Source of the DNA: Kaustia mangrovi
GTDB lineage: Bacteria > Pseudomonadota > Alphaproteobacteria > Rhizobiales > Im1
Assembly: GCF_015482775.1 (NCBI RefSeq)
Contig: NZ_CP058214.1
Span: 310,001-374,000, forward strand
Length of the DNA: 64,000 nucleotides
Direction of reading: 5' to 3'
A program made the position numbers and the translations under genes. This document shows positions 1 through 64,000 of this stretch, piece after piece; position 1 is the stretch's first letter, and the number at the start of each line of letters is the position of its first letter. The notes under the pieces are model-generated. The model was not told the origin of the DNA. It was given only the letters and a program-made list of their open reading frames with translations, and did not search any database.

Positions 1-1
1 C

Positions 2-61
2 ATCGACCGCTGGGCCTTCGAGCGCCGCTGGTCGCTCGTCATGTCGAATATGGGAGGCTGA
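2..61 (+). CDS. C-terminal tail of an upstream gene (cut by window edge)
   Basis: An open frame enters from the left edge and ends at a TGA at 59-61, four bases before the start of the next gene; the last residues read RRWSLVMSNMGG. The tight spacing suggests the same operon as the glycosyltransferase that follows. The fragment is too short to assign a family, and it might be a chance open frame. Confidence 0.3.
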   Translation: MDRWAFERRWSLVMSNMGG

Positions 62-65
62 CCCG

Positions 66-1387
66 TTGAGCGAGAGCGCCATCCGCATCCTTGTCGTGTC
101 TCACGGGCATCCGAGCCAGTCGCTCGGCGGCGCGGAGGTGGCGTCGCACAACCTCCACAAGGGGCTGAACGAGCTCGACGATGTGAGCTCCTTCTATCTC
201 GCCCGCGTCGGCCCGCCGGTGCCGCGCCATAGCGCATCGGCCCTGATGAGCCTCGGCCACAAGGAGAACGAGCTCCTCTATTACGCGAACGATTTCAACC
301 ATTTCTTCCTGTCGAATCACAATACGGATGAAGTCCGGCAGGACCTGTTGCGCTTCGTCCGCGAGCTCGAGCCGGACATCGTCCATTTCCATCATGTGCT
401 CGGCCTCGGCCTGGAGACGCTCTATGCGGTGCGCGAGGCGCTGCCGGATGCGGCCATCGTGATGACCTTCCACGAATTCGTGCCGATCTGCGCCCATGAC
501 GGCCAGATGGTGAAGACCGGCAATCGTCGCCTGTGCCACGCCGCCTCGCCGATAGACTGCAATGGCTGCTTTCCCGACATCGCGCCGGCACGGTTCCTGC
601 GCCGCGAACGCTTCGTGAAGGCCATGCTGGAGCTGGCCGACCACTATGTGGTGCCGAGCGCGTTCCTGGCCGGCCGCTATACGGAATGGGGCATCGATCC
701 GGACCGCATCACCGTTATCGAGAACGGCCTCGACGTGGCGGAAGAAGCGCCGGCGCGCACGCTCACAGGCCCCCGGCCACGGCGTTCGCGCTTCGCCTTC
801 TTCGGCCAGCTCACCCCTATAAGGGCGTCGACGTGCTGCTCGACGCGGTCACCCGCGTGCCGGAGGAGATCTGGGGCGAGGATGCCCGGCTGATGATCTT
901 CGGCAGCAATCTGGAGCGCCAGCCGGAGGCCTACCGCAAGACCGTGGAGGAGCTGATCGAGCGGGCCGGCCCGCGTGTGCGCTTCTATGGCGCCTACCAG
1001 AACGCGGAGATGCCGCATCTCATGCAGTCGGTCGACTGGGTGGTCATGCCCTCCATCTGGTGGGAGAACTCGCCGGTGGTCATCCAGGAGGCCTTCTTCC
1101 ACCGCCGCCCGCTGATCTCCAGTAATATCGGCGGCATGGCGGAGAAGATCGCCGACCGGGTCAACGGCCTGCATTTCCGGGTGTTCAGCGCCGAGGACCT
1201 TGCCGACCGGCTGGTCGAGGCGCTTACGGAGGAGGGGCTGTGGGACCGCCTGCGCGACGGGATCCCGGAGCCCTGCTCCTACCGCGCCTGTGCGCGGCGC
1301 CATCTCGATCTCTATCTCGACGTCCTGGAGAAGCGCCAGCCGGCCGGCGAGCCGGCGTCGCCGGACACCGTCGCGCAGACCGCCTGA
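66..1387 (+). pseudogene. GT4-family glycosyltransferase, interrupted by one frameshift
   Basis: Likely transfers a sugar from a nucleotide sugar during surface-polysaccharide assembly in the cytoplasm. The start is TTG at 66, with GGGAGG eight bases upstream. The N-terminal half has the LGGAE loop typical of GT-B enzymes. The C-terminal half, in another frame, carries FGQLTP/YKGVDVLLDA and the GT4 E-x7-E signature (ENSPVVIQE). The frames join if one C is added to the C run at 814-817; the repaired protein would be 440 residues, a normal length. As written, translation ends at about 893. This may be a real lesion or a homopolymer sequencing error; I favour the latter because similar slips occur elsewhere in the window. 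It heads a polysaccharide operon. Confidence 0.85.
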
Positions 1388-1412
1388 CCGTTGGAGCCCG
1401 AAGGAGGACACC

Positions 1413-2609
1413 ATCGCCCGCATCCTTGTCATGATCCCGTCCGGCGAGGTCTATGACCACGACAATGTTCGCTGGTACGACTACCGGAATGTCGAGCGGC
1501 ATATCGCCCACTACCACAATATCGGCGATGCCTTCGTCTACGATTCCTCGCTGAAGCTCCTGGATTTCGACACGGTGCGGGTGCTGCCGATCGCCAATCC
1601 GCGCATGGAGGAGATCGACCGGCTGCGCGAGGAGTGCGACTACGTCTTCCTGCGCGGGTCGAACTACATCCACCAGGCGATGAACTGGGAGAACGCGATC
1701 CCCGTCCTGAAGCGCCTCAAGCTTCCCGTCATCGGCTTCGGCATCGGCGCGCAGGCCCCGGTGGAGGGCGCGCTGTCGCTGTCGGAGGAGACGAAGACCG
1801 TGCTCCGGCTGATGGCGGAGTCCACCCCCTCCATCGGCGTGCGCGGCGCCTATACGGCGGATGTGCTGTGGGGGCTCGGCATCCGCAATACCCGCATCAT
1901 CGGCTGTCCGACGGCCTTCCGCCGGAACGATCCAGACCTCTCCGTCACGCTGCCGGGGCTGGAGGATGTCGCCAGGGTGGGGGTGACGCTCCGGCGCGAG
2001 GTCTCGCCGGCCTATGCCCGCGACGTGCGCCACTATCTCACGACCCACCGCGACCTGGTGAAGGCGATGGCGGCCCGCTTCGACGTGACGCTGATGGCGC
2101 AGGGCGAGGTGGAGGAGAAGGCGCTCGTGCTCGGCACGCCGGACCGGCACGAGGAGGCCTTCGCCGCGCTGAGGGCCAATCCCTGGGCGGCCGACTGGTT
2201 CCTCGACGACGAGATCGAGGCGCTCTACCGGACGCGGCTGTTCTATTCGGACGTCGTCGCCGACTACGAGACGCTCGTGCGCGAGCTCGACCTCGTGCTC
2301 GGCTACAGGCTGCACGGCAATCTGATGGCGCTGGCGAACGGCGTGCCCTCGATCTACTTCACCTATGACAGCCGGACAGCGGAGTTCGCCGAGACCTTCC
2401 GCATTCCGAGCCACGACGTGTTTTCGGAGGAAACGTTCCGCTTGGAAGACTATTGGGACCAGTCCCTGTTCGACCGGTTCAACAGGGCCTGGTTCCACAC
2501 CTATCGCGAAATGCGCAGCTTTCTCGTGGAGAACGGCGTCGCCAACAGAATGGTCGACGTCGCGGCAAGCCCGAAACGGGCGCCGGAGAAGACGGCTGCC
2601 TGCGCATGA
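1413..2609 (+). CDS. polysaccharide pyruvyl transferase family protein
   Basis: Probably adds a pyruvyl ketal to a sugar of an exopolysaccharide, or belongs to the related CsaB-like group. Seen: HNIGDAFVYDSSLKLL near the N-terminus, GFGIGAQAP, GVRGAYTADVLWGLG and the hallmark GYRLHGNLMAL towards the C-terminus. The start is unusual. A strong AAGGAGGA at 1401-1408 sits five bases before an in-frame ATC at 1413, which would add the expected first beta-strand (ARILVMIPSGEV). The first in-frame ATG is at 1431, 23 bases from that ribosome site. Either ATC is used as a rare start, or the base is miscalled, or the protein starts at 1431. It follows the glycosyltransferase by 25 bases and precedes galE. 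Confidence 0.85.
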   Translation: MARILVMIPSGEVYDHDNVRWYDYRNVERHIAHYHNIGDAFVYDSSLKLLDFDTVRVLPIANPRMEEIDRLREECDYVFLRGSNYIHQAMNWENAIPVLKRLKLPVIGFGIGAQAPVEGALSLSEETKTVLRLMAESTPSIGVRGAYTADVLWGLGIRNTRIIGCPTAFRRNDPDLSVTLPGLEDVARVGVTLRREVSPAYARDVRHYLTTHRDLVKAMAARFDVTLMAQGEVEEKALVLGTPDRHEEAFAALRANPWAADWFLDDEIEALYRTRLFYSDVVADYETLVRELDLVLGYRLHGNLMALANGVPSIYFTYDSRTAEFAETFRIPSHDVFSEETFRLEDYWDQSLFDRFNRAWFHTYREMRSFLVENGVANRMVDVAASPKRAPEKTAACA

Positions 2610-2625
2610 TCAACAGAGGGTAGAG

Positions 2626-3621
2626 ATGACGATATTGGTAACAGGCGGTGCCGGCTATATCGGCAGTCACATGGTGCTCTCGCTTCTGGGCGCGGGGCGC
2701 GAGGTGGTGGTGCTCGACGATCTCTCCACGGGCTTTCGCTGGGCCGTGCCGGACGAGGCGGCCTTCGTGGAGGGCGATTGCGGCGACGAGGCGCTCGTCG
2801 CGGACCTGATGCGCCGCCACGGCGTGACGGCGGTCATCCATTTCGCCGGCTCCATCGTGGTGCCGGATTCGGTGACGGATCCGCTCGGCTACTATCTCAA
2901 CAACACGGTGAAATCGCGCTCGCTGATCGCCTGCGCGGTCGAGACGGGCGTGAAGCATTTCATCTTCTCGTCCTCCGCCGCCGTCTATGGCGAGCCGGAG
3001 AAGACCCCGATCGGGGAGGAGGCGCCGCTCGCGCCCATCTCGCCCTACGGCACCTCCAAGATGATGACGGAGCTCATGCTGCGCGATGCCGCGGCCGCCC
3101 ACGACATCGCCTATGGGGCGCTGCGCTATTTCAACGTCGCCGGCGCCGATCCGGGCGGCCGGTCCGGCCAGTCGGGCGCCCGCGCCACCCATCTCATCAA
3201 GGTCGCGAGCCAGGCGGCGACGGGCGAGCGCGTAGGGCTGGAGATCTTCGGCGAGGACTATCCCACACCCGACGGCACCTGCATCCGCGACTACATCCAT
3301 GTGAGCGATCTGGCCCATGCCCACCTCCTGACGCTTCGCCATCTGGAACAGGGGGGCGGGGATCTGGTGCTCAATTGCGGCTACGGCCACGGCTATTCCG
3401 TGCGCGAGGTGATCGACGCGGTGAAGCGTGTCTCCGGCGTCGATTTCCCGGTCGCGATGGCGCCGCGCCGTGCCGGCGACCCGGCGGCGCTCGTAGCGGG
3501 CGCGGACCGCATTCGCGGCGTGCTCGGCTGGCAGCCGGCCCATGACGATCTCGACACCATCGTCGCCCACGCCCTTGCCTGGGAGGGTGCGCTGAAGGCG
3601 CGCCGGACGGCGGCGGCGTGA
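2626..3621 (+). CDS. galE: UDP-glucose 4-epimerase
   Basis: Interconverts UDP-glucose and UDP-galactose, supplying galactosyl donors for the polysaccharide. This is a 331-residue extended short-chain dehydrogenase. It has the TGGAGYIG NAD-binding loop at residues 6-13, the SSS segment at 115-117 and catalytic Tyr141-x3-Lys145 (SPYGTSK), and the C-terminal half carries the substrate-binding RYFNVAGADPGG and IRDYIHV segments. The ATG at 2626 is chosen because it begins exactly at the Rossmann strand; an upstream in-frame opening overlaps the previous gene and is not needed. GAGGG at 2616-2620 is the ribosome site. Length and motifs are complete. Confidence 0.95.
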   Translation: MTILVTGGAGYIGSHMVLSLLGAGREVVVLDDLSTGFRWAVPDEAAFVEGDCGDEALVADLMRRHGVTAVIHFAGSIVVPDSVTDPLGYYLNNTVKSRSLIACAVETGVKHFIFSSSAAVYGEPEKTPIGEEAPLAPISPYGTSKMMTELMLRDAAAAHDIAYGALRYFNVAGADPGGRSGQSGARATHLIKVASQAATGERVGLEIFGEDYPTPDGTCIRDYIHVSDLAHAHLLTLRHLEQGGGDLVLNCGYGHGYSVREVIDAVKRVSGVDFPVAMAPRRAGDPAALVAGADRIRGVLGWQPAHDDLDTIVAHALAWEGALKARRTAAA

Positions 3622-3714
3622 CAACCGCTGAGGAGGGAGGACCCGCCCATGGCCCGGATCACGATACTCGGCCCCGTGGAGGAGCCGCGGCCACGCAACG
3701 TCTGGAGGTCGCCC

Positions 3715-4302
3715 ATGAGACATGAAACGCTCGCCATACCGGATCTCGTGCTGTTCACTCCGGACATCCACGGCGACGAGCGCGGGACCTTCGCGGAGAC
3801 CTTCCGCGCGGACTGCTTCGAGGCCGCCGCCGGTGCGGCCGACTTCGTCCAGGACAACCAGTCCTGGTCGAAACCCGCCGGTACGGTGCGCGGCCTGCAT
3901 TTCCAGATCGCACCGAGCGCGCAGGGCAAGCTCGTGCGGGTGCTCCAAGGCGCGATCAGGGATGTCGCGGTCGATATCCGGGTGGGGTCTGAGACCTATG
4001 GGGAGCACGTCGCGGTGGAGCTTTCCGCGGAGAACTGGCGCCAGCTCTGGATTCCGCCGGGCTTTGCCCACGGTTTCGTGACGCTCGAGCCCGACACCGC
4101 CGTTGCCTACAAGGTGACCGCCCATTACGACGCCAAGGCGGAGCGGGGGCTGGCCTGGGACGATCCCGCACTCGGCATAGACTGGGGGATCGATCCCGGC
4201 GAGGCGACGCTGTCGCGCAAGGACCTGAGCTGGCCGCGCCTGGCGGATGTCGACACGGTGTACTTCCGCCATGAGGGCAGCGAGGCGGTATCATGCGCGT
4301 GA
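3715..4302 (+). CDS. rfbC: dTDP-4-dehydrorhamnose 3,5-epimerase family protein
   Basis: RmlC-type cupin epimerase acting on dTDP-4-keto-6-deoxyglucose. Counting from the ATG at 3715, catalytic His62 lies in RGLHFQ and Tyr132 in VAYKV, as in known RmlC proteins, and FAHGF is present. Family proteins begin at about MRHETLAIPDLVLF, which favours 3715 (GGAGG at 3704-3708). An in-frame ATG at 3649 also has a good ribosome site (GGAGGGAGG at 3632-3640) and would add a 22-residue leader with no counterpart that I know of. The gene overlaps rfbB by ten bases. No rfbA or rfbD is in the window, so the final sugar may not be rhamnose or those genes lie elsewhere. Confidence 0.88.
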   Translation: MRHETLAIPDLVLFTPDIHGDERGTFAETFRADCFEAAAGAADFVQDNQSWSKPAGTVRGLHFQIAPSAQGKLVRVLQGAIRDVAVDIRVGSETYGEHVAVELSAENWRQLWIPPGFAHGFVTLEPDTAVAYKVTAHYDAKAERGLAWDDPALGIDWGIDPGEATLSRKDLSWPRLADVDTVYFRHEGSEAVSCA

Positions 4303-5351
4303 TGGTCACCGGCGGCGCGGGTTTCGTCGGCTCCGCCGTCGTCCGGTATCTGGTGCTGGAGCGCGGCGCGCGGGTGCTGACGCTCGACAAGCTCACCTAT
4401 GCCGGAACGCTCGCCTCGCTGAGCGCGGTGCGCAACAACCGCGCGCACGACTTCGCGTGCATCGACATCTGCGACCGGGCCGCGGTCGCGGACGCCTTCG
4501 CGAGCTTCGAGCCCGATTGCGTGCTCCACCTCGCCGCGGAAAGCCATGTCGACCGCTCGATCACGGGATCGTCGGCCTTCATCGAGACCAATATCGTGGG
4601 AACCCACGCTCTGCTGGAGGCCGCGCGCGACTATTGGGACAGCCTCGCCGCGCCGCGCCGCAATGACTTCCGCTTCGTCCACGTCTCCACCGACGAGGTC
4701 CATGGCTCGCTGGGGCCGGCCGCACCGCGCTTCACCGAGGAGACGCGCTACGATCCGAGCTCGCCCTATGCCGCGAGCAAGGCGGCCTCGGATCATTTGG
4801 CCATGGCGTGGTGGCGCACCTACGGGCTGCCGGTCGTCGTGACGAGCTGCACCAACAATTACGGGCCCCACCAGTTTCCCGAAAAGCTCATCCCGCTCAC
4901 GATCCTCAATGCGCTGGAGGGCAAGCCCCTGACGGTCTATGGCGATGGCGGCAATGTGCGCGACTGGCTGCATGTCGAGGACCATGCCCGCGCGCTCGAT
5001 CTCGTTGCGCGGCGCGGCGTTCCCGGGGAGCGCTACGCGATCGGGGCCGCGAACGAGCGCAGCAATATCGATGTGGTGGACGGCATCTGCGCCATCATGG
5101 ACCGGCTCAATCCCCGCGGCGGGCAGCACAGCCGTCTCATAACCCATGTCGAGGACCGCCCCGGCCACGACCGGCGCTATGCCATAGACCCCGCGAAGCT
5201 CGAGCGCACGCTCGGCTGGCGTCCGTCGCGGGAGTTCGCGGACGGTCTGGAGCAGACGGTCCGGTGGTATCTGGACAATGCGTGGTGGTGGGCGCCGTTG
5301 CGCAAGACGATCTACCCCGGCGACCGCCTTGGACTGGTTGTCGCCGGGTGA
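4293..5351 (+). CDS. rfbB: dTDP-glucose 4,6-dehydratase
   Basis: Converts dTDP-glucose to dTDP-4-keto-6-deoxyglucose, the step before RfbC. The 352-residue protein has TGGAGFVG at residues 6-13, the catalytic Thr133-Asp134-Glu135 triplet in STDEVHG and Tyr159-x3-Lys163 (SPYAASK), followed by NNYGPHQFPEKLIPL and GNVRDWLHVEDHARA. All dehydratase-specific residues are present. The start overlaps the end of rfbC, implying translational coupling. It is the last sugar-nucleotide gene of the operon. Confidence 0.95.
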   Translation: MRVMVTGGAGFVGSAVVRYLVLERGARVLTLDKLTYAGTLASLSAVRNNRAHDFACIDICDRAAVADAFASFEPDCVLHLAAESHVDRSITGSSAFIETNIVGTHALLEAARDYWDSLAAPRRNDFRFVHVSTDEVHGSLGPAAPRFTEETRYDPSSPYAASKAASDHLAMAWWRTYGLPVVVTSCTNNYGPHQFPEKLIPLTILNALEGKPLTVYGDGGNVRDWLHVEDHARALDLVARRGVPGERYAIGAANERSNIDVVDGICAIMDRLNPRGGQHSRLITHVEDRPGHDRRYAIDPAKLERTLGWRPSREFADGLEQTVRWYLDNAWWWAPLRKTIYPGDRLGLVVAG

Positions 5352-5429
5352 GTGCAAGTCGTTTGTCAAGTATAATGTGATTCGTTGCACGGCAAAGCAG
5401 GTAGTGCTTGCCAACAATGGAGCGCTGAC

Positions 5430-5738
5430 ATGGATATTGTAGCAGTGATCATCCAGCTTGTGGCTGGTGCAGTCGGGGGTAACGCCGCCGGGGCCGCGCT
5501 CAAGGACTATAGTCTTGGAACGGTGGGGAACTCGATTGCCGGCATTGTCGGCGGCGGCATCGGAGGTCAGATCCTGGCGGCGGTGCTGGGTGGCGCTGCA
5601 TCCGGCATGGCCGATGGCGCCGGCGCCGCGGGCGGCATGGATATCGGGTCGATTGTCGGCGATATCGCCGGCGGCGGCATCGGTGGCGCCGTCCTCATGA
5701 TCGTCGTCGGCGTGATCAAGTCGATGATGAAGAAGTAA
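5430..5738 (+). CDS. small glycine-rich (glycine-zipper-like) membrane protein
   Basis: Function not recognised. The 102 residues are almost wholly small and hydrophobic: an N-terminal hydrophobic stretch (MDIVAVIIQLVAGAVGG), repeated GIVGGGIGGQI and IAGGGIGGAVL segments, a short loop around GMADGAG and a basic tail ending SMMKK. Regular glycine spacing suggests tightly packed transmembrane helices. GGAG at 5419-5422 places the start at the ATG at 5430 rather than at an in-frame ATG at 5385. It follows rfbB by 78 bases and may be independently transcribed. Confidence 0.75.
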   Translation: MDIVAVIIQLVAGAVGGNAAGAALKDYSLGTVGNSIAGIVGGGIGGQILAAVLGGAASGMADGAGAAGGMDIGSIVGDIAGGGIGGAVLMIVVGVIKSMMKK

Positions 5739-5767
5739 CCGCGCGACCCTCCCTCCCAAGCGCGCGG
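5739..5767. terminator. possible bidirectional terminator hairpin
   Basis: The inverted repeat CCGCGCG / CGCGCGG (5739-5745 and 5761-5767) flanks a 15-base loop, directly after the stop of the small membrane protein and just before the 3' end of the convergent pta gene. There is no T tract, so termination is inferred from position only. Confidence 0.4.
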
Positions 5768-5785
5768 TGCGTGCGGCGGGGCCCT

Positions 5786-6811
5786 TCAGACGGCGGGCCT
5801 CGCCGCGTCACATGTCAGATCGAGAGCCTGAACGGCCGTCACCGCGATGGCGTAATAGACGTCGTCGGCATCGCAGCCGCGCGACAGGTCGTTCGCCGGT
5901 TTTGCGAGGCCCTGGAGGATCGGCCCGATGGCCTTGGCGCCACCGATGCGGTGGGCGATCTTGTAGCCGATATTGGCCGCGTCGAGATTGGGGAAGACGA
6001 GGACGTTGGCCTGCCCCTCGATGGGCGAATCCGGCGCCTTGCGCGCGGAGATCTCCGGCACGATGGCGCTGTCGAACTGCACGTCGCCATAGACCTTGAG
6101 CTCGGGCCTGCGGCTGTGGACGAGGGCCGCGGCATCGGCCACCCGGCTTACGCACTCATGGTTCGCGCTGCCGCTTGTGGAGAAGGAGAGCATGGCAACG
6201 CGCGGTTCGTTTCCGACAAGCGCGCGGTAGGAGTCGGCGGACGAGATCGCGATGTCGGCGAGCTCGTCCACGGTCGGCTCCACATTCAGGCTGCAGTCGG
6301 CGAAGATGAGCGCGCCCTTGAGGATGTGGTGCTGCTCGCAGAGCATCATCACGAAGAAGCTCGACACCGTCTCCACCTCGGGCGCGCGCCCGATGATCTG
6401 GAGCGCGGTTCGGATGGTGTCGGCCGTGGTCGCGACCGCGCCGCCGACCGTTCCGTCGGCATCGCCCATGCGCACCATCATGGCGGCGAAGCCGAGAGGA
6501 TCCGTAACCGCCGCATGCGCGGCCTCCCAGTCGACGCCCCTGTGCCGGCGCAGGCCGAGATAGACTTCCGCATAGCCCTCCGCAAGGGCGGAGGCGGTAG
6601 GATCGATCAGGGAAAACAGATCGGGATCGATCCCGAGCGTCGCGCAGGTCTCGGCAATGACGCGGGGCCTGCCGAGCAGGATGGGCCGGGCGATGCCGTC
6701 GCGCGCGGCCCGGGCGGCGGCCTCGACGATGCGGTCGTCCTCGCCCTCCGCCAGCACGATCCGCTGCGGCGACCGCCGGGCCGCGCAGACGATGTCCTCC
6801 AAGGCTTTCAT
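5786..6811 (-). CDS. pta: phosphate acetyltransferase (short form)
   Basis: Converts acetyl phosphate and CoA to acetyl-CoA, the step after Xsc. The 341-residue protein is the catalytic PTA/PTB domain alone, without the N-terminal regulatory domains of long Pta proteins; this is the usual form in xsc clusters. Seen: [16 protein letters not shown] at the N-terminus, [26 protein letters not shown] and [16 protein letters not shown]. It lies downstream of xsc in the same direction, separated by 83 bases that hold a strong hairpin. Confidence 0.95.
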
Positions 6812-6845
6812 GTGCCGTTTCCTCCCAAGAGTCGGCCGCGATAGC

Positions 6846-6886
6846 GGCGGCGGGCCCCGATTGGTCTGTTCTGGGGGCCCGCCGCC
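6846..6886 (-). promoter_or_regulatory. intercistronic hairpin between xsc and pta
   Basis: A perfect 13-base inverted repeat (GGCGGCGGGCCCC at 6846-6858, GGGGCCCGCCGCC at 6874-6886) with a 15-base loop, placed eight bases after the xsc stop and ahead of pta. With no U tract it is more likely an RNA-stability or partial-termination element that keeps xsc mRNA above pta than a full terminator. The structure is seen; its role is inferred. Confidence 0.65.
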
Positions 6887-6894
6887 CGCGCGGG

Positions 6895-8673
6895 TCAGGC
6901 GCCCTTCTGCGGGCGCATGTCGTCGCGGGAGATGCCGGCGACCGGCACCGGCTTCTTCATGGCGTCGCGGCGGAACGGTTCGCCGAGCTCCTGGTTGAGG
7001 ACGGCTTCGATGAAGGTGGTCTTGCCGGTCTTCATCTGGTCCTCGATGGCCTTGCCGAGCGCGGCGGTGAGTTCGTCCATGGTGGTGACCTGGACGCCCT
7101 GGACCCCGCAGGCCTCCGCGATCCTGGCGTATTGCACATCGAGATCGAGCTCGGTGCCGACGAAGTTGTCGTCGTACCAGAGCGTCGTGTTGCGCTTCTC
7201 AGCGCCCCACTGGTAGTTGCGGAAGATCACCATGGTGATGGGCGGCCATTCCTTGCGTCCGATAGCCGTCATCTCGTTCATGGAGATGCCGAAGGCGCCG
7301 TCGCCGGCAAAGCCGACCACCGGCACGTCGGGGCGGGCGATCTTCGCGCCCGTGATCGCCGGAAATCCGTAGCCGCAGGGGCCGAAGAGGCCCGGCGCGA
7401 GATATTTGCGGGTCTCCTCGAAGGTCGGATAGGCGTTGCCGATGGCGCAGTTGTTGCCGATGTCGGAGGAGATGATCGCCTCCTTCGGCAGGGCGGCCTG
7501 GATCGCGCGCCACGCCATGCGCGGCGACATGTGCTTCGGCTGACGCTTGCGCGCGCGCTCGTTCCATGTGGTGCCCGGATCGTCCTCCTCGTGGTCCATG
7601 GAGGAGAGCTCCTGCAGCCAGGCGGACTTGGTGCGGTGGATGAACGCCTCGCGGTCGCTGCGGCCCGCCTCGCCGGCGTCGGGGGCGAGCCCCGCCAGGA
7701 TCTGCTCGGCGACCTGGCCCGCGTCGCCCTGGATGCCGACGGTCACTTTCTTGGTCAGGCCGATGCGGTCGGCATTCATGTCGACCTGGATCAGCCGGGC
7801 ATTCTCCGGCCAGTAGTCGATCCCGTAGCAGGGCAGGGTGGAGAACGGGTTGAGGCGGGTGCCGAGCGCCAGCACCACATCGGCCTTGGCGATGAGCTGC
7901 ATGGCGGCCTTGGAGCCGTTATAGCCGAGCGGCCCGCACGATAGCGGATGCGAACCCGGGAAGGCGTCGTTGTGCTGGTAGCCGCAGCAGACCGGTGCCG
8001 TCAGCCGTTCGGCCAGAGCCCTTGAGGCCTCGACCGCGTTGCCGAGCACGACGCCCGCGCCATTGAGGATGACGGGGAACTTCGCCTCCGAGAGCAGCCT
8101 TGCCGCCTCCGCAATGGCCTCGCGGCCGCCGGAGGGGCGCTCGAAGCCCACGATCTGCGGCAGCTCGATATCGACGACCTGCGTCCAGAAATCGCGCGGC
8201 ACGTTGATCTGCGCGGGCGCGCTGGCGCGCCATGCCTTGCCGATCACGCGGTTCAGCACCTCCGCGATGCGCGAGGGGTCGCGCACCTCCTCCTGATAGC
8301 AGACCATGTCCTCAAACGCCGCCATCTGCTCGATTTCCTGGAAACCGCCCTGGCCGATGGTCTTGTTGGCCGCCTGCGGCGTGACCAGGAGCAGCGGGGT
8401 GTGGTTCCAGTAGGCCGTCTTGATGGGCGTGACGAAATTGGTGATGCCGGGGCCGTTCTGGGCGATGCACATGGACATCTTGCCCGACACGCGGGTGAAG
8501 CCGTCCGCCATCATGCCGGCATTGCCCTCGTGCGCGCAGTCCCAGAAGGTGATGCCCGCGGCCGGGAACAGGTCCGACACCGGCATCATGGCGGAGCCGA
8601 TAATGCCGAAGGCGTGCTCGATGCCGTGCATCTGCAGGACCTTCACGAATGCTTCTTCGGTCGTCATTTTCAT
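6895..8673 (-). CDS. xsc: sulfoacetaldehyde acetyltransferase
   Basis: Thiamine-diphosphate enzyme that splits sulfoacetaldehyde with phosphate to give acetyl phosphate and sulfite, the desulfonation step of taurine and isethionate catabolism. The 592 residues match the family length. The N-terminus [20 protein letters not shown] is characteristic of Xsc rather than other acetolactate-synthase-like enzymes. The substrate-side glutamate lies in [14 protein letters not shown], and the TPP/Mg site is [12 protein letters not shown], followed by [12 protein letters not shown]. Transcribed with pta (downstream) and the GMC flavoprotein (upstream). Confidence 0.96.
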
Positions 8674-8722
8674 GGGGCGCGGTTCCTCCCTTGCCTTTCC
8701 GGAACGGTGAGTGTGACGTGTC

Positions 8723-10327
8723 TCAGCTTCGGCGATCTTCCAGGATCATGTCACTGGCCTTTTCGCCGATCATGATGGCGGGCGCGTTGGTGTTGCCGGA
8801 CACGATCTCCGGCATGATCGAGCAGTCGGCGACGCGCAGCCCCGCGATCCCGTGGACCCTGAGGCGGGGATCGACCACGGCCATGGGGTCGCGCCCCATC
8901 TTGCAGGTGCCCGTCGGGTGATAGATCGTGGTGGCGGTGTCGCGCACCCACTCGAGGAGGTCGGCGTCGCTGCGCGCGGTCTCGCCCGGCGCGAACTCGC
9001 CGGCGATCCTGGCCGCCAGCGGCGCGTGACCGGCAATGCGGCGGGCGATCTTCACGCCCTCCACAATGGTCTGCCGGTCGAGGTCGGTCGCCAGATAGTT
9101 CGGATGGATCGCGGGATAGGCGAGGGGGTCGTCGCCGTCGAGCCTGACCTCGCCGCGGCTTTCCGGGCGAAGCTGGCAGACCGACATGGTGAAGGCGGAA
9201 AAGGGGTGGACCCCGTCGCCCGGACTGTCGGCCGACCAGGGCTGGATGTGGAACTGGATGTCCGGCGTCTCGAGCCCGGCCCGCGTCTTCAGGAAGCCGG
9301 TCGCCAGGCTGGCCGCCATGGTCATGGGGCCGGAGCGGAACAGGATGTAGCGCAACCCGATGCGCAGCTTGTTGGCCAGGCTGCGCACCTCGTCGTTCAG
9401 CGTCGGCTCGTTGCAGGTATAGACGAGGCGGGCCTGGAGATGGTCCTGCAGGTTCTTGCCGACGCCCGGCAGGTCGGCCGCAACGTCGATGCCGTGCTGG
9501 CGGAGCGCGTCGGCCTCGCCGATGCCGGAGCGCATGAGGAGATGGGGCGAGCCGATGGCGCCGGAGGACACGATCACCTCGCCCAGCGCGCGCACCGTGC
9601 GCTCGCGCCCGTCGCGGCCGAGATAGGCCACCCCCGTCGCCCGGCGGCCGTCGAGGACGAGCCGGGTCGTGTGGGCATGGGTGAGGATCGTGAGATTGGC
9701 GCGGTTGCGCACGGGCCTCAGATAGGCGACGGCGGCCGAGCAGCGCCGGCCGTTGCGCGCGGTGAGCTGGAAATAGCCCACGCCCTCCTGCGAGGCGCCG
9801 TTATAGTCCTCGTTGCGCGGGTAGCCGGCGTTCTGCGCCGCCTCGATCCAGGCATCGCAGATCGGCCGCTTCAGGCGCATGTCGGTGACGGCCAGCGGCC
9901 CGCCCGTGCCGTGATAGTCGTCGGCCCCGCGCTCCTGGTCCTCCGCGCGCTTGAAGAGCGGCAGGACGTCGGAGAACGCCCAGCCCTCGTTGCCCATCTG
10001 GCGCCAGCGGTCGTAGTCGGCCTGCTGGCCGCGCACATAGAGCAGCCCGTTGAGGGAGGAGGAGCCGCCGAGCACCTTGCCGCGCGGCCAGTCGATCCGG
10101 CGCCCGTTCAGCCCCGCGTCGGGCTCTGTCCTGTAGCACCAGTCGACCTTGGGATTGTGCATCGTCTTGAAGTAGCCGACGGGCACGTGGATCCAGGGGT
10201 TCGTGTCCGCTCCGCCCGCTTCCAGAAGCACTACGCGAACCGAGGGGTCCGCGCTCAGCCTGTTGGCCAGAACGCAGCCCGCCGAACCGGCGCCGACGAT
10301 CACATAGTCAGCTTCCAGATCACTCAT
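8723..10327 (-). CDS. GMC-family FAD dehydrogenase, probable isethionate dehydrogenase
   Basis: A choline-dehydrogenase-like flavoprotein of 534 residues. It has the FAD loop GAGSAGC at residues 12-18, the GMC signature around WPRGKVLGGSSSLNGLLYVRG, a second signature (VSSGAIGSPHLLMRSGIG) and the catalytic histidine region YHPTGTCKMG near the C-terminus. It heads the leftward xsc-pta unit, so the likely reaction is oxidation of isethionate to sulfoacetaldehyde, as by IseJ in Cupriavidus necator. Betaine/choline oxidation is the generic alternative, but no betaine genes are adjacent. Family assignment is firm; the substrate is inferred from context. Confidence 0.85.
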   Translation of the reverse strand: MSDLEADYVIVGAGSAGCVLANRLSADPSVRVVLLEAGGADTNPWIHVPVGYFKTMHNPKVDWCYRTEPDAGLNGRRIDWPRGKVLGGSSSLNGLLYVRGQQADYDRWRQMGNEGWAFSDVLPLFKRAEDQERGADDYHGTGGPLAVTDMRLKRPICDAWIEAAQNAGYPRNEDYNGASQEGVGYFQLTARNGRRCSAAVAYLRPVRNRANLTILTHAHTTRLVLDGRRATGVAYLGRDGRERTVRALGEVIVSSGAIGSPHLLMRSGIGEADALRQHGIDVAADLPGVGKNLQDHLQARLVYTCNEPTLNDEVRSLANKLRIGLRYILFRSGPMTMAASLATGFLKTRAGLETPDIQFHIQPWSADSPGDGVHPFSAFTMSVCQLRPESRGEVRLDGDDPLAYPAIHPNYLATDLDRQTIVEGVKIARRIAGHAPLAARIAGEFAPGETARSDADLLEWVRDTATTIYHPTGTCKMGRDPMAVVDPRLRVHGIAGLRVADCSIMPEIVSGNTNAPAIMIGEKASDMILEDRRS

Positions 10328-10400
10328 CCCAGACGTTGGCCTCCCGTGGCACGGCGTTTTTGCGCCTTGAATTCTTCGGCGAAACTATAGTATGAATTTT

Positions 10401-10417
10401 TGAGACTACAAGTCTCA
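10401..10417. promoter_or_regulatory. putative operator (IclR candidate) in the sulfonate divergent promoter
   Basis: The inverted repeat TGAGACT-ACA-AGTCTCA sits in the AT-rich 116-base gap between the leftward GMC-xsc-pta unit and the rightward TRAP operon, 26 bases before the TRAP binding-protein start. The only regulator in the cluster is the IclR protein, so it is the natural candidate. The palindrome is seen; the pairing is inferred. Confidence 0.5.
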
Positions 10418-10443
10418 TTTTATAAAACATATGGGAGGAAACC

Positions 10444-11679
10444 GTGAAGATCACAGACAAGCTGGGACACCTGTCCCGACGCGACCTGTTCAGGCTGACC
10501 GGGCAGTTCGGCGTCACCTCGACATTGCTTGCCGCCGGCAGCTTCGCCGGTGCCATGAGCTTCGATTCGCTCGCCCGGGCCGCGGAAACGACCTACGACA
10601 AGCGCTTCGCCAAGAAGGCCAGGTACACGCTCAAATTCGGCGCCTCCGGCTTCAATGCGCGCAACCTGCTGATCGAGCGGGCGGGGTGCCTCGAGTTCGC
10701 GCGCGATCTGGAGGAACGCACCGATGGCGAGATCCGCATCGAGTTCATCGGCGACAACCAGATCTGCGGCCAGCTGTCCTGCGTGGAGAAGACCCAGCTT
10801 GGCATCGTCGACATCTATGCCGCCTCCACCCAGAACTCCGCCGGCGGCGCGCCCTATCTGAACGTTCTCGACTATGCCTACATGTTCCCGGGGCGGGCAT
10901 CGCAATATCACTTCCTCTACAGCCCGGTGAGCCAGAAGGTGCTGCGCGACCCGCTGGAGAAGCGCCACGGGCTGAAGTTCCTGTTCTCCCATTGCGAGCT
11001 GCGCGGCATCCAGCTCGGTCTCGGCTGGCAGGACAAGCCGACGGTCACCAAGCTGGAGCAGCTCTTCGGCACGAAGAACCGCGTGACCGGCACCCAGCTC
11101 GGCCGCATCGCCATGCAGCTCCTGAACCTCAACCCCGTGCCCATCGCCTGGGAGGAGACGCTCGACGGCCTCAAGCAGGGGCTGATCGACGGCGCGGAAA
11201 CCTGGGCTTCCGCGGTGGCCTACGCCAACATGTCGCCGGTCGTGTCCCAGTCGGTCGATCTGCGCTTCTTCTGCGGCACCGAGCACACCTCCATGTCGGC
11301 CAAGGTGTTCGACAGCCTCGATGAGCATCTCCAGGACGCGGTGATGGAATCGGCCTATCTGGCGCAGGTGCAGGTGCAGGCGGCGAACGAGGCGGCGCTT
11401 GTGAAGACGGTCGGCTTCTCCGACCCGCAACTGCCGGGCACGCTGTTCGAGGAATACAATGTCCGCCCCGCCTTCCTCTCCGACGAGGAGATCAGGACGG
11501 CAGAGGAGATGTGCTCGCCGCAATACAATCCGGAGCCCTGGGCGGCCTGGCGCGAGCGCCTCGACAAGTGGGCCGGCGGCATCGACACCTACAAGACGAT
11601 CTCGGAGGTGGCGCGCGAGGTGCCCGCCGACATGCGTCCGGAGAATGTCGAGCCCCGCCGCTGGTGGCGGTCGGCCTGA
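10444..11679 (+). CDS. TRAP transporter solute-binding protein (DctP type), Tat signal
   Basis: Periplasmic receptor of a TRAP importer, probably for isethionate or a related C2 sulfonate. The 411-residue protein starts at GTG 10444 with GGGAGGA just upstream. A twin-arginine motif (LSRRDLFRL, residues 10-18) precedes a hydrophobic stretch, implying export in folded form. The mature part has the DctP landmarks YTLKFGASGF, GEIRIEFIGDNQICG and LKQGLIDGAETWASA. It is first in the TRAP operon and is followed by a long hairpin. Comparable IseK/TauK-like proteins exist in other sulfonate clusters; the ligand is inferred. Confidence 0.92.
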   Translation: MKITDKLGHLSRRDLFRLTGQFGVTSTLLAAGSFAGAMSFDSLARAAETTYDKRFAKKARYTLKFGASGFNARNLLIERAGCLEFARDLEERTDGEIRIEFIGDNQICGQLSCVEKTQLGIVDIYAASTQNSAGGAPYLNVLDYAYMFPGRASQYHFLYSPVSQKVLRDPLEKRHGLKFLFSHCELRGIQLGLGWQDKPTVTKLEQLFGTKNRVTGTQLGRIAMQLLNLNPVPIAWEETLDGLKQGLIDGAETWASAVAYANMSPVVSQSVDLRFFCGTEHTSMSAKVFDSLDEHLQDAVMESAYLAQVQVQAANEAALVKTVGFSDPQLPGTLFEEYNVRPAFLSDEEIRTAEEMCSPQYNPEPWAAWRERLDKWAGGIDTYKTISEVAREVPADMRPENVEPRRWWRSA

Positions 11680-11691
11680 CCGGTCCCGTCC

Positions 11692-11740
11692 GACAGGCGG
11701 GCGGCCTCCACCCGGAGAGGGAAGGGGCCGCCCGCCTGTC
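11692..11740 (+). promoter_or_regulatory. intercistronic hairpin after the TRAP binding-protein gene
   Basis: A perfect 15-base inverted repeat (GACAGGCGGGCGGCC at 11692-11706 and its complement at 11726-11740) with a 19-base loop, 12 bases after the stop of the binding-protein gene and 43 bases before the small permease. No T tract follows. Such structures usually protect the upstream message, giving more binding protein than permease; that role is inferred. Confidence 0.7.
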
Positions 11741-11783
11741 CTCCTGACAGCACGAACGGCGAACGGGCTGGAGGCTCATCGAT

Positions 11784-12458
11784 ATGCCGCTCTCTCAACT
11801 CTTTGCGGAAGCCGGCGACATCGTCGGCGCGTTCCTGTCGGACGATGCCTGGGCGATCAGCGAGGCCATGGGGGCCGACGGCGTCTGGCTTCTGGGCCTC
11901 GCGGTCACGCTGGTCGGCGGCGCGCTCGTTCTCGCCCTCTACCGGCTGGTGCCGTTCATCGACCGGCACCTGGAGCGCACCGTGATGGTGTGGAGCTATC
12001 TCGTCATCGCGGGCATCATCTTCGTGGAGGTCTTCCGGCGCTTCGTGCTGTCGGAGCAGGCGGCGTGGTCCACGACGCTGCCGCCCTATCTGTTCCTCAT
12101 CATGACGTGGTTCGGCTGCGCCTATAATGTGCGGCTCAGGACGCATCTCGCCTTCGCTGAGATCCGCATGAGCCTGCCGCGCGGCGGCCAGCTCTTCTGC
12201 TCGCTCCTCGACGCGGCGCTCTGGCTCGGCCTGTGCTGGGTGGTGATCGTGACCTCCGGGCGGGTCGCGGCCAACTCCGCGGCCAACTTCCAGATCCTGC
12301 TCGGCACCGACAATGTGCTCCAGTGGTGGCTGCTCTCGTCCGTTCCGGTCGCCTTCCTGCTCATGGCGGCGCGTGTTCTGGAGAACCTTCTCGACGATAT
12401 CGCGCGCTACCGCGCCGGCGTCGCGGTTCTCAAGCCCGCAATGATCGGCGGCGAATAG
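11784..12458 (+). CDS. TRAP transporter small permease (DctQ type)
   Basis: Inner-membrane small subunit that associates with DctM. The 224-residue protein is longer than most DctQ proteins owing to an extended N-terminal part (LLGLAVTLVGGALVLALYRL). The core has four hydrophobic segments, including MVWSYLVIAGIIFVEVFRRF and LFLIMTWFGCAYNVRLRTHLAF; the latter fits the conserved DctQ loop before FAEIRMSLP. It lies ten bases before dctM. Confidence 0.9.
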   Translation: MPLSQLFAEAGDIVGAFLSDDAWAISEAMGADGVWLLGLAVTLVGGALVLALYRLVPFIDRHLERTVMVWSYLVIAGIIFVEVFRRFVLSEQAAWSTTLPPYLFLIMTWFGCAYNVRLRTHLAFAEIRMSLPRGGQLFCSLLDAALWLGLCWVVIVTSGRVAANSAANFQILLGTDNVLQWWLLSSVPVAFLLMAARVLENLLDDIARYRAGVAVLKPAMIGGE

Positions 12459-12467
12459 GAGGCGGCG

Positions 12468-13829
12468 ATGACCGACGCGACCTGGATCACCCTCATCTCG
12501 CTCGGTGTGACGGGCCTGTTCATGCTCGGCGTGCCCGTCTTCCTGGTGATCGCCTACTGGGTGATCGGCTGCAGCTTCGTGCTGGGCATGACGCTCGACA
12601 ATATCGGGGCGGCGCTCTCCGACGTCTTCACCGACGGCTTCGCGCTGCTCGCCATGCCACTCTTCATCCTCACCGGCGACCTCATCAACCGGTCTGGCAT
12701 TGCGCGGCGGCTGTCGGACTTCGCCTATTCCTGCCTCGGCTGGCTGCGCGGCGGGCTCGGCATGGCGAGCATCGGGGCCTGCGGCCTGTTCGCGGCGATC
12801 TCTGGCTCGAACTCCGCGACGACGGCGACCATCGGCGCCATGCTGCATCCGGAAATGGTGAAGGGCGGCTACGATCCGCGCTTCTCCGCGGCGACCGCGG
12901 CGGCGGGCGGCACGGTCGGGATCATCGTGCCGCCCTCGATCATCTTCATCGTCTACGGCTACATGATGAACCTGCCGATCTCCGACCTGTTCGTGGCCGG
13001 CATCGTCCCCGGAGCGATGATGGTCGCGGCCATGCAGGCCGTCTGCTGGGCGGTGTGCCGCCGCAATGGCTGGGGCCATCTGATCGCGCTTCAGCCCGCG
13101 CGGGTCCTCAAGACGGCGCTCGGCGCCTGGCTCGGCTTCTTCGCCATCGGCCTCGTCCTGTGGGGCATCTATACGGGCAAGTTCTCGCCCACCGAGGCGG
13201 CCGGCGTGACGGTCGGCTTCTGCCTCATTATCGGGCTCGTCTGCGCACCGCTCCACCGGTTCATGGGCGCGCCGGGCCATGATCGCCCGGTGACGGAGAA
13301 GCGCGTCCGCGACATGCTGACCGTGGAGGGGTTCGGCGCCCTGGAAATCCCGTCGATCACCATGCGCTCAGCCCAGATCACCGGCATTCTCGCCCCACTG
13401 ATCGCGGTCTCCGTGGTGATGCAGCAGATCCTCTCCCTGCTCGGCGCGCAGGAGGTCATCGGCAATTTCGTGACCGGAATGGGCGGCTATCACGCCGTGC
13501 TGTTCACCGCGATGGCCATCGTCTTCGTCGCCGGCATGATCCTGGAAAGCCTGCCCGTGACCATCGTGCTCGCGCCGATCCTCGCCCCCATTGCCCAGTC
13601 GGTGGGCGTGGACCCGATCCACTTCGCGGTGATCTTCCTCGTCGGCGCGTCGATCGGCTTCATCACGCCGCCCTACGGACTCAATCTCTATGTGGCGAGC
13701 AGCGTCACCGGCATTGCCTATTTCCACCTCCTGAAATATGCAACGCTCTATCTGGTTGCCCTGCTGGCCGTCTGGATCGCGGTGGCGCTGACGCCGGAGC
13801 TCGCGAGCATGCTCCTGCCGGTCCGGTAG
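12468..13829 (+). CDS. TRAP transporter large permease (DctM type)
   Basis: The ion-coupled translocation subunit. The 453-residue protein has the usual 12-13 hydrophobic segments, the DctM signature AAISGSNSATTATIGAMLHPEMVKGGYD and the discontinuous-helix regions GIIVPPSIIFIVYG and IGFITPPYGLNLYVASS. A hydrophilic insert at about residues 265-290 (RFMGAPGHDRPVTEKRVRD) makes it slightly longer than typical. Third gene of the operon; the regulator starts 25 bases later. Confidence 0.93.
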   Translation: MTDATWITLISLGVTGLFMLGVPVFLVIAYWVIGCSFVLGMTLDNIGAALSDVFTDGFALLAMPLFILTGDLINRSGIARRLSDFAYSCLGWLRGGLGMASIGACGLFAAISGSNSATTATIGAMLHPEMVKGGYDPRFSAATAAAGGTVGIIVPPSIIFIVYGYMMNLPISDLFVAGIVPGAMMVAAMQAVCWAVCRRNGWGHLIALQPARVLKTALGAWLGFFAIGLVLWGIYTGKFSPTEAAGVTVGFCLIIGLVCAPLHRFMGAPGHDRPVTEKRVRDMLTVEGFGALEIPSITMRSAQITGILAPLIAVSVVMQQILSLLGAQEVIGNFVTGMGGYHAVLFTAMAIVFVAGMILESLPVTIVLAPILAPIAQSVGVDPIHFAVIFLVGASIGFITPPYGLNLYVASSVTGIAYFHLLKYATLYLVALLAVWIAVALTPELASMLLPVR

Positions 13830-13854
13830 GGGAGAGGATGGAGGAGCTGGACCA

Positions 13855-14634
13855 TTGACCGCTGCCGAGACGACGGAAGACAGGACGGGCACCATTCCGA
13901 CGAATCTGCGTCTCCTGCTCGTGCTGGAGGAGGTGGCGAAGGCCGGCATTCCCGTCACGCCGACGGATGTGAACGCCGAGATCGGCCTGCCCAAGGCGAC
14001 CATCCACCGGCTCTTCGCCACGCTGGAGGCGGAGGGCTTCCTGCAACGCGAGATGGACGGGCGCTCCTATACCATTGCGGAGCGGCTGAAGAGGATGAGC
14101 GCCAATGTGCTCTCTTCCGCCCATATCCGCACCGCGCGCTATGCGGTGCTGAACGCGCTGGCCGAGGAGATCGGCGAGACCTGCAACATCTCCATCCCCG
14201 ACAGCGACGCCATGATCTATCTGGAACGCGTGGAGACCAAGTGGCCCCTGCGCATCCAGCTCCCGGTCGGCACGCAGGTGCCGTTCTACTGCACCGCGAG
14301 CGGCAAGATGTACCTGTCGACGCTCTCCGACGTGGAGCTCGATTGCTATCTCGACGCCGCGCATCTGGAAGCCCGCACGCGCCGCACGATCACGGACCGG
14401 GCGAAGCTGCGCAAGGCGCTCCAGGACACCCGCAAGCGCGGCTATTCGCAGGACGACGAGGAATTCATGGAGGGCATGATCGCGCTGGCGGTCCCGGTCA
14501 GCGACGATCGGAGCCGGCTTCTGGCGACCCTGTCGTTCCACGCCCCGACCCAGCGCCTCACGCTCAAGGGCGCGCTCGCCCATCTCGGCCCGCTGCGCGC
14601 AGCGGCCGACAAGCTCTCCAGGCTCGCCGCCTGA
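13855..14634 (+). CDS. IclR-family transcriptional regulator of the sulfonate cluster
   Basis: A 259-residue DNA-binding regulator. An N-terminal winged helix-turn-helix (TPTDVNAEIGLPKATIHRLF, about residues 40-60) is followed by the IclR effector domain (NISIPDSDAMIYLERVE, LPVGTQVPFYCTASGKMYL). The start is TTG 13855 with GGAG at 13842-13845; a nearby ATG at 13838 is out of frame. Being last in the TRAP operon, it probably controls both divergent sulfonate units, as IseR-type IclR proteins are thought to do. The effector is unknown; isethionate is the obvious candidate. Confidence 0.88.
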   Translation: MTAAETTEDRTGTIPTNLRLLLVLEEVAKAGIPVTPTDVNAEIGLPKATIHRLFATLEAEGFLQREMDGRSYTIAERLKRMSANVLSSAHIRTARYAVLNALAEEIGETCNISIPDSDAMIYLERVETKWPLRIQLPVGTQVPFYCTASGKMYLSTLSDVELDCYLDAAHLEARTRRTITDRAKLRKALQDTRKRGYSQDDEEFMEGMIALAVPVSDDRSRLLATLSFHAPTQRLTLKGALAHLGPLRAAADKLSRLAA

Positions 14635-14650
14635 TCCGGCGAGGCGAGCC
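14621..14650. terminator. possible terminator hairpin between convergent genes
   Basis: The inverted repeat GGCTCGCC / GGCGAGCC (14621-14628 and 14643-14650) overlaps the IclR stop codon and ends one base before the stop of the leftward TPR gene. Position between convergent genes suggests bidirectional termination; there is no T tract. Confidence 0.4.
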
Positions 14651-14651
14651 G

Positions 14652-16999
14652 TCAGGCCGGTTCCGGTTCCCCGACGACAGCGGCAGACTCCGCAACATCG
14701 GCGCGTGCGGCGGCGAGAAGCTCGTCGTCGAACGGACGAGGTGGCCTGCCGGCAATGTCCTGCTCCAGAAGCTCAAGCAGGACGGCGGGAGGAACCCTCT
14801 CCGGATCGAGCAACCTTCCGGTCTTGATGGTGGGTCTGAGCACAACAGCCCCGATGTCTTGCGCCTGCAGGGCGTGGGCCAGGTTGCGGTGCCCGTAATA
14901 ATTCGTCGGCCCGGCATAGGGCCCAGTCCCCTGTGCCGTCTGGCTAAAGGCCGTCGAATAGACCTCCATTGTCAGCGGCGAGCCGGCAGCGAACTGGTCG
15001 CCGATCATCAGGCCGCCGATCGGATGCACGAAGAATGGGCGGTCGGCGACCACGAGCCGCTTGGCGTGACTGTCCCTACAGACGGATTGCCAGTCGACCT
15101 TGGCCCCTCGGCGATCTCGAGATCCGGCCTGATCCGGATCACGAGGTCGTAGTCCACGCCGGTGTCGTGCGCCATTTCCCAAGCCTTCTCGATCTTATAG
15201 TACATCTTCTTCGAATTGGAGAAGCTAGAGAACGGTTCCATGCTGTCGTCCTCGAGCCGGACGTGGGGGGTGTCATAGATATCCATGATGTCGCGCTCGC
15301 TCACGCGGCCCATCCGGTCGAAACTCCCGAGCAGGACGGGAAAGCCTTTGCCCACACGTTGGGGTCCGTATTCCTGGCAGACCTTCATGTAGGTCTTCAG
15401 GAAGCGCCCACCGAAAACCCTGTTCGCGTGCATGATATTGGGGCGCTTGCGACCGATCTCGTACCACGAATGCACGAAGTAGTGGGCCTCGTGGCGCTCC
15501 AGGCCGAGATGCCGCCATGTTCGCAGAGCCTCGACATAGCCGCGAAGCTGGCCTGAGACGCATATGGCGATCTTCAGTCTCGAGGGCACCTGCAGAATGG
15601 CCGGCGCGACGGGGCTGGCCTGGCGCTGGTCGGAACGGCGCAATGCCCGGAAGAGGTCGAACCTGCATGCGGAGAGGAGGATCTCCAGGGCCTGCCTCTG
15701 CGCGGGGCCTAGCTCGTCACGCCGTGCGTAGTCCTCCAGGAGTGCCGCCGCATAACCCTCAAGGCTGTTCCTGTTGAGAGTATGCCAGGGCAGAACCGAG
15801 AAGATGTGCCTGAGCGTCGCAAAATCGAACTGGCGAACAAGCCGATGGGTTTCCGCAATTGCCAGCCGATAGTCGAGCAGACCGAGTCCGAGTCCCACCC
15901 TGTAGACTTCTTCTGATGGGATTCTGCGATGGTATCCGGCCGCGCGCCATACGCGTTCTATCTGCTTGCGAACCGGTTCCGGCTCGGAACCAGTCTGAAA
16001 CACCATCTTCTGAACCTGGACGGCGAGGGCCGGCATCTCGGCCTCCGCATAGCTGGCGATGGGCTGGTGGAAGAGATGAAGGAGCAACCGCTCGATCGCG
16101 GCCTGTCGGGACAGGTCCTCGTCGGCCACCAGCGCGGCGAGATCCGCCGCCTTCACGTAGACATGCTTGAGCCCGTCACCACCGCTGTCGATGTAGTCGC
16201 ATAGCAGTTCGGCCGCATCGGTCAGCCGTCCGGCGCGCATCAACGCATCCGCACCGCGCAGATAACCGGGCAGATGCCGGGGAAAACGTTTGCGCAACTC
16301 CGCCCAGCCATGCGCGGCTGCCGTCCAATCTCCCCGGCGCATGGCGAACTCGGCGGTCTTCATGCGGAAATCCAGGTTGTCGGGAAAACGCATCACCGCG
16401 TCGTCAAGGACCTGCGCGGCCTTGTCTGGCTTTTCGCGGGTCATGAGCATCTCGACCCAGCCATCGTATCCGGCCGGGTTGTCGGGTGCCATCGCCAGCA
16501 CTCTCGCCCATGCCGAGGAGGCCGCGTCGAAATCGCCGCGCTGGGTGGCAATTCGCGCCTCCGCGATCCGAAATGTCACATCGGCGGGAAAGCGCCCGAT
16601 CGCCTCGGCATTCAGCGTTTGAGCGCGGTCGAGATCGCCCAGGCGCAAGAGGGCGTTCACCGCCCCGCTGTAGCCGACAGGCTTTTCCGGGGCGATCCTG
16701 CAGAGGCGCGTCCACCGCGCAAGGGCCTGAGGCCACTCGCCGCGCTGGCAGGAGAGGCCTGCGCCTATGACAAGGGCGGCAGCATCCTTGGGAAACCGAC
16801 GCAGCGCACGGGTGATCGCGACCTCACCACCATCCAGATCGCCATAGTTGATCAGCGCCTTGGCACCGAGGATATAGGGCATCGGACTACCGGGAAGCCG
16901 TTGCCTCAACTCTTCCCACAACGCGAACGCGCCGAGCCAATCGCCGGCGCGCATCTTCTCCTCGGCCTCGTTGCGGCGGCTCCTGATACTCTCGGTCAT
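14652..16999 (-). pseudogene. TPR-repeat protein with C-terminal glycosyltransferase-like domain, one frameshift
   Basis: Residues 1-300 are tandem TPR-like helical repeats of about 34 residues (GDWLGAFALWEELRQRLPGS and variants, many keeping a W at the same position). A linker leads to a domain starting KIAICVSGQLRGYVEALRTW and including YDLVIRIRPDLEI, which resembles uncharacterised polysaccharide glycosyltransferase-like proteins. Near 15104-15107 the frame breaks; adding one C to the plus-strand C run joins it to DWQSVCRDSHAKRLVVADRP and a 782-residue product. As written, translation runs on to 15008. It may act in glycan synthesis or glycosylation. The two-part architecture is seen; function is not established. 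Confidence 0.75.
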
Positions 17000-17226
17000 T
17001 CAGTCTTCGCCCTCCCTCGGCAGATTCGAGCACAGATTGGGGGTCTCATTCCCGTCTGGGCGAAGTACAATTTAAAGGTATAATAGATCGTATTGCAATC
17101 AATAGGGGTTTTGAATCACTCCTCGCGGGCAGGATCCGATACCCATGGATGCCGATGACCGTGCTTGCCGGCGCAAGGGCGGACTGGCATTGTGGCGGCC
17201 TCAATGGGGGAGGCTGGAGGGGATCG

Positions 17227-17769
17227 ATGAAACCGGCACTTCGCGCGGCGGTTGCCGCAGTTTTCGTCCTGTCCGTTGGTGCATGCCAGACAACGACCGG
17301 CCAGCCGACGGAACCGTTGCCCAGCCGGCATGTGATGCAGGCGAGCTTCAACCCGGACGAGGCCGCGCATATCCATCAGGTGGGCTCGGCGAGCATCGAG
17401 GGCACGCTCTCCGTGCCGGATCGCTATGACGGGACCATGCTCGTGCCGCCGCCCGGCTCGGAAATCCGCGTCTATCCGGACACCGCCTTCGCCCGGGAGC
17501 GGATCGGCGCCCTGTTCGGCGGCCGCAAAGTCTCCTGGGACCCGGTCGACATCATCGACGACGACCGGCGGTTCAAGGCGTTGAGCCGGGTCGGGCGGAC
17601 CGACGAGAAGGGGCATTTCAGGATCGATGGCTTGCCGGCCGGCACCTATTTCGTCGTCGGCACCGGGTTCTTCCGCGATGGCGCACGCCTGCAGAAGAGC
17701 GCGCTCCTCTACCAGAAGGTCACTCTCGCCAAGGGCCAGACCCTGACCGTGACGCTCAACGGGCAATAG
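17227..17769 (+). CDS. hypothetical lipoprotein with carboxypeptidase-regulatory-like fold
   Basis: A 180-residue lipoprotein: signal MKPALRAAVAAVFVLSVGAC with a lipobox ending at Cys20, then mature protein starting QTTTGQ. The segment DEKGHFRIDGLPAGTYFVVGTG resembles the beta-sandwich of carboxypeptidase-regulatory-like domains. The ATG at 17227 is chosen because it begins the signal peptide and has GGAGGGG at 17214-17220; an in-frame ATG at 17149 would bury the signal. It stands alone between leftward genes. Role unknown. Confidence 0.82.
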   Translation: MKPALRAAVAAVFVLSVGACQTTTGQPTEPLPSRHVMQASFNPDEAAHIHQVGSASIEGTLSVPDRYDGTMLVPPPGSEIRVYPDTAFARERIGALFGGRKVSWDPVDIIDDDRRFKALSRVGRTDEKGHFRIDGLPAGTYFVVGTGFFRDGARLQKSALLYQKVTLAKGQTLTVTLNGQ

Positions 17770-17830
17770 GCCGCCCGGCCGCCCGGCGCGCCGAAAAGGG
17801 CAGGGGAGTCGCCCCCCGGTAAGTGCCCCC

Positions 17831-17977
17831 TCAATGGCAATGGACCGTGCCCGTACTGTTGTCCATGTGGCAGCATTGGCTTGGCGGCGAGCTCTTCCGG
17901 CATCCGCCGCCATGAGCTCCGGCCACGGACGTCATGGCGACAGCCAGCAAGGCTGCGGCCAACATCAGCGTTCTCAT
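17831..17977 (-). CDS. tiny secreted His/Cys-rich (YHYH-like) protein
   Basis: A 48-residue protein: a signal peptide (MRTLMLAAALLAVAMTSVAG) followed by a mature peptide of about 28 residues, starting AHGGGCRKSSPPSQCCHMD and ending GTVHCH. The HGGG...CH..NSTGTVHCH pattern resembles small YHYH/excalibur-like motifs, which hint at metal binding. GGGGGGAA lies upstream of the ATG (complement of 17975-17977), supporting real translation. The leader contains two hairpins. Coding is likely from signal peptide, ribosome site and motif together; function unknown. Confidence 0.65.
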   Translation of the reverse strand: MRTLMLAAALLAVAMTSVAGAHGGGCRKSSPPSQCCHMDNSTGTVHCH

Positions 17978-17988
17978 TGTTTCCCCCC

Positions 17989-18032
17989 ATCCCGAAGGAT
18001 GCCCATGCGGGCCGTCTTCCGCCCGCATGGGC
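17989..18032 (-). promoter_or_regulatory. leader hairpins upstream of the tiny His/Cys protein
   Basis: On the minus strand a perfect 11-base hairpin (GCCCATGCGGG at 18001-18011 pairing with 18022-18032) is followed by CATCC-TTCG-GGATG (18002-17989), a five-base stem closed by the very stable UUCG tetraloop, just before the G-rich ribosome site. The two structures share two bases. They could end the quinone-reductase transcript or modulate translation of the small gene. Confidence 0.5.
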
Positions 18033-18038
18033 AAGTCT

Positions 18039-18090
18039 AGAGCACTTTCAGGAAAAGTGGAGACCACTTTTCCGGTTCGAAAGAGCGGCA
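18039..18090. repeat. palindromic intergenic repeat of alphaproteobacterial type
   Basis: An AGAGCACTTTCAGGAAAAGTG element with perfect arms GGAAAAGTGG (18051-18060) and CCACTTTTCC (18064-18073) around the loop AGA, flanked by GGTTCGAAAGAGCG. Elements with this core are scattered in intergenic regions of Hyphomicrobiales genomes. I found one clear copy in this window. It lies between the tiny secreted-protein gene and the quinone reductase. Confidence 0.6.
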
Positions 18091-18117
18091 ATACAGGGAT
18101 CTGGCGGGCCTGCGGGG

Positions 18118-18936
18118 TCAGTCTCCCGCCGTGTCGGCAGCCCGGCCGCGCTCCGCGCCGTCCAGGTGAAGTGCGAATCCCGTTGCGCCGGGGGCTCCAA
18201 GGCCGTCGCACAGTCGCATGCTCGGGATCAGGTAGTCGCCGCCATTCTGCCGGCGATAGGGAAGGGGGCGGGTGGTGGCGAGCGTGCGCATCCTCTCGCG
18301 CAGGTCCTCCGCGACGGCCTCGAACCCCGCCTCGTCGACGCGGTCCGCCTGGTAGACGACGAAGGGCGGCAGCACGTCGTAGCCCGGATAGTGGAGAATG
18401 CCGTGGTTGATCGGGAACAGAAGGTCGTTGATCGGCCCGTTGATCCCGCGGTCCGAATAATGGTCCGCCCAGCCGCCGGCGGTCACGACCAGCATCGCCC
18501 GCTTGCCCGCGAGCATCCCCTCGCCATAGCGGTCGCCCCAGCGCGTGTCGTTGTGTTCGCCCACACCATAGCCGAAGCCATAGGCATAGACGCGGTCGAC
18601 CCAGCCCTTGAGGATGGCCGGCATGGAGAACCACCAGAGGGGAAACAGGAGGATCAGCGCGTCCGCCCACAGGAGCTTCTCCTGTTCGGCGACGACATCC
18701 GCCGTCAGCGCGCCGGCCGTGAAGGCCTCGCCGGAGGCCGCCGGAACCTTCAGCCGGGCATCCGGCGTCAATGGGGGGAAATCCGCCCGGTCGACCTCGG
18801 CCTTCCAGCCATCGGCATAGAGGTCCGAGACGACGACCTCGTGCCCCTCGGCCTGGAGGGTCTCCCGGGCGACGTCGCGCAGCGAACCGGTGAGCGAGCG
18901 GGGTTCGGGATGAGCGTAGACAAGCAGGACTTTCAT
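18118..18936 (-). CDS. NAD(P)H:quinone oxidoreductase, flavodoxin-like fold
   Basis: A 272-residue cytosolic flavoprotein of the NQO1/KefF type, probably making two-electron reductions of quinones. It has the N-terminal FMN/FAD strand (MKVLLVYAHPEPRSLTGSL), ADALILLFPLWWFSMPAILKGWVDRV and VVTAGG; the C-terminal ~60 residues are extra and less conserved. The start at 18936 matches the first beta-strand; 13 further upstream in-frame residues are not expected. It is divergent from a LysR regulator, its likely controller. Confidence 0.88.
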   Translation of the reverse strand: MKVLLVYAHPEPRSLTGSLRDVARETLQAEGHEVVVSDLYADGWKAEVDRADFPPLTPDARLKVPAASGEAFTAGALTADVVAEQEKLLWADALILLFPLWWFSMPAILKGWVDRVYAYGFGYGVGEHNDTRWGDRYGEGMLAGKRAMLVVTAGGWADHYSDRGINGPINDLLFPINHGILHYPGYDVLPPFVVYQADRVDEAGFEAVAEDLRERMRTLATTRPLPYRRQNGGDYLIPSMRLCDGLGAPGATGFALHLDGAERGRAADTAGD

Positions 18937-19033
18937 CGGATCAGCACTCCGTTCGATGGATAACCGGCCTCTCATCTAGCCAATGGCCTGCCGTTCCGGT
19001 AGATATCCGAAATGGATAGGATTGTGCCGATAA

Positions 19034-19948
19034 ATGGATAGATCGGACATAACCCTGGAGCGCATGCGCAGCTTCGTGCGCGTGGCCGAACGGGGCAGCC
19101 TCTCCGCCGTCGCGCGCGAGCTCGGCGTCGGCCAGTCGACGATCACGCGGCATGTGCGCGAGCTCGAGGCCGCCGTGGGCGTGCCCTTGCTCAGCCGGAC
19201 CACGCGGCGCGTGACGCTCACCGAGGAGGGCGGGCGCTATTATGCGAACTGCCAGCGGATCCTGCGGCTCGTGGAGCAGGCCGGCGACGAGGCGCGGGTC
19301 GCGCGCGGCGCGGCGGCCGGCTCGATCCGGATCTCCTGCACAGCCGCCTTCGGCGTCCTGCATCTGAGCCGCCTGGTCTTCGGCTTCCAGGACCGCTATC
19401 GCGATATCGGCGTTGATCTCAGCCTGACCGACGAGCGGATCGACCTTGTCAAGGAGGGCGTCGACATCGCGCTGCGCCTCGGTCCGCTCACCGACAGCTC
19501 CATGAAGCTGCGCGCGCTCGGCGAGAGCCGGCGACTTCTGGTGGCCGCGCCGGACTATCTCGCCGCCCGGGGACGGCCGGCCGTGCCGCAGGATCTTTCC
19601 GGACACGAAGGCATACGGATGTCGAATGTGGCGGGCAGCGACACGCTCCTCCTGCAGGATCGCGACGGGGAAACCCATGCCGTGCCGTTTGCCGGGCGAT
19701 TCCGCGTCGACCATGGACTCGCTGTCCGCGAGGCGCTGGTGGCTGGACGCGGCTTCGCGCCGGCCCATCGCTGGCTCGTCGACGACCTCCTCGCCACCGG
19801 GCGGCTTCAGGAGATCCTCCCCGATTATTCGCTGCCGCCGGTCCCGCTGAACATGCTGATCGTTCCCGAGCGCGCCGGCATTGGCCGGGTGCGCCTGATG
19901 GTCGACTATCTCGCCGAGGAGATTGCGGCCGTTCCGGGGATCGCCTGA
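19034..19948 (+). CDS. LysR-family transcriptional regulator, divergent from the quinone reductase
   Basis: A 304-residue regulator with N-terminal HTH (MRSFVRVAERGSLSAVARELG, STITRHVRELEAAVG) and a LysR substrate domain of the AaeR/CrgA-like class (SIRISCTAAFGVLHLSRLV; VDIALRLGPLTDSSMKLRAL). It shares a 97-base divergent gap with the quinone-reductase gene, the classic LysR arrangement, so activation of that gene in response to a quinone or aromatic is a reasonable inference. Confidence 0.92.
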   Translation: MDRSDITLERMRSFVRVAERGSLSAVARELGVGQSTITRHVRELEAAVGVPLLSRTTRRVTLTEEGGRYYANCQRILRLVEQAGDEARVARGAAAGSIRISCTAAFGVLHLSRLVFGFQDRYRDIGVDLSLTDERIDLVKEGVDIALRLGPLTDSSMKLRALGESRRLLVAAPDYLAARGRPAVPQDLSGHEGIRMSNVAGSDTLLLQDRDGETHAVPFAGRFRVDHGLAVREALVAGRGFAPAHRWLVDDLLATGRLQEILPDYSLPPVPLNMLIVPERAGIGRVRLMVDYLAEEIAAVPGIA

Positions 19949-19996
19949 AACGGCCCGCGCGGGCGGGCGCGGTCGTCATCGCATGGCGGGTCTGGT

Positions 19997-20015
19997 ATCC
20001 TTGACATTGGTGTCA
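19997..20015. promoter_or_regulatory. TetR operator, copy 1 (own promoter)
   Basis: ATCCTTGACATTggTGTCA at 19997-20015 contains the inverted repeat TGACA-N4-TGTCA and a consensus -35 hexamer (TTGACA). The same 19-base sequence, differing only at the two lower-case positions, occurs at 21858-21876 in front of the GST gene. Overlap of the palindrome with the -35 box suggests repression. Confidence 0.65.
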
Positions 20016-20059
20016 TGTTTGCGGCCGCATCCAGGGGCGGCCCCGTGCGGGAGGCGCGA

Positions 20060-20662
20060 TTGGTCGGCGTCAGGCAGTTCGACGAGGAGGCGGTGCTCGC
20101 CGCCGCGCTGGAGACGTTCTGGCGACAGGGCTTCGCGGCGACCTCGATGCCCGATCTCGCGCGGGCGACGGGCGTCCAGCGCGGCTCGCTCTACAACGCC
20201 TTTGGCGACAGGGAAACCCTCTTCCTGCGCGCCTTCGATCTCTATGAGACGCGCTTCCTGGAGGCGGCGGAGGCCAGCCTGCAGGGCGACGACGCCGAAG
20301 GGATGCTCGACCGGTTCTTCGACACGGCCATTGCGACCATGACCCACGGCTCGCCTGCGCGCGGCTGCCTGACCACGAAGACCGCGACCGACGGCAGTCT
20401 CGCCAGCGACCGCGTGGGAGAGAGGGTCCGCGGCCTGCTGACCGCGCTTGCAGATATTGTCGAGGCCGCACTGACCAGGCCGGGCATGAGCCGGCAACTC
20501 GTCCTCGACCCGGGCGAGACGGCGCAGGTGGTCGTCACCTTCACGCGCGGACTGGCGGTCATGGAGCGCGTCCATGGCGACCCAGCGGCTCTCCGGCGCA
20601 ATGCCGCCGCCCTGACGCGCGCGCTGGTCGTCAGGCCTGTTCGGGCGCCATCAGGAGGGTGA
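20060..20662 (+). CDS. TetR-family transcriptional repressor
   Basis: A 200-residue regulator starting at TTG 20060, five bases after GGGAGG. The sequence then reads VGVRQFDEEAVLAAALETFW, the normal beginning of this TetR subfamily. In-frame ATG 20015 and GTG 20045 lie in or near the operator and lack good spacing. The HTH is FAATSMPDLARATGVQRGSLYNAFGDRETLF; RGCLTTKTATD is typical of the YcdC/NemR-like group, which sense electrophiles. Its 3' end overlaps the convergent thioesterase by 32 bases. It probably represses itself and the GST unit. Confidence 0.88.
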   Translation: MVGVRQFDEEAVLAAALETFWRQGFAATSMPDLARATGVQRGSLYNAFGDRETLFLRAFDLYETRFLEAAEASLQGDDAEGMLDRFFDTAIATMTHGSPARGCLTTKTATDGSLASDRVGERVRGLLTALADIVEAALTRPGMSRQLVLDPGETAQVVVTFTRGLAVMERVHGDPAALRRNAAALTRALVVRPVRAPSGG

Positions 20663-21061
20663 GCCGGTCGCGCGCGGCGGGCGACAGCGGACGGGACCGG
20701 CGCGTTGCCTCGTCCATCAGCACGATGACGCTCTCCGCCCTGGCCGCGCATTGTCCGTTCTGGAATACGCCCTGTTCGAGGGTGAGCGAGCTGCGACCGA
20801 CGGCGGCGACCCTGGTCCCGATCTCGACCTCGCCGGGCCAGACGATCTCGGCCCGGAAATCGATGGTCAGGCGCGCGATGACGAAGGCGCTTCCCGGCTC
20901 GGCGAGCGGGGCTGCGGGTCGTGGAGAAAGGCCACGCGCCCGGTTTCCATGAAGGTCGCGAAGACGGCGTTGTTCACATGGCCCTGGCGATCCGTGTCCG
21001 CATAGCGGAGCTTGTCGGATGTGCGTAGGGGAAAATCGTCGAGCCGGATATCGTCCGTCAC
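20631..21061 (-). pseudogene. acyl-CoA thioesterase (4HBT hotdog fold), one frameshift
   Basis: Hydrolyses an acyl-CoA thioester. Starts GTG 21061, overlapping the GST stop (GTGA). The N-terminal part has LRYADTDRQGHVNNAVFATFMETGRVAFL, the hotdog active-site helix with its catalytic aspartate. The rest (GSAFVIARLTIDFRAEIVWPGEVEIGT) is in another frame. Adding one C (G run 20916-20918 on the plus strand) restores a 143-residue protein, the family length. As written the product would end early at 20867. Third gene of the tautomerase-GST-thioesterase series. Confidence 0.8.
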
Positions 21062-21776
21062 AGAGCCTCTCCTTGCGTGCGCTCCGTGCCGGAGCAGGGG
21101 GCGGACCGCGCCAGCCCGCCAAACGCGTCCAGAAGCCGCTCGCGCCAATGGAAGACCGGGTCGTCCGCCTCGATGAGCGCGACGGGGCTGCAGCAGCGCG
21201 CCCACATGAACATGCCGAACACGCAGTAATCCGCATAGGCCGGTGTGTCGCCGGACAGATAGTCCTGCTCGGCGAGAGCCTGGCGCAAGGGCGCGAGCGC
21301 CTGCCGGACCGTGGCCAGATGCGCGGCACGGTCGGCGGCGGCGGATTCCAGAGACTGGCCGAAGCGTTCCTCCCGCGAGGCGCGGAAATAGGCCTTGTCG
21401 GCCGGGTCGAGGCAGTCGTGGATGTCGACGACGATGAGCCTTGCGATGGCGGGCAGCAGGGTGCTGTCCGCCCAGGCATTCACGAAGCGGGCGAGCGGTA
21501 GCGCAGAGTTGCCGCCGAACAGCGACGGCGACTGGGGATAGCGCGCCTCGAGGTGACGCGCGATGCGCCATGAATCGCAGACGGTCTCGCCATCGTCGAC
21601 CAGAACGGGCACACGGCCCTGCCCGAAAAGGCAATGGCGTCCTTCTCGGTGAACCGCCATGGCCGGGTCTCCGCGTCGAGCCCCTTGTGCGCAAGCGCCA
21701 TCCGCACCTTCCAGCAATGCGGGCTGAACAGCAGCGCCGGGTCGCGGCCGGCCAGTTCGTAAAGCACCATCCCCAT
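21058..21776 (-). pseudogene. glutathione S-transferase family protein, one frameshift
   Basis: Cytosolic GST-fold protein, repaired length 239 residues. The N-terminal thioredoxin-like domain begins MGMVLYELAGRDPALLFSPHCWKVRMALAHKGLD, with the SPHCWK active-site-like motif. It continues after the break as GRVPVLVDDGETVCDSWRIARHLEARYP. The C-terminal helical domain includes LSGDTPAYADYCVFGMFMWA. Repair needs one extra base at the plus-strand CCC 21622-21624. An operator shared with the TetR gene lies 80-107 bases upstream. Role: probably conjugation or isomerisation of an electrophile. Confidence 0.83.
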
Positions 21777-21855
21777 GGATCAGCGTCCCTCCGTCGCCGT
21801 CGTCGCGGTCAGACCGGAGAATCGATCCCCTGTCTCCGGCATGCAGGCACTCTCG

Positions 21856-21883
21856 CCATCCTTGACATTTCTGTCAAGGATGG
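21856..21883. promoter_or_regulatory. TetR operator, copy 2 (GST promoter)
   Basis: A perfect palindrome CCATCCTTGACA-TTTC-TGTCAAGGATGG with 12-base arms. Its 19-base core at 21858-21876 matches the TetR promoter site at 19997-20015 at 17 positions. It lies between the tautomerase stop and the GST start, so the TetR protein probably represses GST and thioesterase. The palindrome carries TTGACA on both strands. Confidence 0.72.
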
Positions 21884-21914
21884 CCGCGACAACCGTCATC
21901 GCGCCCGCAGCGCC

Positions 21915-22296
21915 TTACGCATATTGCGCAAGTCCGTTCCCCAGGGACCAGTTCTCCCTTCTTCACCTCGACAATGTTGACGAACACATCCTCCGCTCGG
22001 ATGCCGGGGTTTTCGCCGAGCAATTCGGCGATCCTGCGGAAAAGCGCCTTCTTCTGCTCGGGCGTGCGCGTATCGTTCGCAGTGATCTGGATGAACACCA
22101 GATCGTCGCTCCGGGCGACATCGAGATAGGACGCGCTGTAGCGGAAATTCGCGGCGTCGTGCTCCGTGACGGTCATGAACTGGTCGTCCTCGGGAACGTC
22201 GAACGTTTCGTGCATCGCGCGGTAGAGGCCGTCGAATATCGCCTGCCGATAGGCTTCCGGCTTTCCGGCACGCAGGGAGATATGAAGGAGTGGCAT
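21915..22296 (-). pseudogene. tautomerase family protein (4-OT/MIF fold), one frameshift near the end
   Basis: Starts MPLLHISLRAGKPEAYRQAI with the catalytic N-terminal proline of the tautomerase superfamily. The body (HETFDVPEDDQFMTVTEHD; VFIQITANDTRTPEQKKALF) fits the 126-residue trimeric class. After VFVNIVEVKK the frame slips; removing one base at the plus-strand CCC 21956-21958 restores the standard ending ENWSLGNGLAQYA and a stop at 21915-21917. As written, the frame runs to 21874. This is the only break in the window repaired by removing rather than adding a base. Confidence 0.83.
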
Positions 22297-22391
22297 TGCG
22301 GGTCCTTTCCGTTTCGTCTCCGAGCGAAATTAGACGCCCTCCAATGATTGCGATATCCTATTGAATATTATTTCAGTAATGAGAATTCAAA

Positions 22392-23246
22392 ATGACTGAG
22401 CGCTCCCTCGACCTGGATGCCGTGCGGGCCTTCGTCCGCATCGCCGAGCTGGGCAGTTTCACGCGCGCCGCCGAGGCGATGCAGACGACGCAATCCGCGA
22501 TCAGCCTGAAACTCAAGCGGCTCGAGACCCGGCTTGGCTGCCGGCTTGTCGAGAGGACGCCGCGCCATGTCGAGCTTTCCACGCATGGCGCGGCCTTCCT
22601 CAAACAGGCGCGCGAGCTGCTGGAGGTCCACGACCGCGCGCTTGTCGTGTTCGCCGAACCCCGCCAGCGCCTGACCATCGGCATCAGCGACCATGTGGCG
22701 GGCCCGAACTGCCGACCCTGATCGGGCGAATGAACGCGCAGGATCCAGCACTCGTCATCGAGATCCGGATCGGCTCGTCAAGCGACCTGCTCCGAAGTTT
22801 CGACCGGCGGGAGCTCGACGCCGCGATCGTGCGCTTTCATGCCGATCGGACCGACGGCGAGGTTCTGACCGAGGAGAAATTCGGCTGGTTCTCGGGACCG
22901 GACTGGCGGCATCGCTCAGGCGAGCCGCTCCCGCTTGCCACGATGCCGGATCCCTGTGGCGTGCGGAACATGGCATGTGAACATCTCGACGCGGCGGGTG
23001 TGGCCTGGACGGAGGTCTTTGTCGGCGGTGGCGTTGCCGCGGTCTCCGCGGCCATCATGGCAAGGCTCGGCGTCGCCGCCCTGGCGCGGCGCATGCTGCC
23101 GCTCGGGGCGTGGAGGTGGGGTCGCGGCTCGGCCTTCCGGATCTGCCGCGCCTGCCGATCCTGCTCCACTCGCGCGCCGGGAGGGCCGGCCGCGCGAGGC
23201 CATCGCCGCCCTTTCGACCGCCTTCAGGAGCGTGGTACGCGAATAG
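22392..23246 (+). pseudogene. LysR-family regulator with three frameshifts
   Basis: The N-terminal HTH is intact (VRAFVRIAELGSFTRAAEAM; SAISLKLKRLETRLGCRLVE). The substrate domain is broken three times. One missing G near 22706 restores GPELPTLIGRMNAQDP, one near 23110 restores LGAVEVGSRLGLPDLP, and one at 23179-23181 restores EGRPREAIAALSTAFRSVVRE. With all three the protein is 285 residues, a normal LysR. An inverted repeat TGAA-N6-TTCA (22362-22375) sits just before the start, between it and the divergent tautomerase. Three breaks in one gene make true decay more plausible here than elsewhere, but each is again a single missing G. Confidence 0.8.
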
Positions 23247-23361
23247 CGCGATCGGGGAAGATCGGCCGACCGCGCCACATAATGTTGCCATTTGTCACCG
23301 GGATACGGCAGAAAAATGCGCGGCTTCTGCACGACAGTGGGAAGAAGGGACTTGGTTTTCC

Positions 23362-24321
23362 ATGTCTGCGAAGGCAGAGCTGGCTTTCGCGGCACGGCAA
23401 CACGGTGAAACCATGGCGATCGGCGGAACGAAGCAGGACGGCACGGACCAGACGGATTTCATGCGGGTCGACAATTTCGACGCGCAGGCCCGGCGGATTA
23501 CGCCGGAGGACCGGGTGCTTCTGCATGAGCTGACTGTGGGCGTCTTCTGGCAGCACCGGGCGCCCGATCTGGACTCCCTCATCGCGATAGGCGAGGGGTA
23601 TCTGGCGACCGACGAGATCGGCCGGGCGATGGGCTCGGCCATGTGTTTCCGCGCCGAAGACAATTTCGCAATGCTCGGCATGATGGTCACCGCCCCGCGC
23701 TTGCAGACGCTGGGGACCGGGCGCTGGCTGCTGCGCCGGGTGATGGCGGATTGCGCAGGGGCCGACCTCAGGCTCAGCGCGACCCGCTCCGGCTACCGGC
23801 TCTATGAGAGCGAGGGATTCGTGCCGTTGCGGACCGTCGGTCAGCACCAGGGCATCGCCCGCGCACCCGAACTGCCCGACCCGGTGCCCGGCGTCACGCT
23901 GCGCACGCTGACACAGGCCGACGAGCCTGCCGTCCGCGCGCTCGACCGGCAGGCCTATGGCGCCGAGCGGCGCCGAACGCTCGACACGATTCTGGCACTC
24001 TCCTCGGGGCTCGTCGCGGAGAAGGCGGGCGAAATCGTGGGCTATGGGCTGGTGCGCCCATTCGGCCGCGGCGTGGTGATCGGCCCGCTGGTCGCCGGCG
24101 ACGACCGCATCGCGACGATGCTCGCCGCGCCCCTGATCCAACGCCATGTGGGTAGCTTCGTGCGCCTCGACACGCCGATCCAGGGCGAGGCGTTCACCGG
24201 CTTCCTCGAAGCGGCGGGGCTGGGACGCTACGACACCGTGACCGAGATGTATCGCGGAAAGCAGCGGCGCCCGCTGGAGGGAACGCAGGTCTACGCCCTT
24301 GCGGCCCATCCCCTGGGCTGA
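23362..24321 (+). CDS. double-domain GNAT N-acetyltransferase (paralogue 1)
   Basis: A 319-residue protein with two GNAT-like halves. The first, about residues 45-190, has FAMLGMMVTAPRLQTLGTGRWLLRRVM as the acetyl-CoA loop (an RxxGxG-like QTLGTG) and LSATRSGYRLYESEGFVPL. The second resembles Acetyltransf_18-type domains (GYGLVRPFGRGVVIGPLVAGD). It is paralogous to the protein encoded at 26550-27401; both end in TQVYALA/DVHTYAL-type tails. Start ATG 23362; later in-frame ATGs at 23413 and 23461 are possible. Substrate unknown. It is separated from its paralogue by the leftward HAD-oxidase pair. Confidence 0.8.
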   Translation: MSAKAELAFAARQHGETMAIGGTKQDGTDQTDFMRVDNFDAQARRITPEDRVLLHELTVGVFWQHRAPDLDSLIAIGEGYLATDEIGRAMGSAMCFRAEDNFAMLGMMVTAPRLQTLGTGRWLLRRVMADCAGADLRLSATRSGYRLYESEGFVPLRTVGQHQGIARAPELPDPVPGVTLRTLTQADEPAVRALDRQAYGAERRRTLDTILALSSGLVAEKAGEIVGYGLVRPFGRGVVIGPLVAGDDRIATMLAAPLIQRHVGSFVRLDTPIQGEAFTGFLEAAGLGRYDTVTEMYRGKQRRPLEGTQVYALAAHPLG

Positions 24322-24348
24322 CCGCGCACCGGTGCATCGGCACGGCGT

Positions 24349-25637
24349 TCAGAACAGCCGGTCCTTCAGCCCGAACCAGAGTCCGACCAGCGGCAGGAAC
24401 CACGGACGCCCGCTATGGGCGGGAATGGCTGGCCAGTCCAGCCCGGCGAGCGGGTTGGTGTCGGTACGCCCATGGCCATGTCGGCCAGCGCCTGGCCGAC
24501 GAGCGTCGACATCTGGGCGCCGTGGCCGGAATAACCCATGCCGTAGATCATGCCGTCGGCCTCGCCCGCGCGGGGGAACCGGTCCTTGGTCATGTCCACG
24601 AGCCCGCCCCAGCAATAGTCGATCTCGACTTCCGCCAGATGCGGGAAAAGGCGGGCCATCGAGGCGCGCAGGATCGCGCCCGACTTCGCGTCGGAGCGCT
24701 GGTCCGACACTGTCGAGAACCGCGCCCGGCCGCCGAAGATCAGCCGGTTGTCGGGCGAGAGGCGGAAATAGTTCCCGATATTCATCGAGGTGACGCAGGT
24801 CCGGTTGCCGGGCAGGGTGGCCGCGATCTCTCCGTCGCTCAGCGGGCGCGTGGCGACGATGAAGGAGCCGACCGGGATCATTCGCCGCCGGAAATGGCCG
24901 AGCGGCGCGCCGCGGACCTCGCCGGAATAGGCGCCCGTGGCGGCGATCACCCGTTCGGCGCGCAGCGTGCCCCTGGGCGTGGTCAGCGCCCAGCCGCCCG
25001 AGGCCGACTGGCGCCCGGTCACCGGCGCGTCCTCCCAGATACGGGCGCCGTGGCGGTGGGCGGCGCGGGCCAGTCCTGCCACATAGCGCCCCATATGCAT
25101 CATTGCGGACTTGCCGTAGAGCATGGCGCCATGGAATGCGTCCGAGCCGATCTCTGCATGGAGTTCGTCACGCTCGAGCCAGCGCGTATCCGCGTCGACC
25201 TCGCGGTTGATCAGCTCGAAATTCGCGCGCAACCCCGCCACGTGGGAGGGCTTCGAGGCAAATTTCAGCTTTCCCGAGCGGCGGAAGTCGCAGGCGATCC
25301 GTTCCTCGGCGACGGTCTCCTCGATCATGTCGATCGAACGGTCATAGGCGCGGTAGAGCGCGTGCGCCCGTTCCGCGCCCAGATGGGCCTTGGCCTCGGC
25401 GAGCCCGTGCGCGATGCCGTTATTGAGGTGCCCGCCATTCCGGCCCGAGCCGCCCGCGCCGACGTGGTGCGCCTCCAGCACGGCCACGCTGGCTCCGCCG
25501 CGCGCCAGCTTGCGCGCGGCGCTCAGCCCGGTGAACCCGGCGCCGATGACCGCGACGTCGTAGTGGCCCTCGACAGGCCCGGCCTCGGCATCGGCGAAGG
25601 GCTCGGCAGTATCGTGCCAGTAGGAGGTGTATTTCAT
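24349..25637 (-). pseudogene. FAD-dependent amine oxidase (DAO family, PuuB-like), frameshift near C-terminus
   Basis: Oxidises a secondary or primary amine; resembles gamma-glutamylputrescine oxidase. Seen: YDVAVIGAGFTGLSAARKLA (FAD, residues 26-45), the SGRNGGHLNNG flavin-contact loop, and DYCWGGLVDMTKDRFPRAGE in the substrate region. The ending differs by frame. Adding one base at about 24467 restores GGTDTNPLAGLDWPAI followed by PWFLPLVGLWFGLKDRLF, the standard C-terminus, in a 429-residue product. As written, it ends at 24366 with a divergent tail, which could still fold. Follows the HAD gene by 15 bases, same operon. Confidence 0.85.
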
Positions 25638-25652
25638 CGCGCTCTCCGGGGC

Positions 25653-26318
25653 CTACAGCCCGACCAGCGCGGGAAGACCCGATATGTCCGCGATTTCGGT
25701 ATAGCCATAATAGGGATTGGCCGGCTCGTGGCCACGGTTGACCCACGCCTTGTTGGCAATGCCGAGATCGTGCGCCGTCATGAGGTCGTAGCGGAAGCTC
25801 GACGAGACGTGCAGCACGTCCTCCGGCCCGCAGCCCAACATGTCGAACATGTATTCGAAGGCGCGCATCTGCGGCTTGTAGGCCTGCGCGTCCTCGGCGG
25901 TGAAAACATGCGCGATGGGCGCGCCGAGCTTCGCGATGTTGTGCGGGATCTGACTGTTCATCGCATTGGTGAGCGCGACAAGGGGGATCTTGTCGGCGAT
26001 CTTCGCCAATCCGGCCGGCACGTCTGGATGCGGCCCCCACGTCGGCACGCGCTCGTAGATGTCGGCGGCGATCTCGGGATCGAAGGCGATGGCGTTGCGC
26101 TTGCAGGTCCGTTCCAGCGCGTTGTGAACCACCTCGGCATAGGGCTTCCATGCGCCCAGCACCTCGTCCAGCCGGTAGGCCGTGAAATCGCGGATGAGGG
26201 TCTCCATCTGCTCGCGCGACAGGCGGTCGGCGTAGTGATGACGCGCCGCGCCCGCCATGTCGTAGAAGATCATCGTGCCGTGGCAGTCGAAGGTGATGAA
26301 CTTGGGGCGGAAGGTCAT
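25653..26318 (-). CDS. HAD hydrolase, haloacid dehalogenase type II
   Basis: A 221-residue HAD-superfamily enzyme. Motif I is ITFDCHGT (nucleophile Asp10), motif II is the Thr-Asn of VALTNAMNS, motif III is Lys in QAYKPQMRAF, and the acidic motif IV is SSSFRYDLMTAHDLG. Type II haloacid dehalogenases share this layout, but members next to amine oxidases and opine-type importers often have unassigned roles. Start ATG 26318, directly before the first strand. It heads the leftward HAD-oxidase operon, divergent from the second GNAT gene. Confidence 0.88.
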   Translation of the reverse strand: MTFRPKFITFDCHGTMIFYDMAGAARHHYADRLSREQMETLIRDFTAYRLDEVLGAWKPYAEVVHNALERTCKRNAIAFDPEIAADIYERVPTWGPHPDVPAGLAKIADKIPLVALTNAMNSQIPHNIAKLGAPIAHVFTAEDAQAYKPQMRAFEYMFDMLGCGPEDVLHVSSSFRYDLMTAHDLGIANKAWVNRGHEPANPYYGYTEIADISGLPALVGL

Positions 26319-26549
26319 GGGCTTGCTCCGAAGGGTCCTTGTTGCCGTCAGCATCGCCGCTTTGCCGTGACAGGGATTGCTGCGTTTGCACGTTTCAGCG
26401 CAGGAAATTCCGTTGCGCGCGGGTCGCGCGGCAAAAGGTGCTGCCCGCGAGGCGAGATCGGTGCCGATGATGGCAGGGAGGCGGGCATGGTTCGGATCGC
26501 GACACGGCCTGCCGCCGCCCAGGCAAGACACCGGAAGACGAAGGATGGG

Positions 26550-27401
26550 ATGCTCATGACGACCGCGGAGACCCGGAACTCCCCCGCCACGCCGCAGAAT
26601 CTGCCGATCGTGCCCTTTGCCGAAACGCATCTGCCCGGCGCCCTTGCGCTTTCGCAGGCGGTCGGCTGGCCGCACCGGCTGGAGGACTGGGCTCTCATGC
26701 TGTCGGTCTCCGAAGGGGTGGCGGCGCTGGATGGCGACCGGGTGGTCGGCACGGCGTTCTGCACGGTGTTCGGCGATGTGGCCCTCATCAACATGATCAT
26801 CGTCGACAGCGGCATGCGCGGGCGCGGGCTCGGGCGGCGGCTGATGCAGGCTGTGATGGGCATGGCCGGCGACCGCGAGATGCGTCTGGTCGCGACCGAG
26901 GAGGGGCTGCCGCTCTACCGCAAGCTGGGCTTCGCCGTCACGGGACGGATCGCCCAGCATCAGGGGATTGCCGTACCCGCCGAGCCGGCCCTGCCGGTGC
27001 GCGAGGGCGCAGTTGGGGACATGGCGCGTCTGGCGGCGATGGACCGTGCCGCCTCCGGCCTTGCCCGTACCGGGTTGCTGGAGCGGATCGCGGGGCAGGG
27101 GCACGTGCTTGTCGCCGAGGGCGGCTTTGCCCTGCTGCGGGACTTCGGCCGGGGGCACGTTCTGGGCCCCGTCGTGGCCCGCGATCCGGCCACGGCGCGT
27201 GCGCTGATCGCGGCTGGCGCCAGCCGCTGTGCGGGCCGGTTCCTGCGCATCGACCTGCCGGAGGCATGCGGGCTCGGCGATTTCGCGGCCGGTCTGGGCC
27301 TTGCCCATGCCGGTGGCGGGACCGCGATGGCACGCGGCGCGGGGACGCCCGAAGCCAGCGACGTCCACACCTATGCCCTGGTGTCCCAGGCCCTGGGCTG
27401 A
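26550..27401 (+). CDS. double-domain GNAT N-acetyltransferase (paralogue 2)
   Basis: A 283-residue protein. The N-terminal GNAT domain has INMIIVDSGMRGRGLGRRLM (the canonical RGxGxG acetyl-CoA loop) and VATEEGLPLYRKLGF. The second half (GFALLRDFGRGHVLGPVVARD) parallels the C-terminal half of the protein at 23362-24321. The start is ATG 26550 or 26556; AAGG at 26541-26544 favours the first. Divergent from the HAD-oxidase operon, with a 231-base gap holding the promoters. Substrate unknown; an amine or amino acid is likely from the context. Confidence 0.82.
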   Translation: MLMTTAETRNSPATPQNLPIVPFAETHLPGALALSQAVGWPHRLEDWALMLSVSEGVAALDGDRVVGTAFCTVFGDVALINMIIVDSGMRGRGLGRRLMQAVMGMAGDREMRLVATEEGLPLYRKLGFAVTGRIAQHQGIAVPAEPALPVREGAVGDMARLAAMDRAASGLARTGLLERIAGQGHVLVAEGGFALLRDFGRGHVLGPVVARDPATARALIAAGASRCAGRFLRIDLPEACGLGDFAAGLGLAHAGGGTAMARGAGTPEASDVHTYALVSQALG

Positions 27402-27564
27402 TCCCGGCGGGGCGGGAGCGGCATATATGACTGCGCTCTGCCCCAATACAAAAGAATCTGCCGCTCCCCCGGCATGTTTCAGCGCAACGCCATCAGCGAT
27501 GTCGGCAATGGTGGATGGAGCATACCCGCCGTCCAGGCGGCGAAGAGGAGAGAGAACGGCCGAG

Positions 27565-28296
27565 ATGGCGACAGAGACCGCTGTGAAACCGCTGACCGCC
27601 TTTTCCTACGTCACCTTCGATGTTGTTGGCACGCTGATCGACTTCGAGGGCGCCATCAAGTCCGGCCTGGCGCGGATCGCGGAGCGGGCCGGGGTCGAGG
27701 TCGACGGCGAGGCCGCGCTCGCGGTCTATCGCGAGGCGCGCTACGAGCCCGAGGCGGACCGCTATCCCGACGATCTCGGCCGCTGCTACGGCAAGATCGC
27801 CGCCGCGTTCGGCCTGCCGGACAGTGCTGAGAACCGCCGCTTCATGGTCGAGACCGTGGGCGAGGCCGATCCGTTCCCGGACAGCGCGGACGCCATGGCG
27901 CGTCTCAAGGCCCGCTACAGGCTGATCGCGATGACCAATGCCCGCCGCTGGGCGTTCGAGAAATACGAGAAGAAGCTCGGCTTTCCGTTCTGGGCGAGCT
28001 TCACGACCGACGACACCGGAACGGAGAAGCCCGACCCGGCCTTCTTTCACCGGGTCTTTGCGCATGTGGAGCGCGCGGGCGGCAGCAAGGCCGCGATCCT
28101 CCACACGGCGCAGAGCCAGCATCACGATATCGGCATCTCGCGGGAGCTGGGCATGACCAATGCCTGGATCGAGCGGCGCCACGCACAGAAGGGCTACGGC
28201 GCGACCATCGAGCCGGCGCGGTTCACCGAGCCCGACTACCGTTTCGACGCGCTCGCCGACCTGGCCGAGGCGGCCGACCGGGCCTTCGAACGGTAG
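27565..28296 (+). CDS. HAD-family hydrolase (second copy in cluster)
   Basis: A 243-residue HAD enzyme: motif I VTFDVVGTLIDF, motif II IAMTNARRW, motif III Lys in TGTEKPDPAFF, and motif IV in HTAQSQHHDIGISRELGM, where the acidic pair is replaced by HHDIG, leaving one aspartate. The cap domain lies between residues 25 and 95. It precedes the ABC importer by 81 bases and is probably cotranscribed with it. It is only distantly similar to the HAD protein at 25653-26318, so this is not a recent duplication. Confidence 0.85.
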   Translation: MATETAVKPLTAFSYVTFDVVGTLIDFEGAIKSGLARIAERAGVEVDGEAALAVYREARYEPEADRYPDDLGRCYGKIAAAFGLPDSAENRRFMVETVGEADPFPDSADAMARLKARYRLIAMTNARRWAFEKYEKKLGFPFWASFTTDDTGTEKPDPAFFHRVFAHVERAGGSKAAILHTAQSQHHDIGISRELGMTNAWIERRHAQKGYGATIEPARFTEPDYRFDALADLAEAADRAFER

Positions 28297-28377
28297 GACC
28301 AGTTCGCCAACGGGCCCGATACGGCAACAAGAACCGGACGGGCCCCAGTCACAAGAGGGAATGGAGGGAGTACGCAA

Positions 28378-29991
28378 ATGACGAGGAACAGACCGACCAA
28401 CTGGACCGATCGCGACGACGTCATGATCGAGAATGCGATCCGCCGCGGGGCGTCGCGCCGGGATCTCCTGAAAATGCTGATGGCATCGGGTGTCGCGCTT
28501 TCGGCGGGCAGCGGGCTTCTGCTGCGCGCCGACAAGGCCATGGCCGCAACGCCGGTGAGCGGCGGGCACCTGAAGGCGGCCGGCTGGTCCGCCTCGACGG
28601 CGGATACGCTCGACCCGGCCAAGGCATCGCTCTCCACCGACTATGTGCGCTGCACCGCCTTCTACAACCGCCTCACTGTCCTCGACGAGAATGGCGAGGT
28701 GCAGATGGAGCTGGCGGACACGATCGAGACGAGCGACGCCAAGACCTGGCAGATCGGGCTGAAACCCGACATCGCCTTCCATAGCGGCAAGACGCTGAGC
28801 TCGGCCGATGTGGTCTATTCGCTCAAGCGCCATCTCGACAAGAGCGTCGGGTCCAAGGTCAACTCCATCGCCAAGCAGATGGCCGAGATCGAGGCGGTGG
28901 ACGACCTTACCGTCAAGATCGTGCTTGCCGAACCCAATGCCGACCTGCCGACCATCCTGGCGCTGCACCATTTCCTGATCATCGCAGACGGCACGACGGA
29001 TTTCTCCACCGCCAACGGCACCGGCGCCTTCATCTGCGAGACCTTCGAGCCCGGCATACGCTCCATCGCGACGAAGAACCCGAACTATTTCAAGGCGGAG
29101 GGGCCCTATCTCGACAGCTTCGAGTTCTTCGCCATCTCCGACAACAATGCCCGGGTGAACGCGCTGCTTTCGGGCGATATCCAGCTTGCCGGATCGATCA
29201 ATGCGCGCTCCCTGCGGATGCTGGAGGGGCAGTCGCATGTCGAAACCTCGATCACCACGTCGGGCAACTATACCGACCTCAACATCCGCCTCGATCTGGA
29301 CCCCGGCGCCAAGGCCGGCTTCATCGAGGGGATGAAGCATCTGGTGAACCGCGAGGCCATCCAGAAATCCGTCTTGCGCGGACTGGCCGAGATCGGCAAC
29401 GATCAGCCGGTCTCCGCCGCCAACCGCTACCACAATTCCGAGCTGAAGCCGCGCGAGTTCGATCCCGAACGGGCGAAATCGCTGTTCGAGAAGGCCGGCG
29501 TGATGGGCCAGTCCATCCCGATTGTCGCCTCCGAGGCCGCGACCGCGTCCATCGACATGGCCGTTCTGGTGCAGCAGGCCGGTTCCGAGATCGGCATGAC
29601 GTTCGATGTGCAGCGCGTGCCGGCGGATGGCTACTGGTCGAACTACTGGCTGAAGGAGCCGGTGCATTTCGGCAATATCAACCCGCGTCCGACGCCCGAC
29701 ATCCTCTTCTCGCTGCTCTATGCCTCGGATGCGCCGTGGAACGAGAGCCAGTTCAAGTCCGAGGCCTTCGACAGGATGATCGTCGAAGCGCGCGGCCTGC
29801 TCGACGAGGAGAAGCGCAAGGCGATGTACTGGGAGATGCAGGAGATGGTCGCCAATGAGGCTGGCACGGTCATCCCGGCCTACATCTCCGATGTCGACGC
29901 GCTCTCCACCAAGCTGAAGGGGCTGCGTCCCAACCCGTTGGGCGGCATGATGGGCTATTCCTTCGCGGAATATGTCTGGCTGGAAAGCTGA
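28378..29991 (+). CDS. ABC transporter substrate-binding protein, family 5 (peptide/opine type), Tat signal
   Basis: A 537-residue periplasmic receptor. The N-terminus carries a twin-arginine signal (ASRRDLLKML, Arg27-Arg28) and a hydrophobic stretch ending near AMA (about residue 56). The mature part has family-5 landmarks: TLDPAKASLSTDYVRCTAFYNRL and IAFHSGKTLSSADVVYSLKR. GGAGGGAG lies ten bases before the ATG. A hairpin follows the stop. With its neighbours it forms a complete DppABCDF-like importer; the ligand may be an amino-acid derivative rather than a peptide. Confidence 0.92.
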   Translation: MTRNRPTNWTDRDDVMIENAIRRGASRRDLLKMLMASGVALSAGSGLLLRADKAMAATPVSGGHLKAAGWSASTADTLDPAKASLSTDYVRCTAFYNRLTVLDENGEVQMELADTIETSDAKTWQIGLKPDIAFHSGKTLSSADVVYSLKRHLDKSVGSKVNSIAKQMAEIEAVDDLTVKIVLAEPNADLPTILALHHFLIIADGTTDFSTANGTGAFICETFEPGIRSIATKNPNYFKAEGPYLDSFEFFAISDNNARVNALLSGDIQLAGSINARSLRMLEGQSHVETSITTSGNYTDLNIRLDLDPGAKAGFIEGMKHLVNREAIQKSVLRGLAEIGNDQPVSAANRYHNSELKPREFDPERAKSLFEKAGVMGQSIPIVASEAATASIDMAVLVQQAGSEIGMTFDVQRVPADGYWSNYWLKEPVHFGNINPRPTPDILFSLLYASDAPWNESQFKSEAFDRMIVEARGLLDEEKRKAMYWEMQEMVANEAGTVIPAYISDVDALSTKLKGLRPNPLGGMMGYSFAEYVWLES

Positions 29992-30005
29992 TATCGCTGC
30001 CAGGT

Positions 30006-30036
30006 GTCGCCCGCATATGTAAACTGTGCGGGCGAC
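30006..30036 (+). promoter_or_regulatory. intercistronic hairpin after the ABC binding-protein gene
   Basis: Perfect ten-base arms GTCGCCCGCA (30006-30015) and TGCGGGCGAC (30027-30036) with an 11-base loop, 14 bases after the binding-protein stop and before the permease ribosome site. Same placement as the hairpin after the TRAP binding-protein gene; probably sets a higher level of receptor than permease. Confidence 0.6.
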
Positions 30037-30065
30037 CCCGCATCTCTCGAAACGGGGGAGGGGCC

Positions 30066-31025
30066 TTGCTTCGATCCGCAACGACATGGCTGCTTATCGG
30101 CCAAAGGCTGGGGATTGCGCTCATCACGCTGGTGATCGTGTCCTTCGCCGTCTTCTTCGCCACCGAGCTCCTGCCCGGCGATGTGGCCGAGATCCTGCTG
30201 GGCCAGGCCGCCACGCCGGAGGCTGTGGCCGGCCTGCGCGAGGCGATGGGGCTCAACGAGCCCGCGATCCTGCGGTTTCTGGGATGGCTCGGCGGCCTGG
30301 CCACCGGCGATCTGGGCACCTCCTATGTGAACAAGGTCGAGGTCGCCGATCTGCTGGCCGGGCGCCTGGCGAACTCGCTTCGCCTTGCCGGGATCGTCAC
30401 GGCCATCTGCGTGCCCCTGTCCCTGTCGCTCGGCATCGCTGCGGCGATGTGGCGGAACACGCTGTTCGACAGGGCGATATCGGTGATGACCATTTCGGTC
30501 ATCTCGGTTCCAGAGTTCATGGTGGCGACGCTGGCCGTGCTGATCTTCGCGGTCTGGCTCGACTGGCTGCCGGCCCTCAGCTACGGCGTCGATGTCGACA
30601 GCCTCGGCGCGATGCTGCGCGCCTATGCGATGCCGGTGATCACGCTCAGCTTCGTCGTCTCAGCCCAGATGATCCGCATGACCCGCGCGGCGGTGATCGA
30701 GACGATCAACACGCCCTATGTGGAGATGGCGCTGCTCAAGGGGGCCTCGCGTGCCCGCATGGTGCTGGTCCACGCGCTGCCCAACGCGCTCGGACCGATC
30801 GCCAATGCGGTGGCACTGTCGCTGTCCTATCTCGTGGGCGGGGTGATCATCGTCGAGACGGTGTTCAACTATCCCGGCGTCGCCAAGCTGATGGTCGATG
30901 CGGTCTCCACCCGCGACCTGCCGCTGATCCAGTCCTGCGCGATGATCTTCTGCGTGAGCTATCTGAGCCTGATCACGCTCGCCGACATGATCGCCATCCT
31001 CTCCAATCCGAGGTTGCGCCATTGA
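30066..31025 (+). CDS. ABC transporter permease, DppB type
   Basis: A 319-residue inner-membrane subunit. The first helix is LGIALITLVIVSFAVFFATELLPGDVAEIL, followed by the LREAMGLNEPAILRFLGWLGG periplasmic segment of DppB proteins. The cytoplasmic EAA-like loop is VEMALLKGASRARMVLVHALPNALGPI. The start is TTG 30066 after GGGGGAGGGG. Its TGA overlaps the TTG of the next gene. Confidence 0.92.
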   Translation: MLRSATTWLLIGQRLGIALITLVIVSFAVFFATELLPGDVAEILLGQAATPEAVAGLREAMGLNEPAILRFLGWLGGLATGDLGTSYVNKVEVADLLAGRLANSLRLAGIVTAICVPLSLSLGIAAAMWRNTLFDRAISVMTISVISVPEFMVATLAVLIFAVWLDWLPALSYGVDVDSLGAMLRAYAMPVITLSFVVSAQMIRMTRAAVIETINTPYVEMALLKGASRARMVLVHALPNALGPIANAVALSLSYLVGGVIIVETVFNYPGVAKLMVDAVSTRDLPLIQSCAMIFCVSYLSLITLADMIAILSNPRLRH

Positions 31026-31891
31026 CCGCTCCCGAAACCCCGACCGCCCGCCGTCTTCGCCTGCCGTTCCGCGGCGACAGGGCCTATGCCTTCAACTGGA
31101 TCGGCCGCATCGGCTTGTGCATCATCCTGTTCTGGGCGGTGATCGCCGTCATAGGCCAGTGGATCGCCCCGTATCCCGTCGGCAAGATCGTCGGATGGGA
31201 CTATTTCGCCCCGGTGAGCCGTGAATTCTGGATGGGAACGGACTATCTCGGCCGGGACATCTTCTCCCGCGTCCTGATGGGCGCGCGCTATACGGTCGGA
31301 ATCGCGCTGGCTGCGGTCACGCTGGCGGTGACCGCCGGCGTGATCCTGGGCATGATCGCCGCCGTGGCGGGCGGCTGGTTCGACATGCTCCTGTCGCGTT
31401 TCCTGGACGCGTTCAACGGCATACCGTCGCTGCTCTTCGGGCTTGTCGTCGTGGCCGCCGTGGGCTCGTCGATCCCGGTTCTGGTGCTGACGCTGGCGGC
31501 GATCTACATGCCGGGCGCGTACCGCTTCGCACGGGCCCTGGCGGTCAATGTCAACGCGATGGATTTCGTTACCGTGGCGCGGGCACGCGGCGAGCGCACC
31601 TCCTATCTGATCGCGTGCGAGATCCTTCCCAATATCCTCGGCCCCGTCCTGGCCGATCTGGGGCTGCGCTTCGTCTTCATCGTGCTGGTGCTCTCCGGGC
31701 TGTCCTTCCTGGGGCTCGGCGTCCAGCCGCCCCATGCCGACTGGGGCGCCCTGGTGCGCGAGAACATCGAGGGGCTCAGCCTCGGCGCGCCGGCGGTGAT
31801 ATTCCCGTCGATCGCCATCGCGTCGCTGACCATCTCGGTCAACATGTTCATCGACAACCTGCCCACCAAGATCCGCGACAGGAGCGATTAG
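31022..31891 (+). CDS. ABC transporter permease, DppC type
   Basis: A 289-residue partner permease. The N-terminal helix is IGLCIILFWAVIAVIGQWIAPY, then FWMGTDYLGRDIFSRVLMGARYTVGIAL, a hallmark of DppC proteins. The EAA loop is VTVARARGERTSYLIACEILPN. The start is TTG 31022, embedded in the upstream stop (TTGA), and its stop touches the ATG of the ATPase gene, so the three genes are translationally coupled. Confidence 0.92.
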   Translation: MTAPETPTARRLRLPFRGDRAYAFNWIGRIGLCIILFWAVIAVIGQWIAPYPVGKIVGWDYFAPVSREFWMGTDYLGRDIFSRVLMGARYTVGIALAAVTLAVTAGVILGMIAAVAGGWFDMLLSRFLDAFNGIPSLLFGLVVVAAVGSSIPVLVLTLAAIYMPGAYRFARALAVNVNAMDFVTVARARGERTSYLIACEILPNILGPVLADLGLRFVFIVLVLSGLSFLGLGVQPPHADWGALVRENIEGLSLGAPAVIFPSIAIASLTISVNMFIDNLPTKIRDRSD

Positions 31892-33556
31892 ATGACCGGC
31901 ACTCCTCTCGTCTCCGTCCGAGATCTCAGGATCGGCGCCACGACCGACGCCGGCCGCAAGGTGGAGATTATCCGCGGCGTCGGCTTCGACATCGCGCCGG
32001 GAGAGATTCTCGCCCTGATCGGTGAATCCGGGTCCGGCAAGACCACCATCGCACTGTCGCTGATGGGGCATGCGCGAACCGGTTGCGCCATCGAGGCCGG
32101 CACGATCCGTGTGGGCCAGAACGATGTCGCCGCCATGTCGGAGACGCAGCGCGCCGGCCTGCGCGGGACACAGGTGTCCTACGTGCCGCAATCGGCGGCG
32201 GCGGCCTTCAATCCGTCGAAGCGGATCATCGACCAGGTGATCGAGGTCACGGCCATTCACAAGCTCATGCCCCGCCGCGAGGCGGAGGCGCGCGCCCGCG
32301 AGCTCTTCCGCGCCCTGGCGCTGCCCGACCCGGACACTATCGGGCAGCGCTATCCGCATCAGGTGTCGGGCGGGCAGCTGCAGCGCCTGTCGGCGGCCAT
32401 GGCGCTGATCGGCGATCCGGAGCTGGTGATCTTCGACGAGCCGACCACGGCGCTCGACGTGACCACCCAGATCGAGGTGCTGCTCGCCTTCCGCTCGGTC
32501 ATGGAGAAGTCCCGCATGGCCGGGGTCTATGTCAGCCACGACCTTGCCGTCGTGGCGCAGATCGCCGACCGAATCCTGGTTCTGAAGAACGGCGAGGTCC
32601 AGGAGGAGGGCACGACCGAGCAGATCCTGCACGCGCCGCGCCATCCCTATACGAAGGAGCTCATCGCCGCCTTCGAGCCGGTGCCCCATGTACCGGCCGA
32701 GGGAGAGGCGCAGGCCGACGAAACGCCGATCCTCGATATCGACGGTCTTTGCGCCGGCTATGGCCCGCTCACCGACGGTGTGCCGGTGTCGTCGGTCCTG
32801 AAGGATGTGAGCTTCAAGCTGGAACGCGGGCGCAATCTCGGTGTGATCGGCGAAAGCGGGTCCGGAAAGTCGACGCTCGCGCGCTCGATTGCCGGCATCC
32901 TGCCCGCCTATCGCGGCGCGGTGCGTCTCGACGGGCAGGAGATGGCACCCGCCTTGCACGCGCGCAGCGAGACACAGCTTCGCCGTGTCCAGATCGTCTT
33001 CCAGCTGGCCGACACGGCGCTCAACCCGGCCCATTCGATCGGCACGATCATCGGCAGGCCGCTGCGCTTCTATCACGGGATGCGCGGGTCGCGGCGCGAG
33101 GCGCGGGTGATCGAACTGCTCGACATGGTGCGTCTGCCGGCCGCCCTGCGCCACCGGCTGCCTTCGGAATTGTCCGGCGGGCAGAAGCAGCGGGTCAATC
33201 TGGCCCGCGCATTGGCCGCCGAGCCGGAACTGATCCTGTGCGACGAGATCACCTCGGCGCTCGATACGGTCGTGGCCGCCGCGATCCTCGATCTGCTCAA
33301 GGAGCTGCAGGGCGAGCTCCGTCTCAGCTACATGTTCATCAGCCACGACCTCTCCACGGTCGAGGCGATCTGCGACGATGTCCTGGTGATGTACAAGGGC
33401 GAGCTGGTCGAGGCGCTGCCGGCGGCGCGGATGTCGAGCGAGGCGAAGCATCCCTATTCCAGGCTGCTGATCTCGTCGGTGCCGCAGCTCGACACCGGCT
33501 GGCTGGCCGGGCTGGAGCAGGATCCCGAACTCGTCGCCCAGTTCGCGCAGCGATGA
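31892..33556 (+). CDS. fused DppD-DppF ABC ATPase
   Basis: A 554-residue protein with two complete ATPase domains, fusing the two usual subunits. Domain 1: Walker A GESGSGKT at residues 44-51, signature VSGGQLQRLS, Walker B LVIFDEPTTALD. Domain 2: GESGSGKST, LSGGQKQRVNLARAL, LILCDEITSALD. Domain 1 ends in the oligopeptide-type HPYTKELIAAF segment. The fused form is common for opine/peptide importers of alphaproteobacteria. Ends four bases before the convergent Lrp gene. Confidence 0.93.
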   Translation: MTGTPLVSVRDLRIGATTDAGRKVEIIRGVGFDIAPGEILALIGESGSGKTTIALSLMGHARTGCAIEAGTIRVGQNDVAAMSETQRAGLRGTQVSYVPQSAAAAFNPSKRIIDQVIEVTAIHKLMPRREAEARARELFRALALPDPDTIGQRYPHQVSGGQLQRLSAAMALIGDPELVIFDEPTTALDVTTQIEVLLAFRSVMEKSRMAGVYVSHDLAVVAQIADRILVLKNGEVQEEGTTEQILHAPRHPYTKELIAAFEPVPHVPAEGEAQADETPILDIDGLCAGYGPLTDGVPVSSVLKDVSFKLERGRNLGVIGESGSGKSTLARSIAGILPAYRGAVRLDGQEMAPALHARSETQLRRVQIVFQLADTALNPAHSIGTIIGRPLRFYHGMRGSRREARVIELLDMVRLPAALRHRLPSELSGGQKQRVNLARALAAEPELILCDEITSALDTVVAAAILDLLKELQGELRLSYMFISHDLSTVEAICDDVLVMYKGELVEALPAARMSSEAKHPYSRLLISSVPQLDTGWLAGLEQDPELVAQFAQR

Positions 33557-33560
33557 TCGC

Positions 33561-34055
33561 TCAGTCGTCTCCCGTGAACAGCCGGGTCAGCGGTAGCTGC
33601 GTCTTGGCGAAGGGGGTCTTCATCACGACGAAGCTGAAATAGCGGTCGATCCCGATGTCGCGGTCGATCAGCGCCTCGATGATCGTCTGGTAGTCGACGA
33701 TGCCGGCGGTGACGAACTTGGCGAGATAGTCGTAGCCGCCGGAAACCAGATGGCATTCGACGCAGCTGTCGATCTTTTCCAGTGCTTCCTGAAAACGGGC
33801 GAAATCGATCTGGCGATGGTTCTTGAGCGTGAATTCGGTAAACACGGTCAGTGTCTCGCCGAGCTTGGCCACGTCGATCTGTGCCGAATATCCGATGATG
33901 TAGCCGGCCTGCTGGAGCTTCTTGACCCGCATCAGGCACGGCGAGGGCGACAGATGCACGAGCTCGGCCAGTTCCACGTTGGTGATCCGGCCGTTGCGCT
34001 GCAATTCGGCAAGGATCCTGACGTCGATCCGGTCGAGTTTCATGCGGTTGTTCAT
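33561..34055 (-). CDS. Lrp/AsnC-family transcriptional regulator
   Basis: A 164-residue regulator with N-terminal HTH (MKLDRIDVRILAELQRNGRI; ELAELVHLSPSPCLMRVKKL) and a RAM ligand domain (VTAGIVDYQTIIEALIDRD). ATG 34055 starts at the HTH; an upstream in-frame extension is unnecessary. It is divergent from the oxidase at 34217 with a 161-base gap and convergent with the importer, so it probably senses an amino-acid-like ligand and controls the surrounding catabolic genes. Confidence 0.9.
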   Translation of the reverse strand: MNNRMKLDRIDVRILAELQRNGRITNVELAELVHLSPSPCLMRVKKLQQAGYIIGYSAQIDVAKLGETLTVFTEFTLKNHRQIDFARFQEALEKIDSCVECHLVSGGYDYLAKFVTAGIVDYQTIIEALIDRDIGIDRYFSFVVMKTPFAKTQLPLTRLFTGDD

Positions 34056-34216
34056 CGGTTCGTCCCTTCGATCCGGCGAAGTGTACCCCTTATGCGACAG
34101 GGCGACCGGACTGCCAAGCCGGCACTGTTCGACATGAAATGCCGTCTTTCGCCCGTCGTGCGGAAGATGTGTCCGGTGCGGGCCGGATAGAGTTGCCCAA
34201 ACCATCGGAGACCGCC

Positions 34217-35542
34217 ATGCCCGCGCCCCTCATGCCCATCGAGACCGCCGCCCGCATTCCCGCCGAGGCGGACTGCGTCGTCATCGGCGCCGGTATCGTC
34301 GGCGTCAGCGCCGCCTACTGGCTGGCGCGGGCCGGGCAGCGGGTCGTGCTTCTGGAAAAGGGGCGGGTCGGCGCCGAGCAGTCCAGCCGCAATTGGGGCT
34401 GGTGCCGCCAGCAGAACCGGGATGCGCGGGAACTGCCGCTCGCCACACGCAGCCTCGCTCTGTGGGAGGAGATGACCGCCGATATCGGCGAGGATCTGGG
34501 CTTTCGCCGGTGCGGGCTGCTCTATCTCTCCGACGACGAGGCCGAGATCGAGGGGTGGGCGGACTGGGGCCGTTTCGCGCGCGGCGAGGGGGTCGATACG
34601 CGCATGATCGGCCCGGCGGAGGCCGCCGAGCGCGGCGCGGCCACCGGGAAGGGCTGGAAGGGCGGCGTCTGGTCGCCCAGCGACGGCACCGCCGATCCCT
34701 CCCGTGCCGCGCCGCTGATCGCCAGGGGCGTCATGCGCCATGGCGGCATCGTCGTGCAGTCTTGCGCAGCGCGCGGCATCGAAACCTCCGCCGGCGCCGT
34801 CTCGGGTGTCGTCACGGAGGCGGGTACCATCCGCACGCGCAACGCGGTGCTTGCGGGCGGGGCCTGGGCGGCGAGCTTCCTGCATCAGCTCGGGATCGGG
34901 TTCCCCCAGGCCTCGGTGCGCAGTTCCATCCTGTCGGTCGCGCCGGGGGCCGACGGTCTGCCCGCCGCCCTGCACACGGCCGGTGTCTCGGTGACAAGGC
35001 GCGGCGATGGCGGCCATACATTGGCGATCTCGGGATATGCCAGTCTCGATCCGACCCAGGGGGCGCTGAGCGGCGCCCGGCATTTCCTTCCCATGTTCGC
35101 CAAGCGCTGGCGGTCGCTGAGGCCGGGCGGGCTGCAGGCCTGGCGCGCCGGCTTCGAAACCCGCCATATCTGGGCGTTGGACCGCGAAACCCCTATGGAG
35201 CGCACGCGCATCCTCGACCCGCGCCCTTCCGCGTGGCTGGTGGACAAGACCCTGTCCCGCGCCCGCCGCCTCCTGCCTGCGCTGAAGCCGTTGCCGGTAC
35301 AGGCGCAGTGGGCCGGCTATATCGACAGCACGCCCGACGGAGTGCCGGTGATCGATACCGATATCGGCCTGCCCGGCCTGACGCTGGCGGCGGGCCTGTC
35401 GGGCCATGGCTTCGGCATCGGACCGGGGGTGGGCCATCTCGTCGCCGATCTGATCCTCGGGCGCGAACCGATCACCGCGACCGCACAATACCGCCTCGAC
35501 CGGTTCTCCGGTCGCCAGTGGGGCAAGGTGGCGGAGTTCTAG
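34217..35542 (+). CDS. DAO-family FAD-dependent oxidoreductase (HcnC/OoxB-like subunit candidate 1)
   Basis: A 441-residue flavoprotein: ADCVVIGAGIVGVSAAYWLA (FAD site, about residues 17-36), the SSRNWGWCRQQNRD loop, and the C-terminal flavin signature GLTLAAGLSGHGFGIGPGVGHLV. Such proteins oxidise sarcosine, D-amino acids, opines or hydroxyproline, alone or with ferredoxin-like and HcnB-like partners; both partner genes lie downstream at 41.8-43.5 kb. ATG 34217 follows CGGAGA; an in-frame ATG at 34139 is less likely. Its stop is interlocked with that of the next, convergent gene. Confidence 0.88.
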   Translation: MPAPLMPIETAARIPAEADCVVIGAGIVGVSAAYWLARAGQRVVLLEKGRVGAEQSSRNWGWCRQQNRDARELPLATRSLALWEEMTADIGEDLGFRRCGLLYLSDDEAEIEGWADWGRFARGEGVDTRMIGPAEAAERGAATGKGWKGGVWSPSDGTADPSRAAPLIARGVMRHGGIVVQSCAARGIETSAGAVSGVVTEAGTIRTRNAVLAGGAWAASFLHQLGIGFPQASVRSSILSVAPGADGLPAALHTAGVSVTRRGDGGHTLAISGYASLDPTQGALSGARHFLPMFAKRWRSLRPGGLQAWRAGFETRHIWALDRETPMERTRILDPRPSAWLVDKTLSRARRLLPALKPLPVQAQWAGYIDSTPDGVPVIDTDIGLPGLTLAAGLSGHGFGIGPGVGHLVADLILGREPITATAQYRLDRFSGRQWGKVAEF

Positions 35543-36651
35543 TCGCATGCCGCGAAGCGTCCGATGGAGAAGGGCGCGATCGGGGTCTCGCAGGCGCCGG
35601 TGGCGATCAGTTCCGCCATCGCGTCGCCCACGCCGGGGCCGAGCTGGAATCCGTGACCGCAGAAGCCGAAGGCATGGAACAGTCCCGGAACCGTTCCGGA
35701 CAGTCCCATCACCGGTAACCCGTCGCGCACATATCCCTCGCAGCCCGACCATTGCCGGATCACGGCCACCTCCCGCAAGGCCGGCACCAGCCGCACCACG
35801 GCGCGAAGCTGCTCGGGCAACCGGGCCGGATCGGCCCGGGCATGGCCCGGATCGGGGTCGACCGGCACCCGCGCGACCGCGCCGCCGAACACCACATTGC
35901 CCCGCTCGACCTGCCGCAGATAGGCGCCGTGATCGCGCGACCAGACGCCGACCACCGGCGCGATACGATGGGGCAGGGGCTCGGTCACGGCCATTTGCGG
36001 GCCGTGGGCGGTGAGCGGCACCGGCTCGCCGAATTGCGCCGCGATCTCCGCACCCCATGCCCCGGCACAGTTGAGAAGCATCGACGCCTCGCGGCGGCCG
36101 CGCGCGGTATCGACCGCGAAACCGTACGTCGTGCGGGCGATCCCGGTCACCGTTGCCCGGTCCAGGATCTCCGCGCCGGACGCCGCCGCTGCCGCCGCGA
36201 AGGCGGGGCCGACAAGCCGGGGATTGGCCGATCCGTCCCGGGGGGAAAAGGAGGCGGCGATGGCCTCGGGGCCGAGGCCCGGGAAGCGTCGGCGGATCTG
36301 GGCGGGCGCCAACTCGTCGAGCGCGAGCCCCAGAGGAGTCGCTTCCTCGGCAAAGCGCCGCATGTCCGCCAGACCGTCCGTGTCGAAGATCAGCCGCAGA
36401 TGCCCGCTCGCGCGGAACTCCACGTCGCGGCCCAGAAGAGTCTCGGCCCGGGCCCAGAGCGCAAGCGACCGGTTCGCCAGGGGCAGCTGTGACAGGTGGC
36501 GCCCGCTGCGCCGGATATTCCCGAACGAGGCGACAGTGGCGCCGGCACCGATATGCCGTCGCTCGACCAGCGTCACTCTCAGGCCGCGCCGGGCCAGGAA
36601 GAAGGCCGAGGCCGCTCCCATCAATCCGCCACCCAGGACGATCACATCCAT
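35539..36651 (-). CDS. DAO-family FAD-dependent oxidoreductase (candidate 2)
   Basis: A 370-residue flavoprotein with the N-terminal FAD site MDVIVLGGGLMGAASAFFLARRG, GSANPRLVGPAFAAAAAASGAEI in the middle and the C-terminal LFHAFGFCGHGFQLGPGVGDAMA. It is shorter than the convergent enzyme at 34217-35542 and not a close copy, so the two probably take different substrates or stereoisomers. Divergent from the LysR regulator at 36752 across 100 bases. Confidence 0.88.
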   Translation of the reverse strand: MDVIVLGGGLMGAASAFFLARRGLRVTLVERRHIGAGATVASFGNIRRSGRHLSQLPLANRSLALWARAETLLGRDVEFRASGHLRLIFDTDGLADMRRFAEEATPLGLALDELAPAQIRRRFPGLGPEAIAASFSPRDGSANPRLVGPAFAAAAAASGAEILDRATVTGIARTTYGFAVDTARGRREASMLLNCAGAWGAEIAAQFGEPVPLTAHGPQMAVTEPLPHRIAPVVGVWSRDHGAYLRQVERGNVVFGGAVARVPVDPDPGHARADPARLPEQLRAVVRLVPALREVAVIRQWSGCEGYVRDGLPVMGLSGTVPGLFHAFGFCGHGFQLGPGVGDAMAELIATGACETPIAPFSIGRFAACD

Positions 36652-36733
36652 TCCGCCGCCCCTCCCATATCCGGCATTTCCCCATCACAACGCCGCGACG
36701 GGTTTGCGTCAAAGACGGGAAACGAGGCACAAT

Positions 36734-36748
36734 ATAAGTCAACCCTAT
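36734..36748. promoter_or_regulatory. LysR-type site, copy 1 (at LysR's own start)
   Basis: ATAAG-TCAAC-CCTAT contains the T-N11-A pattern of LysR boxes and nearly matches ATAAG-CTTGT-CTTAT found ahead of hyuA at 37639-37653. It lies just before the LysR start codon in the divergent gap, suiting autoregulation and control of the leftward oxidase. Confidence 0.5.
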
Positions 36749-36751
36749 GGA

Positions 36752-37642
36752 ATGGACATGCGCGCACGTCAGCTCGAAGTCTTCACCGCCGTCATGCGGG
36801 CCGGGACCGTCACCGGTGCCGCCCGGCTGCTCAACATCTCGCAGCCCGCATTGAGCCAGATCCTGATGCATGCCGAGGACGAGCTGGGCTTTGCCCTGTT
36901 CGACCGGAAGAGGGGGCGCCTGCACCCGACGCCGGAGGCCTTGGAGCTCTATCCGGAGGCAGAGCGGCTCTTCGGCGGACTGGAGGGCTTGCGCCGCAAG
37001 ACCGCGGATCTGCGGCTGGGGCGGGCGGGGCTGGTGCGGATCGCGGCCTCGCCGCCGCCGGCCATGGCACTTCTGCCGCAGGCATTGGCCGCGTTCCGGG
37101 CCCACCATCCGGATGTCCTGCTGAGGACGCATGTGGCGCCGATTGCCGCGATGGTGGACATGCTGCGCGCGGGCGACGTCGCACTGGCGCTGGCGCTCGA
37201 CGACGCCCTGCCGCCCGATATCGAGGTCGAGCGGATCGGTCGGACCTCCTTTTGCTGCCTCCTGCCTGCGGGGCATTCGCTGGCCCAGGCCGACGTGCTG
37301 ACCTTCGCGGATCTCGCGGAAGAAACCGTGATCTCCTATCGCACCATGACCCGCCCTCACGATGAGCTGGACGCCGCCGCAAGGGTGCGGAAGGTACGGT
37401 TCGTGCCGCAGATCGAGATCGACTCCTCGATTGCGGCAGCCGGCCTCGTGCAGGCCGGGCTGGGTGTCGCCGTGGTGGACGCGTTGCTGCCCTGGACGCA
37501 GTTTCCGGGTCTGCATGTGCGTCTGCTGGAGAACGCTCCCGCACTGCCCCTGTCGCTGCTGACCCTGCGCGGCAGGTTGTTCTCGCGCGCGGAGGAGGCC
37601 ATCCGGTCGCAATTGCGGGCAGTCGAGATCAGCAGGGCATAA
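36752..37642 (+). CDS. LysR-family regulator of the HyuAB cluster
   Basis: A 296-residue regulator. The HTH is RQLEVFTAVMRAGTVTGAARLLNISQPALSQIL, and the ligand domain runs GLVRIAASPPPAMALLPQAL to the C-terminus. MRARQLEVF... with SQPALSQ resembles LysR proteins near amino-acid and opine catabolic genes. Start ATG 36752 or 36758 (M-D-M). The gene sits between a divergent oxidase and the rightward hyuA operon, with a candidate binding site on each side, so it probably controls both. Confidence 0.9.
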   Translation: MDMRARQLEVFTAVMRAGTVTGAARLLNISQPALSQILMHAEDELGFALFDRKRGRLHPTPEALELYPEAERLFGGLEGLRRKTADLRLGRAGLVRIAASPPPAMALLPQALAAFRAHHPDVLLRTHVAPIAAMVDMLRAGDVALALALDDALPPDIEVERIGRTSFCCLLPAGHSLAQADVLTFADLAEETVISYRTMTRPHDELDAAARVRKVRFVPQIEIDSSIAAAGLVQAGLGVAVVDALLPWTQFPGLHVRLLENAPALPLSLLTLRGRLFSRAEEAIRSQLRAVEISRA

Positions 37643-37655
37643 GCTTGTCTTATGC
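37637..37655. promoter_or_regulatory. LysR-type site, copy 2 (hyuA promoter)
   Basis: A perfect inverted repeat GCATAAG-CTTGT-CTTATGC beginning in the last codons of the LysR gene and ending 81 bases before the hyuA ATG. It includes T-N11-A and matches the site at 36734-36748 in nine of ten arm positions of ATAAG-N5-CTTAT. Probably the activation site for the hyuAB operon. Confidence 0.58.
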
Positions 37656-37736
37656 ACCATGCTCCGATGCGTCTTGGACGCGGTCGGCGGTTTCTGGTCG
37701 TTTTCTCGGAAACAGACCGGAAAGGGACAATCCCAC

Positions 37737-39791
37737 ATGGATGGCAGCGCGCGGCCTGCAGACTGGAAGATCGGTGTCGATATCGGCGGCACCTTCATGG
37801 ATTTCTGTGCGCTGGAGACGCGCTCGGGCCGGATCGCCTCGCTGAAGGTGCTGACCTCGCCCGACGATCCCGGCGCCGAGCTGTTGACCGGGCTCGACCT
37901 TCTTGCCGAACGCGAGGGGCTGGAGGCCGAACACGTCACCCGCTTCGTGCACGGGACCACGGTGGGGATCAACACCATCCTCCAGCGCAAGGGCGCCAGA
38001 CTGGCAATGATCACCAATGCCGGGTTCGAGGATGTGATCGAGCTTGCCCGGCTGCGCATGCCCGACATGTACTCGCTGTTCTGCCACCGCCCGGAGCCGC
38101 TGATCGCGCGCGACCTCATATTCGGCATTCCGGCCCGCCTGCGCGCCGATGGCAGCGAAAGCCTGCCGCCCGATCCGGACGCGGTGTCCGAGGCCATCGC
38201 GAACGCCCAGAAAAAGGGGGCCGACGGTATCGTCGTCGCGCTCCTGCACAGTTGGCGCGACGGCCGCCAGGAGGCTGCCGTGAAGGCCATGATCGAGGCC
38301 GAAGCGCCGGATCTGTTCGTCTTCGCCTCGTCGGAGGTCTGGCCGGTGATCCGCGAATATGAGCGCACCTCGACGGCGATCCTCAACGGCTATGTGTATC
38401 CGCGCGTCTCCGGCTACCTGACGGCGCTGGAGACCCGGCTGAAGGACCGCCATGTGCCGGCGCGGGCGATGCTGACGAAGTCCAATGGCGGGCTGATGAG
38501 CGCGGGTGAGGGGCGGCGCAACTGCGTGTCGATGCTCCTGTCGGGTTCCGCGTCTGGCGTCATCGGCGCCTCCTGGCTCGCCCGGCAGGCCGGCGAGACG
38601 CGGGTGCTGACGCTGGATATCGGTGGGACTTCTGCGGATTTCGCGCTGATCGTCGACGGTGCGGTGCAGTTCGGCAGCGACGAGATGATCGGAGAGTTTC
38701 CGCTGCATATTCCCTCCGTCTCGGTCAGCTCCATCGGCATTGGCGGCGGTTCGGTCGCCACCGCGGACAGCCAGGGCGTATTGCGGGTCGGGCCGGAATC
38801 GGCAGGCTCCTCGCCCGGCCCGGCCTGCTACGGACGAGGTGGCGAGCGGGCCACGGTGACCGATGCAATGGCGGTTTGCGGCTGGCTCGGCCATGCCGAG
38901 ATGGCCTATGGCCAGCTTCCGATCGATCTGGATCTGGCCCGCCGGGCGGTCGCGGAGCTGGCCGGCAGCCTCGGGCGCGGGGTCGAGGAGACGGCGCAGG
39001 CCATTCTCGACATCGCAATCTCGGAAATGTTCGTCGAGGTGGAGAAACTGTCCTCGCGTGCCGGCGTCGATCTGCGCGACTTCGCACTCATGCCCTTTGG
39101 CGGGGGCGGACCGATGCTCGGCGCATTCCTCGCCCGGGAACTGGGCATGCGGCGCGTGATCGCGCCGCGCCGGCCGGGCGTCGTTTCGGCGCTTGGCGGT
39201 CTGGTGGCCGATCTGCGGGGCGATTTCATCAAGACAATCTATGCCGATCTCGACGCCGCCGCGCCGGACCGCCTGGATGCGGCCTTTCGCGAGCTCACCG
39301 CCGACGGGCACGACTGGCTGGCCGCGCAGGGCCATGACGGCGCCGCCGATCTCCGCCTGTCCGCCGATATGCGCTATTGCGGGCAGAGCTACGAGATCGA
39401 GGTCGCGCTGGAGCCCGACTGGCTCGCCGATCCGGAGCGCACCGCCGCGGCCTTTCACGAGACGCACCGGCAGATCTACGATTTCGACGACCCGGAGGGC
39501 CGGATCGAGATCGTCAACTTGCGCCTTTCCGCCATCGGCGCGGGGCCGAAACCGGTCTTTCCCGAAAGCGATCGTGTCGACGCAAGCCCCGCACTGGCCT
39601 TGCGCCACGTTCCGGTCCATCTGCACGGGACCCGCGAGGTGGCGCTGTTCGACCGCGCCGCGCTCACGGCCGGCGCGGAGTTCGCAGGTCCCGCCATCGT
39701 GGTGCAGGAAGACACCACCTTCGCCGTCCCCGACGGGGCGCGGGCCCGGGTGGACCGGCACCTCAACATTCATCTCAGCCTTGCGGAGTGA
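37737..39791 (+). CDS. hyuA: hydantoinase/oxoprolinase A subunit
   Basis: ATP-dependent ring-opening amidohydrolase subunit (HyuA; same superfamily as N-methylhydantoinase, 5-oxoprolinase and acetone carboxylase). The 684-residue protein starts near IGVDIGGTFMDF (the ATP-binding DIGGT phosphate loop), followed by RFVHGTTVGINTILQRKG, a second actin-like loop (LTLDIGGTSADFALI) and the GGGGPMLGAFLAREL segment. ATG 37737 is chosen because the domain starts 16 residues later. Forms a complex with HyuB, encoded six bases downstream. Substrate unproven: a hydantoin, lactam or oxoproline. Confidence 0.92.
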   Translation: MDGSARPADWKIGVDIGGTFMDFCALETRSGRIASLKVLTSPDDPGAELLTGLDLLAEREGLEAEHVTRFVHGTTVGINTILQRKGARLAMITNAGFEDVIELARLRMPDMYSLFCHRPEPLIARDLIFGIPARLRADGSESLPPDPDAVSEAIANAQKKGADGIVVALLHSWRDGRQEAAVKAMIEAEAPDLFVFASSEVWPVIREYERTSTAILNGYVYPRVSGYLTALETRLKDRHVPARAMLTKSNGGLMSAGEGRRNCVSMLLSGSASGVIGASWLARQAGETRVLTLDIGGTSADFALIVDGAVQFGSDEMIGEFPLHIPSVSVSSIGIGGGSVATADSQGVLRVGPESAGSSPGPACYGRGGERATVTDAMAVCGWLGHAEMAYGQLPIDLDLARRAVAELAGSLGRGVEETAQAILDIAISEMFVEVEKLSSRAGVDLRDFALMPFGGGGPMLGAFLARELGMRRVIAPRRPGVVSALGGLVADLRGDFIKTIYADLDAAAPDRLDAAFRELTADGHDWLAAQGHDGAADLRLSADMRYCGQSYEIEVALEPDWLADPERTAAAFHETHRQIYDFDDPEGRIEIVNLRLSAIGAGPKPVFPESDRVDASPALALRHVPVHLHGTREVALFDRAALTAGAEFAGPAIVVQEDTTFAVPDGARARVDRHLNIHLSLAE

Positions 39792-39796
39792 GCCCG

Positions 39797-41782
39797 ATGT
39801 ATGACCGGATGACCCTTCAGGTGCTCGCCAACCACGCGCGCGCCGCGGCCGAGAACATGGCTCACACATTGCACCGCACGGCCCATTCGGCCTTCGTCAA
39901 GGAGACGCAGGACTTCACCGTCATGCTGATGGACCGTGCGGGCGATACCTTCGCGGTGCCGATGGAGCTCGGCGCGACGTGGTATCCCGGCCTGAGCTAT
40001 GCCCGTGCCATCGCCATGGTCGACGATTACCGCCCCGGCGACGTGGCCTTCACCAACGATCCCTATTCGGGCCATGTCGCGACCCACGCGCCCGATACCC
40101 ATCTGTGGAAGCCCGTCTTCGCCGAGGGCGAGATCGTTGCCTGGACCGGCGGGCACATCCACAATACCGACATGGGCGGCGCGGTGCCGGCCTCGCTGTC
40201 TCGCTCGCTGACGGAGGTGCACCAGGAGGGTTTGCGCTTTCCGCCGATGAAGCTGGTCCGCGAAGGCACCTTCGACGCCCAGATCTTGCGGATCATGGAA
40301 ACCAATGTGCGCAAGCCCGCGCTGAATATCGGCGACATCAAGGCGCTGGTCGGCGCGCTGAACACCGGCGAGCGCAAGGTTCACGCGATGATCGAACGGT
40401 TCGGCAGGCAGGGCTTCCTGACCGGGGTCGCCGCGCTGATGGACCAGGCCGAGGCGCAGGCGCGCGAGATCCTGCGCGGCATACCCGATGGCGACTACGT
40501 CTTTGCCGATTATGCCGACGAGGACAGCGATATCGGCAATCCCTGCCGCCTGAAGCTCACCCTGTCCGTCCGGGACGATAGCGCGGTGCTGGATTTCACC
40601 GGCTCCGACCCGCAGCTCGCCAGCTCGCTGAACGTGCCGTCGGGCGGCGATCCGCGGCACACCATATTGCTCGTCGGCGTCTATTACGTGCTCTACACGC
40701 TGAACCCGCGGATCCTGCTGAATACCGGCCTGACGCGCCCCTTCACCTGCATCGCGCCGGAGGGCACGGTGCTGAACCCGGTCGAGCCGGCGGCGGTGGG
40801 GATGCGGTCCTTGACCTGCGCGCGGCTGCGCTCGGTGATCTTCGGGGCGTTCAGCCAGGCAATCCCCGAGCGCATGCCCGCGGCGCCGGCGGGCAACAAC
40901 TGTATCGTCAACGTCATGACCCATGACGAACGCAGCCGCCGGGCGGTGATCGCGGCGGTCAACCCGGTGGTGGGCGGCGGTGGCGGCATGCCGCATCGCG
41001 ACGGCACCAACGGGTCGGGCGCGGATGCGGCCTATCTGAAGAACACCCCCATCGAGATCACCGAGACCGAGGTGCCGGTGGAGTTCGTCAAATACGGGCT
41101 GGCGCGGGATTCCGGCGGGCCCGGGCGCTGGCGCGGCGGGCTGGCGACCGAGATGGCGTTTCGCGTCTTCGCCCCCGACACGCGGATCACGGCGCGCAAT
41201 CGCGATCGTTCGGTGTTTCGCCCCTGGGGCGTTCTGGGCGGGCGTGCGGCCGGGTTGTCCGACATGGTCGTCAATCCGGGAACCAGCGACGAGCGGCGGC
41301 TCGGCAATACCGACACGGCGGTGCTGCAGCCCGGCGACGTTCTGGAGATCCGGTCCGCCGGCGGCGGCGGCCGGGGCGATCCGATGGCGCGCGAGCCCTG
41401 GCGGGTGGCGCAGGATGTCGCGCGCGGCCATGTCTCGGAAACCGCCGCGAGGGAGGAATATGGCGTGGTCCTGACCGGGGGAACGGTGGACGAGGCCGCG
41501 ACCACGGCTCTGCGCGCACAGGCGCGGCCACATATCGGCCATTTCCATTTCGGGCCCGAGCGCGAGCGCTTCGAAGCGCAATGGACCGCGGCGGCCTATG
41601 ACCGGCTCACCGATATCCTGTCGGCCCTGCCGATCCACTGGCGCTTCTTCACCAAGACCGAGATTTTCCGCCGCATGGAGGGGCGGTCCGGGGCCGAGGG
41701 GGTCGAGGCCGCCTTCGCCGAAACCCGCGCCCGGTTTCCCCAGATGCCGTCTTCGCCGCGGGTTGCGGAGGCTGCGGAATGA
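39797..41782 (+). CDS. hyuB: hydantoinase/oxoprolinase B subunit
   Basis: The partner subunit, 661 residues. Family features: RTAHSAFVKETQDFTVMLMDRAGDTFA near the N-terminus, DVAFTNDPYSGHVATHAPDTHLWKPVF, HIHNTDMGGAVP and GGGGMPHRDGTNGSGADAAYLKNTPIE. The last ~100 residues, after the glycine-rich GDVLEIRSAGGGGRGDP, extend beyond the shorter HyuB forms. Translation of the next gene is coupled by an ATGA overlap. HyuA and HyuB act together in the cytoplasm. Confidence 0.92.
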   Translation: MYDRMTLQVLANHARAAAENMAHTLHRTAHSAFVKETQDFTVMLMDRAGDTFAVPMELGATWYPGLSYARAIAMVDDYRPGDVAFTNDPYSGHVATHAPDTHLWKPVFAEGEIVAWTGGHIHNTDMGGAVPASLSRSLTEVHQEGLRFPPMKLVREGTFDAQILRIMETNVRKPALNIGDIKALVGALNTGERKVHAMIERFGRQGFLTGVAALMDQAEAQAREILRGIPDGDYVFADYADEDSDIGNPCRLKLTLSVRDDSAVLDFTGSDPQLASSLNVPSGGDPRHTILLVGVYYVLYTLNPRILLNTGLTRPFTCIAPEGTVLNPVEPAAVGMRSLTCARLRSVIFGAFSQAIPERMPAAPAGNNCIVNVMTHDERSRRAVIAAVNPVVGGGGGMPHRDGTNGSGADAAYLKNTPIEITETEVPVEFVKYGLARDSGGPGRWRGGLATEMAFRVFAPDTRITARNRDRSVFRPWGVLGGRAAGLSDMVVNPGTSDERRLGNTDTAVLQPGDVLEIRSAGGGGRGDPMAREPWRVAQDVARGHVSETAAREEYGVVLTGGTVDEAATTALRAQARPHIGHFHFGPERERFEAQWTAAAYDRLTDILSALPIHWRFFTKTEIFRRMEGRSGAEGVEAAFAETRARFPQMPSSPRVAEAAE

Positions 41783-42102
41783 GCGCGGCACCGGGGCGGG
41801 GACGGTTGCTGAGGCTTGCCGAGATCGACCGCGCGCACCTGACCTTCCAGTTCGACGGAACCGAGATGGAGGCTCTCGATGGCGACACGGTGCTCACCGG
41901 GATCCTGATGTCGGCCGGCAGCCTGCGTTCGGCCGAGTTCGGGCCGGAGTGCCGCGCCGGATTCTGCCTGATGGGCACCTGTCAGGATTGCTGGATCTGG
42001 CAGGAGGATGGCCCCCGTCTTCGTGCCTGCTCAACGCCGCTGCGGAACGGGATGCGGCTCCTGTCCCGCCCGGCTGTGGATTGGCCGGACAGGCGGCCAT
42101 GA
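41779..42102 (+). CDS. [2Fe-2S] ferredoxin-like small subunit (HcnA/OoxA-like)
   Basis: A 107-residue protein with a plant-type ferredoxin cluster motif: Cys63-x4-Cys68-x2-Cys71-x12-Cys84 (an additional Cys58 precedes it). Proteins like this form the small subunit of heterotrimeric FAD dehydrogenases such as hydrogen cyanide synthase, octopine/nopaline oxidase and D-hydroxyproline dehydrogenase. It overlaps hyuB and the next flavoprotein gene by four bases each, so equal expression is expected. Confidence 0.9.
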   Translation: MSAAPGRGRLLRLAEIDRAHLTFQFDGTEMEALDGDTVLTGILMSAGSLRSAEFGPECRAGFCLMGTCQDCWIWQEDGPRLRACSTPLRNGMRLLSRPAVDWPDRRP

Positions 42103-43469
42103 CCCGGGTGCTGATCGTCGGCGCGGGGCCCGCTGGCATGCGCGCGGCCGAGACGCTGTCGAATGCGGGGCTGGTCCCGGTCGTCGTGGACGAGGCCGCC
42201 AGGGCCGGCGGCCAGATCTATCGCCGCCCGCCGGAAGGCTTCACCCGCCCGGGCGAGAAACTCTACGGGTCGGAAGCCGGCAAGGCGGCGGCGCTGCATC
42301 GCATGTTCGACGCGCTGGTCCGGGCGGGCAGGGTCGACTATCGCCCGCACAGCTCCGTCATCGGCTTTTCCGGCAACGAGGCATTGCTGCTCGGTGCGGA
42401 GGGGACGACCGCGATTGCCCATGACCTCCTGATCCTGGCCACCGGGGCGACCGACCGCCTGGCACCGGTGCCGGGCTGGCAGCAGGCCGGCGTCTACAGC
42501 CTCGGCGCGGCGCAGGTCGCGCTCAAGTCGCAAGGCGTGGCGCTGGGGCGGAAGATCGTGCTGGCAGGATCCGGACCGCTTCTGACGCTGGTCGCCCGTC
42601 AGCTCCGCAAGGCGGGGGCAGGGCTTGCCGGCGTGCTGGACACCGCCCCGCTGGCGGCGCAGGCGGCCGGCGGGATGCGCATGGCCGCGGCCCGCCCGCT
42701 GGTCACGGCGCGCGGGGTTGCCATGCGTGCCGGGCTCGGGCGGCTTTACCGCGCTGGGGTGACGCTTCAGAGCATCGCCGCGGGCGCCGATGGCCCGAAC
42801 GCCGTGCATTGGCGCGACGCCTGGGGACGTCCCCGGACCACCCCCTGCGATACGGTGGCGCTCGGTTGGCATCTGCAGGCCGAAACCGCGCTGGCCGATC
42901 TTGCCGGCGTCCCCTTCGACTGGTCGGCGACCTGGGAGCAATGGTTGCCCCGGACCGACGATGCTGGCCGCGCGGGCAGGGGGATTTATCTCGCCGGCGA
43001 CGGCCTGCGCCTGCTCGGTGCCGACGGCGCGGAGATCGCCGGGCGGCTGGCGGCCCGCGCCTGCCTGGCCGATCTGGGCCACGACATCCCGGCCGGGGAC
43101 GAGGCGAGCGACCGCCGCCGCATGGCGCGAATGCGGCGTTTCGCCGACGGTGTCGCGCGGGCCTTTCCCTGGCCCGCCCAAATGGTTGCCAAGCTGCCCG
43201 ACGACGCTGTGATCTGCCGCTGCGAAGGCATAACCGCCGGCGAGCTGCGCGCCACGTTGCCCCTGTCCGGGCCCGAGGCGAACCGCGTCAAATCCCTGGG
43301 CCGGGTGGGCATGGGGCGCTGCCAGGGGCGCTACTGCCAGCGTGCCGGAGCGGAGCTGATCGCGGCCGGGGCGGGAACGACGCCGGAGGCGGCGGGACGG
43401 CTGCGCATGCAGCCCCCGGTGCGCCCGGCGCCAATCGCTGCACTGTGCCGGATGGTCCGCGAGGACTGA
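42099..43469 (+). CDS. NAD(P)/FAD-dependent oxidoreductase with BFD-type [2Fe-2S] domain (HcnB/OoxA-like)
   Basis: A 456-residue middle subunit. The N-terminal FAD site is VLIVGAGPAGMRAAETLSNAG, followed by GGQIYRRPPEGF and HDLLILATGATDR. The C-terminal domain has the iron-sulfur motif ICRCEGITAGEL with GRCQGRYCQ (Cys-x-Cys and Cys-x4-Cys). With the ferredoxin-like subunit it completes the electron-transfer half of an HcnABC-type dehydrogenase; one of the DAO proteins at 34-36.7 kb probably supplies the catalytic subunit. Confidence 0.9.
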   Translation: MTRVLIVGAGPAGMRAAETLSNAGLVPVVVDEAARAGGQIYRRPPEGFTRPGEKLYGSEAGKAAALHRMFDALVRAGRVDYRPHSSVIGFSGNEALLLGAEGTTAIAHDLLILATGATDRLAPVPGWQQAGVYSLGAAQVALKSQGVALGRKIVLAGSGPLLTLVARQLRKAGAGLAGVLDTAPLAAQAAGGMRMAAARPLVTARGVAMRAGLGRLYRAGVTLQSIAAGADGPNAVHWRDAWGRPRTTPCDTVALGWHLQAETALADLAGVPFDWSATWEQWLPRTDDAGRAGRGIYLAGDGLRLLGADGAEIAGRLAARACLADLGHDIPAGDEASDRRRMARMRRFADGVARAFPWPAQMVAKLPDDAVICRCEGITAGELRATLPLSGPEANRVKSLGRVGMGRCQGRYCQRAGAELIAAGAGTTPEAAGRLRMQPPVRPAPIAALCRMVRED

Positions 43470-43596
43470 TCCCCCGCGAAATCTTCTGCCCCGGTTCCGC
43501 CTCGCGAAAGCGGATTATGCTGCCCGGCCGGCGCTTTCGGCAGCCGGTACCGGCCGCGCCGCGCGAAGCTGACGGCAAGACCACGAAGAGGTTTCC

Positions 43597-45060
43597 ATGA
43601 CACTTGCCTTCGACCCGTCCCGGCTGACGCTTCCGTCCGGCCACTATATTGGCGGCCGCTATGTGGAGGGGCCGGAGGAGATCGCGGTCGTCGCACCGTC
43701 GAACGGGCTGACGCTGGCCGCCATTCCGCGCGCCGATGCCGCGATGGTGGATCGTGCGGTCGCGACCGCCCGCGCCGCGCTCGACAGTTCGGGCTGGGGC
43801 GGGACGGCCCCGCGCGACAGGCTGCGCGCGCTCCACCGCTGGGCCGATCTGATCGAGGCCGAGGCCGGGACGCTGGCGCGGCTCGAGGCGGTCTGCTCGC
43901 CCCGTCCCGTGGCGCAAGCCGCCGCCGGCGACGTGATGGTGACTGCCGAACAGATCCGCTTCTTCGCCGAATTCGCCGACAAGGAGAGCGGCGATCTGGT
44001 TCCCACCTCGGACCGCCAGCTCGGCCTGATCTCGTCGGAACCCTATGGCGTGGTCGGTGCCATTACGCCCTGGAACTTTCCGATCTCGATGGCTGGCTGG
44101 AAGCTCGCCCCGGCGCTCGCAGCCGGCAATGCGGTGGTGCTCAAGCCCTCCGAGATGACGCCCTATTCGACGCTCTATCTGGCCGAGCTCGCGGTGAAGG
44201 CGGGGATTCCCGAGGGGCTCGTCAATATCGTTCTCGGCGACGGCCCGGTGACCGGCACGGCGCTGACCGGTCATCCAGGGATCGACAAGGTGTCCTTCAC
44301 CGGCTCCACCCGCGCGGGCGGTCAGATCATGGAGAACATCGCGCGCGCCGGCATCCGGCCGATGACGCTGGAGCTGGGCGGCAAGAGCCCGATGGTGGTC
44401 TTCGCCGACGCCGATCTGGAGCTGGCCGCCGACTGCCTCGACCGGGGGATCACGCCGAATGCCGGACAGTTCTGCGTGGCGGGCTCGCGCATCGTCGTCG
44501 CCCGCGACATCGCGGAAGAGCTTGCCGCCATGCTGATCGAGCGGTTCGCCCGCCACGTGCCCGCCGCCACCTGGGAGGAGGTGCCCGGCTTCTCCCCGAT
44601 CATTTCCGAACCCCAGCTCGGCCGGATCGACGGCATCGTCGGCGCCGCGGTCGCGCAGGGCGGCGAGATCCTTTGCGGCGGCGACCGGTTCGACCGCGAG
44701 GGCAGCTTCTACCGCCCGACCCTGATCGGCGGGGTCGACGCGGCGAACCCGGCGGTCACGGAGGAGATATTCGGCCCGGTCGCCACCTTCCAGACCTTCG
44801 AAACGGAAGATGAGGCAATGGCGCTCGCCAGCCATCCGACCTACGGCCTGTGTGCCGGGCTGTTCACCCGCGACCTGAACCGCGCCCTGCGGCTGTCGCG
44901 CCGGATCGAGGCCGGAACGGTCTGGATCAACCGCTACGGGCGCTCGCACGATCATATCCTGCCCACCGGCGGCTGGAAGGCCAGCGGGCTGGGCAAGGAT
45001 CTGGGGCGCGAAGCCTATCTCGCCAACCGCCGGACGAAATCGGTGTTGGTCGACCTTTAA
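43597..45060 (+). CDS. NAD(P)-dependent aldehyde dehydrogenase
   Basis: A 487-residue ALDH: GAITPWNFPISMAGWKLAPALAAG, the SFTGSTRAG cofactor loop, catalytic Glu in LELGGKSPMVV and catalytic Cys in NAGQFCVAGSR. The C-terminal WINRYGRSHDHILPTGGWKASG resembles semialdehyde and betaine-aldehyde dehydrogenases. It follows the flavoprotein gene by 127 bases and probably oxidises an aldehyde or semialdehyde made by the upstream oxidases. Confidence 0.92.
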   Translation: MTLAFDPSRLTLPSGHYIGGRYVEGPEEIAVVAPSNGLTLAAIPRADAAMVDRAVATARAALDSSGWGGTAPRDRLRALHRWADLIEAEAGTLARLEAVCSPRPVAQAAAGDVMVTAEQIRFFAEFADKESGDLVPTSDRQLGLISSEPYGVVGAITPWNFPISMAGWKLAPALAAGNAVVLKPSEMTPYSTLYLAELAVKAGIPEGLVNIVLGDGPVTGTALTGHPGIDKVSFTGSTRAGGQIMENIARAGIRPMTLELGGKSPMVVFADADLELAADCLDRGITPNAGQFCVAGSRIVVARDIAEELAAMLIERFARHVPAATWEEVPGFSPIISEPQLGRIDGIVGAAVAQGGEILCGGDRFDREGSFYRPTLIGGVDAANPAVTEEIFGPVATFQTFETEDEAMALASHPTYGLCAGLFTRDLNRALRLSRRIEAGTVWINRYGRSHDHILPTGGWKASGLGKDLGREAYLANRRTKSVLVDL

Positions 45061-45112
45061 CCGCCGCGCTCGCGGCCTCCCTCCGGCCGCCGGCGAAAGA
45101 GGACAACCGGCA

Positions 45113-47149
45113 ATGTCGTCTGATCCGCTCCTCCAGCCCTTCCAGATCAAGAGCCTGCGGCTGAAGAACCGCATTCTGATCACCGCGCACGAGCCCGGCT
45201 ATGCCGAGGACGGCCTGCCGAAGGACCGCTACCGCGCCTATCACGTCGCGCGGGCCCGGGGCGGGGTGGCGCTGACCATGACCATCGGCTCCGCCGCGGT
45301 GGCACACGACAGCCCGCCATCCTCCGGCGGCGTGCAGGCCTATCGCGACGAGATCGTCGGCTGGATGCGCAAGATCGCCGAGGAATGCCACGAGCACGGA
45401 ACGGCGGTGATGATCCAGCTCACCCATCACGGCCGCCGGACCCGGTGGGACAAGGGGGACTGGCTGCCGACGGTCTCCGCCAGCCGCGAGCGCGAGGTCT
45501 CGCATCGCGGCGTGCCCAAGGCGGCGGAGGACTGGGACATCCGGCGGATCGTGCAGGACTATGCGGATGCGGCTGAGCGGATGAAGGAGGCCGGTCTCGA
45601 CGGCGTCGAGTTCATCGCGACCGGCCATCTTCTGGACCAGTTCTGGTCGCCGCGCTCCAACACGCTGGACGGCCCGTATGGCGGCTCCCTGGACAATCGC
45701 CTCCGCCTGACCTTCGATGTGCTTTCCGAGGCAAGGAAACGGGTCGGCGAGGACTTCCTTCTGGGCGTCCGCTATGCCGGGGACGAGAACGCGGCCGACG
45801 GCGTCGATATCCAGGAAGGGCTGGAGATCTCGCGGCGCCTCAAGGACAGCGGGCTGGTGGATTTCCTCAACGTCACGCGCGGCCATATCGACGACGACGC
45901 CGGGTTGACCGACATGATCCCGGTTCAGGGCATGCGGGGCGCCCCGCATCTCGAGCTCGCGGGCGAAATCCGCGCGGCCACCCGATTTCCCGTGTTCCAC
46001 GCCGCCAAGATCCCGGATCTCGCCACGGCCCGCTATGCCATTGCGGAGGGCAAGCTGGACATGGTGGGCATGACACGGGCCCATCTCGCCGACCCCGACA
46101 TCGTCCGCAAGATCGCCGCGAGGCAGGAGGATCGCATCCGTCCCTGCGTCGGCGCCAATTACTGTCTCGACCGCCGGTTCCAGGGGGCGGATGCGCTGTG
46201 CATCCACAATCCCTCGACGGGACGCGAGACCGTCATGCCCCATGAGATCGCGCCGGCCGCAACGCCGCGTCGGGTGACGATCGTCGGAGCCGGGCCTGCG
46301 GGCATGGAGGCCGCGCGTGTGGCGGCCGAGCGCGGGCACGAGGTGATCGTTCACGAGGCCGCCAACGATCCGGGCGGGCAGATCCGCCTGACCGTGCAGT
46401 CCGACCGCCGCCGCGAGATGGTCTCGATCATCGAATGGCGGATGGCGGAATGCCTGCAGCGCGGCGTGACCTTCCGGTTCAACAGCTTTGCCGAGGCCGA
46501 CACGGTCACCGCGGACAATCCCGACGTGGTGATCGTCGCCACTGGCGGCCTGCCGCACGAGGTTCCGCTGGCGCAGGGGCGCGACCTGGCGGTGACCGCC
46601 TGGGACATTCTCTCAGGCGACGCGCAGCCGGGCCGCTCGGTGCTGGTTTTCGACAATGCGGGCGACCATGCCGGCCTTCAGGCGGCGGAAATGATCGCGG
46701 CGACCGGCGCCCGGGTCGAGATCGTGACCCCCGACCGCAGCTTCGCGCCGGAGGTCATGGCAATGAACCTCACCCCCTATATGCGCAGCCTGCAGGCGCT
46801 CGACACGCGCTTCACCGTGACCTGGCGGCTCAGGCGCGTGACCCGAAAGGGCAACGGGCTGCTGGCCGAGCTTGGCAGCGACTACGGCGAGATGACCCGC
46901 CTGCGGGAGGTGGATCAGGTGGTCGTCAACAACGGGACGGTCCCGCTCGACGATCTCTATTTCGATCTCAAGCCGCTTTCGTCGAATCTGGGCGAGGTGG
47001 ACAACACAGCGCTTCGGACCTCCGCCCGGCAGACCATCGCGACGAACCCGGATGGCCGCTTCCAGCTCTTCCGGATCGGCGATGCCGTGTCCTCGCGAAA
47101 CACCCACGCCGCGATCTACGACGCCCTGCGCCTGACACGGGTTCTGTGA
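45113..47149 (+). CDS. StcD-like FMN/FAD/[4Fe-4S] oxidoreductase (probable N-demethylase)
   Basis: A 678-residue protein of the trimethylamine-dehydrogenase/2,4-dienoyl-CoA-reductase architecture. It has an N-terminal Old-Yellow-Enzyme barrel (LQPFQIKSLRLKNRI, MIQLTHHGRRTRWDKGDWLP, LDGPYGGSLDNRLR), an iron-sulfur segment (IRPCVGANYCLDRRFQ...ALC) and FAD/NAD domains (VTIVGAGPAGMEAARVAAERG). Sequence and length recall StcD, the N-methylproline demethylase of stachydrine catabolism, more than dienoyl-CoA reductases. It probably removes an N-methyl group from a cyclic or secondary amine. Last gene of the hyuA operon. Confidence 0.88.
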   Translation: MSSDPLLQPFQIKSLRLKNRILITAHEPGYAEDGLPKDRYRAYHVARARGGVALTMTIGSAAVAHDSPPSSGGVQAYRDEIVGWMRKIAEECHEHGTAVMIQLTHHGRRTRWDKGDWLPTVSASREREVSHRGVPKAAEDWDIRRIVQDYADAAERMKEAGLDGVEFIATGHLLDQFWSPRSNTLDGPYGGSLDNRLRLTFDVLSEARKRVGEDFLLGVRYAGDENAADGVDIQEGLEISRRLKDSGLVDFLNVTRGHIDDDAGLTDMIPVQGMRGAPHLELAGEIRAATRFPVFHAAKIPDLATARYAIAEGKLDMVGMTRAHLADPDIVRKIAARQEDRIRPCVGANYCLDRRFQGADALCIHNPSTGRETVMPHEIAPAATPRRVTIVGAGPAGMEAARVAAERGHEVIVHEAANDPGGQIRLTVQSDRRREMVSIIEWRMAECLQRGVTFRFNSFAEADTVTADNPDVVIVATGGLPHEVPLAQGRDLAVTAWDILSGDAQPGRSVLVFDNAGDHAGLQAAEMIAATGARVEIVTPDRSFAPEVMAMNLTPYMRSLQALDTRFTVTWRLRRVTRKGNGLLAELGSDYGEMTRLREVDQVVVNNGTVPLDDLYFDLKPLSSNLGEVDNTALRTSARQTIATNPDGRFQLFRIGDAVSSRNTHAAIYDALRLTRVL

Positions 47150-47164
47150 CCGGAGAGGTGGGTG

Positions 47165-47793
47165 CTATCGCGCCGGCGAGAGTGCGGCCGAGATTTGCTC
47201 CACGATGGCGCCGACGCTCTCGGTTGCCAGTCTTTCGGCGGCCTCCACAGCCTCCGGTCCCCGGCTCAGGCCCTCCATATGGACGGCCATGACCCGGTGA
47301 ATCCCCATCGTCCGGAATACGTGGCGGACATAGGGTGTCAGGAAATCCGGTTGGGCGGAGTCGCCGAGCCTTCCCCGCACGCCACGATCAGGACAACGGG
47401 ACGGTCCGCGATCAGGCCGGCCTTGCCTTGCGGGGTCAGGGCAAATGTGCGACCGGGCCGGACGACCATATCGATCCAGGCCTTGAATGCCGCGGGCACG
47501 GTGAAATTGTGCATCGGCATGTCGATCACGACCGCGTCGGCGGCCTCCAGCTCGCAGATGAGCTCTTCCGACGGTTCGAGGTTTCGGCGGTGCTCGTCGT
47601 TGCGTGTGTCGTCCCGGCGCAGGCTGGCGTCGACGAAATCGGCATCCGGCAGGGGCGGGGGCGTCGTCGTCAGATCGCGGCGCGTGGACCCGGCGTGCGT
47701 CTGCGATTTCAGCCTGTCCACCAGCATGCCGCCCATCTTGCGGCTGCAGGACCCCGAAACGCGCGGGCTCGCGCTGATATGAAGGATGTTCAT
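47165..47793 (-). pseudogene. azoR: FMN-dependent NADH:azo/quinone reductase (AzoR family), one frameshift
   Basis: A flavodoxin-fold reductase. The N-terminus MNILHISASPRVSGSCSRKMGG and AADAVVIDMPMHNFTVPAAFKAWIDMVVRPGRTF are diagnostic of AzoR. After VVLIVACGG the frame breaks; one extra base at plus-strand CCCC 47373-47376 restores GDSAQPDFLTPYVRHVFRTMGI and a normal 209-residue protein. As written, translation ends at 47338. It overlaps the upstream GNAT gene by four bases and belongs to the MarR-controlled leftward operon. Confidence 0.87.
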
Positions 47794-48257
47794 CGCCGGT
47801 CGCCCTCCGGAGTGTCCCGAAGAGAAATGGAGAACTTGAGCGCCCGCGCGAGCAATCCTTCGCGGAAATAGAAGCGGTGCCCCAGCGCGTTGGACAGCGG
47901 GGTATCCAGAAGCAGCATCTCCAGCCCGAGCCGCTGCCCCTCGGCCTTCAGGCGGTCCATGAGGATTCGGCCGAGACCGCTGCTTCGTTCCCGCGCATCG
48001 GTCACGAGATCGTCGACATAGAGGTGGGGTCCGAAGATGAGATTCTCCTGCACCCTGAACCCCGCCAGGGCCATCGGACGCCCGCCCTCCCATGCGGCGA
48101 GGAGGCGATAACCCGTCTCCTTCTGCCGTTTCCACCGGTCGACGAACTCCGTCTCGGAGGCGAGATGCGGTCGTAACTGGCGCATGACCGGAAAGCAGCG
48201 TGCGACCTCGTCCTCCGCATCGACAATGCGCACATCGATGTCCGTTCCTGTCGTCAT
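47790..48257 (-). CDS. GNAT-family N-acetyltransferase
   Basis: A 155-residue single-domain GNAT. The acetyl-CoA loop is VTDARERSSGLGRILMDRLKAEG (SxGLG in place of the common GxGxG), followed by LLLDTPLSNALGHRFYFREGLL with the terminal tyrosine-bearing helix. Substrate unknown. Cotranscribed between the CMD-family gene and azoR. Confidence 0.85.
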   Translation of the reverse strand: MTTGTDIDVRIVDAEDEVARCFPVMRQLRPHLASETEFVDRWKRQKETGYRLLAAWEGGRPMALAGFRVQENLIFGPHLYVDDLVTDARERSSGLGRILMDRLKAEGQRLGLEMLLLDTPLSNALGHRFYFREGLLARALKFSISLRDTPEGDRR

Positions 48258-48264
48258 CGCACGA

Positions 48265-48741
48265 TCACTCCGCCTTGGCCTGTGGACGTGGAGGGTCGAA
48301 GCACAGCCCGATGGCGATGCGGTTCCAGGCGTTGATCGTGCCGACCGTGACCGTCAGCAACGTCGCCTCCCGCTCATCGAAGCATTCGCGCAAGGCTGCC
48401 CAGGCCTCGTCCGGCGCGCCCTCGCCATTCGGCCGCGTCAGCAATTCCGCCCAGCGCAGGGCCGCCCTCTCGCGCGTCGAGAAGACGCCGGCATCGCGCC
48501 AGGCCGGCACGAGGCCGAGCTTGGTCTCGTCGACACCCAGCTTGCGGGCGATGTTCAGGTGAAGCTGGATGCAGAAGGCACAGCCATTCATCTGCGAGAC
48601 GCGCAGCTTCACGAGTTCCGTAAGGTCCTTGTCGAGCCCGCCGTCGTCGACGGCCTTTCCAAGCGCGATCAGCGCGGCATGGGCGGCCGCCTGGGATGTC
48701 GCGAAGGCGTCATAGGCGGGCCTGCTCGTCTCGTGTGGCAT
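48265..48741 (-). CDS. carboxymuconolactone decarboxylase family (AhpD-like) protein
   Basis: A 158-residue all-helical protein with the redox-active Cys-x2-Cys (MNGCAFCIQLHLNIARKLG) and ELVKLRVSQ helix of AhpD-like peroxidase-linked proteins. FSTRERAALRWAELLTR is typical of the family. It heads the leftward azoR operon and is divergent from the MarR gene, suggesting a role in peroxide or electrophile defence. Complete, with a start at ATG 48741. Confidence 0.9.
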   Translation of the reverse strand: MPHETSRPAYDAFATSQAAAHAALIALGKAVDDGGLDKDLTELVKLRVSQMNGCAFCIQLHLNIARKLGVDETKLGLVPAWRDAGVFSTRERAALRWAELLTRPNGEGAPDEAWAALRECFDEREATLLTVTVGTINAWNRIAIGLCFDPPRPQAKAE

Positions 48742-48788
48742 GAGGTGACCTTTCCGATCGGATTCGATAATATAAGAACACGAACATC

Positions 48789-48806
48789 ATATAAGAAGTC
48801 TTATAT
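48789..48806. promoter_or_regulatory. MarR operator palindrome
   Basis: A perfect palindrome ATATAAGA-AG-TCTTATAT ends one base before the MarR start codon. A second half-like TATAAGA lies about 20 bases upstream in the divergent gap. The site suits autorepression by MarR and control of the leftward CMD-GNAT-azoR unit. Confidence 0.65.
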
Positions 48807-48807
48807 T

Positions 48808-49290
48808 ATGAGCAAGACGGACTCCCGAGACGGTCCTTCCCTGCCTGGCCCGGGGGAGGGAAAGCGTGGCGAGGATGGCTATATAGGCTATCTGCTTCGA
48901 CAGGCGGCGAATGCGTATGAGACCCATCTCTCGCGCGTGCTTGGAGATCTCGGCGTAACGCCGCCGCAATTCTCGGTGATGACGATGATCGCCGCCTATC
49001 CGGGGCTTTCGAACGCCGATATTGCCCGGTTGGCGTTTCTGACCCCGCAAACGGTCGGCGTCACTGTCGCCAATCTCGTGAGGGCCGGCGTCGTCTCGAA
49101 ACGCCCCCATGCCGTCCACGGCCGCATTCAGCAGCTCGAGCTGACCGACAGAGGACGTGAACTGCTCGACGCCGCGAAACGACGTGTCGACGCTGTCGAG
49201 ACGGAGCTGGTGGAAGGCGTCGACGACGCCGGCGAGCGAACGTTGAGACGATGGCTCGCCCAGATCTCTTCGTGCCTGTCGAATGGCTGA
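48808..49290 (+). CDS. MarR-family transcriptional regulator
   Basis: A 160-residue winged-helix regulator. The dimer helix is YIGYLLRQAANAYETHLSRVL, the HTH SNADIARLAFLTPQTVGVTVANLVRAG, and the wing HAVHGRIQQLELTDRGREL. No conserved cysteine near the N-terminus marks it as OhrR. The start ATG 48808 abuts the operator. It probably represses itself and the divergent azoR operon. Confidence 0.9.
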   Translation: MSKTDSRDGPSLPGPGEGKRGEDGYIGYLLRQAANAYETHLSRVLGDLGVTPPQFSVMTMIAAYPGLSNADIARLAFLTPQTVGVTVANLVRAGVVSKRPHAVHGRIQQLELTDRGRELLDAAKRRVDAVETELVEGVDDAGERTLRRWLAQISSCLSNG

Positions 49291-49348
49291 GGCTTGGGGA
49301 GGGGGTCCGATCCGGCGGTGAACCGCGCACCGCCGGCATGCCTTGGCG

Positions 49349-50269
49349 CTACGGCGAGTGCCCGGACAGAAGATTGTCTGCCATGAAGTCGACGAAGACG
49401 CGCAGCTTCGGCGACAGATGCCGGCTCGACGGCCACAGGATGCGGAACGTGCCGGTATGGCGGACGGCGTCGTCCAGCACGCTCACAAGCGCGCCTGTTG
49501 CAAGCCGGTCTCGCACTGCGAAATCCGGCAGGCAGGCTAGCCCCAGCCCCTGCTCGGCCATGTAGAGCAGGGGCTCTATCGCGCTTGAGACGGATGCCCT
49601 TGCCATCGTTTCGACCGGGGCACCGTCTTCGTCGGCAAGACACCACTCTTCCAGCTTGCCTGTGGAGGGGTAGCGATGGCGCAGACACCGGTGGCCTGCC
49701 AGATCGGCAGGGGAGCGGGGAACGCCGTATCGTTCGAAATAGCCCGGCGCGCCGACCAGCCTGTAGCGAAACGTGCCAAGCGACCGCGTCATCAATCTGG
49801 AATCGTCGGGATCGCCGGTGCGGATCGCCGCATCGAAGCCCTCCTCGATGACGTCGACAAGGCGGTCGGTGAAGTCGAGGTCCAGCTCGATATCCGGCCA
49901 GGCCCGCATGAAGGCGGACAAGCTCGGCATCATCAGCATACCAACCAATGGCAGGCTGACCCGCAGCACGCCGCCGGGATGCGCGCGCGACTGCGAGAGC
50001 TCCAGTTCGGCCGCCTCCATCTCGCAGAAGATCCGGCGGCAGCGTTCCAGGAACAGGCGGCCTTCCGGCGTCAGCGTGATGGCGCGGGTCGAGCGGTGAA
50101 ACAGTCTCACGCCGAGGCGGTCCTCGAGCCGCGCGACGGCCTTTCCGACAGCAGATGACGACACGCCGAGCTGGCGTCCCGCAACCGTGAAACTGCGGGC
50201 CTCCGCCGCCTGAACGAAGACGTTGAGCGCGCCAAGGCTGTCCATGGGGATCGGCATGATGGCGGACAT
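49349..50269 (-). CDS. LysR-family transcriptional regulator
   Basis: About 306 residues; HTH LNVFVQAAEARSFTVAGRQLGVSSSAVGKAVARLE and a LysR ligand domain (GVLRVSLPLVGMLMMPSLSAF; GFDAAIRTGDPDDSRLM). Several ATGs compete: 50269 (MSAIM), 50257 (MPIPM) and 50242 (MDSLG, where most relatives begin); none has a clear ribosome site. Divergent from an MFS exporter with a 192-base gap, so control of that exporter is likely. Confidence 0.88.
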   Translation of the reverse strand: MSAIMPIPMDSLGALNVFVQAAEARSFTVAGRQLGVSSSAVGKAVARLEDRLGVRLFHRSTRAITLTPEGRLFLERCRRIFCEMEAAELELSQSRAHPGGVLRVSLPLVGMLMMPSLSAFMRAWPDIELDLDFTDRLVDVIEEGFDAAIRTGDPDDSRLMTRSLGTFRYRLVGAPGYFERYGVPRSPADLAGHRCLRHRYPSTGKLEEWCLADEDGAPVETMARASVSSAIEPLLYMAEQGLGLACLPDFAVRDRLATGALVSVLDDAVRHTGTFRILWPSSRHLSPKLRVFVDFMADNLLSGHSP

Positions 50270-50461
50270 TTTAGTCCGAAGTGATCGGAATTGAAGCCTG
50301 TTTTTCCGGGTGGGGCAGCGTGCCAGTTTCGCGACCATCGCAATGTCCAGACGAGGTTTCCCGATGGTCCCGGCATCCCTGACCGCTATTTCCGCGTTTC
50401 TGCAGCCCACCGTCTTGAGTGTGACCGTCGACGCGATGTCCGGCGGCGCGAGGCATGCCCG

Positions 50462-51682
50462 ATGACCGAGCTCGGAGATCGCATCGGTGCGCCCCCGGGC
50501 GCTGAGACGTCATCGCCTGCGTCGGACCGTCTGCCCTGGGGCGGCCTGCTCGCGCTGTCCATGGCGGCCTTCGTCACCATCCTGACCGAGGCCTTGCCCG
50601 CGGGGCTTCTGCCCCAGATCGGCGCCGGCCTCGGCGTCTCGGAGGCGGCGGCGGGGCAACTTGTCACCGTCTACGCCGTGGGCTCGCTCATGGCGGCAAT
50701 CCCGTTGACGGTCTTCACGCAAGGGGTGCGCCGCCGTCCGCTCCTGCTCGCAGCGATCGGCGGATTCCTGGTGGCGAACACGCTCACCGCTGTCTCCGGC
50801 AGCTATGGGCTGACGCTGGCTGCGCGCTTCGTGGCCGGTGTTTCGGCAGGATTGCTCTGGGCGCTGGCTGCCGGCTATGCCGCGCGCATGGCGCCCGAAC
50901 ATCTCAAGGGCCGGGCGATTGCGGTCGCCATGGCGGGAACGCCGCTGGCGCTCTCGCTCGGCGTGCCGGCGGGAACGTTCCTCGGGGCGGTCATAAGCTG
51001 GCGTGCCTGCTTCGGCCTGATGAGCGGGCTCACCGTCATCCTGATTGTCTGGGTGCTGGCCAGAGTTCCGGATTTCGCCGGCGAGCCTGCCGGAGAGCGC
51101 CGGTCGCTGAGAAGCGTCGTCGCGCGTCCGGGAATTCGGCCGGTGCTGTTCGTCGTGCTCGCCTATGTGATCGCCCACAACATTCTCTACACCTATATCG
51201 CGCCGTTTCTCGACGCCGCGGGCATGGTGGCGCGAACCGACACCGTGCTCCTGGTCTTCGGCATCGCGTCGTTGGTCAGCATCTGGATCGTGGGCGTGCT
51301 GATCGACCGGCGCTTGCGGGAACTGACCCTGTTCAGCACGGCGCTGTTCGGCCTCTCCGCCGCCGCGCTCTGGATCTGGGGCGACGTGCCGGCGGTCATC
51401 TATGGCGCGTCCGCCGTCTGGGGGCTCGCTTTCGGAGGGTGCGCGACGCTGTTTCAAACGGCGAGCGCCAAGACCGCGGGCCCGGCGGCGGACATCGCCC
51501 AGTCCATGCTGGTGACGACCTGGAATACCGCCATCGCCGGGGGCGGGCTTGTCGGCGGCGTCCTGCTCGACCGGCTTGGCGTCGGCGCCTTTGCCCCGAG
51601 CCTGCTGGTCCTGCTCATCGCGACCTTTGCCGTGACGCTCGCCGCGCGCCGGCACGGATTTCCGCTCCACCGTCCTCTCTGA
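50462..51682 (+). CDS. MFS transporter, DHA1 (drug:H+ antiporter) type
   Basis: A 406-residue inner-membrane protein with 12 predicted helices. Motifs include GQLVTVYAVGSLMAAIPLTVFTQ in helix 2, RRRPLLL in the 2-3 loop and GTPLALSLGVPAGTFLGAVISWR in helix 5 (the antiporter motif C of DHA1 proteins). A hydrophilic central loop is at DFAGEPAGERRSLR. Probably exports sugars, arabinose-like compounds or drugs. Divergent from LysR. Confidence 0.88.
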   Translation: MTELGDRIGAPPGAETSSPASDRLPWGGLLALSMAAFVTILTEALPAGLLPQIGAGLGVSEAAAGQLVTVYAVGSLMAAIPLTVFTQGVRRRPLLLAAIGGFLVANTLTAVSGSYGLTLAARFVAGVSAGLLWALAAGYAARMAPEHLKGRAIAVAMAGTPLALSLGVPAGTFLGAVISWRACFGLMSGLTVILIVWVLARVPDFAGEPAGERRSLRSVVARPGIRPVLFVVLAYVIAHNILYTYIAPFLDAAGMVARTDTVLLVFGIASLVSIWIVGVLIDRRLRELTLFSTALFGLSAAALWIWGDVPAVIYGASAVWGLAFGGCATLFQTASAKTAGPAADIAQSMLVTTWNTAIAGGGLVGGVLLDRLGVGAFAPSLLVLLIATFAVTLAARRHGFPLHRPL

Positions 51683-51727
51683 CGTTCGATCTCGACAGCC
51701 CTCCGTGTCGGATGCCCCGATGGGAGG

Positions 51728-52168
51728 TCATTGGCGATAGGCGCTGAGATCGATCTCGCGTAGCGGGTTGCCGCCGTCGATGAAGAGACGTCCGCCGGGC
51801 GTGAGGGCCGCCGCGATCCTGCGCCTGGCGGCTTCGCCGGACTTCGGATGCCGGCCGTCCAGCGCACCCACGCGCACCGCGATGGCGATGTCGAAAGGCG
51901 CATCCCCGTCGCGCAACTCGAACGCCTCCACGTCGACCTGCCGAAAGCTCAGGCGGCCGCTTTCCAGCTCGGCGCGCGATCCCGTCTCGGCCTGCGCGAT
52001 GGCCCTGGCGGAGCGGTCGATGGCGAGGACATGGCCGTCGCCTATGCCCGCCGCCATTACCCGGGCCATCGCGCCGGGACCGCACCCGATCTCCAGCACG
52101 CGCAGTCCCGGACGGAGCGGCAGCGCCTCAACGATGGCTTGCAGTCGCGAAGAAAGGGTGTGTGTCAT
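51728..52168 (-). CDS. class I SAM-dependent methyltransferase
   Basis: A 146-residue small methyltransferase. Motif I is LRVLEIGCGPGAMARVMA, motif II region GHVLAIDRSARAIAQAE, and RQVDVEAFEL the acidic contact. The start ATG 52168 (MTHTLSSRLQAIV) gives a compact single domain; in-frame starts up to 52258 are open but overlap the upstream control region. No partner suggests a substrate. It is divergent from the SoxR-type promoter and the second MFS gene. Confidence 0.78.
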   Translation of the reverse strand: MTHTLSSRLQAIVEALPLRPGLRVLEIGCGPGAMARVMAAGIGDGHVLAIDRSARAIAQAETGSRAELESGRLSFRQVDVEAFELRDGDAPFDIAIAVRVGALDGRHPKSGEAARRRIAAALTPGGRLFIDGGNPLREIDLSAYRQ

Positions 52169-52333
52169 CCGGCGGCCTGAAGCGGGAGCGTCATCGCGTA
52201 TGTCACATCCATCCAGCGGTCGGGGCAAGGAGATCGTCATGCGGACGCTGGGCGGCATCCTTTTCCGCGAGCTCTCCTCTTGTCGAACTGGTCGGCGTGC
52301 CCTGCGCCTCGCCCATATCCGGAAATCCGACGC

Positions 52334-52364
52334 TTGACTTCAAGTCGACTTGAAGTGGCAGCCT
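52334..52364 (+). promoter_or_regulatory. SoxR/MerR-type promoter of the MFS gene
   Basis: TTGACT (-35, 52334-52339) and CAGCCT (-10, 52359-52364) are 19 bases apart, the lengthened spacer typical of MerR-family promoters. Between them the palindrome ACTTCAAGT-CG-ACTTGAAGT (52337-52356) keeps the TCAAG...CTTGA core of SoxR boxes. No soxR gene is in the window. Confidence 0.68.
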
Positions 52365-52401
52365 GCTCTCGAGCCGGAATTTTGGCAAGAGGGCAGACTC
52401 T

Positions 52402-53643
52402 ATGGAACAAGCAGAAACGCACGCATCGGCAAGGTCGATATCGGGACTCACGGCCGCGTTGGCTCTATCGATGCTTCTGGCGTCGCTTGGAACCAGCATC
52501 GCCAATATTGCGCTGCCGACGTTGGTTCTGGCGTTTTCTGCACCGTTCGCCCAGGTGCAGGCGGTCGTCGTCGCCTATCTCGCCGCCCTGACGATCTCGG
52601 TCGTCATCGCGGGCCGCCTCGGCGACTGTTTCGGATTGAAGCCGATGCTCGTCAGCGGCTTGGCGATCTTCGCCGTCGCCTCGGCAATGTGCGCGATGGC
52701 GCCAAACCTTTGGGTGCTGGTCGGTGCGCGGGCGGTTCAGGGTGTCGGCGCGGCCTTCCTGATGACGCTCGCCATGGCATTGATGCGCCAGACGTCGAGC
52801 GAGGCCCGCGTGGGCCGTGCCATGGGGTTGCTCGGCACGGTGTCTGCGCTGGGGACGGCGCTGGGCCCGACGCTCGGCGGGGTGTTGATCCCTGTGACGG
52901 GATGGCGTGGCATCTTCTGGGTGCAGGTACCGCTGGCGGTTCTGGCCTTGGTGCTTGCCATCGCAATGCTGCGGGATACCCCCGGCAAGCAGAAGGCGCG
53001 TTCGGCGGGCCTGCGGTGGTCGGTGCCGAACAGGAGCCTTACGCCCAATCTCCTCGTCAATGTTCTGGTCGCCGCCGTCATGATGACGACATTGGTGGTC
53101 GGCCCCTTCTATCTCGGCCTCGGTCTTGGCCTGGAGGAAGCGCTGGTCGGGTTTCTCATGGCGATCGGTCCGGCGATCTCCATCGTCAGCGGCATTCCTG
53201 CCGGCCGGCTCGTCGATGCATGGGGGAGCGCTCGCGTGCTTGCCATGGGGCTCGCTTTCCTGGCCGCGGGGGCTTTCCTTCTGGCGGTCCTGCCGAACAT
53301 GATCGGCGTGACCGGATATGTGCTTTCCATCGTTGTTCTGACGCCGGGCTACCAGCTTTTCCAGGCCGCCAACAACACGGCCGCGCTGGCGGAAATCCCC
53401 AAGGACCGGCGCGGCACGGTCTCGGGACTTCTCGCCCTGTCGCGCAACTTCGGCCTGATCGCGGGGGCATCGGTCATGGGCGCCGTTTTCGCCTACGGCG
53501 TGGGGACAGAGAATTTTGGCTATGCGACCCCTGCGGCGATCGCGACGGGGATGCAGCTGACCTTCCTGCTGGCCGGCGGCATGATGATCGTCGCAATCGG
53601 GGTTGCTGTCGGGCATCGCAATCCCGCCAAACGCCCGCAGTAA
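52402..53643 (+). CDS. MFS transporter, drug-efflux type
   Basis: A 413-residue membrane protein. Seen: LLASLGTSIANIALPTLVLAF in helix 1 (the DHA2-like D/N-x-ALP motif), VVIAGRLGDCFGLKPMLVSGL with the 2-3 loop, and GLLGTVSALGTALGPTLGGVL in helix 5. LEEALVGFLMAIGPAISIVSG follows the central loop. Its promoter is SoxR-like, so export of redox-active compounds is a plausible role. Complete. Confidence 0.9.
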   Translation: MEQAETHASARSISGLTAALALSMLLASLGTSIANIALPTLVLAFSAPFAQVQAVVVAYLAALTISVVIAGRLGDCFGLKPMLVSGLAIFAVASAMCAMAPNLWVLVGARAVQGVGAAFLMTLAMALMRQTSSEARVGRAMGLLGTVSALGTALGPTLGGVLIPVTGWRGIFWVQVPLAVLALVLAIAMLRDTPGKQKARSAGLRWSVPNRSLTPNLLVNVLVAAVMMTTLVVGPFYLGLGLGLEEALVGFLMAIGPAISIVSGIPAGRLVDAWGSARVLAMGLAFLAAGAFLLAVLPNMIGVTGYVLSIVVLTPGYQLFQAANNTAALAEIPKDRRGTVSGLLALSRNFGLIAGASVMGAVFAYGVGTENFGYATPAAIATGMQLTFLLAGGMMIVAIGVAVGHRNPAKRPQ

Positions 53644-53778
53644 CGGCCGTTGGCCACGCATATCGGCGGGGATGGCGGGCCATGCGGGATGGAACCGGGC
53701 GCTATTCCTGCGCCATAGCGCTATGACAGCCTTGAAAATATACGGTTGAAGGCCGTTCACGAAACGACGCGACGTAGC

Positions 53779-54129
53779 CTATGGCTCGATAGCAGCCGCG
53801 ATCGCCGGTGTGTTCTCCTCGCCCCAAACACACAATGGCTGGAGCGCTTCGGCCAGCGCTTTGCCAAGCGGTGTCAGGCCGTAATCCACCCTCGGCGGTA
53901 TCTCTTTGTAATCGGTGCGCGTGATGATCCCATGTGCTTCCAGCTCTTTGAGCTGCTGAATGAGCACCTTATCGCTTACGCCTTTCACGGCTCGCTTCAA
54001 CTCGCCGTATCGCATCGTACCTTTGGCCAGGAAGAACAGGATGAGCGGCTTCCATTTTCCGCCAACAACCCGAAGCGCTGCGTCCAGGCCGCAGATGAAA
54101 GGGGAGTGATGTTCGCTTTTATCGTTCAT
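53779..54129 (-). CDS. HxlR-family transcriptional regulator
   Basis: A 116-residue winged-helix protein: [34 protein letters not shown], then [39 protein letters not shown], both diagnostic of HxlR. A single N-terminal cysteine (Cys13, before GLDAAL) is placed as in redox-sensing family members. Divergent from an SDR oxidoreductase with two direct repeats between, so repression of that gene is expected. Confidence 0.92.
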
Positions 54130-54134
54130 CCAGG

Positions 54135-54159
54135 ATACTTACCAAAAGGTGCATACTTA
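54135..54159. promoter_or_regulatory. putative HxlR operator, direct repeats
   Basis: ATACTTA occurs at 54135-54141 and 54153-54159, spaced 18 bases, immediately upstream of the HxlR start and within the divergent SDR promoter gap. HxlR-type regulators often bind paired sites of this AT-rich kind. Pairing with HxlR is inferred. Confidence 0.5.
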
Positions 54160-54215
54160 TCAAAGTGAAATCGAGACCTATCTTCTGTTCACTCTCGAAC
54201 AATGGAGATTGGGTC

Positions 54216-54963
54216 ATGACAAAGCTTGATGGAAAAACGGCCATTGTCACCGGTGGCGCCAGTGGAATTGGCCTCGCGACCGCCAAGCGGTTTGTCGACG
54301 AAGGCGCGTTCGTCTACATCTTCGGGCGGCGGCAGGAGGCGCTGGACGCCGCCATGTCGGAGCTCGGATCGAACGCGCGCGCCGTCCGGGGGATACCACA
54401 AAGCTGGAGGATCTCGACCGGCTCATCGAAACGGTCAAATCCGAACGAGGCGGCATCGACATCGTCTTTGCCAATGCGGGCGTCGGCGACTTCGCGCCGC
54501 TTGGCGAGATCACGCCGGAACATGTCGACTGGACATTCGACATCAATGTCAAAGGCACGCTTTTCACGGTTCAAAAGGCGCTCCCGCTGATGAAACCGGG
54601 AGGCTCGATCATCCTGACCGGCTCGACCACCGGATCGATGGGAACGGCTGCGATGAGCGTTTACAGCGCCTCGAAGGCGGCCATTCGGAACCTTGCCCGT
54701 ACCTGGGCCCTCGATCTCAAAGGCACCGGGATCCGGGTCAATGTCTTGTCGCCCGGGCGACGGAGACAGAGAAGGTCATGTCCATGTTCGAAAGCACGGG
54801 CGCTGGGGATGAAATCGTTTCTGGCTTTCAGGACCAGACCCCGCTCGGGCGGATGGGCGACACGGCTGAAATCGCCGCCGTCGCAGCGTTTCTCGCCAGT
54901 AGCGACAGCAGCTTCATGACTGGAAGCGAGGTGTTCGCCGACGGCGGGTATGCACAAGTTTGA
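54216..54963 (+). pseudogene. short-chain dehydrogenase/reductase, two frameshifts
   Basis: A classical [22 protein letters not shown] (cofactor loop), [11 protein letters not shown] and catalytic Tyr-x3-Lys in [11 protein letters not shown], with the ending [16 protein letters not shown]. Two breaks: one G missing in the run 54388-54392 (restores [13 protein letters not shown]) and one at 54755-54757 (restores [14 protein letters not shown]). With both repaired it is 249 residues, standard length. As written, no intact reductase is made. It is divergent from HxlR, its probable repressor, and precedes an NADP-binding reductase. Confidence 0.83.
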
Positions 54964-55071
54964 TCCAAACAAGGCAGGCCTTTCAGACGAATGGCCTGCG
55001 ACACCGCCCCTGACATTCTGTATCCGTATCCCGTCAGGCTCCAGAGGCTCGATCATCTCGGGGGACACGAA

Positions 55072-55683
55072 GTGAAAATCGGAATCATCGGCGCTGGCAT
55101 GGTTGGAAAGACCCTCGCCACGGGGCTTGCAGAGAAGGGCCATCAGGTTCGCCTCGCAAACAGCCGGGGACCGGAGAGCGTGGCTGAAAGCCTGGGCGCG
55201 TCGACCGCCAAGGTGACGCCCAGTTCCACATCGGCAACTCTTGCCTGCGATCTCGTCTTTCTCACTGTGCCATGGACGAAGGTCAGGGATGTGCTGAGGT
55301 CCGGCGGTCCAAAGGACGGCCGGATTCTCGTCGACGCGACGAACATCTTCCTGCGCTTCCCGCCCGAAGCGCTCATCGATGATTTGAAAGGCGACTCGGG
55401 CAGTGAGATCGTCGCTCGACTGGCGCCAGAGGCCCGCGTGGTAAAAGCGTTCAACACGCTGCCGTTCACGACGATGTTCGCGCCTCTTCCTGACGGCATG
55501 GAGCGTGTTCTTTTTGTTGCCGGTGACGACACTATGGCTGTGGCGTCAGTCTCAGACCTCATCGTTGAACTCGGACTTCACCCCGTTCCGCTTGGGCCCC
55601 TCGCACAAGCCGGCCGGCTAATGGAACTCGGCGGTCCGCTTTCCGGCCTGGAACTGCTGACGCCCGCAAAGGAAGAAGCCTGA
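55072..55683 (+). CDS. NADP-dependent oxidoreductase of the F420H2:NADP reductase-like family
   Basis: A 203-residue Rossmann-fold protein beginning MKIGIIGAGMVGKTLATGLAEKGHQVRLANSRGPES, the NADP-binding pattern with NSR after the second strand. LVFLTVPWTKV and FNTLPFTTMFAPLP follow, as in the family often annotated as coenzyme F420-dependent NADP oxidoreductases, although F420 is not expected in most alphaproteobacteria. The start is GTG 55072 with GGGGGA upstream; an earlier in-frame ATG lacks support. Probably cotranscribed with the SDR gene. Confidence 0.85.
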   Translation: MKIGIIGAGMVGKTLATGLAEKGHQVRLANSRGPESVAESLGASTAKVTPSSTSATLACDLVFLTVPWTKVRDVLRSGGPKDGRILVDATNIFLRFPPEALIDDLKGDSGSEIVARLAPEARVVKAFNTLPFTTMFAPLPDGMERVLFVAGDDTMAVASVSDLIVELGLHPVPLGPLAQAGRLMELGGPLSGLELLTPAKEEA

Positions 55684-56035
55684 GCCTGGCACGCAGCCAA
55701 GGGCTTGAAGCGCAAATGCCAAAAGGACGCTCGGCGGGCCGCCACGGCGTGCAGAAGACGCAATTGTTGCGACAGCAAAAAGCGTCATAGCACTTGCCGG
55801 AACGACCTAACGCATAGGGGGCTGCATCGCGCAATGGACGGCAAATGGCGGGGCACGCGCGATGAAAACGCGAACTATTCCTTCACTGTAGCGCTACGAT
55901 AGAGCAATCACGGATTTCGATGAAGCGCGCGTACGTGGGCCAAGGTGCGACACTGCACTACGCAGCGCCATATCCACAGCAGCGTAGCCGGGGGCGGTCA
56001 ATTCGCTCGTCATGCGCGCAGCTACAGTGCGGAAG
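55684..56035. other. intergenic stretch without a supported gene
   Basis: About 350 bases between the NADP-dependent oxidoreductase and the leftward HEPN-like gene. Short open frames exist (for example 55705-55902) but have odd composition and no ribosome site or recognisable motif. No clear terminator, tRNA or repeat is visible. Base composition begins to fall towards the HEPN region, so the left edge of an acquired segment may lie here. Confidence 0.5.
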
Positions 56036-56722
56036 TCAAGAACCAATGAGCGACGCTTTGCCAATGCGCTCCAACTCGCGACTGAACCAAGCCCGATAGC
56101 TATCGCTCGCTCCCTGCAACTCCTCACGCAGATCCACCTCAGTGATGGCGAAATCCGGTGGAACCGAGAACCGGAGCTGCCGGCGGAGGAGGACGGCGAC
56201 AACGTAGTCGTAGCTGACGCTGTGGTCCTCGTGGTACTCGATCGCGTATAGGTCGAAATAATCAGAAATTAGCGGATCAATGATTGTGTAGATGAACTCG
56301 AGAGATAGCCGCGAGAAGTCGAGTTCGTCGGGAGGGCAGAAGTGCTGCACGGCGTTCCGAGCACGGCGCAGACGCTCGTAGCAGTCGGCGTGCGGGATGC
56401 GCCTTCCGGTGGTGGCCCAAAGAACCTGAGGTAGCTTTTCGAAGTCGTGTGTCCTTCCACGAGCTAAGAGTGTCTTAAGGTCGAGTTCGTCGGAATTGTA
56501 GTCGTCTAGCCCAAATATGTCTCTAAAAATAAGCAGCGGATGCTCCCTGGCGATGATCGCTTTGAGAAACAGTTCGCCCGCGTGAGCGGCATTCAGGACC
56601 GACACTAAGGGCCAGTGTTCGTTGCCCGGATCCATGTACACTGCATGCGTGTTGGCTTGCGTCAAAGCCACCTTCGCCAAACCGAGGATCAAATCAGGGA
56701 TCTGCTGCAGCTGCTCATTCAT
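56036..56722 (-). CDS. HEPN-domain-like protein (putative toxin/defence)
   Basis: A 228-residue protein with no family I can name precisely. Residues 42-65 (VLNAAHAGELFLKAIIAREHP) and 118-128 (LRRARNAVQHF) match the HEPN helical layout; R122-N123-x3-H127 is the RNxxxH motif of HEPN ribonucleases. The C-terminal part has no recognised domain. Composition is less GC-rich than its neighbours. No adjacent nucleotidyltransferase (MNT) antitoxin is seen; instead it is divergent from a larger HEPN-like gene. HEPN proteins often act in abortive infection or toxin-antitoxin systems. Function inferred. Confidence 0.7.
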   Translation of the reverse strand: MNEQLQQIPDLILGLAKVALTQANTHAVYMDPGNEHWPLVSVLNAAHAGELFLKAIIAREHPLLIFRDIFGLDDYNSDELDLKTLLARGRTHDFEKLPQVLWATTGRRIPHADCYERLRRARNAVQHFCPPDELDFSRLSLEFIYTIIDPLISDYFDLYAIEYHEDHSVSYDYVVAVLLRRQLRFSVPPDFAITEVDLREELQGASDSYRAWFSRELERIGKASLIGS

Positions 56723-56892
56723 TCCGCGCGATAATCATTCTTCGACCACCTTCGACTCGACCTCGAACCAGAGTTCGGTGCGAGAAACCACGCCCCCTCG
56801 CCACGGGTAGTCGTGGTACCATTTGCGATCGCCCGTTGACCAGCATTAGTTTATCTCGCAAGTAAGACAGCAAAGACAAATAGGAGGGAGTA

Positions 56893-58095
56893 ATGCCTGA
56901 GCGCAAACGCGGTCATCATCTCGAACGCTGGGAAATTGCGCTCGTCAAGGCAATGCTGGCGACCAAGAGGTACAATGATCAAGACATTCTAGCCTACTTC
57001 ACGCGCCCAACACGATCGATCAACCACCGGCTGATCTCCGAAATCCGTTCGGAGAAGAAGCATAAAGCGATCAAAGCGGCAAGCGCAGACCAGCTGTCGG
57101 CGTATTTGCGCTGCTGGCCTGACGTAGATGCTGAGACTGGCCTGAGCCTGCGGGGCGACGAACTGCTGGTAAAGGCGCGGGAAGCGATGATTGCGGCGGT
57201 TCATAATTTCAATTCTGCAGGCCTGCATTTTCGTGCGGAGATATTCATCACTACCGCGATGATATCTTGGACCTATTTGTGTCACGCCTGGTTCAAACGT
57301 GAAGGCATCGATTACCGGTACAAAAAGAATGGCCAATTTAAACTGTTGAAGAGTGGAGCCGAGGCGTACTGGGAATTGGGAAAATGCTTACGCAACAACA
57401 AGCTTCCTATTACTAAGGGCATCCGACAGAATCTTGAATTGCTGCTTGAATTGCGTCACGAGATCGAACATCGCTCAACTGATAGGATCGACGACGCTCT
57501 CGGGCCACTGATGCAGGCATGTTGCATCAATTTTAACGAAGCGATCCGCTCGTGGTTCGGCGTACAGTTCGGCCTAGAACGCCGCTTGCCGATTGCCCTA
57601 CAGTTCGTAACGTTCGATGCCGCTCAGGCTGCAGGTCTGAAAAAGGCAACCGCTTTGCCGGCGGCAATCGCATCGACGATGGACGCTTTTCATTCGAAGA
57701 TGAGTGACGACGAACTAAGGGACCTAGCCTTCACCTACCGGGTTGCTTTCGTACCGAAGCTTGGCAGCAAGGCGAATAAGTCCGATATCGCCGTGGAGTT
57801 CGTCAAACCGGATTCTGAGGAAGCAAGAGCGATTAATGCTGTTCTCCTTAAAGAAGTTGACAAAGCTCGGTACACTGCACGACAGGTGATAACCGCGATG
57901 CACGAGGAGGGCTTCCCTCGCTTTAACCAGACACATCACACCGCCCTCTGGAAGGAGTTGGGCGGGAAAGATCCAGAAAGAGGTTTTGGGAGGGCTGGAG
58001 ACTACAAAGGCACTTGGGTCTGGTTCGACAGCTGGGTTGCGCGCGTTCGCGCGCATTGTCAGGAGAATGCAGAGAAGTATGTCGCTGCACCGTGA
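56893..58095 (+). CDS. DUF3644-like protein (HEPN-related, putative defence gene)
   Basis: A 400-residue protein. The N-terminal region (DILAYFTRPTRSINHRLISEIR, residues 31-52) resembles the segment found at the start of many DUF3644 proteins. Residues 90-140 (LLVKAREAMIAAVHNFNSAG...HFRAEIFITTAMISWTYL) fit the DUF3644 core, and LELRHEIEHRST supplies R188-x4-H193, a HEPN-type motif. The C-terminal ~70 residues (ARYTARQVITAMHEEGFPRF...) look like a winged-helix or DNA-binding tail. Lower GC than surrounding genes and 108 bases from tRNA-Ser suggest acquisition. Biochemical role unknown. Confidence 0.75.
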   Translation: MPERKRGHHLERWEIALVKAMLATKRYNDQDILAYFTRPTRSINHRLISEIRSEKKHKAIKAASADQLSAYLRCWPDVDAETGLSLRGDELLVKAREAMIAAVHNFNSAGLHFRAEIFITTAMISWTYLCHAWFKREGIDYRYKKNGQFKLLKSGAEAYWELGKCLRNNKLPITKGIRQNLELLLELRHEIEHRSTDRIDDALGPLMQACCINFNEAIRSWFGVQFGLERRLPIALQFVTFDAAQAAGLKKATALPAAIASTMDAFHSKMSDDELRDLAFTYRVAFVPKLGSKANKSDIAVEFVKPDSEEARAINAVLLKEVDKARYTARQVITAMHEEGFPRFNQTHHTALWKELGGKDPERGFGRAGDYKGTWVWFDSWVARVRAHCQENAEKYVAAP

Positions 58096-58203
58096 CCGCC
58101 GCTGAAGGCCGGACGATGTTCCAGCTCCACTGCGAAGCGTCTCCTTGCGCTAAAGACTGGTTGTAGCGTAGGGGATCGCACAAAGACTTGCGAACGCGGC
58201 AAA

Positions 58204-58293
58204 TGGCGGATGGGGTGGGATTCGAACCCACGAGACGGTTGCCCGCCTGGCGGTTTTCAAGACCGCTGCCTTCAACCACTCGGCCACCCATCC
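58204..58293 (-). tRNA. tRNA-Ser (anticodon TGA)
   Basis: A 90-base tRNA including encoded CCA. The acceptor stem pairs GGATGGG (58293-58287) with CCCATCC (58214-58208), discriminator G, then CCA. The long variable arm is that of a serine tRNA, the anticodon loop reads CT-TGA-AA, and the T arm contains GGTTCGAATCC. Its 3' end faces the HEPN genes, the usual side for integrating elements, but no integrase or duplicated tRNA end was found. Confidence 0.95.
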
Positions 58294-58466
58294 GGCCAGG
58301 GCAGGCCCCGATGTCCGGCCAGTGGCGGACGGGGTGCCCGAAGGCGCCCGGGCCGGCAGTCCTGCATTCGGGTCGGCCGACCGGAGGGCAGGGCGGTCCG
58401 GTGTCGGGGCGCCGCGCACACAAAAGCGAATTTGAAGCCGTATGGCAATAGGCGCGAGGAGGCGAT

Positions 58467-60227
58467 CTATGGGTCCGCCTTTCCGTCGCTCTCATCGCCG
58501 CTGTCGGCGCCCTCGCGCAGCTCCTTCTTCGACAGCTTGCCGACAAGCGTCTTCGGCAGCTCGTCGCGGAACTCGAAATAATCGGGCATCTCGATCTTCG
58601 ACAGCTTGGGCTCGAGGAACGCCCTCAGCTCGTCCTCGCCGAGCGACTGGCCGGCCCTCAGCCGGATATAGGCCTTGGGCGTCTCGCCGCGATAGTCGTC
58701 GGACACGCCGACCACCGTCGTCTCCTCCACGGCGGGGTGCTCGTAGATCGCCTCCTCGATGCGGCGCGGATAGACGTTGAAGCCGGAGCACACGATGATG
58801 TCCTTGATCCGGTCGACCAGATAGACGAAGCCGTCCTCGTCCATATAGCCGACATCGCCGGTGCGGAAGAACGCGCCCGTGAAGCTCTGCTCCGTCTCCG
58901 CCTCGTTGTTCCAGTAGCCCTTCATGACCTGGGGGCCGGCGATGCACAGCTCGCCCTTCTCCCCGGGCGGCACGGGGCTGGCCGGATCGTCGAGCGAGCG
59001 GATCTCCTCCACGGTTCCCGGCACCGGCTGGCCGATGGAGCCGTCCTTGCGCAGGCCCTTGAACGGGTTCAGGTTGGTGACGGGCGAGGTCTCGCTCAGG
59101 CCGTACCCCTCCACAAGGCTGCACTGCGCGCGCTCCTCGAAGCCGCGCCGAACCTCCAGCGGCAGCGGCGCGCCGCCGGACACGCAATAGGAGAGGGAGG
59201 AGAGATCCTCCCCGCTCAGCGTCTCGCTGTTCATGAGCGCATTGAAGAGCGTCGGCACGCCGGGAAGGATCGTCGGCCGGTACCGGCGGATCAGCCCGAT
59301 TGCCTCGTCGAGATCGAAGCGCGGCATCAGAACGAGCGAATAGCCCTGCGACAGGCCGAAATTCATCACCCCCGTCATGCCGAAGACGTGGAAGAAGGGC
59401 AGGACGGCGAGCATCACCTCTTCACCCTCGCGCGCGCCGGCGAACCACAGGCTGATCTGCTGGATATTCGCGCTCAGATTGGCATGGGTCAGCATCGCCC
59501 CCTTGGGCGTTCCCGTGGTGCCGCCGGTATATTGCAGGACGGCGAGATCGCTCCCGATATCGGGCTCGTGGCGGGGATATGTTCCGGAAGTTCCGGTCAG
59601 CTCGCGGAAGTGGAGGAGGCTGTCGGCGCGGACCGCGGCGGCCGTATCGGCGACTTCGCGGCGCTTGAACAGCCTGAACAGCCATTTCTTGACCGTCGGC
59701 AGGAGGTCCGCGAAGGGGCAGACGAGCGCATGCGGGATCGTGCCGCGCTCGACAAGGGCGTGAACCTTGTCGAACAGCATGGCCAGATCGAGCGTCACCG
59801 CCATCTCGCAGCCCGCGTCGCGGAACTGGTGGTCCATCTCCTCCACCGTGTAGAGCGGATTGACGTTGACGACGACGGCACCGAGCTTGAGCAGCGCGTA
59901 ATAGGCGACGATGTAATAGGGCGTGTTGGGCAGGACGAGCGCGACCCGCGTGCCGGGCTCGAGCCCCGCCCGCGACAGACCGGCGGCAAGGCGCTCGGTC
60001 AGCTCGCCGATCTCGCCATAGCTCAGCGTCTGCCCGAGGAAGATCGTGCAGGGTCTCGAGGAATGCCGCCGGACGGCCTCGTCGAAGATGTCGTGCAGCG
60101 GCCGAGGGGGCAGATCCGCGTGCCAGTCGATCCCGTCCGGATAGCTGCCGAGCCAGGGAAAATCGGCGTGTGCATCTCCTGCACGGGGTTCTCCGGGCGC
60201 CTGTCCCGCCACCGCGACACCTCCCAT
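58467..60227 (-). CDS. fadD: long-chain acyl-CoA synthetase (AMP-binding)
   Basis: Activates fatty acids to acyl-CoA via acyl-AMP. Motifs: the P-loop-like YTGGTTGTPKGAMLTH, VEGYGLSETSPVTN, and the C-terminal GYMDEDGFVYLVDRIKDIIVCSG with KTLVGKLSKKELRE carrying the catalytic lysine. Start ATG 60227 gives 586 residues; longer in-frame openings to 60326 have unlikely composition. Divergent from the Sel1-repeat gene. Confidence 0.92.
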   Translation of the reverse strand: MGGVAVAGQAPGEPRAGDAHADFPWLGSYPDGIDWHADLPPRPLHDIFDEAVRRHSSRPCTIFLGQTLSYGEIGELTERLAAGLSRAGLEPGTRVALVLPNTPYYIVAYYALLKLGAVVVNVNPLYTVEEMDHQFRDAGCEMAVTLDLAMLFDKVHALVERGTIPHALVCPFADLLPTVKKWLFRLFKRREVADTAAAVRADSLLHFRELTGTSGTYPRHEPDIGSDLAVLQYTGGTTGTPKGAMLTHANLSANIQQISLWFAGAREGEEVMLAVLPFFHVFGMTGVMNFGLSQGYSLVLMPRFDLDEAIGLIRRYRPTILPGVPTLFNALMNSETLSGEDLSSLSYCVSGGAPLPLEVRRGFEERAQCSLVEGYGLSETSPVTNLNPFKGLRKDGSIGQPVPGTVEEIRSLDDPASPVPPGEKGELCIAGPQVMKGYWNNEAETEQSFTGAFFRTGDVGYMDEDGFVYLVDRIKDIIVCSGFNVYPRRIEEAIYEHPAVEETTVVGVSDDYRGETPKAYIRLRAGQSLGEDELRAFLEPKLSKIEMPDYFEFRDELPKTLVGKLSKKELREGADSGDESDGKADP

Positions 60228-60394
60228 TCGTCCATTGTTCTTCGTTATGCGGCCTGACCGTCCGAAGGGTGCAAAGTTACTACATCCACATAGCCGGCGC
60301 GATATGCTATATATATGGCTTGGCATGGGCTGCGGTCGACAGGCCGCAGGACGCCGGGGGCGGGCAACAAAACACGTTTACGGACAGGGTAGCC

Positions 60395-61657
60395 ATGACC
60401 CGTTATTGGCTATTGTCGCGGCGCGCGGGCGCAGCCTGCCGCGCGGCATGGGCGCACCGAAACGGGATCGGGGGAGGGGGGCTCCCCGCACGATCTCCAG
60501 GGACCGGCGCAGTTCTGGCCGGCCTGACGGTGGCGGTTGCGCTTCTTGTGGCCCCGGCGCAAGCGCAGCGCGGGCTCAATCCACTGGACTATTATTCCTT
60601 CGACCAGACGATGGTGCTCGCCGAGGACGGCGACCAGCAGGCGGAATACCGTATCGGGATCGCCTACGAGACGGGCCAGGGGGTGAAGGTCCATCTCGGC
60701 AAGGCGGCGAAATGGTACGCCAGGGCCGCCGAGCGGGGCCATGTCGACGCCGCCTACCGGCTCGGCCGGCTGCTGCACGAGGGCGGACGCGGACTGAGGG
60801 TCGATCCGGAAAAGGCCGTCATCTATTACAACCAGGCCGCCCGCGCGGGCCATCCGGACGCGCAGAACTGGCTCGGCTATGCCTATCAGCACGGCATCGG
60901 CGTGGAGCAGAACACCGAGCTTGCCGTCATGTGGTACCGCCGCTCGGCCAAATGGGGCGTTGCCGCCGCGCAGAACAATCTCGGCCTCATGTTCCTGACC
61001 GGCAAGGGAGTAAGGCGCGACTACAATCTCGCCGCCGCCCTGTTCGAGCAGGCGGTGCGCCAGAGCTATCCCTGGGCGCAGAACAACCTCGCCGGCATGT
61101 ACGAGATGGGCTGGGGCGTGAAGCGCGACATGGACAAGGCGCGTGCCCTCTATCAGGCTGCAGCCATACGCGGCAACCCCAATGCGCAGAAGAACTACGC
61201 CCGGCTGATGCGCGAGGCGCGCGACCATGTCATCCCGCGGCCGAAGCCGGTTCTCACCGAGCTTGCCGACGCGTCGGACGCCGGGGATGGCGCGCCTGCC
61301 GGCGGCAGCGAGACGGCGGACAACGAGGCCGATGCCGCACGGGAGACCGGCGGCAACAAGATGCGCCAGGCCGCCCTGCAGGACTCCCCCGCGCAGGGGC
61401 AGGAGCCGGGCGTTCACGCGCCCGCGCCAAGTGCCACCGGCGAGGCCGACTCTCTCAGCGCGCTGGCCGATCCCGCGAAGGTGGACACGTCCAGTCCGCA
61501 TGCGGCGCAGCCCTCCGCGTCCCGCGACGGCGAGACGGCGGAAACGGACGATGCCGGCGGCACCGAGGCGGCGGAGGCCAATGTGGCCAAAGCCGAACTG
61601 GACGACGAGCCCGGCGGGCTGAAGGTCGACACCTCCGAAACCTTCAACCGCGACTGA
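60395..61657 (+). CDS. secreted Sel1/TPR-repeat protein with acidic tail
   Basis: A 420-residue exported protein. A long N-terminal region ends in a hydrophobic signal (AVLAGLTVAVALLVAPAQAQ). About five Sel1-type repeats of 36 residues follow (AEYRIGIAYETGQGVKVHLG, AAYRLGRLLHEGGRGLRVDP, AQNWLGYAYQHGIGVEQNTE and so on). The last ~150 residues are acidic, low-complexity and probably disordered (AETDDAGGTEAAEANVAK). Probably a periplasmic scaffold. ATG 60395 is used; divergent from fadD. Confidence 0.85.
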   Translation: MTRYWLLSRRAGAACRAAWAHRNGIGGGGLPARSPGTGAVLAGLTVAVALLVAPAQAQRGLNPLDYYSFDQTMVLAEDGDQQAEYRIGIAYETGQGVKVHLGKAAKWYARAAERGHVDAAYRLGRLLHEGGRGLRVDPEKAVIYYNQAARAGHPDAQNWLGYAYQHGIGVEQNTELAVMWYRRSAKWGVAAAQNNLGLMFLTGKGVRRDYNLAAALFEQAVRQSYPWAQNNLAGMYEMGWGVKRDMDKARALYQAAAIRGNPNAQKNYARLMREARDHVIPRPKPVLTELADASDAGDGAPAGGSETADNEADAARETGGNKMRQAALQDSPAQGQEPGVHAPAPSATGEADSLSALADPAKVDTSSPHAAQPSASRDGETAETDDAGGTEAAEANVAKAELDDEPGGLKVDTSETFNRD

Positions 61658-61676
61658 CCGGCCGGCACGGCGGTCT

Positions 61677-63035
61677 TCAGGCCGGCTCTCCCGACTTGAG
61701 AATATCGAGTTCCGGCACTGGCGCGTTATCCGCCATGGCAAGGATCGCCCCGATCAGCGGGTCCGGATCGTCGATTCCGCCTGAGCGCATGAGCATTCGG
61801 GCCTTCGCGACCATCTCCCCATCGCTCAGCGGCGCCTCCGGATCGCCCTTGGCGTCCGTGACCGCGGCGGAGCGGCTGTCGCCATCGGCCAGCGAGACCG
61901 TGACCCGCGCGCCCCAATGGGCCGGATAGGCCGAGGCGAAGGGCTCCGACACGGCGAGCCGGACCTTGCCGCGCTCTCCTGCCAGACGATCGCGCGCCGC
62001 GCCGTCGAATGCCTCGAAATCGATCCCGTCCAGCGCCAGGGCGGCGGCCACGCAATGCTGCAGCGAGAACTTGGCGGCATAGGTCGAGGAGACGTCCGCG
62101 CGGTCGCAGACATCGAGGGCCGCGGGATAGCTCTCCACCGTGACGGCACTCAGCCGGTTGCCGGACAGCGGCTCCCCGCCGATGGCCGCGCGGACCGCCA
62201 GCGCCGCCTCGATTGCAGGGTGGGTGTGCCTGCAGGACGGCCATGGCTTGATGGACGTCTCGCGCAGTTGCCAGGGCCCGCCCGGGCCCTCGAGCAGGCG
62301 GTGGGGCAGGTCGTCGGGACACATGGCGCGGAAGATCCCCTTCTCGCCCTCCAGGATCGCCGGCGCGCCGGTAAAGCCTTGCGCGGCCAGCCCTGCGGCG
62401 ACCACGCCGGCTTCTGCCGCGCGCCCGGCATGCAGGTGCTTGGAGTGCGCGCCGGTCTCCAGGAACTCCCACAGCCCGCCCGACTGGGTGCCCGCATTGC
62501 CGAGCGCGTCGATGGCTGCGCCGTCGTCGAGGCCGAGCAGATACGCCGCCGCCATGGCGGAGCCGAAAGGCCCGCAGGTCGCCGTGTTGTGCCAGATGCG
62601 GTAATGGGCGGGACCGACCGCCATGCCGACCCGGGTCGCGGCCTCGAAGCCGTGGAGCACCGCCGTCAGCGCCTCGTGGCCCGGCCGTCCCCGGGCCATG
62701 GCGAAGATCGCCGGCACCACGGCGCATCCCGGATGCACGACCGAGGCGCGGTGAAGATCGTCCATCTCCAGAATGTGGCAGAGTGCGCCCATGAGAAAGG
62801 CGCGGCGGGGCGCGTCGAGCGAGCCGCCATCGGGTGCCAGGGTGCGTGCCCATCGCATGAGTTTCTCGCCCGGGACGCTGCGCTGCCCGGCAAGGATGCT
62901 GGCCGCCGCATCGAGGGTGAACAGGGCCGCCGCCCTCATGTCGGCCTCGCCGACCGGGCGGGCGCGAATGAGCTCGACAAGGCGCGCCGTGAGCGGTTCG
63001 CCATCGTGCCGTTGGAGACGGGGAGCGGTCGACAT
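61677..63035 (-). CDS. MmgE/PrpD family protein
   Basis: A 452-residue member of the 2-methylcitrate dehydratase-like family. Seen: FTLDAAASILAGQRSVPGEK at the N-terminus, GALCHILEMDDLHRASVVHPGCAVVPA (the HxxD-like active-site region), HAGRAAEAGVVAAGLAAQGFTGAP and the C-terminal KPWPSCRHTHPAIEAAL. No prpB/prpC genes are adjacent, so the substrate may be something other than methylcitrate. Convergent with the Sel1-repeat gene. Confidence 0.9.
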   Translation of the reverse strand: MSTAPRLQRHDGEPLTARLVELIRARPVGEADMRAAALFTLDAAASILAGQRSVPGEKLMRWARTLAPDGGSLDAPRRAFLMGALCHILEMDDLHRASVVHPGCAVVPAIFAMARGRPGHEALTAVLHGFEAATRVGMAVGPAHYRIWHNTATCGPFGSAMAAAYLLGLDDGAAIDALGNAGTQSGGLWEFLETGAHSKHLHAGRAAEAGVVAAGLAAQGFTGAPAILEGEKGIFRAMCPDDLPHRLLEGPGGPWQLRETSIKPWPSCRHTHPAIEAALAVRAAIGGEPLSGNRLSAVTVESYPAALDVCDRADVSSTYAAKFSLQHCVAAALALDGIDFEAFDGAARDRLAGERGKVRLAVSEPFASAYPAHWGARVTVSLADGDSRSAAVTDAKGDPEAPLSDGEMVAKARMLMRSGGIDDPDPLIGAILAMADNAPVPELDILKSGEPA

Positions 63036-63272
63036 GGAGGCCCTCGTTCAAATGTCCGGTGCGTATCGTGAGGCTAGAGCATGAGGCCGGGCGGTGGAAA
63101 GCACTGTGCCGCAGCCGTGGGGGAGGGCGCACACAATCTTAACCCTTTTCCTCAACGCCGCGTTTACCGGTCGGCGCGCACAGTCATGGCGCATGCCGGC
63201 TCCGTCATATCGTGACGGGGGCGCAATCGGAATTTCAGGCAGGGACCCCTGTCAGTTCAGGGACAGCAGCGA

Positions 63273-64000
63273 ATGACGAGAGGCCACAAGGTGGACGGAC
63301 GCGGCCCCGTGCGCGGCACGATAATCGCCGGTCTCGCCCTCGCATTGACAGCGTCGTCGCTCATGCTCGCGGGATGCTCGAGCGACAAGGACGCCTTCTC
63401 CGGCAAGGGCAGCCCGATCTATCCGGGCGACGGGCCGCTGCCCAAGGGCGGCGGGCGCTATCAGATCGGCAAGCCCTACACGGTTGCGGGCCAGCGCTTC
63501 TATCCCAAGGCGGACCCGGACTACGACAAGACGGGCGTTGCGTCCTGGTACGGGCCGAAGTTCAACCGCCGGATGACCTCCAACGGCGAATGGTTCGACA
63601 TGGACTATTTGAGCGCCGCCCACACCACGCTGCCGCTGCCGAGCTACGCCAAGGTCACCAATCTGGAGAACGGCCGGGAAATCGTTGTGCGCGTGAACGA
63701 CCGCGGCCCCTTCGTGAACAGCCGCATCATCGACCTGTCGAAGAAATCGGCCGAGGCTCTGGGCTTCCGCAAGAAGGGCAAGGCGAAGGTGCGCGTTCAG
63801 TATATCGGCCGCGCGCCGCTCGACGACAAGGGCACGCATCTGGCCGCCATGAACACCGAGCTTCATCGCGGCACGTCGCTCAACACCATGATCGCAGCCG
63901 CCGACCGCCGCACCTCCGGCGGCACGCCCACCATGGTCGCCAAGGCAGAGCCCAACAAGCGGCCTGCCTCTAGCAAGCCGCAGGGCGCGCCCGTCACCAT
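63273..64000 (+). CDS. rlpA: RlpA septal-ring lipoprotein, cut by the window end
   Basis: Peptidoglycan-acting lytic transglycosylase-like lipoprotein. ATG 63273 opens a signal with a lipobox ending at Cys35 (SLMLAGC). The double-psi beta-barrel domain follows: GVASWYGPKFNRRMTSNGEWFD, VRVNDRGPFVNSRIIDLSKKSA. The frame is still open at the right edge (242 codons seen), so the C-terminal part, probably including a SPOR domain, is missing. It stands alone, rightward, after a 237-base gap. Confidence 0.93.
   Translation, partial: MTRGHKVDGRGPVRGTIIAGLALALTASSLMLAGCSSDKDAFSGKGSPIYPGDGPLPKGGGRYQIGKPYTVAGQRFYPKADPDYDKTGVASWYGPKFNRRMTSNGEWFDMDYLSAAHTTLPLPSYAKVTNLENGREIVVRVNDRGPFVNSRIIDLSKKSAEALGFRKKGKAKVRVQYIGRAPLDDKGTHLAAMNTELHRGTSLNTMIAAADRRTSGGTPTMVAKAEPNKRPASSKPQGAPVT

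Follow-up and report, generated by a model that had tools for sequence, protein, structure and literature searches.

The locus lies in a 64,000-nt stretch of the Kaustia mangrovi genome (NZ_CP058214.1, 310,001-374,000), which is called the window here, and coordinates are positions in this window unless given as genome positions. Its central part is arranged around a LysR family regulator (36752..37642, + strand; PF00126, PF03466). DAO2, an FAD-dependent oxidoreductase and the probable catalytic subunit of a heterotrimer, is divergent from this regulator (35539..36651, - strand; PF01266), and on the + strand follow HyuA, the putative ATP-binding subunit of an ATP-dependent lactamase/hydantoinase/oxoprolinase (37737..39791; PF01968, PF05378, PF19278), the metal-site subunit HyuB (39788..41782; PF02538), the small [2Fe-2S] subunit Fer2 (Fer2_4; 41779..42102; PF13510) and an HcnB/OoxA-like flavoprotein with BFD-type [2Fe-2S] cysteines (42099..43469; PF07992), on which Fer2_BFD (PF04324) falls slightly short of its cut-off (24.4 bits vs 26). 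With the starts of HyuA, HyuB, HcnB, LysR and Lrp assigned by eye, 4-base overlaps are found at HyuA/HyuB, HyuB/Fer2 and Fer2/HcnB. Further right on the same strand are an aldehyde dehydrogenase (ALDH; 43597..45060; PF00171) and an accessory OYE-family protein assigned to the HpbA/StcD-clade FMN demethylase family (45113..47149; 71% and 70% identity to annotated hpbA products, and a tree).

On the left side, a second FAD oxidoreductase, DAO1 (34217..35542, + strand; PF01266), is linked to a divergent Lrp/AsnC regulator (33561..34055, - strand; PF13412, PF01037). Next to them is an Opp/Dpp/Nik-type importer (28378..33556, + strand; PF00496, PF00528, PF00005), composed of the solute-binding protein (28378-29991), two permeases with approximate starts (~30066-31025 and 31022-31891) and fused ATPases (31892-33556), all on the + strand. 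PF00528 is matched by the second permease, and the first is present as an open frame only; this frame lies where the Paracoccus sp. MA cluster carries a permease gene. A HAD-IA hydrolase (27565..28296, + strand; TIGR01493 above cut-off) and a GNAT acetyltransferase (26628..27401, + strand; PF18014) come before the importer. The block reaches further left than the original prediction had placed its start and includes both genes, because their relatives (78% for HAD, 64% for GNAT) adjoin the same cluster on the Paracoccus sp. MA plasmid. Profile searches of the window ORFs recovered all the families named in that prediction, namely HyuAB, an HcnABC-type dehydrogenase, two DAO proteins, ALDH, a StcD-like protein, LysR, Lrp and the importer.

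One scan gave 163 HyuA relatives, and the best 80 of these 163 (72-85% identity over the best segment) were kept; all counts out of 80 refer to this set, which was chosen via HyuA and whose loci reach about 10 kb past HyuA. The 80 loci are not independent, because 35 of them are Mesorhizobium by title. DAO2, HyuA, HyuB, Fer2 and HcnB occur together in 74 of the 80 loci, which is far above chance, and the gene content of the block is real. DAO2 is found in 77 loci and a LysR match of at least 50% also in 77, and the core DAO2-LysR-HyuA-HyuB-Fer2-HcnB is conserved and widely shared among bacteria. For example, 17.3 kb of Azospirillum B510 contain the core (DAO2 / HyuA-HyuB-Fer2-HcnB) with no ABC importer or ALDH annotated. 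Among the six loci without the full five-gene core, three (L036, L069, L078) sit on contigs shorter than 8.3 kb, L018 is without DAO2, and L057 has a Fer2 match at only 45%. The sixth, L076, keeps HyuAB, the importer, Lrp, DAO1 and both copies of the control element described below. The trimer can be dispensable, since this one locus of 80 has lost DAO2, Fer2 and HcnB yet retains HyuAB.

The genes around the core are shared to different extents. DAO1, whose closest solved relative is the L-amino acid deaminase 5fjm, is present in 72 of the 80 loci, together with Lrp in 70, and the solute-binding protein of the importer in 52. Importer/Lrp/DAO1 and DAO2/LysR/HyuAB/Fer2/HcnB could be two unrelated units that merely adjoin: they have separate regulators, the LysR element covers the second unit only, and Azospirillum, Bosea sp. 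117 and Ancylobacter carry the second unit without the first within the stretch examined. However, the units lie together in Rhodobacterales and Mesorhizobium, in two different arrangements, the pairing of DAO1 with Lrp is frequent in the best 80 of 163 loci, L076 retained the importer unit with HyuAB after trimer loss, and the sac region of a Ti plasmid also carries two DAO genes with an importer. We thus regard two unrelated units as rather unlikely, and the Opp-type importer, Lrp and DAO1 would form a second, linked unit whose roles are probably uptake and another oxidation step.

The control anatomy is what is new here: a LysR-type element precedes both HyuA and, on the opposite strand, DAO2. 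The element reads ATAAG-N5-CTTAT, then a spacer of 17 nt, then GTCTTNGAC. The predicted operator upstream of HyuA, with a conserved GTCTTGGAC box, is at 37639..37679 on the + strand (genome 347639-347679) with 0 mismatches, and the second copy, facing DAO2, is at 36708..36748 on the - strand (genome 346708-346748) with 1 mismatch. The motif was derived from 18 hand-picked loci and then counted over all loci with a usable gap. It turned out that the 17-nt spacer is kept in 72 of 73 LysR-HyuA gaps and in 69 of 72 DAO2-LysR gaps, the window being among them in both cases. In the DAO2 gap the GTCTTGGAC box is weak by itself (7/9 in 42 of 72, with shuffles reaching at least 7 in 7 of 72), and it is the constant spacing, not this box alone, that carries the case for the DAO2-side element. 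In each of 19 chosen genomes or records there are exactly two sites with at most 2 mismatches, and a reversed control pattern gave 3 matches in total over the same 19. The window's own genome has the sites with 0 and 1 mismatch and one with 3 mismatches, and the control pattern matches once. HyuAB and the DAO2/Fer2/HcnB dehydrogenase apparently form one regulon with one LysR regulator, which would bind both sites; a role of the GTCTTNGAC box as a -35 region is a guess.

DAO2 belongs to the DAO family, as does DAO1, and in this respect the reading of the two genes as DAO oxidases stood. DAO2 is probably not free-standing, but a subunit of a heterotrimeric FAD/Fe-S amine dehydrogenase with Fer2 and HcnB, because copies of the LysR element precede both DAO2 and the HyuAB-Fer2-HcnB operon, and DAO2 has 46-48% identity to the DAO subunits encoded in three Fer2-HcnB-DAO operons. 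DAO1 was rejected as the trimer partner: its identity to these subunits is only 26-31%, and the LysR element precedes DAO2. DAO, Fer2 and HcnB are encoded together, as in the opine-oxidase type of heterotrimer (Oox/Nox/HcnABC), and DAO2 lies on the opposite strand to Fer2/HcnB but behind the same LysR element. The four Fer2 cysteines are kept in 9 of 9 aligned rows, including the octopine and nopaline loci, and the four cysteines of the HcnB-like protein also in 9 of 9. The closest solved relative of DAO2 is 1y56_B. The trimer would oxidise an N-substituted amino acid.

HyuA and HyuB domains are adjacent, as in the ATP-dependent HyuAB lactamase/hydantoinase family. The metal site of HyuB (Asp41, His99, Asp102 and His124 in CapB numbering) is kept in 13 of 13 rows of the window clade, and excerpts of the caprolactamase paper report that alanine mutants of these four CapB residues are inactive (PMC8453981). 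HyuAB probably performs ATP-coupled ring opening. CapAB has the same sequence family and metal ligands, whereas the window proteins have other residues in place of its hydrophobic pocket and its vicinal Cys pair. Filing them as caprolactamase CapAB (NCBIfam equivalog) was rejected (431.5 and 251.5 bits vs cut-offs of 1000). The CapB pocket residue Phe468 is Arg in HyuB of the window clade, noc and sac, and also in HyuB of pAMI1, MWF001 and a 51% identical HyuB of the window's own genome; Arg468 suggests, weakly, a charged substrate. Position 38 is Glu in the window clade vs Ile in noc and sac. In a midpoint-rooted HyuB tree, the window, noc, sac and pAMI1 fall into an 18-row group (support 100/100) that excludes CapB and the PDB N-methylhydantoinase; the joins in this tree depend on long branches, which the program flagged. 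These data also bear on a creatinine/N-methylhydantoin route, in which HyuAB would be an N-methylhydantoinase and the trimer a sarcosine dehydrogenase. For HyuA as for HyuB, the closest relative of solved structure bears the name N-methylhydantoinase, and DAO2 resembles sarcosine oxidase beta, but the tree separates that protein from window HyuB, and carbamoylsarcosine amidase and creatinine deiminase are absent among the scanned ORFs, which came from the window beyond its first 23 kb. The chance of such a route seems very slight.

ALDH is found in 34 of the 80 loci and is nearest to aminobutyraldehyde/betaine-aldehyde models; the best NCBIfam model is PRK13473 (417.9 bits vs a cut-off of 615), and no curated cut-off is reached among the matches listed. 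In the Paracoccus sp. MA cluster, SSADH and TDH (tartrate-dehydrogenase-type) proteins exceed curated cut-offs, and these genes occur in 32 and 33 of the best 80 of 163 loci, respectively. The window block has neither TDH nor SSADH (none between ALDH and the OYE gene), and the nearest relatives in the rest of the genome have 56% identity.

Taking these parts together, we favour, as somewhat better than an even chance, a catabolic module of two steps controlled by one LysR regulator, in which opening of an N-substituted lactam is followed by oxidative C-N cleavage and then by aldehyde oxidation. HyuA/HyuB, as a hydrolase of the oxoprolinase/caprolactamase type that depends on ATP and metal, would convert the N-substituted lactam into an N-substituted amino acid; the lactam is most likely charged, e.g. 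a cyclised opine-like N-substituted glutamate or 4-aminobutyrate. DAO2, Fer2 and HcnB, built like octopine/nopaline oxidase, would then dehydrogenate the secondary amine, and hydrolysis of the imine would split the molecule in two, one part being an amine or amino acid, the other an aldehyde or keto acid. ALDH, in relatives together with SSADH and the tartrate-dehydrogenase-type enzyme, would move the carbonyl half towards central metabolism. For the ALDH/TDH/SSADH set, C4-type products (4-aminobutanal, malate semialdehyde) were considered. Candidate lactams of the C4-type kind include isoputreanine lactam, which was considered together with rideopine-like lactams; the latter are discussed for Ti plasmids in parts of two papers (PMC8554961, PMC10410297).

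A related possibility is a route of the N-methylpyrrolidone type, in which HyuAB opens N-methyl-2-pyrrolidone or a similar neutral lactam, an oxidoreductase yields methylamine and succinate semialdehyde, and SSADH gives succinate. Ring opening of N-methylpyrrolidone would lead to N-methyl-4-aminobutyrate. In excerpts of the report on nmpABCDEF of Paracoccus sp. ZQW-1, which is related to that of Alicycliphilus BQ1, nmpA/nmpB are N-methylhydantoin amidohydrolase, nmpC an amino acid oxidase and nmpF SSADH, and the first intermediate is given as 1-methyl-2,5-pyrrolidinedione (PMC12866759). The logic of HyuAB-type subunits, amine oxidase and SSADH is like that of the window, and SSADH is present in many relatives of the block. 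However, the window block is without SSADH, these excerpts name one oxidase for the nmp set and neither Fer2/HcnB subunits nor a trimer, and Arg468 hints, weakly, at a charged substrate. We consider this route improbable.

In the original prediction, the StcD-like enzyme would remove a methyl group from a betaine or an N-methylated cyclic amino acid, a molecule on which HyuAB and the dehydrogenase would act too. The assignment of the protein itself was borne out: it forms a clade with two annotated HpbA proteins and an S. meliloti pSymB protein (100/100), and E. coli FadH branches well away from it, on a long branch that was flagged, by which a dienoyl-CoA reductase was rejected. Its gene lies on the ALDH strand and starts 52 nt past ALDH, and another OYE family is found in 18 of the best 80 of 163 loci, both of which favour a common route. 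On the other hand, an HpbA-clade gene (at least 55% identity) adjoins the block in only 3 of these 80 loci, copies more than about 10 kb behind HyuA being missed, and it lacks its own LysR element. The P. pantotrophus proline-betaine partners (Rieske, ETF, permease, binding protein, cupin, racemase) have no specific match in the window (tblastn, E 1e-5); the same search gave generic ATPase and FAD-motif matches only. The protein is in the clade of the N-methylproline demethylase HpbA/StcD, but its gene neighbourhood is different. The gene appears to be an accessory, late addition to the locus, and a single pathway joining it to the rest is very improbable. The prediction is thus partly supported, right in its families and unsupported in its N-methyl/betaine route; betaine, creatinine or N-methylhydantoin as substrate is a guess.

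The closest parallels in parts are opine regions. The succinamopine (sac) region of pTiEU6 shares the solute-binding protein, two permeases, fused ATPase, two DAO, Fer2, HcnB, LysR, HyuA and HyuB, but at 24-37% identity and in a different gene order; it adjoins T-DNA, and unlike the window its 27 kb include an asparaginase gene and have no ALDH or Lrp annotated. In excerpts of their paper, the sac authors proposed HyuAB for opine lactams, as a proposal and not a test (PMC6733357). The nopaline (noc) region of Ti plasmids also has DAO-Fer2-HcnB genes divergent from HyuAB, LysR regulators and a HyuB of the same tree group, with identities of 39% (HyuA), 35% (HyuB) and 31% (HcnB); unlike the window it carries an importer of another type (NocPTQM) and arginine/ornithine genes. 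Octopine oxidase OoxA/OoxB shares the three-gene architecture and eight cluster cysteines (OoxB-DAO2 27%, OoxA-HcnB 35%, Fer2 37%), and no HyuAB is annotated in its 13.3 kb, unlike the window. For the box ATAA-N7-TTAT at 7/8, no match was found in the noc DAO-HyuA gap or the sac SBP-HyuA gap, and one full match lies inside the occR-occQ gap. The window, on a contig of 4.63 Mb, thus has the same kinds of parts as a Ti-plasmid lactam-opine region, without close orthologs in the same order beside T-DNA. With 24-39% identity over full-length matches and another order, this points to likeness of parts with sac and noc, not to orthology. A literature search on homarine yielded no mention of this cluster, and neither did papers on Ruegeria.

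As a tentative idea, which we hold to be possible but not probable, soil and marine Alphaproteobacteria would share a regulon for naturally cyclised opine-like N-substituted amino acids outside the crown-gall setting, with noc and sac as offshoots of the same parts kit; such compounds may include N-substituted pyroglutamates and 1-(aminoalkyl)-2-pyrrolidones. If this is right, the combination of HyuAB and opine-oxidase logic, proposed for Ti-plasmid lactam opines, extends to many free-living bacteria, and in this compact regulon the two-site element is a ready reporter for the inducer and hence for the natural compound. Besides, a conserved inverted repeat lies before DAO1.

From left to right, the block encodes GNAT, HAD, an Opp/Dpp/Nik-type importer, Lrp (-), the FAD oxidoreductases DAO1 (+) and DAO2 (-), LysR (+), the ATP-dependent lactamase/hydantoinase/oxoprolinase-type subunits HyuA and HyuB, the small [2Fe-2S] subunit Fer2, an HcnB-like flavoprotein, an aldehyde dehydrogenase (ALDH) and an OYE-family protein. 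Profile searches bore out the families named in the original prediction with matches above gathering scores, except for Fer2_BFD on the HcnB-like protein, which is slightly below (24.4 bits against a 26-bit cut-off); the four cysteines of this type are kept in 9 of 9 aligned proteins. The block is real and widely shared; judged from its genes, it would be a lactam-opening and amine-oxidising module, apparently locally regulated, a function that we hold with rather better than even confidence.

To describe the spread of the block, we scanned a species-genome collection with HyuA and kept the best 80 of 163 relatives (72-85% identity), counting a gene at an identity of at least 50-60% (by gene) over at least 35% of the query, anywhere in the stretch examined. 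Among these best 80 loci, HyuB is found in 79, DAO2, LysR and HcnB in 77 each and Fer2 in 76, and DAO2, HyuA, HyuB, Fer2 and HcnB co-occur in 74 of 80, with Mesorhizobium contributing 35 loci, so that the counts exaggerate independence. The genes of a second unit are DAO1 (72/80), Lrp (70/80) and the solute-binding protein (52/80). Six loci lack the full core: three are contigs shorter than 8.3 kb, locus L018 is without DAO2, and the Fer2 of L057 is more distant. The sixth, L076, no longer has DAO2, Fer2 and HcnB but retains HyuAB, importer, Lrp, DAO1, TDH and SSADH. Azospirillum B510 carries the core without importer or ALDH within the 17.3 kb examined. At 1e-240, the only HyuA match among 4 genomes of the window's family is the window's own, and 385 sampled genomes of the class gave 2, the window's own and another at 60% identity, while HyuB of the nearest Paracoccus loci is about 92% identical to that of the window. 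Such a patchy spread would fit horizontal transfer of the block.

The core genes share a two-site element, ATAAG-N5-CTTAT followed after 17 nt by a second box, which lies before HyuA (37639-37679, +) and before DAO2 (36708-36748, -). The boxes were first read from the aligned DAO2-LysR and LysR-HyuA gaps of 18 hand-picked loci and then counted on all usable gaps, including those of the window. It was found that the best ATAAG-N5-CTTAT match is followed exactly 17 nt on by the best GTCTTGGAC match in 72 of 73 LysR-HyuA gaps, and that the same spacing occurs on the opposite strand in 69 of 72 DAO2-LysR gaps. On the HyuA side, the palindrome scores 10/10 in 63 of 73 gaps, and no shuffled gap exceeds 8; on the DAO2 side, 71 of 72 gaps score 9 or 10, and one shuffled gap reaches 9. 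By itself, GTCTTGGAC is less telling towards DAO2 (7/9 in 42 gaps, 8 in 28). Only these two sites score high in the window, with one weak site at 56478 (-), and three window shuffles gave 0, 2 and 1 hits at the weak threshold. In the whole genome, one site matches without a mismatch, one has 1 mismatch and a third has 3 (one control hit), and 19 genomes or records chosen for spread have exactly two sites each at no more than 2 mismatches (3 control hits in total). Where DAO2 faces HyuA directly, both sites have a palindrome in common (L080, L083, L085) or stand back to back (Azospirillum, L108), and L076 keeps both sites despite the loss of DAO2. The window scan found no element before ALDH, OYE, DAO1 or the importer. 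The simplest reading would be that LysR controls two promoters locally, one for DAO2 and one for HyuA-HyuB-Fer2-HcnB and whatever comes after, presumably by binding the element. By eye, the Lrp-DAO1 gap (34055-34217) contains an inverted repeat, TGCCG...CGGCA, in most aligned Rhodobacterales rows, a candidate Lrp site.

The DAO subunits of three reference contiguous Fer2-HcnB-DAO operons are 46-48% identical to DAO2, compared with 26-31% to DAO1, and among solved structures DAO2 and, weakly, HcnB are closest to the two-subunit enzyme 1y56. Taken with the shared element, these relations point to DAO2 as the probable catalytic subunit in a heterotrimer of HcnABC/opine-oxidase type.

For the lactam-opening half, the caprolactamase subunit CapB is the reference; the available text on it reports that alanine mutants of its four metal ligands are inactive (PMC8453981). 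All four are present in 13 of 13 rows of the window's HyuB clade. The caprolactam pocket is not kept (Leu38 to Glu, Tyr136 to Leu, or Ile in one row, Phe468 to Arg), and the Cys410-Cys411 pair is Ala-Ala. Arg468 also occurs in HyuB of the nopaline (noc) and succinamopine (sac) regions of Ti plasmids, of pAMI1 and MWF001, and in the 51% paralog of the window genome. Glu38 is absent from noc and sac, which have Ile; this difference, with the trimer lost in L076, slightly lowers our confidence in the module reading. In the midpoint-rooted HyuB tree, which carries a long-branch warning, the window falls with nopaline, succinamopine and pAMI1 HyuB in an 18-row group (100/100) separate from CapB and the PDB N-methylhydantoinase, although the latter is the best solved relative of both HyuA and HyuB in a plain sequence search. 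In the HyuB alignment, this N-methylhydantoinase (7hk5) has Gln in place of CapB His124.

Among the nearest known systems, the sac region of pTiEU6 has parts of the same kinds: importer, two DAO, Fer2, HcnB, LysR, HyuA and HyuB. Its authors, in the text available, proposed ring opening of the succinamopine and succinopine lactams by HyuAB (PMC6733357), and a comparable proposal appears for rideopine (PMC8554961, available text); the pyronopaline paper (PMC4192606) uses neither the word hydantoin nor the word oxoprolinase in its main text. Full-length matches between the window and known Ti-plasmid systems have a low identity (24-39%), so we claim the same kind of machine and not the same system. 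Titles and abstract openings of the open-access papers listed gave no description of the cluster outside Ti plasmids.

At the carbonyl end, ALDH occurs in 34, a tartrate-dehydrogenase-type gene in 33 and SSADH in 32 of the best 80 loci. Behind ALDH, Paracoccus sp. MA has a tartrate dehydrogenase (549.6 bits; cut-off 470.4) and an SSADH that passes the subfamily model (655.0 bits; cut-off 646.35) and falls below the NADP-dependent equivalog (653.8 bits; cut-off 828). In the three Paracoccus loci L008, L009 and L011, these genes separate ALDH from OYE; they are missing behind the window's ALDH, where a 52-nt gap (45061-45112) leads to the OYE gene (45113-47149). The best relative of each elsewhere in the genome has 56% identity and might do its work. 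The two genes hint at C4 products, without fixing the substrate.

Two genes annotated HpbA match the OYE protein at 71% and 70% identity. In the tree, it groups with them and with an S. meliloti pSymB protein at 100/100, and FadH lies outside this group on a long branch; the StcD-like assignment made from the sequence alone was right. stcD is placed on pSymB in the available text of PMC12239276; the pSymB protein comes from an unannotated record and is only putatively StcD itself. Because HpbA-clade genes occur in only 3 of the best 80 loci, and no specific relative of the genes next to HpbA in P. pantotrophus occurs in the window, we regard the OYE gene as accessory to the block. Another OYE family, 41-47% identical to the window's, is found in 18 of 80 loci, including L018, L041 and L085, where a LysR-looking gene (by eye) adjoins it. 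A possible xenobiotic version is seen at locus L105, on the plasmid of a metal-working-fluid Agrobacterium, where HyuAB (51-52% identity) is accompanied by genes for an OYE protein, a DAO protein and an ABC importer.

Outside the conserved block, a third DAO protein (24366-25637, -) has L-pipecolate oxidase AmaA as its best NCBIfam match, far below cut-off (194.8 bits against 600). A Flavodoxin_2/FMN-reductase ORF of 153 aa (47338-47799, -) looks truncated, covering only 137 of 198 profile positions. At 54000-58300, GC falls to 0.54-0.60 around a DUF3644 gene next to tRNA-Ser (58204-58293), a possible island edge.
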